Shown here piece by piece: positions 1 through 26,345 of a DNA stretch of 26,345 bases. Location: positions 1-26,345 of the IMG/VR virus record IMGVR_UViG_3300017771_000088. One strand, given 5' to 3'. Positions within the stretch are counted from its first letter, which is position 1; the number at the start of each line of letters is the position of its first letter. Source of the stretch: a virus. Below the pieces are notes generated by a model. It searched no databases and was not told the origin of the DNA. It saw only the letters and a list, made by a program, of their open reading frames with translations. Made by a program: the position numbers and the translations under genes.

Positions 1-234
1 AATAATAGGATGCGTATCTATGATAATAGCATTACACCCGAAGTTCCTAAGAATCCTGACTTTAAAGTATCAACAGTTTACTATCAGGTAGAGAATGGCC
101 ATGATCGTGATGGATTGGGTTCAGAAGAGAATTACTTCTGGAAAACAGCAAAAGAAAGGAATGATTTGTCTATAAATGTTGAAGCAGATCCTAATATTGG
201 AGCAGGAAATACTGCAATTGATGGTTTAGGATAA
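1..234 (+). CDS. C-terminal fragment of an upstream late gene, unidentified
   Basis: The frame is open from the first base of the window (codons AAT AAT AGG ATG), so the ATG at 10 is probably internal and the true start lies upstream. The visible 77 residues are hydrophilic, rich in Asp, Asn and Glu, with a Tyr-Phe-Trp cluster (ENYFWKTAKE), and end in a Gly/Ala/Asn-rich tail (GAGNTAIDGLG). There is no signal peptide or membrane segment. I do not recognise the family from this piece. In T4-like marine phages the gene upstream of gp25 is often a baseplate or hub component such as gp5 or gp53, so that is a guess from position only. The reading frame is secure because the stop codon is followed at once by a terminator. 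Confidence 0.75.
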   Translation, partial: NNRMRIYDNSITPEVPKNPDFKVSTVYYQVENGHDRDGLGSEENYFWKTAKERNDLSINVEADPNIGAGNTAIDGLG

Positions 235-248
235 AAACTAATACATAT

Positions 249-289
249 AGTGTCTAAATAGAACAAATGTTCGTTTAGGCACTTTTTTT
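249..289 (+). terminator. Strong intrinsic terminator with a late-promoter-like word in its left arm
   Basis: The left arm at 249-264 pairs with the right arm at 269-283. The outer block AGTGTCTAAA pairs with TTTAGGCACT, including one T-G pair. A T-G wobble and one bulged A follow, then GAAC pairs with GTTC around the tetraloop AAAT (265-268). Seven T residues follow at 283-289. This is a textbook rho-independent terminator placed 15 bases after the stop codon of the upstream gene. The left arm contains TCTAAATA (253-260), which resembles the late promoter word. Confidence 0.9.
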
Positions 290-299
290 GTGTCTTCTT

Positions 300-304
300 G
301 GAGG
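300..304 (+). promoter_or_regulatory. Shine-Dalgarno site of the 53-residue ORF
   Basis: GGAGG lies five bases before the ATG at 310. It is the clearest ribosome binding site in the window and supports the small ORF as a real gene. Confidence 0.8.
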
Positions 305-309
305 TTCCC

Positions 310-471
310 ATGTCAGAAAAAATGCTAAGAGAGATCGCAAACGATTCTTTAACTCCTAAAAAGAGTGATAAGGAGAGTTCTAGTGACTTATTTGAACGTC
401 TTCGTGGAGAAGATGAAGACGGTTTAGACTATGAAATTGAAAGTTACGAAGTTATCTCAGAATATCGTTAA
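310..471 (+). CDS. Small acidic hypothetical protein, 53 residues
   Basis: This short gene begins at an ATG preceded by GGAGG at five-base spacing and ends at TAA 469-471. The product starts MSEKMLREIANDSL and ends in an acidic and aromatic tail (DYEIESYEVISEYR). I count 16 acidic against 8 basic residues. There are no cysteines, signal peptide or hydrophobic helix. It lies alone between a terminator and the gp25 late promoter, so it may be expressed separately from the baseplate operon. I do not recognise the family. The strong ribosome binding site, codon use like its neighbours and a fit between two regulatory signals argue that it is translated. Confidence 0.72.
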   Translation: MSEKMLREIANDSLTPKKSDKESSSDLFERLRGEDEDGLDYEIESYEVISEYR

Positions 472-479
472 GAAACCCT

Positions 480-487
480 GATAAATA
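480..487 (+). promoter_or_regulatory. T4-type late promoter upstream of gp25
   Basis: GATAAATA matches the NATAAATA late promoter of T4-like phages, which is recognised by the gp55 sigma factor with gp33 and the gp45 clamp in T4. The last base lies 23 bases before the gp25 ATG, so transcription would start about 17 bases before the gene. It probably drives gp25, gp6 and the first giant gene, because no other promoter-like word is evident at those junctions. Confidence 0.75.
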
Positions 488-490
488 AAA

Positions 491-502
491 TATAGTACTA
501 TA
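491..502 (+). other. Perfect 12-bp palindrome in the gp25 leader
   Basis: TATAGTACTATA equals its own reverse complement and lies at or just before the expected start of transcription from the late promoter at 480-487. The related word TATAGTATA occurs at 25581-25589 after the gp13 late promoter. Function unknown; AT-rich sequence makes short palindromes fairly common. Confidence 0.4.
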
Positions 503-510
503 AGTTTCTA

Positions 511-912
511 ATGCCAACTCAAAGAGTTAGTAAAAGTTTCAAAGATCTTAGTATGTCATTCAAATTTAATCCTTTGAGTGGCGATTTAATTGCTTTGAAG
601 AACGAAAACGCAATAGCGAGAGCTGTGCGTAATATAGTGTTGACTACACCTGGTGAAAAGTTTTTTGATCCTGATTTTGGATCGAGTATAGGTGAAATAT
701 TATTTGAGAACGTTGATGAGATCACTGCTGTATCAATTCAAGATGAAATTAAGAGTTGTCTTAAAAATTATGAGCCTAGAGTTGACTTAACTGATGTGGT
801 TGTAGATCCTAACTTTGACGAAAATCAATTTGATGTAAAAATAACTTATAGAATAGTTGGTATTGATATACCACCTTCAGAATTAGAATTTGCCTTGCTT
901 CCATCACGATAA
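511..912 (+). CDS. 25: Baseplate wedge subunit gp25
   Basis: The product has 133 residues, almost the same as T4 gp25 (132). It shows the family signature: a short N-terminal segment, then FKFNPLSGDLIALKNE (compare FKRNPVTGDLIKKSNE in T4), then LTTPGEKFFDPDFGS near residues 44-58, and a C-terminal beta-rich part ending in a predicted strand. Family members are lysozyme-like in name only; they act as a structural wedge protein that joins gp6 and the sheath-proximal inner baseplate. I chose the start at 511 because the following residues align with the T4 N-terminus and the late promoter is correctly spaced. No clear Shine-Dalgarno site is visible. The stop codon is followed directly by the gp6 ATG, which suggests coupled translation. 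Confidence 0.95.
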   Translation: MPTQRVSKSFKDLSMSFKFNPLSGDLIALKNENAIARAVRNIVLTTPGEKFFDPDFGSSIGEILFENVDEITAVSIQDEIKSCLKNYEPRVDLTDVVVDPNFDENQFDVKITYRIVGIDIPPSELEFALLPSR

Positions 913-2841
913 ATGTCACTTTTAAACTTTACTAGTCTGGATTTTGACCAGATTAAAGAAACACTTAAACAATATTTACAATCCAACTCGAATTTTACGG
1001 ATTATGACTTCGAGGGGTCTAATTTGTCAACAGTTTTAGACGTTTTAGCATATAATACCTACATTACTTCATATAATGCCAATATGATCTCAAATGAGGT
1101 CTTTATTGACAGTGCAACCCTTAGAGAAAACGTTGTTGCACTTGCTAGAAACATCGGATACGTTCCAAGATCTAAAAAAGCAGCAATAGCAAGGATAAAT
1201 TTCTCTGTAGAGCCAGGAATTTCACCTCCACCTACAACAATTACGCTAAAAAAAGGGCCAGTTGTTGGATCGAGTGCATTTGGAGGTCAATCTTTCGTTT
1301 TTGGTGTTACAAAAGACGTTACAAAGACTGTGGTGGATGGAGTAGCATATTTTTACGATGTAGATGTTAAAGAAGGCACTGTAGTTGATCAAAAATTCCC
1401 ATATTCTACAAATAATATCAATCAGAGGTTCATTTTATCGAACGCAGGGATCGATTTAAGCACTTTAGAGGTCTATGTAAGACCAAGTTCGACTTCTTCT
1501 CTACTTTCTAGTTACACAAGGCAGGATAGTCTGTTTGATGCGGTCACAGGGAGTTCAATAACTAAAGATTCGCTGATTTATTACATTCAAGAGATCGAAG
1601 ATGAACAATATGAGATCATTTTTGGTGACGGAATCTTTGGAAAAGCACTTGCAGACGGAAATATAGTTGAAGTTTCGTATATTATATCAAATGGATCAGA
1701 AGCTAACGGTATCAGTAACTTAAGTTTTAGTGGAAAATGCACTTATACTCGAAATGCAGTCGAAAACACCATAACTAGTGGTATTTCACTCGTAACTGCT
1801 GATAATCCCTCTAGTGGTGGAGACGAAATTGAGAGCGTTGACTCTGTTAAAAAGTTTGCACCGCAAATTTATGGTACTCAAAACCGTGCTTTGACCTCAA
1901 ATGACTATGAAATCTTAATTCCCAACAAAATTTACCCAGAAACTGAGTCAATTTCGGTTTATGGTGGTGAAGAACTAGTTCCTCCACAGTATGGGAAGGT
2001 GTTTATTAGCATAAAACCAAGAACTGGAGACTTTGTTCCTAATGCAATTAAGGAAAATATCAAAAGAGACCTTAGAAAATACTCTGTAGCAGGAATTGTG
2101 CCTGAAATACTCGATCTCAAGTATCTCTACCTTGAGACTGACAGTAATGTTTACTATAATACCAGTCTTGCACCTAATGTATCGATGGTTTCATCAACAA
2201 TTCTGAACAATATCAACAAATTGGCTGCATCTGCAGAGTTAAATAAGTATGGAGCAAGGTTCAAATACAGTAAATTCCTTAAAGTTATTGATCAAAGTCA
2301 TGAATCTGTAACCTCCAACGTTACAACCGTTGAAATGAGACGAGATTTAAGATTGTCAATAGATCAATTTGCAGAATATGCAATTGATTTTGGTAATCAG
2401 TTTCATATTTCATCCATGGATGGATTCAATATTCGATCCACTGCATTTAAAGTATTGGATATTGGTAATGAAGTTTACCTTTATGACATTCCAAACACTG
2501 ATAAAAAGACTGGATCACTTGGTTTATTCTCTTTAGACTCACCAAGTTCAACAACCCCAATGATTGAAAGATCAAATGTAGGAGTTGTCAACTATAATAC
2601 TGGTCGAATGACTCTTAACCCTATCAACATTATCTCAGGTAAAACAAAAGATGCTCAACAGATCATGGAAATATCTGTTGTTCCCGAATCAAATGACGTA
2701 ATTGGATTACAGGATCTTTATTTGCAACTAGATACTAGTAGTGTAGAAATGGTTGTTGATGAAATTGCTTCAGGTGCAGACCCATCAGGATCAACATATA
2801 CAGTTACATCAAGTTATACAGACAGAAAGATTATAAGATAA
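913..2841 (+). CDS. 6: Baseplate wedge subunit gp6 (baseplate J-like)
   Basis: The product has 642 residues against 660 for T4 gp6. The N-terminus carries the conserved pattern LDFDQIKETLKQYL...FTDYDFEGSNL...LAYNTYI...NEVFIDSATLRENVV...GYVPRSKKA (residues about 9-95). The middle carries the baseplate J core, EIIFGDGIFGKALADGN near residues 234-248, followed by V.VSY and a Gly/Asn turn. The C-terminal half (QNRALTSNDYEILI near residue 320, then KVFISIKP) fits the region that forms the gp6 ring in T4. gp6 dimers link neighbouring wedges into the inner baseplate ring. The ATG directly abuts the gp25 stop codon, and the next gene starts three bases after its stop, so the three form one translational unit. 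Confidence 0.95.
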   Translation: MSLLNFTSLDFDQIKETLKQYLQSNSNFTDYDFEGSNLSTVLDVLAYNTYITSYNANMISNEVFIDSATLRENVVALARNIGYVPRSKKAAIARINFSVEPGISPPPTTITLKKGPVVGSSAFGGQSFVFGVTKDVTKTVVDGVAYFYDVDVKEGTVVDQKFPYSTNNINQRFILSNAGIDLSTLEVYVRPSSTSSLLSSYTRQDSLFDAVTGSSITKDSLIYYIQEIEDEQYEIIFGDGIFGKALADGNIVEVSYIISNGSEANGISNLSFSGKCTYTRNAVENTITSGISLVTADNPSSGGDEIESVDSVKKFAPQIYGTQNRALTSNDYEILIPNKIYPETESISVYGGEELVPPQYGKVFISIKPRTGDFVPNAIKENIKRDLRKYSVAGIVPEILDLKYLYLETDSNVYYNTSLAPNVSMVSSTILNNINKLAASAELNKYGARFKYSKFLKVIDQSHESVTSNVTTVEMRRDLRLSIDQFAEYAIDFGNQFHISSMDGFNIRSTAFKVLDIGNEVYLYDIPNTDKKTGSLGLFSLDSPSSTTPMIERSNVGVVNYNTGRMTLNPINIISGKTKDAQQIMEISVVPESNDVIGLQDLYLQLDTSSVEMVVDEIASGADPSGSTYTVTSSYTDRKIIR

Positions 2842-2844
2842 CAC

Positions 2845-5800
2845 ATGACCGATAAAAGAGTTCAAATCAATAAAGTTGTCAAAGAGCAACTTCCTTCTTA
2901 TGTGAAGGATGACAGCCCTTTAGTCGGTGAATTTTTAAGTGCATACTATCAGGGTCAAGAATATCAAGGTGGCCCAATTGATATAATCAGTAATCTAGAC
3001 TCTTATATACAATTAAACAAATCAGGCACTCTAGTCGGTTTTACGACCCTCTCAAGTGCTGTTGGCCAATTTGATCAAACTATATCTGTAAAGGATACAA
3101 CTGGATTTCCTGAGAACTATGGTTTATTAAAAATAGATAATGAGATAATAACATATACTGGATTAACTACAAATTCATTTACTGGATGTATTCGTGGATT
3201 TAGTGGTATTACATCATTTAGTAATCCTGATGAACCAGAAGAATTTGTATTCTCTACTTCTAAAGCAGGAACTCATGCAGTTGGTGTTGGAACAAGTGGT
3301 GGTGTAGTTGAAAATTTAAGCACATTATTTCTAAAAGAATTTTTAAAGAAGTCTAAGAAACAATTTTTACCTGGTTTTCAAAAAGATCTAAACTCTGCAT
3401 TAAACCAACCACAGTTTATTCGTCATTCAAAAGACTTTTATAACTCTAGAGGAACTGACGAATCATTTAAATTACTATTCAAGTCATTATATAACGAAGA
3501 AGTAGATATTGTTAGACCTGCTGATTATGTAATTGCACCATCTGATGCAAATTACAGAAAAACTCGTGACATAATAGTTGAGGCAATACAAGGTGATCCT
3601 ATGGATCTAGAGAATAGAACACTATTTCAAGATCCCATAGAGAATCTATCTAGAGCATATGGCCCTGTATCAATGGTTGAAAGAGTAAGGGTTGGTCTTT
3701 TAACAGAAACATATTATAAAGTCAGTATTGATGCTTCTTTTGGAACAGGTAGTTCTGATGAATTACTTTATGGTAATTTTGCTATCCATGCCAATTCTAA
3801 AAACGTTGGATCTGTTGGTGCAGCACAAACTTACATTGATGTAGATTCAACTATAGGTTTCCCCGATGAAGGAACTTTAACCTTCAAATATCAAAATGGA
3901 ACTACAGGAATTTGCACATATGCAAGCACAAACGTTACTCAGTTTTTAGGCATAACCACAACTGGTATTACTACCACTATTAAGGATGCTACAGCGATTA
4001 GACAGAATACTTATGTTTATGCCTCTGGGCAAGCAAACAGCACTGCAGGGGTCACTACAGACGGTATACGTTGTAGAATAACAGGTGTATTGAGTGGTGT
4101 AGAACTTCCGAATACTTTTTATCAAAGACAGGGTGCTAAGATCAAATTAAAGTCTTTAGGTAAAATTGCTAAAGTAACTGATTTTAAATCAAACAACTGG
4201 GTTTTTAATGTTCAACCAAAATATGATGTTAATACTATTACGTTACAAGATGCTTCAGGCCCAACATATGAAATAGTAACTGATGATTTTCATAGAATAA
4301 GATTAAATGATACGATAACAGTTCAAACATCAACTGGAGATTTAGATTCATCCTACACTGTTACTGACGTTTTAAGTAACGTTAAAATTAGAATGCAGGG
4401 GTCTACTATAAGTGATCTTACTGCCGTTCTTTCTATAAGAAAATTACTTAACAAACCAAATGCAGACGGAAGTGGAGTTAACAATAATCATCAACATTTA
4501 AATGATTATACTGCAAATACACAGAATGTTTATATGCAAGAAGTTGGATATGCTCATACTCTTTCCAAAATTAAAAATTTAGTTGCATCCAACTCTTTAC
4601 CAACTTATGGTGATGATCATAAATTAAATCCAAGCACACAAAAAATTAATTTATCAGGAACTTTCCAAGGTGGTCAGACTATCATTGGAATAACAACTGG
4701 TTCTAATGATCATAATTTCTTTAGTGGAGATGCTATCTACTATACACCACAAAAAAATGCTGCAGGAGGAATAGATAGTTTTCTGTTTAGTGAGGGATTA
4801 TATTTCGTTGAAAGAGTAAACTTGAATGATATAAGATTAGCAAAATCTAGATCAAATTTATATGATGGCAATTACACAAAGGTCTCAGAAACAACTGTTA
4901 CTACAGATATTGTAAATAATACTTTTGAAAAATATGAGTTTCATAAAAAACAGATTTTACCTCAAAAACTGTTTAGAGAAATTGATATGCCAGTTTATGA
5001 TGGTAAAGAATATAAAACAGAAATAGGATATAATGGAATCTTAATTAATGGCGTTGAAATACTAAGTTATAAATCTCAAGATCTCTGTTACTATGGTAAT
5101 ATTAAGTCTATAGACGTTACAGGTGGTGGAAGAAAGTATGATGTTATAAATCCACCTCAATTGGCAATTAACGATGGTGTAGGAGCAGGTGCTACAGGAT
5201 ATGTAGCAACTAGAGGTAATTTGCAAGAAATACGAGTTCTAGAGCCTGGCTTTGATTACGTCGATGTTCCTAAAGTATCAATAAGTGGAGGAAATGGAAC
5301 TGGTGCTGTAGCAGAATGTAAAATGGTTACAGTTCCTTATCAGGTAGTATTTAATTCTGGTTCAGGATCTCAAACTGTTGCTATAACTACTACTATTGTT
5401 AAAAACTCTCTTGGAATTAATACAGAGGGTAACTATAATGTTGGATTTTTAACATATCATAAACTTAGAAATTATGAAAAAGTTATATACGATACTCTTG
5501 GAGAAAAGGCTTTATCTGGATTAAGCACTGGAGCAGTTTATTATGTTAATACAGATGCTCCTACTGGAATAACTACAATATCCAGTTGGTTGGATTATGA
5601 CGGAGCAAAGTGGTATCCAGAAAAAACGATTAGACTTCATAGAAACTTAAATGAAGCAGTCTCTGGTATTAACACAATATCATATACTGGTTTTGGTGAA
5701 GGAAACCACCAGTTTCGATCATTTAATGGTAAATTGCAAGTTGGTAGTATAAATGTATTGGATTCAGGTGAAGGATATGAAAATAAACTTAAAACATGTC

Positions 5801-8800
5801 AACCAACTGGTATCAATACTGCACTTGATATAATCACAATCAATAACCACGATTATAAGACAGGTGAGATTGTAACATATTCTTCTGATTCTGATGGAAC
5901 CGCTATAGGAGGTCTTTCAAACAGTAAAAAATATTATATTTATGTTGTAGATGGTAATAATTTTAAGTTATCGACTGTAGGTGTTGGAACAACTGCAAAA
6001 GACTTTTATCTTAGAACAAAACAATATGAAAACTTTACATCCGTTGGAGTTGCAACTCATAGTTTTAACTATGACCCCATTGTTGTAAACATTGAAGGTA
6101 AAGTTGGTATAAGTTCAATTGAGGGCGACAATTTTCAATGTGTGCCTCAACCTCTCTTTAGGGGTGAAGTAACATCTATTCATTTAACTGATGGAGGAGT
6201 TGGATATGGTGCTTCTGAAATACTTAATTTTAATAGACAACCTAGAGTTGACTTATATACTGGTGTAAGTGGAGAATTATTGCCTGTTGTTGCTAACGGT
6301 CAAATCATTGACGTTGCAATTAATAATAGAGGCCAATCATATAATACTCCTCCTAGTATTTCAATTACAGGTATTGGAACTGGTGCAGAGTTAGTTCCAG
6401 AAATAGTAGGTGGTCAAATTAGATCAGTTAAGATAATTAAAGGTGGTATTGGTTATGGTGCATCTACAACCTCATTAAATGTAGAATCTTCTGGTGAGTT
6501 TGCCATATTCCAAGCAAATCTTAAGACATGGCAAGTAAATGAAGTTAGAAAGAATTTTACTAATATAGATGATTCAGATGTATTCATAGAAAAACCAACA
6601 CAGATTGGTCTTGAATTACAATGCTCACATGCATATGCACCAAGAGGTTTAAGAAAGATTGTATATCAAAATAATTCAGATGGCGATGCTTTATATGGTA
6701 GCAGAGATTTAACTTTATCGGGTGGTGTAGAAGAGAATAAAACACAACACTCACCGATTATTGGTTGGGCATATGATGGTCTTCCAATATATGGGCCTTA
6801 TGGATATGAGAAAAGCACTGGTGGATCGGTAACTCAACTGAATTCTGGATATTCTGTAGATTTAAAAACTAATAGACCACCAACTAGTGTTTTCCCACAA
6901 GAGTTCTTTGTTGAAGACTTTACATGGAATAGTAATACTGACGAAAGTTACCTTGATGAAAATAACGGTAGATATGGAGTAACTCCTGAATATCCAAATG
7001 GAATATATGCATACTATGCAACTCTTGAATCAACAGTAACTGATGATGCTACTGATCCGTTTGACAATTTTAAGAAACCAAAATTCCCATACTTATTAGG
7101 TGAAAGTTTTGGAGCACAACCAAATCAATTTAACTTTTTATCTAAAAATAATCAGGATCAAATTAATCTTAACAAAACTGATTGGGTAAGAAATACTGAA
7201 CCATATGAATTATTACAAGATAATAGTTCTTATGATTATGTAAGTCAATCATACAAATATGTTACTCAAGAGGGTTCTATTGTCTATGCTTCAGAGGGAT
7301 CTGTAGAAAAAGTTGGTGTTGTTACTGGTGGTTCTTCATATCAAGTTGGTGATAAACTTGTCTTTGAAGAAAAAGTTGCTGAAAATTTTGAAACAGTTGG
7401 AAAGGTATCAAGAGTAAGAGGGCCTGGAATTGGAACTATTTCAGTTACTAATACCAAATTAAATAATATAGAGTTTTATCCTGCTGATGAAAGAGGTAGA
7501 TTTGTTGGAGTTCATACCACTCCACTCAATTTACAAAATGGAGATAAAGTTTACATTTCTGGAATATCAACCACAAATTCTAAACTTGGTGGCAAGTCTT
7601 ACACTATTGGAATATCATCTTCAAAATTGGTAGTTTCTGAAGCTATACCAAAAATTTCTGTTTCGGGATTAGTTACATTCTTTAGTGTTCAGGGTAGATT
7701 ACCTTCTCCAAATGCTGATATTAATAATCTCAATCTAAGGGAAAATGATATTTTAAAAGTTGGTATTGGCACTCAGATGGAAGAGGTTAAAATACTTAAT
7801 ATTGATGCTGCAAATTCTAGAATAAGAGTATTAAGAAATCAAAATAATTTAAGTGATGCTAATAGTGGAGTTGCTCATACTATTAGAACAACAATAGAGG
7901 AAGATCCTAGAAAGTTTAAGATAGATGTTGGTTTTAATACTACATTTAATAATGAAGTTGATTTTGAATATTACTTTAATCCAGTAGAATCTGTTGGTGT
8001 TGGAACTACTGCTGGGCCTGGAATTGGAACGACAGCATCAATATTAAATCCTGGTGGTGGCCCAAGTCAAGTATTCTTACCTTCCAGATCTATACGTTTA
8101 CCAAACCACAAATTTAAAACTGGTGATCAAGTAATATATAATCGAAATACTGGTAATGCGATAGGTATCGCAACTAACCGTGCTAGAGCTAATTTGTTTG
8201 ATGTAGCAGATCGTCTTTCAGAAAATGTTCCTTTATTTGTTGCTAGATTAAATGATGATTTTATTGGATTATCTACAGTTAGAATTGGTTTAGGAACAGC
8301 AGGTGGTGGAATAGATCCAGAGGATGTATTTACTGGTGTTGGAGTCACTATTAAACAACAAAGTTTAATGTATTTTACTGGCATTGGAACTGGTAAATAT
8401 CATAGTCTTAGAAGAAATTTTAATGAAACAGTAAAAGGATCCGTAGAGAAGAATTTAATTACTGTATCTGCTGCTAGTAGCCATGGATTAACTAATAATG
8501 ATAGGGTATATTTAACTGTAAATGCTGGAATTACCACAACCGTTCCTGTCAAATATAATAAAGCAAATAGAAAATTAATTGCTAGAGAATTAGATTTTGT
8601 AGCAGCTGGTGTTAATACTTCAGGATCTATAATTGGTAATCAAAATACAATTACCATAGCAAGTCATGAAATGGTTACTGGCCAAAGAGTGGTTCATACA
8701 GCGACTACATCTGTGGGTGGATTGACTCATGACGAAGAATATTTTGTGTACGTAGTTGATAAAGATAAAATTAAATTATGTGGTAGTAGATTCCAAACAA

Positions 8801-11800
8801 ACCAAAGTAAACCTGTATTTGTTCCGTTAGATGTATCGGCAGTAGGTGCTGCGGGAACATTGGGTCTTGTCAATCCACCATTAGAGTTTTACAAAAATGG
8901 AACTATAACATTTGATTTATCGGATTCATCATTATCATTTACAAAGGTTGCAGATACGTTACCCGCTTTTGATTTAGAACTTTATACCGATTATAATTTC
9001 ATTCATGAATATACTTCAAATGAACAGTCATCTACTTTTAATGTAAGTAGAACTGGAACTGTTGGTATTGATGGTAAACTAATATTGACATATAATCAAA
9101 ATACTCCAAAAATACTTTATTACAACTTAGTTGCAAATACGTCATCAGATAATCCAGATATAAACAAAGAACTTGTATTAGACAGAGAAATTATAGGAAA
9201 TAATTCTATAAACTTTAGAGATAGTCGTTATGCTGGTCAATTTAATATCCTTACAAATTCTACGAATACGTTTACATATGATTTAAATAGATTCCCTGAA
9301 GAAGAATCATATACAAGTTCAACTACAACGATATTAAGTTATGACACTACATCTAAAACTGCATATGGCCCAATAGCAGCAGTTTCATTATCTGAAAAAG
9401 GAAAAGGATACACTAGATTACCTGGTGTTTCAACTGTTACTTCTGACACAGGATCTGGTGCTATTTTAGAAGCATCTAGTAGATCAATAGGAGTTCCTCA
9501 AACAACAAAACTTGAAAGTATTGGTTTTGATTATCCATCAGATTTTACATTAAGACCTCAATCAAAATTACCTCAGATCATTAAGATATCAGCACTATCT
9601 GGTCTTAAATCTGTTGGTATCACTTCTTATGGTAGAGGATATAATCATCCACCATCATTAGTTCTTCTTGATGGTCTTACAAGAGCGAAAGATAATGATG
9701 CGGATTTATCTTATAATTTATCAACTCCTGATAGAGCTGGGTTTGTAGATATTATAGAAAACACTTTTGGATTATCTAACGTTACTCCAATTATAGTTCC
9801 AGTTAATAATCCTAATGGAATTAGAGTAACTAATCTTGTTTATGATTCATCTTCAGATACTGTTGCAGCAACATTAAAAGTTGCTTATAGTTTAGCAGCA
9901 GAATTTCCTATAGAGATTGGTGATAAATTACTAATTGAAAATGCTAGTGTTGGAGTTGGATCTACAGGAAAAGGATATAATTCTGATCAATATGATTATA
10001 AAACTTTTGAAGTAACACAAGTTCATCAAAATTTAGGTAACGTTGGTATTGTAACTTACAGTATGGGTGGAAATGTTCCAACTGGTGAAACACCTGGTAA
10101 TTTTAATACCATATTATCATCAGCAGTATTAGTCAGAGAAAGAGATTTTCCACAATTCTCTCCAGAATTACAAGTAAACACATTTAACTCTAAAGAGACA
10201 TTAGTATCTGAAACTAGTGTTGGCCCTGTTTCTGGTATTGTTGCTGAATATGATCCAGCGAGTCAGTGGTTGACTGTAGAAGCTGCAAGTGATTTTGAAG
10301 TTGGTAAATTAATAGAATCTACAACTACAGGTGCTAAAGGAACAGTATCTGAAATAGTTCTTACCTTTGATACTAATTTCTTAGTAGATTACTATTCTAT
10401 GGTTAATAATGGATGGGAATATGAAACTGGTTTCCTAAGTAACATTCTACAGGTAACTCATGAAAACGAATACTATCAAAGATTTTCATATGCGATAAAA
10501 TCTAGAGTATTCATGGATAAATGGAAAGATATTGTTAATAATTTAACTCACACTGCAGGATTCCAAAAATTTAGTAATTTACAAGTAGAATCGAATTTAC
10601 CAGTTGCTCAAAAAGCCTCAATGGTAGTTGGAACTTCTGGAACAGTAACTGGTGTTATTGATTTACAAGGATATCAAAGTTTACATGAAGTTAATAACTT
10701 TGATTTAGTTACAGAAAATTTAAAATCAAGATCTCCTGATGCTGGTAATCTCTCTGACGAAATTACTTTCCAGAATCGTATTTTAATTGACTATGCCGAA
10801 TCTGTTGGAAACAGAGTTGTTTCTATTGATAATATTAGCGGTGATTTTAACGATTTACCAAGAACTACAGCATTCTCAGAAGTGGGTAGATTTGATATTT
10901 CTGGCAATAAAGAAAATAGATTTATGGTATATGTGAAAGATAGATTATTTGAAGGTGAGAGACAATTAATGATGGTTAATGCTTTATTTGATCCAATTAG
11001 TGGTCAATCTATGATTAACCAGTATGGTCAAGTCGAAACTATAAGAGATCTTGGATCTATGGATTCTAGTGTTGATGGTAGTGAAGCAGTTCTTAGATTT
11101 TTCCCAAATAAGAGTGAGTTTAACAATTATAATGTAACAACTCTTTCATACAACCTTAATGAACTTGGTCTTACAACTTCATTAACTGCTGGTATATCAA
11201 CTAGCATAGGAGCAGGGTCAAATCCAGTAGGAGCACTTGTTCATATCGGTGCTGCCACAACACTAGGTGGAACTGCTCATGGTGGCGGTGAGGTCATTGT
11301 GGCCACCGTAGGAAGTGCAACCACAACAGGGCTTCCAAGTGCTGCTGGTAAAGCACCATTTGAGATGTTCTGCCCAAGATCTGCTAAAACTATAGTTGCA
11401 ATCGCAACAAGTGAAGGAACAGTTGAATATAACGAATTAAGCATGGTTATGCATCAAAGCAATGTAGGTTTAGGATCTACTGTTGCGTTTGAACAATATG
11501 GGCAATTAACCATTCATAACAGAAGAGATAATCTTGCTGCAGAACCTTTAGGAACATTTAGACCTCATGTAGTTGGTCTTGGAACCACTGCCCAAATTCA
11601 AATTGGATTTACACCAAATGCTGGAATTACAACTGCATTTATTAATTCAGTTACTATAGGAATATCATCTGAATCATATACAGGTTTAGGAACAGTCAAA
11701 TTAAAGAATGGATCATTAATTGCACAATCAACATCCATACCATCAAGATCTGCACCTTATCCTGTAGGTGTTGGTAGCTATGTTGAAGAATTTGATGCAG

Positions 11801-14800
11801 CATACGCCATTGTTCAAGTCAAAGATACTACAAACGATAGGTATGAGTTCTCTGAGATTATGATGGTTGATGATGATACTCGTGTATTCATGACAGAGTA
11901 TGGAAATATAATAACTGGAGCAGGTGTCAATGCAAATGCAACTGGTATAGGAACTATAGGTGGAAGAAGAGATGGATCAGATTGTTTTACAGAAATAACA
12001 TTTGTTCCAAATGCAAATACGGATGTTGAAGTTAAGACATTCATACATGCACTGAAATCAATTGAGGGCACAGATCCTAATGAAATAGAACTTCAATCTG
12101 GATCTATTCAAACTAAGTTTGATGTATATGAGGGAACTTTCTTTGGATCTAAGACTAGTTTCCCAATATTGAATGAAACTAATCAGATATTTAAAAAAGA
12201 CTTTGATGGATCTAGCACCGATATTATAAGCACAACAAATAACACTATTAGTATTCCAAACCATTTCTTTGTAACTGGTGAAGAAGTTGAATATTCTGTT
12301 AAACAACCAATAGTAGGATGCACAACTACAGGTGTTGGAGCGACCACAGATCACATTGGTATAGCTGCAACACCTTCTACTTCTCCTGCAAGTGTAACTT
12401 ATCTTCCAGATTCAGTATTTGTTATAAAGGTTAGTGATACTTTAATTAAACTTGCATCAACTGCAGAAAATGCATTGAAATCTATTGCACTTCCATTAAG
12501 TCTTACTGCTGTTGGTGTGGGAACTTCACATAGTTTAACAAGTAAAAATGAAAATACAAGGGCATTAATATCAATTGATAATATCATTCAAAGCCCTATC
12601 GTGGGTACTGGTGTTACTACATCTCTTGGAGTGAGTTTTGTTCAGAGTGAATCCATAATGTTTACTTCAGGTATAACTTCATTCTTTAGTGGAGATGTTA
12701 TAAAGGTTAATAATGAGATGATGAAGATAATTGCAGTTGAAAATGCAGGTATTAGTAGTGCTATTAGGGTTCATCGAAATTGGATGGGAACAAAACTTGC
12801 TGCACATGCCAATCATGATGTTGTTGAAAAAATGACTGGTAATTATAATATTAATAATAACACTCTTAATTTTGCCGAAGCACCCAAAGGTGGTAGACCT
12901 ATAAGCGTTGGAAGTACAGGTCTTCCATCTAGTGATAGAGACTTTACTGGTATAACAACCACATCAAGTTTCAGTGGTAGAATCTTTAACAGGTCTGGTA
13001 TTAAGGGTGGTAACTTTGATGCTTATGCTAGAAATTATGCCATAGATGATATATCACGCTCCTTTGATGGTCAAACTGAAGTATTTACTCTCAAACAAAA
13101 TAAAACAAATGTAACTGGTATTGCTACAAACCTTGGTATTGTAATGGTAAATGGAATATTGCAGGGTGCTGGTCAATTAAATGATTATCAATTATCTGAA
13201 GTTTCTGGAATCACATCTATAACATTTACAGGAACCGCATCATCTATCGCTAATGATGTTAACACGGCAACTGTTCCTACTGGTGGTATTATTATATCAG
13301 TTGGATCAAGTGAGGGATTAGGATATCAACCTTTAGTTGGTGCTGGTGCTACGATAGGTTTTAGTGCTTCTGGTATTGTTACATCAGTCAGCATTGGTAA
13401 TAGTGGATCTGGTTATAGGGTGAACCCAGGCTATGCTGGTTTGTCATCAACAAGTTCAATTGGTGGTGTTGGAATAGCAACTGAGATTAGAGTTGGTGTT
13501 GCCTTTACAACTTCTACAGGAACACCTAACATTCAATTCATCGGAACTGCTGCAGTTACAAATGGTCGTGTCGTAAGTATTGCTATTACACAAACTGATC
13601 CTGTTCCTGGCTTTACTGGTGTAGGTTCAACTATATTTGAAGCAATCATTGATGCTCCATTACCATATCAAGACATTCCTCTTTGGTATGATCATGCAGC
13701 AACACCAGGTGTTGGTGGATCTCAAGCAAGGGCAAACATCACTGTTGGTGTTGCAACCACTGGTGGTAGTGTGATTGACTTTGAAATTACTAATACAGGA
13801 TTTGGATATGGTGAATCTCAGGTATTGACTGTTCCTACATTTGCAACTGCACCTGGTGAATCATATGCGGTTCCTGTAGAGCAAGTTCCATTCAGACCAT
13901 TCCAATTAACACTACAAAAAGTTCATCATGATGAATTTAATATGTGGACAATGGGTGAATTACAGGCTCTTGATGATTTTTCAAATCTATTCAATGGATC
14001 TAGAAAAGCATTCCCACTTACAGTTGGTGGTGAGGCATTTGCCATACAAGCAAGAACTGGTTCAAATATAGTTGTTCAAAATACTATTATTATTACTATA
14101 AATGATGTATTACAGGTACCAGGTGAGGGTTATACATTTAATGGTGGTGGAACGATAACATTTACTGAAGCACCAAATCCTGATGATGTGATGAGAATAT
14201 TCTTCTATAGAGGAACTGGTGGTGAAGACGTAAAAGATAGAGATATTGTAGAAACAGTTAAAGTTGGTGATGACTTACAAATTAGATTTGATCCTGCTTA
14301 TAATACAAAAACATTTGTTGAGTTCCCAAGAGCAGTTCATGAGTTAAAATCATCAGATACAGTTGTAACGAATCAATATTATGGAAGAGGTATAGGTGAT
14401 AGTGATACTGAAACTAGACCAGTTAAATGGTATAGACAACTTAATGATAGATTCATTGACGGAAAGATAGTTCGTAAGGATAGGCCACTATATGAACCTA
14501 GTCTATTCCCAACTGCATATCTAATACAATCAGTTGGTGTTGGTCAAACAGAAGTATTCATTGATAGTTGTAAACCATTCTTTAATCCTGAGAATGAAAA
14601 CCCTTCAGATAGGAACTTCCAAAAAGATATTCAAATTGTTAATGCGAGTGCACAATATGAGTTTCTTGCTGGTGCTGCTGCAACTGCAATCGTATCTATC
14701 GCCAATACAATATCATTCTTCTCAATTACATCAGGTGGTGATGGTTACACATCTGTTCCTGAAGTTAGGATACAACAACCTATAAGTATTGGTGGAACTC

Positions 14801-15588
14801 CATTTGTGGGTATTGGAACCACTGCAACGGCAATTGCGACTGCAACAATCGCCAATGGATCAATATCATCGATTACAGTGGGAATTAACTCTGGAATTGT
14901 TGGAACTGGTTATACTTCTGCTGCACCTCCTGTGGTTCTAATTGCTCCACCTACATATGTTAGGGAAGAAAATACCGTTGATTTATATGAAGGAGACTTT
15001 GGTGTTGTTACTAAAGTTGGTATAGTGACAAATATTTCTGACGCAAATAATGCGGGAATTGGTATTGGAACTGGAATTGTATTTGATTTGTATATTCCAA
15101 AGGGTTCTCCACTAAGAGATGAAAATATTAATAGCCCTGATGCTGTAACAAGAAGTGGATTACAGACTGGATATTACTTTACAGTTAGTAATTCAAATAT
15201 TGGTTCTGGTGTTACTGCAGTTTCTATGACTGGTTCTATTGGATATGTTGGTGTTGGAACTACTGCTTTAGATAACATATATGAAGTAGCACACCATGTT
15301 GGAATAACAACTATTGGAATCGGCACTGATCAATCAGAGCTAGCAACAAGAGTATTCTGTAGAGTTCTAAATTGGAATGGTTTACAGAACACTGTTGGTT
15401 ATTCAACGGTGGGCCAAGGGCATAGCACCCGATACTTAGGTGACTTTAGTTGGGGTCGATTACAACTAAATGACAGACAAATAGCACAGGCATATACCGC
15501 CAATATTAACGACGGTGTTACTGGTATAAAGACAGGGCCACAAGTTAAGAGAAAGATAGCTCTCAAATCTCAGAACTATGTTGTCTAA
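2845..15588 (+). CDS. Giant modular baseplate wedge protein at the gp7 position, with YHYH-type domain
   Basis: The 4247 residues (about 450 kDa by estimate) lie between gp6 and gp8, where T4 encodes gp7 (1032 residues). The N-terminus (1-60; KDDSPLVGEFLSAYYQGQ) and residues 155-300 (RHSKDFYNSRGTDESFKLLF, then VDIVRPADYVI and SDANY) match a conserved start seen in phage baseplate wedge proteins. A second core-like block, NEYYQRFSYAIKSRVFM with HTAGFQKF, lies at about 2541-2600. Between and after these lie many small beta-rich modules: GxGY units near 750-827, 1105-1215, 2172-2277, 3506-3668 and 3955-4037; H/TGE units near 597, 993, 1747, 1868, 1931 and 3131; 'IDNEI...RG' units near 66, 320, 1615 and 3259; a threefold repeat at 2693-3072; and two 'VNGxLQ' units near 3402 and 3711. 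A YHYH-type domain lies at about 1245-1445. No signal peptide or membrane segment is seen. I infer an elongated wedge or fibre-like component. The gp7 equivalence rests on position and the conserved ends. Confidence 0.85.
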   Translation: MTDKRVQINKVVKEQLPSYVKDDSPLVGEFLSAYYQGQEYQGGPIDIISNLDSYIQLNKSGTLVGFTTLSSAVGQFDQTISVKDTTGFPENYGLLKIDNEIITYTGLTTNSFTGCIRGFSGITSFSNPDEPEEFVFSTSKAGTHAVGVGTSGGVVENLSTLFLKEFLKKSKKQFLPGFQKDLNSALNQPQFIRHSKDFYNSRGTDESFKLLFKSLYNEEVDIVRPADYVIAPSDANYRKTRDIIVEAIQGDPMDLENRTLFQDPIENLSRAYGPVSMVERVRVGLLTETYYKVSIDASFGTGSSDELLYGNFAIHANSKNVGSVGAAQTYIDVDSTIGFPDEGTLTFKYQNGTTGICTYASTNVTQFLGITTTGITTTIKDATAIRQNTYVYASGQANSTAGVTTDGIRCRITGVLSGVELPNTFYQRQGAKIKLKSLGKIAKVTDFKSNNWVFNVQPKYDVNTITLQDASGPTYEIVTDDFHRIRLNDTITVQTSTGDLDSSYTVTDVLSNVKIRMQGSTISDLTAVLSIRKLLNKPNADGSGVNNNHQHLNDYTANTQNVYMQEVGYAHTLSKIKNLVASNSLPTYGDDHKLNPSTQKINLSGTFQGGQTIIGITTGSNDHNFFSGDAIYYTPQKNAAGGIDSFLFSEGLYFVERVNLNDIRLAKSRSNLYDGNYTKVSETTVTTDIVNNTFEKYEFHKKQILPQKLFREIDMPVYDGKEYKTEIGYNGILINGVEILSYKSQDLCYYGNIKSIDVTGGGRKYDVINPPQLAINDGVGAGATGYVATRGNLQEIRVLEPGFDYVDVPKVSISGGNGTGAVAECKMVTVPYQVVFNSGSGSQTVAITTTIVKNSLGINTEGNYNVGFLTYHKLRNYEKVIYDTLGEKALSGLSTGAVYYVNTDAPTGITTISSWLDYDGAKWYPEKTIRLHRNLNEAVSGINTISYTGFGEGNHQFRSFNGKLQVGSINVLDSGEGYENKLKTCQPTGINTALDIITINNHDYKTGEIVTYSSDSDGTAIGGLSNSKKYYIYVVDGNNFKLSTVGVGTTAKDFYLRTKQYENFTSVGVATHSFNYDPIVVNIEGKVGISSIEGDNFQCVPQPLFRGEVTSIHLTDGGVGYGASEILNFNRQPRVDLYTGVSGELLPVVANGQIIDVAINNRGQSYNTPPSISITGIGTGAELVPEIVGGQIRSVKIIKGGIGYGASTTSLNVESSGEFAIFQANLKTWQVNEVRKNFTNIDDSDVFIEKPTQIGLELQCSHAYAPRGLRKIVYQNNSDGDALYGSRDLTLSGGVEENKTQHSPIIGWAYDGLPIYGPYGYEKSTGGSVTQLNSGYSVDLKTNRPPTSVFPQEFFVEDFTWNSNTDESYLDENNGRYGVTPEYPNGIYAYYATLESTVTDDATDPFDNFKKPKFPYLLGESFGAQPNQFNFLSKNNQDQINLNKTDWVRNTEPYELLQDNSSYDYVSQSYKYVTQEGSIVYASEGSVEKVGVVTGGSSYQVGDKLVFEEKVAENFETVGKVSRVRGPGIGTISVTNTKLNNIEFYPADERGRFVGVHTTPLNLQNGDKVYISGISTTNSKLGGKSYTIGISSSKLVVSEAIPKISVSGLVTFFSVQGRLPSPNADINNLNLRENDILKVGIGTQMEEVKILNIDAANSRIRVLRNQNNLSDANSGVAHTIRTTIEEDPRKFKIDVGFNTTFNNEVDFEYYFNPVESVGVGTTAGPGIGTTASILNPGGGPSQVFLPSRSIRLPNHKFKTGDQVIYNRNTGNAIGIATNRARANLFDVADRLSENVPLFVARLNDDFIGLSTVRIGLGTAGGGIDPEDVFTGVGVTIKQQSLMYFTGIGTGKYHSLRRNFNETVKGSVEKNLITVSAASSHGLTNNDRVYLTVNAGITTTVPVKYNKANRKLIARELDFVAAGVNTSGSIIGNQNTITIASHEMVTGQRVVHTATTSVGGLTHDEEYFVYVVDKDKIKLCGSRFQTNQSKPVFVPLDVSAVGAAGTLGLVNPPLEFYKNGTITFDLSDSSLSFTKVADTLPAFDLELYTDYNFIHEYTSNEQSSTFNVSRTGTVGIDGKLILTYNQNTPKILYYNLVANTSSDNPDINKELVLDREIIGNNSINFRDSRYAGQFNILTNSTNTFTYDLNRFPEEESYTSSTTTILSYDTTSKTAYGPIAAVSLSEKGKGYTRLPGVSTVTSDTGSGAILEASSRSIGVPQTTKLESIGFDYPSDFTLRPQSKLPQIIKISALSGLKSVGITSYGRGYNHPPSLVLLDGLTRAKDNDADLSYNLSTPDRAGFVDIIENTFGLSNVTPIIVPVNNPNGIRVTNLVYDSSSDTVAATLKVAYSLAAEFPIEIGDKLLIENASVGVGSTGKGYNSDQYDYKTFEVTQVHQNLGNVGIVTYSMGGNVPTGETPGNFNTILSSAVLVRERDFPQFSPELQVNTFNSKETLVSETSVGPVSGIVAEYDPASQWLTVEAASDFEVGKLIESTTTGAKGTVSEIVLTFDTNFLVDYYSMVNNGWEYETGFLSNILQVTHENEYYQRFSYAIKSRVFMDKWKDIVNNLTHTAGFQKFSNLQVESNLPVAQKASMVVGTSGTVTGVIDLQGYQSLHEVNNFDLVTENLKSRSPDAGNLSDEITFQNRILIDYAESVGNRVVSIDNISGDFNDLPRTTAFSEVGRFDISGNKENRFMVYVKDRLFEGERQLMMVNALFDPISGQSMINQYGQVETIRDLGSMDSSVDGSEAVLRFFPNKSEFNNYNVTTLSYNLNELGLTTSLTAGISTSIGAGSNPVGALVHIGAATTLGGTAHGGGEVIVATVGSATTTGLPSAAGKAPFEMFCPRSAKTIVAIATSEGTVEYNELSMVMHQSNVGLGSTVAFEQYGQLTIHNRRDNLAAEPLGTFRPHVVGLGTTAQIQIGFTPNAGITTAFINSVTIGISSESYTGLGTVKLKNGSLIAQSTSIPSRSAPYPVGVGSYVEEFDAAYAIVQVKDTTNDRYEFSEIMMVDDDTRVFMTEYGNIITGAGVNANATGIGTIGGRRDGSDCFTEITFVPNANTDVEVKTFIHALKSIEGTDPNEIELQSGSIQTKFDVYEGTFFGSKTSFPILNETNQIFKKDFDGSSTDIISTTNNTISIPNHFFVTGEEVEYSVKQPIVGCTTTGVGATTDHIGIAATPSTSPASVTYLPDSVFVIKVSDTLIKLASTAENALKSIALPLSLTAVGVGTSHSLTSKNENTRALISIDNIIQSPIVGTGVTTSLGVSFVQSESIMFTSGITSFFSGDVIKVNNEMMKIIAVENAGISSAIRVHRNWMGTKLAAHANHDVVEKMTGNYNINNNTLNFAEAPKGGRPISVGSTGLPSSDRDFTGITTTSSFSGRIFNRSGIKGGNFDAYARNYAIDDISRSFDGQTEVFTLKQNKTNVTGIATNLGIVMVNGILQGAGQLNDYQLSEVSGITSITFTGTASSIANDVNTATVPTGGIIISVGSSEGLGYQPLVGAGATIGFSASGIVTSVSIGNSGSGYRVNPGYAGLSSTSSIGGVGIATEIRVGVAFTTSTGTPNIQFIGTAAVTNGRVVSIAITQTDPVPGFTGVGSTIFEAIIDAPLPYQDIPLWYDHAATPGVGGSQARANITVGVATTGGSVIDFEITNTGFGYGESQVLTVPTFATAPGESYAVPVEQVPFRPFQLTLQKVHHDEFNMWTMGELQALDDFSNLFNGSRKAFPLTVGGEAFAIQARTGSNIVVQNTIIITINDVLQVPGEGYTFNGGGTITFTEAPNPDDVMRIFFYRGTGGEDVKDRDIVETVKVGDDLQIRFDPAYNTKTFVEFPRAVHELKSSDTVVTNQYYGRGIGDSDTETRPVKWYRQLNDRFIDGKIVRKDRPLYEPSLFPTAYLIQSVGVGQTEVFIDSCKPFFNPENENPSDRNFQKDIQIVNASAQYEFLAGAAATAIVSIANTISFFSITSGGDGYTSVPEVRIQQPISIGGTPFVGIGTTATAIATATIANGSISSITVGINSGIVGTGYTSAAPPVVLIAPPTYVREENTVDLYEGDFGVVTKVGIVTNISDANNAGIGIGTGIVFDLYIPKGSPLRDENINSPDAVTRSGLQTGYYFTVSNSNIGSGVTAVSMTGSIGYVGVGTTALDNIYEVAHHVGITTIGIGTDQSELATRVFCRVLNWNGLQNTVGYSTVGQGHSTRYLGDFSWGRLQLNDRQIAQAYTANINDGVTGIKTGPQVKRKIALKSQNYVV
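3041..3240 (+). repeat. 'IDNEI...RG' module, copy 1, in giant 1
   Basis: Encodes TISVKDTTGFPENYGLLKID then NEIITYTG...SFTGCIRGFSG. The pattern is a strand, 'DTTGFP', a short strand with IDNEII.YT, then a Gly/Arg turn. Related copies are at 3805-3960, 7690-7920 and 12621-12837 in this gene, and at 23630-23880 in the second giant gene. Confidence 0.7.
3805..3960 (+). repeat. 'IDNEI...RG' module, copy 2 (divergent), in giant 1
   Basis: Encodes TYIDVDSTIGFPDEGTLTFK followed by GICTYASTNVTQFLGITTTG. The first half matches copy 1 (DTTGFPENYG against DSTIGFPDEG); the RG turn is lost. Confidence 0.55.
4636..4890 (+). repeat. H/TGE module, copy 1 (divergent), in giant 1
   Basis: Encodes DHNFFSGDAIYYTP...LFSEGLYFVERVNLNDIRLAKS. 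The module pattern is a strand, N-H, two hydrophobic residues, (T/S)G(E/D), V/I.Y, then 40 or so residues later Y.V......IKL. Confidence 0.6.
5095..5325 (+). repeat. GxGY module pair A in giant 1
   Basis: Encodes IKSIDVTGGGRKYDVINPPQ and LQEIRVLEPGFDYVDVPKVS, each followed by a Gly-rich GTGA/GAGA turn. The pattern 'G.i..i.v...G.gY..pP.v.i.g..GtGA.a...' recurs many times in the window. Confidence 0.75.
5824..6024 (+). repeat. H/TGE module, copy 2, in giant 1
   Basis: Encodes ITINNHDYKTGEIVTYSSD...GGLSNSKKYYIYVVDGNNFKLS. This is the clearest example of the module, with NH, TGE, V.Y, GL, YYIYVVD and FKLS in order. Confidence 0.75.
6161..6490 (+). repeat. GxGY module triplet B in giant 1
   Basis: Three units in a row: VTSIHLTDGGVGYGASE, IIDVAINNRGQSYNTPPSIS followed by GIGTGAEL, and IRSVKIIKGGIGYGASTTSL. 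The spacing is about 45 residues. Confidence 0.78.
6580..7180 (+). other. YHYH-type domain inside giant 1
   Basis: Residues about 1245-1445. The diagnostic C-terminal part of the YHYH family is plain: HSPIIGWAYDGLPIYGPYGY at 1302-1321, then LDENNGRYGVTPEYPNGIYA and FPYLLGESF. The name-giving YHYH tetrapeptide is not present. YHYH domains occur in environmental bacterial proteins and in tail structural proteins of T4-like cyanophages; their biochemical role is not established. Confidence 0.8.
7690..7920 (+). repeat. 'IDNEI...RG' module, copy 3, in giant 1
   Basis: Encodes LRENDILKVGIGTQMEEVKI then DAANSRIRVLRNQNNL...GVAHTI. It aligns with copy 4 (DVIKVNNEMMKII...IRVHRNWMGT...AAHANHDVV): lKV...E..kI......IRV.RN......AH. 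Confidence 0.65.
8086..8300 (+). repeat. H/TGE module, copy 3, in giant 1
   Basis: Encodes RSIRLPNHKFKTGDQVIYNR...PLFVARLNDDFIGLS. It keeps the strand, NH, TGD, V.Y and the closing 'FVARLNDDFIGLS' strand. Confidence 0.7.
8449..8600 (+). repeat. H/TGE module, copy 4 (short), in giant 1
   Basis: Encodes ITVSAASSHGLTNNDRVYLT followed by NAGITTTVPVKYNK. It keeps the strand, SHGL, ND, and V.L, but the second half is short. Confidence 0.6.
8638..8870 (+). repeat. H/TGE module, copy 5, in giant 1
   Basis: Encodes TITIASHEMVTGQRVVHTAT...GGLTHDEEYFVYVVDKDKIKLC. It is close to copy 2 in its second half (GLSNSKKYYIYVVDGNNFKL against GLTHDEEYFVYVVDKDKIKL). Confidence 0.75.
9363..9675 (+). repeat. GxGY module pair C in giant 1
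   Basis: Encodes IAAVSLSEKGKGYTRLPGVS with DTGSGAIL, a less regular unit, and LKSVGITSYGRGYNHPPSLV. Confidence 0.7.
10300..10380 (+). repeat. 'SGA' module in giant 1
   Basis: Encodes VGKLIESTTTGAKGTVSEIV. It matches the 'G..i.G.tSGA.a.v..i' unit that occurs several times in giant 2 (17470, 18645, 19840, 21979). Confidence 0.55.
10921..11160 (+). repeat. Threefold repeat in giant 1, unit 1
   Basis: Residues 2693-2772: FMVYVKDRLFEGERQLMMVN...SMINQYGQVETI...EAVLRFFPNKSEF. Shared with units 2 and 3: a hydrophobic strand, (E)RxxM(M)V, YG with a following strand, and a strand ending F.PN. Confidence 0.7.
11386..11670 (+). repeat. Threefold repeat in giant 1, unit 2
   Basis: Residues 2848-2942: KTIVAIATSEGTVEYNELSM then VAFEQYGQLTIHNRRDNLAA then AQIQIGFTPNAGI. 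It starts 155 residues after unit 1. Confidence 0.7.
11803..12060 (+). repeat. Threefold repeat in giant 1, unit 3
   Basis: Residues 2987-3072: YAIVQVKDTTNDRYEFSEIM then RVFMTEYGNIITGAG then FTEITFVPNANTDVEVKTF. It starts 139 residues after unit 2. Confidence 0.7.
12238..12540 (+). repeat. H/TGE module, copy 6, in giant 1
   Basis: Encodes TISIPNHFFVTGEEVEYSVK...PDSVFVIKVSDTLIKLASTA. It has the NH, TGE and V.Y core, a longer loop, and a closing IKL strand. Confidence 0.7.
12621..12837 (+). repeat. 'IDNEI...RG' module, copy 4, in giant 1
   Basis: Encodes FFSGDVIKVNNEMMKIIAVE then SAIRVHRNWMGTKLAAHANH. It has the NNEMMKI core, the RN turn and a closing His-rich segment like the giant 2 copy at 23630. 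Confidence 0.68.
13051..13240 (+). repeat. 'VNGxLQ' fibre-type module, copy 1, in giant 1
   Basis: Encodes SRSFDGQTEVFTLKQNKTNV then IVMVNGILQGAGQLNDYQLS then ITSITFTGTA. The pattern F.G....F.L.......i.i.vNg.lQ....Y......ItFt is common in phage tail fibres and baseplate-attached proteins. Confidence 0.65.
13363..13850 (+). repeat. GxGY modules D in giant 1
   Basis: Encodes IVTSVSIGNSGSGYRVNPGY, later VSIAITQTDPVPGFTGVG, and VIDFEITNTGFGYGESQVL, separated by longer Gly/Thr-rich spacers. Confidence 0.65.
13978..14220 (+). repeat. 'VNGxLQ' fibre-type module, copy 2, in giant 1
   Basis: Encodes FSNLFNGSRKAFPLTVGGEA, then IIITINDVLQVPGEGYTFNG and ITFTEAPNPDDVMRIFFYRG. It is a better match than copy 1 to the tail-fibre pattern 'N.vLQ.Pg.gY.f.gg.ItFt.AP...d...i.y'. 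Confidence 0.7.
14710..14955 (+). repeat. GxGY module pair E in giant 1
   Basis: Encodes ISFFSITSGGDGYTSVPEVR with VGIGTTATAIAT, and ISSITVGINSGIVGTGYTSA with PPVVLIAPP. It is the last GxGY unit before the conserved C-terminal segment. Confidence 0.72.
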
Positions 15589-15595
15589 ATAAATA
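15585..15595 (+). promoter_or_regulatory. Late promoter upstream of gp8, overlapping a stop codon
   Basis: CTAAATAAATA includes the late word AATAAATA (15588-15595). The TAA at 15586-15588 is the stop codon of the giant gene. The promoter ends 22 bases before the gp8 ATG at 15618, almost the same spacing as at gp25. No ribosome binding site is evident in the leader. Confidence 0.72.
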
Positions 15596-15617
15596 AAAAA
15601 AGTGTAAACAAAAGTTC

Positions 15618-17174
15618 ATGTCGGCAATCATAACGGATCAAATAAGAATATTAAATGCAAAGAATTTCGTTGCTGGTGTATCAACTTCGACTAATTCTTA
15701 CTATGCCTTTGTGGGTTTACCTAATCCAACAGCATATCAAAGTGATTGGGATTCAAATCCTCCAGCACCAATTGATAATTTCAATAACATGAATGAATAT
15801 CATGATAGTATGATTGCTGTGAAGAAGATAACTGCTGAAGATGTAAAACAAATTGTTCCAAAATTGAATTGGAACTCTGGAACAACATATGATTACTATA
15901 GACACGATTATAGTATTTCTAATGCACCACCAAACTCTGGTGGAACATCTTTGTATACTGCAAACTATTTTGTTGTTAATAGTGACTTTAGAGTTTATAT
16001 TTGTCTACAAAACGGAACGACACCTGAAACACCTGATGGGAAACCATCTCTAGACGAACCAACCTTCACAGATTTAGAACCAAGAACACCAGGTACATCT
16101 GGTGACGGATATATTTGGAAATATTTGTATAGTATCAAACCTGCAGATTTAATTAAATTTGACTCTACTGATTTCATGCCAGTTCCAGCAAATTGGGGTG
16201 ATAATGCTGCAGATGCTTCTGTAAAAAATAATGCTGTAGATGGCGGTATTAAAATTGTTGTTGTTAAAAACAGAGGAACTGGTATAGGAACTGCTAACCA
16301 AACTTATACTAGAGTTCCAATTAAAGGTGATGGATTTAATGCAGAATGCACCGTTGTTGTTAATAATGATGCACAAGTAGAGAGTGTTACTGTATCAAAT
16401 GAAGGATATGGATACACTTATGGTAATGTAGATCTATCTGCTGGATCTATTCCGACACCAACCTCTCCACCTACTCTTGATGTAATTATTACACCACCAG
16501 GTGGTCATGGAGCTGATATTTACAGGGAATTGGGTGCAACTAACTCATTACTATATGCAAGAATTGAAAATGATGCCGAAAACCCAGATTTCATAACAGG
16601 AAACCAATTTGCCAGAATAGGTATTCTAGAAAATCCAAAATCATTTAATTCTAATGAAATACTTACATTAGATAAAGCAAGTGCTGCATATGCTTTGAGA
16701 TTGGCGGGAACTGGATACAGTTCTGTAACATTCACTGCTGATAGTTTAGTAAAACAAACTACTGGAACAGGTGTTACTGCTGTCGGATATGTAATTAATT
16801 ATGATCAAACTACTGGTGTTTTAAAATATTGGCAAGATAGAACAATTGCTGGTTTTAATACTGTGGGAACAGCACAAACAGCTGTCGATGCAATTTATGG
16901 ATATAACACAACAAGGTTTACTTCCGAACCAACTGCTGGTGGTAGTGTAACAATTGTTGGTGGTAGTTCTAATTTATCAATCAGCACATCATTCTCAGGT
17001 CTTTCTACTACTCTAAATAATAGAACATACTACCTTGGTCAATCATTTACTAAGGGAGTTTCTAATCCAGAGGTTGACAAATATTCTGGAAATATGATTT
17101 ATGTTGATCACAGACCATCAATTACACGATCTTCCAATCAAAAAGAAGACATCAAAATAATATTACAGTTCTAA
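15618..17174 (+). CDS. 8: Baseplate wedge subunit gp8
   Basis: The product has 518 residues, longer than T4 gp8 (334). The N-terminal third matches the family: YYAFVGLPNPT near residues 28-38, DSMIAVKKITAEDVKQIVPK with LNWNSGTTYDYY near 63-95, FVVNSDFRVYICL, and TSGDGYIWKYLYSIKPADLI near 160-180 (compare GDGYVWEYLFEIPP in T4). The end, KYSGNMIYVDHRPSITRS, matches the T4 gp8 end HSGEMIYMENRPPIIMA, and both close with a strand ending in F. In between, residues about 208-281 hold a GxGY module pair that explains part of the extra length. gp8 forms part of the T4 wedge between gp7 and gp10. The gene follows its own late promoter. Confidence 0.93.
   Translation: MSAIITDQIRILNAKNFVAGVSTSTNSYYAFVGLPNPTAYQSDWDSNPPAPIDNFNNMNEYHDSMIAVKKITAEDVKQIVPKLNWNSGTTYDYYRHDYSISNAPPNSGGTSLYTANYFVVNSDFRVYICLQNGTTPETPDGKPSLDEPTFTDLEPRTPGTSGDGYIWKYLYSIKPADLIKFDSTDFMPVPANWGDNAADASVKNNAVDGGIKIVVVKNRGTGIGTANQTYTRVPIKGDGFNAECTVVVNNDAQVESVTVSNEGYGYTYGNVDLSAGSIPTPTSPPTLDVIITPPGGHGADIYRELGATNSLLYARIENDAENPDFITGNQFARIGILENPKSFNSNEILTLDKASAAYALRLAGTGYSSVTFTADSLVKQTTGTGVTAVGYVINYDQTTGVLKYWQDRTIAGFNTVGTAQTAVDAIYGYNTTRFTSEPTAGGSVTIVGGSSNLSISTSFSGLSTTLNNRTYYLGQSFTKGVSNPEVDKYSGNMIYVDHRPSITRSSNQKEDIKIILQF
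16240..16460 (+). repeat. GxGY module pair inserted in gp8
   Basis: Encodes IKIVVVKNRGTGIGTANQTY with GFNAECTVVV, and VESVTVSNEGYGYTYGNVDL. It is the same unit type as in giant 1 and lies between the two halves that align with T4 gp8. Confidence 0.7.
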
Positions 17175-17180
17175 TTAACT

Positions 17181-20100
17181 ATGGCTCAGCAAACCAACCT
17201 TAACGTTTCACCATATTTTGATGATTTCGATCCGAACGATAATTATCAAAAGATTCTTTTCAAGCCTGGTTATCCTGTACAAGCAAGAGAATTAACAGGT
17301 CTTCAGTCTATATTACAGAATCAAATTGAAAAATTTGGTCAACATTTTTTCAAAGAGGGTGCAAAAGTAATACCAGGTAACACTGCATATTCCTCTGAGT
17401 ATTTTGCTGTAGAGTTAAATAATAGTCATTTAGGAGTTCCTGTAGAATTTTATATTGATCAATTAATTGATAGAAAGATAATTGGAGCAACAACTGGAGT
17501 AACAGCGATAATTAAACAGGTTCTCATGTCTGAGAATAGTGAGAATGGTAATTTAACACTGTATATCTCATACATGTCATCTGGTGTATCAGATAGTACT
17601 ATTAAAGTTTTTGCTGATGGTGAATTATTAATAGCAGATAGTGATATTGTCTCAGGCCCTCAAAATAATGCATTTATACCTACAGGTGAATCATTTGCTT
17701 CTTGTATTGCAAACAATGCAACGTCAACTGCTGCATCTTTTTCAATATCTAATGGTGTGTATTTTATAAGAGGTAATTTTGTTCAGGTTCAAGATGAAAC
17801 TATTGTTTTATCACAATATACAAATACTCCTAGTGCTAGGATTGGTTTAAGAATAGATGAAGATATAATCAATGCTGATGAGGATGAGACATTAGCAGAC
17901 AACTCAAAAGGATTTAACAACTATGCTGCACCAGGTGCTGATCGTTTAAAAATTTCAGCTAATTTGTTTGCTAAACCATTAGATGACTTTAATGATTCTA
18001 ATTTCGTTGAATTGGCAGTAATTGAAAATGGTGCATTAAAATCTCAAATTAAAAATACTAATTACAGTTTCATTAAAGATGAATTAGCTCGTAGAACATA
18101 TGCTGAGTCTGGTGATTATGTAATTAAGAGTTTTAATATCTCTATGAGAGATTCTTTAAATAACAATGTTGATAATAATGGAGTATATCAGTCTGGTCAA
18201 TTTACTCAAGGTGGAACAATAGCATCAGATGATCTTGCTTTATATCAAGTCTCACCAGGTAAAGCATTTATAAAAGGATATGAGGTTGAAACTATTAGTT
18301 CAACATATATTGACGCTCCAAAAACAAGAACATCAAAAACATTAGAAAATCAAGGAGTTGCATATAAAACAGGAAATTCGTTAAGACTTAACAATGTCAA
18401 AGGTGCACCTGAAGTTGGGATTGGTAATACTTATATTGTTAGTTTAAGAGACCAAAGAGGTGGTGATAATTCATTTAAGATAGCAGGAAGTGAAATTGGT
18501 ATGGCTAGAGTCTATGATTTTGCTCTAGAATCAGGTTCATATTCAACATCCAATTCTGCTGTGAATGAATGGGATACTTCACTTTATGATGTTCAATTAT
18601 TTACAAAAATTACCTTAAACGAACCAGACACATTTACTATACCAACTCAAATTAAAGGAAAATATAGTGGTGCTACAGGATTTTTAGTAAATGCTGTTAC
18701 GAATAGCACATCTTTAGATGTATATGATGTAACTGGTAAGTTTATAGTAAATGAACCGTATGAAATAAATGGAACTGCTAATAATCGTGTTGCAACTGCA
18801 GTAACATCTCATGGAATACAAGATGTTAAATCAATTTATGGTGGCCCTTCAGCATCTATTGGGCCAGGTGTTGTTGGTGCTGCGAAAAGTTTTTCTGGTG
18901 ATATATTACAAAGACCAGTTCTTAGTTTTGGAAGTGGGTCAGTTACTTCTAAAAATGGATCCACAGGTTTTAGTACCATAACAAGTTCAAACCCATTATT
19001 TCCAAGTTCATTAAAAGTTGGAAATCTACTAAGATTTGGTTTGGGAAATAATGATCCAAGTTTTGCAAGAGTTACTGAAGTAGGAACAAGTTCTGTTACT
19101 GTTACTGGTGTTTCAACTGTGACTGGTGTTTGTGGAGGTTTACCAACATCAACTGGAACAAATAATCCATCAACTGTTTCTGATCTAACATTAATAACAA
19201 GCCCATTAGAAAGATCTACAGATAGTCAATTATATTCTCTAATGCCAAAAGCATTTATTTCAGATGTTGATCTTTCAAGTTCTACTCTAACTATTAGAAA
19301 ACAATTTAGTGTTAATGTTTCATTAAATGCCAATACTGGATTGGGTCAATTATCATCTGCAGTAACTGCAGGTACAAATGAAACATTCTTACCTTTTGAC
19401 GAAGAAAGATATGTCTTTATGAGATCTGATGGAACAACTGTTTCTTTATCTGATGAAATGTTTACTTTTTCTACAGGAGGAACAGTTTTACAGATAAGAG
19501 GATTAGGAGCAGCAGATACAGGAGCGACATTAATTGCAACTCTTACAAAATCTAAACCATCTGCTAAAGTAAAACAATTAAATCGTGTAAATTCAATAGT
19601 AGTTAATTATTCTAAAGATACTGCATCTGGTGTTGGTGGAACAACATTAAATGATGGATTAACAACTGGTAATTTCCCAATAGGAACAAGGGTTCAAGAT
19701 CAAAAAATAGTTTTAAATAACGCAGATATCGTTAGCATTCATGGTATTTTTGAATCTAATGATACATCTGAAGCATCTGCACCCAAAATGACGCTGACTT
19801 CTTTGAATGGCCCTTCTGGAAAGGCAACAGATTTAATTATAGGTGAAAAAGTTATTGGTCAAAATAGTGGTGCTGTAGCTATTGTTGCTGAAATTATATC
19901 AGATAGTCAAATTACATACATTACTAAAAATGAAACAGCATTTGAAGAGGGTGAAATTGTAGAATTTGAAGAAACAACAGTTCAAGGTTTAATAACCACT
20001 TTAGATAATCCTAGCCGAAATATATCTTCAAATTATACCTTTACTACAGGTCAAAGAAGCAGTTTCTATGATTATGGATTTATTACTAAAAGAGTAAATG

Positions 20101-23100
20101 CAAAAGAACCTAAGAAGCAATTAAAAATATATTTTAAAAATGGATATTATGATTCTACTGATGGAGGTGATGTCACAGTAAAAAATTCTTATAATAGTTG
20201 GGATTATAGTAGAGAAATTCCTATGATTAATGGGGAGTATGTGACTGATACTTTAGATATAAGACCAAAAGTAGATACTTATACAGTTCTTGAAAATGTA
20301 AGATCTCCATTTGAATTCAAAGGTAGATCATTTACTGCTTCTGGAAGTTCTGCTGCAAACATATTAGCATCTGATGAATCAATTAATCTTACTTTCTCTC
20401 ATTTTGTTGGAAGATTAGATAGAATTTTCTTAGATAAAACTGGAAGATTTCAAGTTAAATATGGAGATCCATCAGAAAAAAGAGAAAGACCAACTGGAGT
20501 TGATGATGCAATAGAGATTGCAACTATTCTTTTACCTCCATTTCTATTCTCGACCAAACAAGCTAAAATAGACTTTTTGAAATATAAAAGATATAGAATG
20601 TCAGATATTGGGGATCTTGAGCAAAGAATTAAAAATCTAGAATATTATACATCTTTGTCTATGCTTGAGACACAGACATCAAATCTATTTGTTCCTGATG
20701 CTGATGGATTAAATAAATTTAAATCTGGATTCTTCGTTGATAATTTTACATCACTTAAAACACAGGAGACTAATGGATTTAAAGTAAAATGTAGTTTAGA
20801 TCCTTCTAATAATGAATTAAGACCACAGCATTATTGTACTTCTGTTGATCTAATGCCAGGCCCTGTAGAGGGTGTTGATGTTGGAGTTGATCGTGCTTTT
20901 CTTGCTGCAGAAGGAACAAATATACAAAAACAAAGTGATGTTGTCACTCTCGCATATACTGAAACTGAGTGGTTAAGTCAACAGTTTGCAACTAGAACAG
21001 AAAGTGTTACACCATTCTTAGTTAGTTTCTGGCAAGCAACTGTTAAATTATCTCCATCAACAGATACATGGACAGACACAGCAAGACTTGAAGCAAAAAT
21101 AATTCAACAAGAAGGTAACTTTGCTGGTATTATGGCACAAGCCATGCAAGAATTTGGAGTTGATCCACAAACTGGGTTAGCACCAACTCAATGGAATTCT
21201 TGGGAAACATCATGGGTTGGTCAAGAGCAAGTAGATCGTAAACAACAAAGACAGGAAACAAGCACAGTAACTGAAGAAGAGATTATTAAAGCAGGTTGGA
21301 TTAATGGTGGTAGAAGTGTTAACCACTCAGTAATGCATGATACAACCACAACAACCACTTTTGAAGATACGATTAGAGATACTTTTAGGGTTGATAATCA
21401 AGTTAGAACTGGAACTAGAAAAGTTGTTACGGAACAGTTTGATAACGAATCTATTGGAGATAGAGTTGTAAGTCGTGATGTTATTACTAACATGCGTTCA
21501 AGAAATATAGAAGTTAGAGTTACAAAATGTAAACAACTTACACAGTTATATGGATTCTTTGACGGAGTTCATGTAACAAAATATATGACTCCTAAATTGA
21601 CGGAAATCACAATGGAGACTGGAACTTTCCAAGTTGGAGAGACTGTCAGAGGAAAACTACCAACTGCTGGTAATCCTGCTGAAGGAACAGATGTTCCTGC
21701 AATTAGATTTAGAGTAGCACAAGCAAATCATAGATCAGGGCCATATAATGCTCCAACAGAAGTCTTTGCTAAAAATCCTTATGTCTCTCAAGTTGGTGCA
21801 TCTGGTCTCGAAACATTCTTAGGAACACCAGGTGTTGTTCAATTAGCATCTACTAATGATGGTGCTACAAATATGCCAGCAACATATTCTTCAACTTCTA
21901 CTATATTAAATATTGATACAAAATCAATGAGTGATCAAGCTCAAGGAGATTATTATGGATATGCAGCAACTGGAATGGAACTTGTAGGAGAAACGAGTGG
22001 TGCAACAGCTGTTATTTCAAATAGAAGATTAATTTCTGATCTTGGTGCTAATTTAATTGCTAGTTTTTATATTCCAAATCCAAACAGTGGTAATCATCCA
22101 AAATTTGAGACAGGAACAAAAACACTTACAATGATTGACAATGTAACTAATGATCAAGAAAATACAGATACATTTGGTGAAGATAATTATACTGCTTCTG
22201 GAACATTAGAAACAGTTCAAGAGAATATTATTTCTACTCGAAATGCTATTCTCCAAACTAAACCAACTAAAGAAGAAAAGCAAATTAGGCAACTAACAGG
22301 AACATCTGTTATGAAAACTGAGGCTATCAGCACATCTGAGAATGTAAGTAGTAGAGATGTTTGGTATGATCCATTAGCACAATCTTTCCAAGTTACTGAT
22401 AGTGGTGGTATATTCATTACTAGTTGTGATGTTTACTTCCAAAGTAAGGATGATATGGATATTCCAATGACATTCCAAATCCGCACAATGGAAGGTGGAG
22501 TTCCAACACAAAAGATTTTACCATTCTCTGAAATAATTTTATCTCCAGATCTAATTAATATTTCTACAAATGGAACTGTTGCAACTAGATTTACATTTGA
22601 AGCACCTGTGTATCTTGAGGGAGATAATACAGAGTATGCAATATGTTTAGCATCATGGTCAACCAAATATAAAGTATTCATATCAAGAGTTGGTGAATCC
22701 GATCTATTGACTGATGAATTTATATCGCAACAACCATACCTAGGATCACTATTCAAATCACAAAATGCTTCTACTTGGGATGCTTCACAGTGGGAAGATC
22801 TTAAATTTGTAATTAATAAAGCGGTATTTGAAACTACTGGATCAATGGAGATATATAATCCAATTTTATCTGAAGGTAATCAGCAAGTTGCAAAACTAAG
22901 ACCAAATTCAATTAATATAAACTCGAAACGAGTTAGACTTGGTATTGGAACTTCATTAGCAGATACTGTTCTTACGTTAGGTAATACGGTTAATCAATTA
23001 GGATTTAATGATGGTGATACTACTCACACTGCTGCATCAAACGCAAGTGGTAACTTTGTAGGTAGTGCTGGAATAGGAACGGGTAATATGGGTATCGTAA

Positions 23101-24926
23101 ATGCAGGCTTAGGATATACTCCTGCATCTGGAACATTTGATTATGTTGGAGTTGCTCTTTCTAATGTAACTGCTGGTGGTGATTTCATGACAGCAGATAT
23201 AAGAGTTACTGATGGTGTTGTTGCTATAGCGACAATTAGATCTTCTGGTAGTGGATTCCAACGAGGTGATGTTCTTGGTATAGGAACAATTACTGCGTCA
23301 GATGGAAGTGCTGTACCTGGTAGAAACGCAAGACTATCTGTTGTTTCAATCGGAAGCACAGAGGAGTTGATATTAGATGGTGTTCAAGGAGATTTTGCTC
23401 TCAATGGAAGATTAACGTATACGCATCCAATTACTGGATTAACAACATCACTGAATACAACAGTTGGTTCTTCCAATACAAGTGCTAGAATCACTACGTT
23501 GAAGAAAATTACAGAGGTAAGTGATGGATTACATTTCACTGTTGATCATAGAAATCATGGTATGCATCATGAAACAAATAGAGTAACAATATCTGATGCA
23601 GAATCTGATGTAATTCCAACAAAATTATCATTACCATATGGTTCAAGTTCAACTTCAACAATATCTGTTGTCAGCACTGATAATTTTACAACATATGAAA
23701 ACGTTGCTGTTGGAGCAACAAACCCAGGCCTATTGCAAATAGGTGATGAAGTAATCAAATATACAGGTGCTTCTAGTGGATCAATCACAGGTATAACAAG
23801 AGGAAATAATGCGAAAGGATATATCAAAGGATCTCCTGTTCGTAAGTATGAATTGGGTGGCGTATCTCTTGCAAGAATTAATAGAACTCATTTACTAAGT
23901 GAAATTACTGATAGAGATCCAAACCCGATTACATTTGATAGTTATACTATAAAAATTGATACAAGCGATTTAACTTCTGCACAAACTGGTTTACCATTCG
24001 CAGCACCAAATAGGCAGAGTGACTCAAGTGCAACTAGTAATCCAAAATTATATTTTAATGAAACCAAATCTGTTGGTGGTTATGATACCCATGCAACACA
24101 AAATATACCATTCCAGATTATTTCACCAAATATCAGCCACGTGACTGTTCCTGGTACTACAGTGTCTGCTGCTATGAAAACAATATCAGCATCAAGTCTT
24201 GGTAATGGAATGGGTCAAGGATCTGATTTACCTTTCTTAGATAAGGGAAGTGAAACTATAACTTTAAATAAATCAAATTATTTAAATTCTCCTAGAATGA
24301 TTGCATCCAGAATCAATGAAACAAATAATAGTGTTACTCAAAACTTCTCTGGTGATAGATCATTTAATATGACACTTACTTTAGAATCAAGTAATCCTAA
24401 TTTATCTCCTGTAGTGGATTTACAAAGAATGAGTGCAATTTTAGTATCAAACAGAGTTGATGCTCCAATTTCAAACTATAAAACTGATTCTAGAGTTAAT
24501 ACTGTATTTGATGATCCTACATCATGCCAATATCTTTCTAGAGAAAATAGTTTAGCAAACTCTGCTTCATCGATTAAAGTATTAATTGATGCTCATATTA
24601 ATGAATACTCTGATATAAGAGCATTTTATGCAATTAGTGCTACTCCTAACTTTGATCCAATATTTGAACCATTCCCTGGCTACAAAAACTTAAATGATCA
24701 AGGTCAGGTGATTAGTGCTGCTGAAAGTGATGGTTTGCCTGATAGACTTATTCCTAAGACTGATGTTGGAGGATTTAAGAGTAATGAGGTGACATTTAAA
24801 GAATATGAATTTAACATAGATGATCTTCCAGCATTCAAGTATTATAGATTTAAATTTGTTCTAACATCTACAAATCAAGTATATGTTCCTAGAGTTTCTA
24901 ATCTAAGAGTTATTACTTTAGCATAA
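17181..24926 (+). CDS. Giant virion structural protein, DUF4815-type
   Basis: The 2581 residues begin with a recognisable DUF4815-type N-terminus: NYQKILFKPGYPVQARELTG, then LQSILQNQIEKFGQHFFKEG, residues about 22-61. Later family-like marks are FTTGQRSSFYDYGF near 953-966, a helical, probably coiled-coil piece DIGDLEQRIKNLEYYTSLSM near 1139-1158, and a conserved block WYDPLAQSFQVTDSGGIF near 1727-1744, followed by VYFQSKDDMDIPM, PYLGSLFKSQN and DLKFVINKAVF (to about 1885). Further modules: 'SGA' units near 97, 489, 887 and 1600; a GxGY unit near 1970-2037; an H-type unit (VDHRNHGMHHETNRVTI) near 2120; and an 'IDNEI...RG' unit near 2150-2235. The C-terminal 280 residues look like a separate domain (FDSYTIKIDTSDL). 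It fills the T4 gp9-to-wac interval between gp8 and gp13. I infer an outer baseplate or fibre-anchoring role; the exact T4 counterpart is unclear. Confidence 0.85.
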   Translation: MAQQTNLNVSPYFDDFDPNDNYQKILFKPGYPVQARELTGLQSILQNQIEKFGQHFFKEGAKVIPGNTAYSSEYFAVELNNSHLGVPVEFYIDQLIDRKIIGATTGVTAIIKQVLMSENSENGNLTLYISYMSSGVSDSTIKVFADGELLIADSDIVSGPQNNAFIPTGESFASCIANNATSTAASFSISNGVYFIRGNFVQVQDETIVLSQYTNTPSARIGLRIDEDIINADEDETLADNSKGFNNYAAPGADRLKISANLFAKPLDDFNDSNFVELAVIENGALKSQIKNTNYSFIKDELARRTYAESGDYVIKSFNISMRDSLNNNVDNNGVYQSGQFTQGGTIASDDLALYQVSPGKAFIKGYEVETISSTYIDAPKTRTSKTLENQGVAYKTGNSLRLNNVKGAPEVGIGNTYIVSLRDQRGGDNSFKIAGSEIGMARVYDFALESGSYSTSNSAVNEWDTSLYDVQLFTKITLNEPDTFTIPTQIKGKYSGATGFLVNAVTNSTSLDVYDVTGKFIVNEPYEINGTANNRVATAVTSHGIQDVKSIYGGPSASIGPGVVGAAKSFSGDILQRPVLSFGSGSVTSKNGSTGFSTITSSNPLFPSSLKVGNLLRFGLGNNDPSFARVTEVGTSSVTVTGVSTVTGVCGGLPTSTGTNNPSTVSDLTLITSPLERSTDSQLYSLMPKAFISDVDLSSSTLTIRKQFSVNVSLNANTGLGQLSSAVTAGTNETFLPFDEERYVFMRSDGTTVSLSDEMFTFSTGGTVLQIRGLGAADTGATLIATLTKSKPSAKVKQLNRVNSIVVNYSKDTASGVGGTTLNDGLTTGNFPIGTRVQDQKIVLNNADIVSIHGIFESNDTSEASAPKMTLTSLNGPSGKATDLIIGEKVIGQNSGAVAIVAEIISDSQITYITKNETAFEEGEIVEFEETTVQGLITTLDNPSRNISSNYTFTTGQRSSFYDYGFITKRVNAKEPKKQLKIYFKNGYYDSTDGGDVTVKNSYNSWDYSREIPMINGEYVTDTLDIRPKVDTYTVLENVRSPFEFKGRSFTASGSSAANILASDESINLTFSHFVGRLDRIFLDKTGRFQVKYGDPSEKRERPTGVDDAIEIATILLPPFLFSTKQAKIDFLKYKRYRMSDIGDLEQRIKNLEYYTSLSMLETQTSNLFVPDADGLNKFKSGFFVDNFTSLKTQETNGFKVKCSLDPSNNELRPQHYCTSVDLMPGPVEGVDVGVDRAFLAAEGTNIQKQSDVVTLAYTETEWLSQQFATRTESVTPFLVSFWQATVKLSPSTDTWTDTARLEAKIIQQEGNFAGIMAQAMQEFGVDPQTGLAPTQWNSWETSWVGQEQVDRKQQRQETSTVTEEEIIKAGWINGGRSVNHSVMHDTTTTTTFEDTIRDTFRVDNQVRTGTRKVVTEQFDNESIGDRVVSRDVITNMRSRNIEVRVTKCKQLTQLYGFFDGVHVTKYMTPKLTEITMETGTFQVGETVRGKLPTAGNPAEGTDVPAIRFRVAQANHRSGPYNAPTEVFAKNPYVSQVGASGLETFLGTPGVVQLASTNDGATNMPATYSSTSTILNIDTKSMSDQAQGDYYGYAATGMELVGETSGATAVISNRRLISDLGANLIASFYIPNPNSGNHPKFETGTKTLTMIDNVTNDQENTDTFGEDNYTASGTLETVQENIISTRNAILQTKPTKEEKQIRQLTGTSVMKTEAISTSENVSSRDVWYDPLAQSFQVTDSGGIFITSCDVYFQSKDDMDIPMTFQIRTMEGGVPTQKILPFSEIILSPDLINISTNGTVATRFTFEAPVYLEGDNTEYAICLASWSTKYKVFISRVGESDLLTDEFISQQPYLGSLFKSQNASTWDASQWEDLKFVINKAVFETTGSMEIYNPILSEGNQQVAKLRPNSININSKRVRLGIGTSLADTVLTLGNTVNQLGFNDGDTTHTAASNASGNFVGSAGIGTGNMGIVNAGLGYTPASGTFDYVGVALSNVTAGGDFMTADIRVTDGVVAIATIRSSGSGFQRGDVLGIGTITASDGSAVPGRNARLSVVSIGSTEELILDGVQGDFALNGRLTYTHPITGLTTSLNTTVGSSNTSARITTLKKITEVSDGLHFTVDHRNHGMHHETNRVTISDAESDVIPTKLSLPYGSSSTSTISVVSTDNFTTYENVAVGATNPGLLQIGDEVIKYTGASSGSITGITRGNNAKGYIKGSPVRKYELGGVSLARINRTHLLSEITDRDPNPITFDSYTIKIDTSDLTSAQTGLPFAAPNRQSDSSATSNPKLYFNETKSVGGYDTHATQNIPFQIISPNISHVTVPGTTVSAAMKTISASSLGNGMGQGSDLPFLDKGSETITLNKSNYLNSPRMIASRINETNNSVTQNFSGDRSFNMTLTLESSNPNLSPVVDLQRMSAILVSNRVDAPISNYKTDSRVNTVFDDPTSCQYLSRENSLANSASSIKVLIDAHINEYSDIRAFYAISATPNFDPIFEPFPGYKNLNDQGQVISAAESDGLPDRLIPKTDVGGFKSNEVTFKEYEFNIDDLPAFKYYRFKFVLTSTNQVYVPRVSNLRVITLA
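17470..17640 (+). repeat. 'SGA' module, copy 1, in giant 2
   Basis: Encodes DRKIIGATTGVTAIIKQVLM, followed by a strand pair (LTLYISYMSSG) and FADGELL. The unit is 'G..i.G.tSGa.a.v......L.v......F..GE'. Confidence 0.6.
18645..18780 (+). repeat. 'SGA' module, copy 2, in giant 2
   Basis: Encodes QIKGKYSGATGFLVNAVTNS then SLDVYDVTGKFIVNEPYEIN. It is the clearest copy in this gene. Confidence 0.7.
19840..20010 (+). repeat. 'SGA' module, copy 3, in giant 2
   Basis: Encodes GEKVIGQNSGAVAIVAEIIS then AFEEGEIVEFEETTVQG. The F..GE.v segment matches F.V.EPYEI of copy 2. Confidence 0.7.
21979..22140 (+). repeat. 'SGA' module, copy 4, in giant 2
   Basis: Encodes ELVGETSGATAVISNRRLIS then NLIASFYIPN and a closing segment KFETGTKTLTMID, the last corresponding to F..GE.v of the other copies. 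Confidence 0.68.
23085..23300 (+). repeat. GxGY module in giant 2
   Basis: Encodes MGIVNAGLGYTPASGTFDYV and VVAIATIRSSGSGFQRGDVL. Same unit type as in giant 1 and gp8. Confidence 0.65.
23530..23635 (+). repeat. H-type module in giant 2
   Basis: Encodes HFTVDHRNHGMHHETNRVTI then SDAESDVIPTKLS. It shares the 'strand, NHG, TN.V.I' start of the H/TGE modules of giant 1 and is notably His-rich (five His within 14 residues). Confidence 0.55.
23630..23880 (+). repeat. 'IDNEI...RG' module in giant 2
   Basis: Encodes GLLQIGDEVIKYTGASSGSI then TGITRGNNAKG and SPVRKYELGGVSL. The core GLLxIxxEXIxYTG is nearly the same as copy 1 in giant 1 (GLLKIDNEIITYTG, followed by SFTGCIRGFSG). Confidence 0.75.
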
Positions 24927-25153
24927 TGGCAAAACTTATTCCAGTTGAGGGTAATAATGATTTGGTCAGAGATCCAAACACTGATCAAATCATTAATACT
25001 AATACAAATGCCTATGAGCAGTATGTTAGTCAACGTAGAAAACGTAAACTTGAAAAGGAAAAATCTTTATCTGTTGAAGAAGATCTTGCTAGTTTAAAAA
25101 GTGAAATGAATGAGATCAAATCTCTACTAAAGGAGTTAGTCAATGGCAAATAA
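24926..25153 (+). CDS. Small coiled-coil virion-associated protein, hypothetical
   Basis: The product has 75 residues. The first 30 are polar (IPVEGNNDLVRDPNTDQIIN then TNTNAYEQYV); a basic stretch RRKRKLEKEK follows; the last 25 (LASLKSEMNEIKSLLKEL) show a heptad pattern of Leu, Met and Ile that predicts a short coiled coil. Its ATG overlaps the stop codon of giant 2 by one base (TAATG), which implies translational coupling. It also overlaps the next gene by 11 bases. Similar small proteins occur beside tail genes of T4-like marine phages, but I know no function. A trimeric whisker- or fibre-like connector is a guess from the heptads and the location just upstream of gp13. Confidence 0.8.
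   Translation: MAKLIPVEGNNDLVRDPNTDQIINTNTNAYEQYVSQRRKRKLEKEKSLSVEEDLASLKSEMNEIKSLLKELVNGK
25131..25135 (+). promoter_or_regulatory. Shine-Dalgarno site of the 141-residue gene
   Basis: AGGAG ends seven bases before the ATG at 25143 and lies inside the last codons of the upstream gene. It confirms the start at 25143 despite the 11-base overlap. Confidence 0.75.
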
Positions 25154-25568
25154 AAAAATTACATTTGATCCAGAAGCTGGTGTAGGGTATCCTTGCAATT
25201 TTATTATAAATGGTGGTGCTAACTTTACTGGAACGTTTGAAGTAGTAGATACTTCTAACACTGGATATAATTTTTCAACAACTAATGCTGTTGGTATTGC
25301 TACAACCACTGGGTGGACAGGTTCTTCTCAGATGACAAAAAGTGTTTCTATTGGATCAACTGGTTTTCCTGTAGCAACTTTTTCTGTTGGTATTGATACC
25401 ACTAGTGCCACTGCAGGAAAGATTACAATTTCATTAGGATCAACTGCCACAAGAACTTTAAGTGAAGGTAGATATGTCTATGATGTTATTGTTAGTTCTG
25501 GGGCTACTTTCTATAGAATTGTTGATGGAACAATCTTAGTTCAACCAGGCATTTCATCTGCAATATAA
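25143..25568 (+). CDS. Small beta-rich virion structural protein
   Basis: The product has 141 residues and no cysteine-rich, signal or membrane segments beyond a single Cys near the N-terminus. The layout is an N-terminal strand pair (KITFDPEAGVGYPCNFII then NFTGTFEVVD), a Thr/Ser/Gly-rich middle (VGIATTTGWTG, SIGSTGFP, DTTSATAGKITISL), and a closing block LSEGRYVYDVIVSSGATFYR with IVDGTILVQPG. The closing block resembles the end of small beta-sandwich domains found in phage upper-baseplate proteins (BppU N-terminal type): '..aG.Y.Ydi.......R.l.G.i.V.pg'. This resemblance is from pattern only. It shares the VGIATT/SIGST vocabulary of the giant proteins. It follows a good ribosome binding site and its stop codon lies inside the gp13 late promoter. 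Confidence 0.83.
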   Translation: MANKKITFDPEAGVGYPCNFIINGGANFTGTFEVVDTSNTGYNFSTTNAVGIATTTGWTGSSQMTKSVSIGSTGFPVATFSVGIDTTSATAGKITISLGSTATRTLSEGRYVYDVIVSSGATFYRIVDGTILVQPGISSAI

Positions 25569-25571
25569 ATA
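25564..25571 (+). promoter_or_regulatory. Consensus T4 late promoter upstream of gp13
   Basis: TATAAATA matches the T4 late consensus at all eight bases. It contains the TAA stop codon (25566-25568) of the preceding gene and ends 19 bases before the gp13 ATG. A possible ribosome binding site AGAGG lies at 25576-25580, ten bases from the ATG. Confidence 0.85.
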
Positions 25572-25590
25572 TGATAGAGGTATAGTATAA

Positions 25591-26345
25591 ATGGCTCAAC
25601 CATCCACCAGATCAGAATTAATTACCTATGCTAAAAGGCAATTAGGTGCACCAGTATTGGAAATCAATGTTGCCGATGAGCAAGTTGAGGATATACTGGA
25701 TGATGCTATTCAATTTTTTCAAGAACGTCACTTTGATGGCGTATACCCAACATTTTTAAAATACAAAATTACAGATGATGATATAAAAAGAGGAAGATCG
25801 AGAGATGGAAATACTGATAACGTAGGTCTTACAACAACCACTGCTACTTCAACAATTGATGGTGGAACTACTTCATTTAGTTTTACTGAAACCTCTAATT
25901 ACTTACAGGTTCCAGATGATATTATAGGAGTTACTAAAGTATTTCACTTCGATGGATCAAATAGAATGGCTAGTGGTATGTTCAGTTTGAAGTATCAGTT
26001 GTTCTTGAATGATGTATATTTCTATGGATCTACTGAGTTATTGACATATGCAATGACTAAAACTTATCTTGAAGATATTAATTTCCTACTAACCACACAA
26101 AAGCAAATAAGATTTAATAAGAGGCAGAATAGATTATATTTAGATATTGATTGGTCAAGTGTTAGTGCAGGTGAGTTTCTTGTTTTAGATGTTTTTAGAA
26201 CATTGAATCCAAATGATTATGGAAAAGTTTTTAATGATTCATTTTTAAAGAAATACTTCACTGCCAATCTTAAGAAACAGTGGGGTCAGAACTTAATTAA
26301 ATTCCAAGGAGTTAAATTACCTGGTGGAGTAGAATTAAATGGTAG
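25591..26345 (+). CDS. 13: Neck protein gp13, 3' end beyond the window
   Basis: The frame is open to the end of the window: 251 codons of a family that has 309 residues in T4. The N-terminus MAQPSTRSELITYAKRQLGA, followed by PVLEINVADEQVEDILDDAI and QFFQERHFDGV, is the typical start of cyanophage gp13. The end of the visible part, FLKKYFTANLKKQWGQNLIK then FQGVKLPGGVELNGR, matches the conserved C-terminal half. gp13 with gp14 forms the neck that closes the filled head and receives the tail. Residues about 67-95 hold a Thr/Ser/Gly-rich stretch (GLTTTTATSTIDGGTT) that may be a loop insertion. It has its own late promoter, which fits a head-completion gene placed after the baseplate block; gp14 is expected next. 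Confidence 0.92.
   Translation, partial: MAQPSTRSELITYAKRQLGAPVLEINVADEQVEDILDDAIQFFQERHFDGVYPTFLKYKITDDDIKRGRSRDGNTDNVGLTTTTATSTIDGGTTSFSFTETSNYLQVPDDIIGVTKVFHFDGSNRMASGMFSLKYQLFLNDVYFYGSTELLTYAMTKTYLEDINFLLTTQKQIRFNKRQNRLYLDIDWSSVSAGEFLVLDVFRTLNPNDYGKVFNDSFLKKYFTANLKKQWGQNLIKFQGVKLPGGVELNG

Follow-up and report, generated by a model that had tools for sequence, protein, structure and literature searches.

The stretch of viral DNA analysed here (the window, 26,345 nucleotides) carries gp25 (511-912), gp6 (913-2841), gp7 (2845-15588), gp8 (15618-17174) and a 2581-aa DUF4815 protein in that order. The gp7 open reading frame is located on the + strand, as are all features within it given below, and encodes 4247 aa with no internal stop codon. 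The first-pass annotation had placed a protein of this length at the gp7 position, at about four times the size of T4 gp7, and both statements hold: the reading frame is exact, the gp25-gp6-gp7-gp8 order surrounds it, the length ratio to T4 gp7 (1032 aa) is 4.1, and PHROG 2885 (‘baseplate wedge subunit’, the giant cyanophage gp7) matches the protein with E=0 and 3194.5 bits. The best stretch of that match pairs window residues 1-3579 with 5-3405 of the 4179 profile positions. While PHROGs matched, no gp7 family in Pfam or NCBIfam exceeded its cut-off for the window protein: Pfam PF23786 Baseplate_wedge scored 13.6 bits at residues 184-236, below the curated 27 bits, and NCBIfam TIGR02242, a phage tail protein domain with a cut-off of 51.85 bits, gave no match, with relatives X1 (21 bits) and phiM12 (25.6 bits) also below that value. 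PHROGs 701 and 4406, which match the window gp7 as well as compact gp7s, carry the category ‘head and packaging’, apparently a mis-categorisation. When the whole protein was compared with the PDB using phmmer, only weak matches were returned, T4 gp7 among them at E 0.046; weak stretches of Rv2002 and LpqH were taken as chance.

Searching phage records by tblastn with residues 1-330 retrieved 423 records, 410 of them named Synechococcus, Prochlorococcus or cyanophage, and residues 2486-2752 retrieved 129, of which 125 bear such names. These counts, together with PHROG 2885, indicate that giant gp7 is a known cyanophage protein and no oddity of this contig. Judged by its sequence, the window protein is a much-enlarged member of the known gp7 family, not a new kind of protein. 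Such giants have already been annotated as gp7, baseplate wedge, structural protein or ‘baseplate wedge initiator’, with relatives of 4067-6387 aa; the growth of a wedge protein proposed from the sequence is supported, but the protein is not unusual among marine cyanophages. The four PHROG 2885 giants Bellamy, S-SM2, SynMITS9220M01 and P-SSM2 share the gene position, collinear homology, module types and both core motifs with the window protein, but differ from it in length (4067-5195 aa) and module counts. Previous work has reported gp7 among the core genes of non-cyanophage T4-like genomes, and has described gp7, gp10 and gp12 as divergent enough to fall into as many as nine clusters (Sullivan et al. 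2010, PMC3037559).

Reading out the gene that follows gp6 in 16 phages besides the window gave a series of lengths. The shorter proteins are encoded by Xanthomonas phage X1 (498 aa), pf16 (523 aa), BUCT-ZZ01 (607 aa), Cr30 (767 aa), phiM12 (1007 aa) and T4 (1032 aa), and longer ones by ME01 (1942 aa) and DSL-LC02 (2514 aa plus a separate 1432-aa ORF). The S-PM2 protein has 3048 aa, in a record that is a deletion mutant, and the giants are those of Bellamy and SynMITS9220M01 (4067 aa each), S-SM2 (4156 aa), ACG-2014f (4225 aa), P-HM1 (4446 aa), P-SSM2 (5195 aa) and S-IOM18 (6387 aa).

Two motifs recur throughout this family. Motif I spans window residues 186-256 and holds GTDESFKLLF, while NEYYQRFSYAIKS/HTAGFQKF is found inside or adjoining motif II (2529-2583). 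With profiles seeded from window residues 180-262 and 2528-2600, both motifs were found in all 17 gp7 proteins of the named set, T4 included. After IMG/VR ORFs were added, motif I preceded motif II in 149/149 proteins holding both, and motif II was found downstream in 99 of the 100 proteins that hold motif I and are complete at the 3' end, the IMG/VR rows in these counts not being independent, since they include near-copies, most loci were fetched by N-terminal similarity and the iterated profiles contain their own members. The exception is a 552-aa protein (L009, complete 3' end) with motif I and no motif II. The two motifs are separated by 105 residues in T4 gp7, by 81-788 in most compact gp7s and by 2272 in the window protein; the spacer is 81-358 aa long in T4, X1, pf16, BUCT-ZZ01 and a large number of IMG/VR relatives. 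It had been proposed from the sequence that both blocks are conserved wedge sequence lying close together in proteins of ordinary length, and this is what the compact gp7s show, the blocks belonging to one gp7 family and the long middle being absent from many of its members.

The detection of the motifs in distant members was controlled in several ways. T4 motif I still scored 39.3 bits when the profile was built without T4, the highest of 2000 shuffles reaching 9.4, while T4 motif II was weak when taken alone (12.4 bits, topped by one of 2000 shuffles). A cyanophage-only profile found motif II in six of six non-cyanophage gp7s, at 2.8e-10 or lower for X1, pf16, BUCT-ZZ01, Cr30 and phiM12 and at 0.0024 for T4. 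Starting from the opposite end, a core profile made from an alignment of 19 compact IMG/VR gp7s retrieved from the PDB the gp7 of the T4-type phage Lilla1 (E 1.9e-10, both motifs) and T4 gp7 (E 2.1e-7, with a mere 3.8 bits for motif II). We used profiles because MAFFT, given five proteins that differ widely in length, put the closing motif of Cr30 and phiM12 in the wrong place. Scans with the gp7 of pf16 or X1 found one locus each, and the alignment query at least 80.

In a search of 18 proteins, sub-profiles of this compact core matched the window protein in three ordered pieces. The N-terminal helical region is found at residues 14-60 (2884..3024; 14.9 bits, E 2.7e-5), the piece holding motif I at 163-237 (3331..3555; 44.5 bits, E 1.8e-14) and the closing motif II at 2527-2578 (E 4.1e-12), or at 2529-2583 (10429..10593) with the motif II profile. 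The same two N-terminal pieces were detected in 10 of 11 large cyanophage proteins, and one piece only in ACG-2014f. As far as profile matches can show it, a small conserved gp7 core has thus been cut into three pieces (14-60, 163-237 and 2527-2578). The first-pass annotation had described two blocks about 2,200 residues apart; the separation is confirmed by the 2272 residues between the profile matches, and the core is in fact interrupted twice, since about 100 residues with one GFP module also part 14-60 from 163-237. The compact gp7s of X1, pf16 and BUCT-ZZ01 have the same core order at ordinary length, but differ from the window protein in their spacers of 181-237 aa, with 0-4 GY units and no matches to the H, GFP, NGV or YHYH modules described below.

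Three ordered core pieces imply that three sites carry additions. In the window, about 100 residues separate the helical region from motif I, 2272 part the two motifs and 1664 follow motif II. By the motif boundaries, the main insertion covers residues 257-2528 (2272 aa; 3613..10428), its edges holding a putative, weakly matching remnant of a small gp7 beta-domain, and the C-terminal extension covers residues 2600-4247 (10642..15585). That some 1,600 residues follow the second block had been noted correctly. The description of the added sequence as an insertion of modules applies between the motifs, but the roughly 1,660 residues that follow motif II were added separately at the C-terminus and form an ORF of their own in DSL-LC02. 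In that one genome a stop codon is found 18 residues past the start of the HTSGF part of the closing motif; the stop is followed by one codon and an ATG (L135:11190-11230), and the C-terminal part continues in the same frame. Both DSL-LC02 ORFs carry the annotation baseplate wedge initiator.

Among 99 complete proteins, the spacer ranges from 81 to 2690 residues and the C-terminal tail from 4 to 2889. The two vary independently, as in ME01 (spacer 1598, tail 49), another relative (L226; 162 and 1572) and DSL-LC02 (2199 and 4). A tree was built from 125 columns of 82 of the 149 core sequences (hand-thinned, with many forks open); on it, spacers of more than 1000 aa need three changes, two of which are forced by well-supported branches; a count of nine changes in tail length was set aside because some rows are cut by contig ends. 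The S-IOM18 gp7 (6387 aa, L142:116-19279) has motif I only at residue 686, behind eight GY matches, which suggests growth at the N-terminal insertion site.

Two readings would remove the need for a split core. The two blocks might be unrelated parts of one continuous ancestral fold, and within the close family of the window the middle region is indeed always present and collinear; yet compact gp7s hold both blocks close together and profiles made from compact proteins only find both in the window, so that we regard this reading as very improbable. That the long ORF joins separate genes through an assembly or annotation artefact has next to no chance of being correct: the two ORFs at the gp7 position of DSL-LC02 would fit it, but many independent contigs and isolate genomes have the same long ORF, and dN/dS is low throughout. 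In 11 segments compared with eight full-length relatives, dN/dS is 0.04-0.37, with 0.04-0.15 in the two core segments, and all gp7 segments are under purifying selection. A large gp7-position protein has also been reported in virions of S-CREM2, where a protein of about 1,937 aa gave 91 unique peptides (PMC10665884); the length of 1,937 aa is arithmetic from Table 3 of that paper, and the protein is taken as gp7 by its position.

To describe the added sequence we built profiles for five modules: GY (61 positions, GGxGYxxxPxV), H (96), GFP (60), NGV (82) and YHYH (96). Profiles trained on 17 other sequences, without the window, match the window protein 11 times for GY, six for H, two each for GFP and NGV and once for YHYH, and gave no match in 200 shuffles or in the reversed window protein. 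GFP module 1 (residues 69-127; 3049..3225) is located in the first insertion. Along the main insertion, the profiles place GFP module 2 (323-383; 3811..3993), H modules 1-3 (617-689, 855-958 and 984-1075) with a GY unit at 764-823 (together 4693..6069, a stretch that was also modelled), GY units at 1089-1217 (6109..6495), the YHYH domain at 1301-1394 (6745..7026), H modules at 1742-1856 and 1924-1993 with a weak extra match at 1864-1900 (8068..8823) and GY units at 2144-2277 (9274..9675). The YHYH domain is also recognized by Pfam PF14240, with 78.7 bits at 1298-1399 against a cut-off of 25. The C-terminal extension holds an H module at 3123-3232 (12211..12540), NGV modules at 3374-3450 and 3682-3768 with GY units between them at 3483-3540 and 3625-3663 (12964..14148), and GY units at 3935-4033 (14647..14943), one of these two also found with the window-free profile. 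When ten single-module pieces were searched against Pfam, two matches below cut-off were taken as chance.

Module numbers differ strongly among phages, with 0 to 16 H modules each. P-SSM2 has 16 H matches compared with seven in the window, and ten of them fall between its two NGV modules, an interval free of H matches in the window; module multiplication would leave such a pattern. The profile matches thus show that the added parts contain copies of a few beta-modules (GY, H, GFP and NGV) plus one YHYH domain, in copy numbers that depend on the phage. The earlier suggestions that repeat modules lie between the blocks, and that the protein grew by insertion of beta-modules, are both upheld, the former by the repeated window-free matches never seen in shuffled or reversed sequence and the latter by the compact gp7s lacking the long middle together with the module profiles. 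Modules of the same kinds occur in neighbouring genes. The window gp8 holds a GY unit at residues 238-268 (20.1 bits), which suggests that wedge proteins share the module vocabulary, and the DUF4815/VrlC-like protein (17181-24926, 2581 aa; PHROG 358, unknown function) has a GFP-type module at 2157-2211.

The gp7 of T4 (1032 aa; 5HX2, 5IV5) resembles the window protein in having the N-terminal core, from about residues 642-649, followed by motif I at 731-759 and the closing motif at 865-890 (weak alone). Unlike the window protein, it has a tail of 142 aa, is matched by none of the five module profiles and carries an N-terminal extension of about 640 residues that is not found before the core in the window. 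Residues 7-116 of X1 gp7 align to 649-761 of T4-type gp7, and PHROG 964 places a further gp7 (L158) at 642-757. Since the compact gp7s align from about 642-649, the first 640 or so residues being an extension of its own, T4 gp7 is no unexpanded reference.

We modelled one compact gp7 (L157, 607 aa) with AlphaFold2 from 19 alignment rows. The model is confident only for about residues 150-325, and the core helices are low (mean pLDDT 54.2). Residues 156-320 match T4-type gp7 765-845 (Z 8.6-9.5 over 75-79 residues, rmsd 1.5-1.9 A), and residues 237-316 match domain I of the T4-type sheath protein gp18 (Z 7.6-8.2 over 76-78 residues, 22-24% identity); the next rows of the fold search are unrelated and begin at Z 6.0. 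A Z of about 8 is near the background stated by the tool, so the gp18 assignment leans on the sequence match, in which the compact-only profile found sheath domain I in the PDB at E 1.1e-6 (9x3p) and at 8.4e-6 to 2.1e-5 (gp18 entries). Taken together, the predicted fold and the profile matches show that in compact relatives the main insertion sits inside a small beta-domain also present in T4 gp7 (765-845), and that the small version of the insert is a domain matching T4-type gp18 domain I. Domain I is a single insertion in the T4 sheath subunit, whereas the window gp7 has many GY units.

The link from these compact inserts to the GY units of the giants is indirect, as gp18 was not among the PDB matches of a profile made from 14 cyanophage gp7 GY units. 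In the PDB, GY units matched the tailspike Dpo31 with a whole-sequence E of 1.8e-4, neither stretch passing alone, and matches to armadillo designs were taken as chance. The small beta-domain itself reached 2.6 bits (E 0.18) in the window with the compact sub-profile, which did not detect it securely in Bellamy, S-SM2, SynMITS9220M01, ACG-2014f or P-SSM2, a group that takes in the nearest named relatives of the window; it was found in S-IOM18 (3e-10), P-HM1 (1.1e-6), S-PM2 (1.1e-5), ME01 (1e-4) and DSL-LC02 (0.0036).

A model of window residues 570-1420 has a mean pLDDT of 74.6 and a pTM of 0.68 and is almost all beta. Foldseek found no match for it in the PDB at E <= 0.001, and in BFVD its best match was Bellamy gp7, many further rows being nameless. 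In the model, the H module at 984-1075 resembles barrels of E1 enzymes (up to Z 8.1) and of phage endosialidases (Z 6.3-7.3), values that are at background level by the tool's own note on common scores, with the E1 enzymes, of unrelated function, scoring higher. The endosialidase barrel of K1F has been described as a sialic-acid binding site (preprint PMC12632334), and the likeness in the predicted structure is a hint at sugar binding, not evidence of it.

Baseplate precedents suggest what the two large additions might do. In Vibrio phage XM1, gp17, a 242-residue gp7 ortholog, is reported to bind two sets of six tail spikes, one through an internal loop and the other through its C-terminus (PMC10457771), and in the type VI secretion system two loops of TssG are reported to anchor two TssK trimers (PMC6300606). 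Both proteins are described as partners of two gp6/TssF copies with two anchoring elements, namely loop 80-106 and the C-terminus in XM1 gp17 and loops 1 and 2 in TssG. These elements are tens of residues long and bind separate proteins, in contrast to the roughly 2,270 and 1,660 covalently attached residues of the window protein, and the correspondence is one of chain order, with no residue mapping; XM1 gp17 was absent from the PDB sequence matches and the fold-search rows of our gp7 comparisons. The wedge protein gp32 of the freshwater cyanophage A-1(L) is reported to help hold the long tail fibre with a C-terminal loop (PMC10966104). The sheath offers a further analogy: both the baseplate and the retracted fibres are reported binding partners of gp18 domain I (PMC3004832), and a role in adhesion has been proposed for additional sheath domains (PMC9230969). 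The gene content of the window bears on the same question. Genes 9, 10, 11 and 12 come after gene 8 in T4, and no counterpart of any of them was found in window 17181-26343 between gp8 and an Ad2/gp13-like ORF that starts at 25591; this interval contains the DUF4815 protein and a 141-aa phrog_3304 ORF only.

Because of the chain-order precedents in XM1, TssG and A-1(L) and of the missing counterparts to T4 genes 9-12, we favour, at a probability of roughly 0.6, a gp7 whose split core bears two arms that serve as covalent fibres for host contact, fibre docking or both. The gp7 core would pair with two gp6 copies in the inner wedge, and the main insertion and the C-terminal extension would leave it as two arms of beta-modules, each present in six copies per tail if gp7 occurs once per wedge as in T4. 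A long arm or skirt around the baseplate had already been suggested as a possibility from the sequence. By analogy, the arms may act as peripheral fibres built into gp7, touching the host surface and/or docking tail fibres in their folded state, and could take over jobs done in T4 by gp9-gp12. A stronger version, in which the adaptor itself took over adhesion, its spike-holding sites having expanded to giant covalent arms of two kinds, each in six copies per tail, that replace the gp9-gp12 periphery with partly sugar-binding-like modules and shift host range by module gain and loss, is speculative and in our estimate rather doubtful.

A serious rival to the arms is a purely structural skirt, in which the split core is as described but the modules are non-adhesive and brace the wedges, gp8, the DUF4815 protein and the base of the sheath, thickening the baseplate. 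The GY unit in gp8 and the GFP module in the DUF4815 protein fit proteins that pack together, and with T4 gp9-gp12 lacking counterparts between gp8 and the gp13-like ORF the bulk would need another source. Yet copy-number variation as strong as that of the H modules is easier to accommodate in outward arms than in a tight scaffold, H modules match tail-fibre genes of P-HM1, P-HM2 and phiLM21 (among the best 60 of 102 records), and a weak GY match falls in a depolymerase tailspike, which together leave the skirt a possible but minority explanation. In a further reading, which appears unlikely to us, the arms have no host contact and serve mainly as a rack that keeps retracted tail fibres alongside the tail, the part played in T4 by gp18 domain I. 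Compact gp7s do hold a relative of that domain, T4 domain I mutants are reported to fail in retracting their fibres (PMC3004832), and A-1(L) is reported to fold its fibres back with the wedge holding them (PMC10966104); however, GY units are accompanied by H, NGV and YHYH modules, for which no docking role is known, and the direct link from GY to gp18 was not recovered from units of the giants.

The results give the vague annotation ‘baseplate wedge initiator’, used for proteins of four to six thousand residues, defined limits that can be tested: a single conserved core, additions at two internal sites and at the C-terminus, and a set of modules that includes, in compact relatives, a relative of a T4 sheath-surface domain. 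As far as the openly licensed literature we searched shows, neither the split core nor the presence in gp7 of a gp18 domain I relative has been described before, and we found in it no baseplate structure at high resolution for marine T4-like cyanophages. Should the arms contact the host, gain and loss of gp7 modules would be a candidate for host-range change that is missed by work on tail fibres only.

Two further observations were made at related loci. In S-SKS1 (L228:9787-16784), homology extends over part of the gp7 locus where no CDS is annotated. In ME01, residues 1271-1349 of gp7 (L136:14001-19829) match phrog_3304, the family of the 141-aa ORF of the window.
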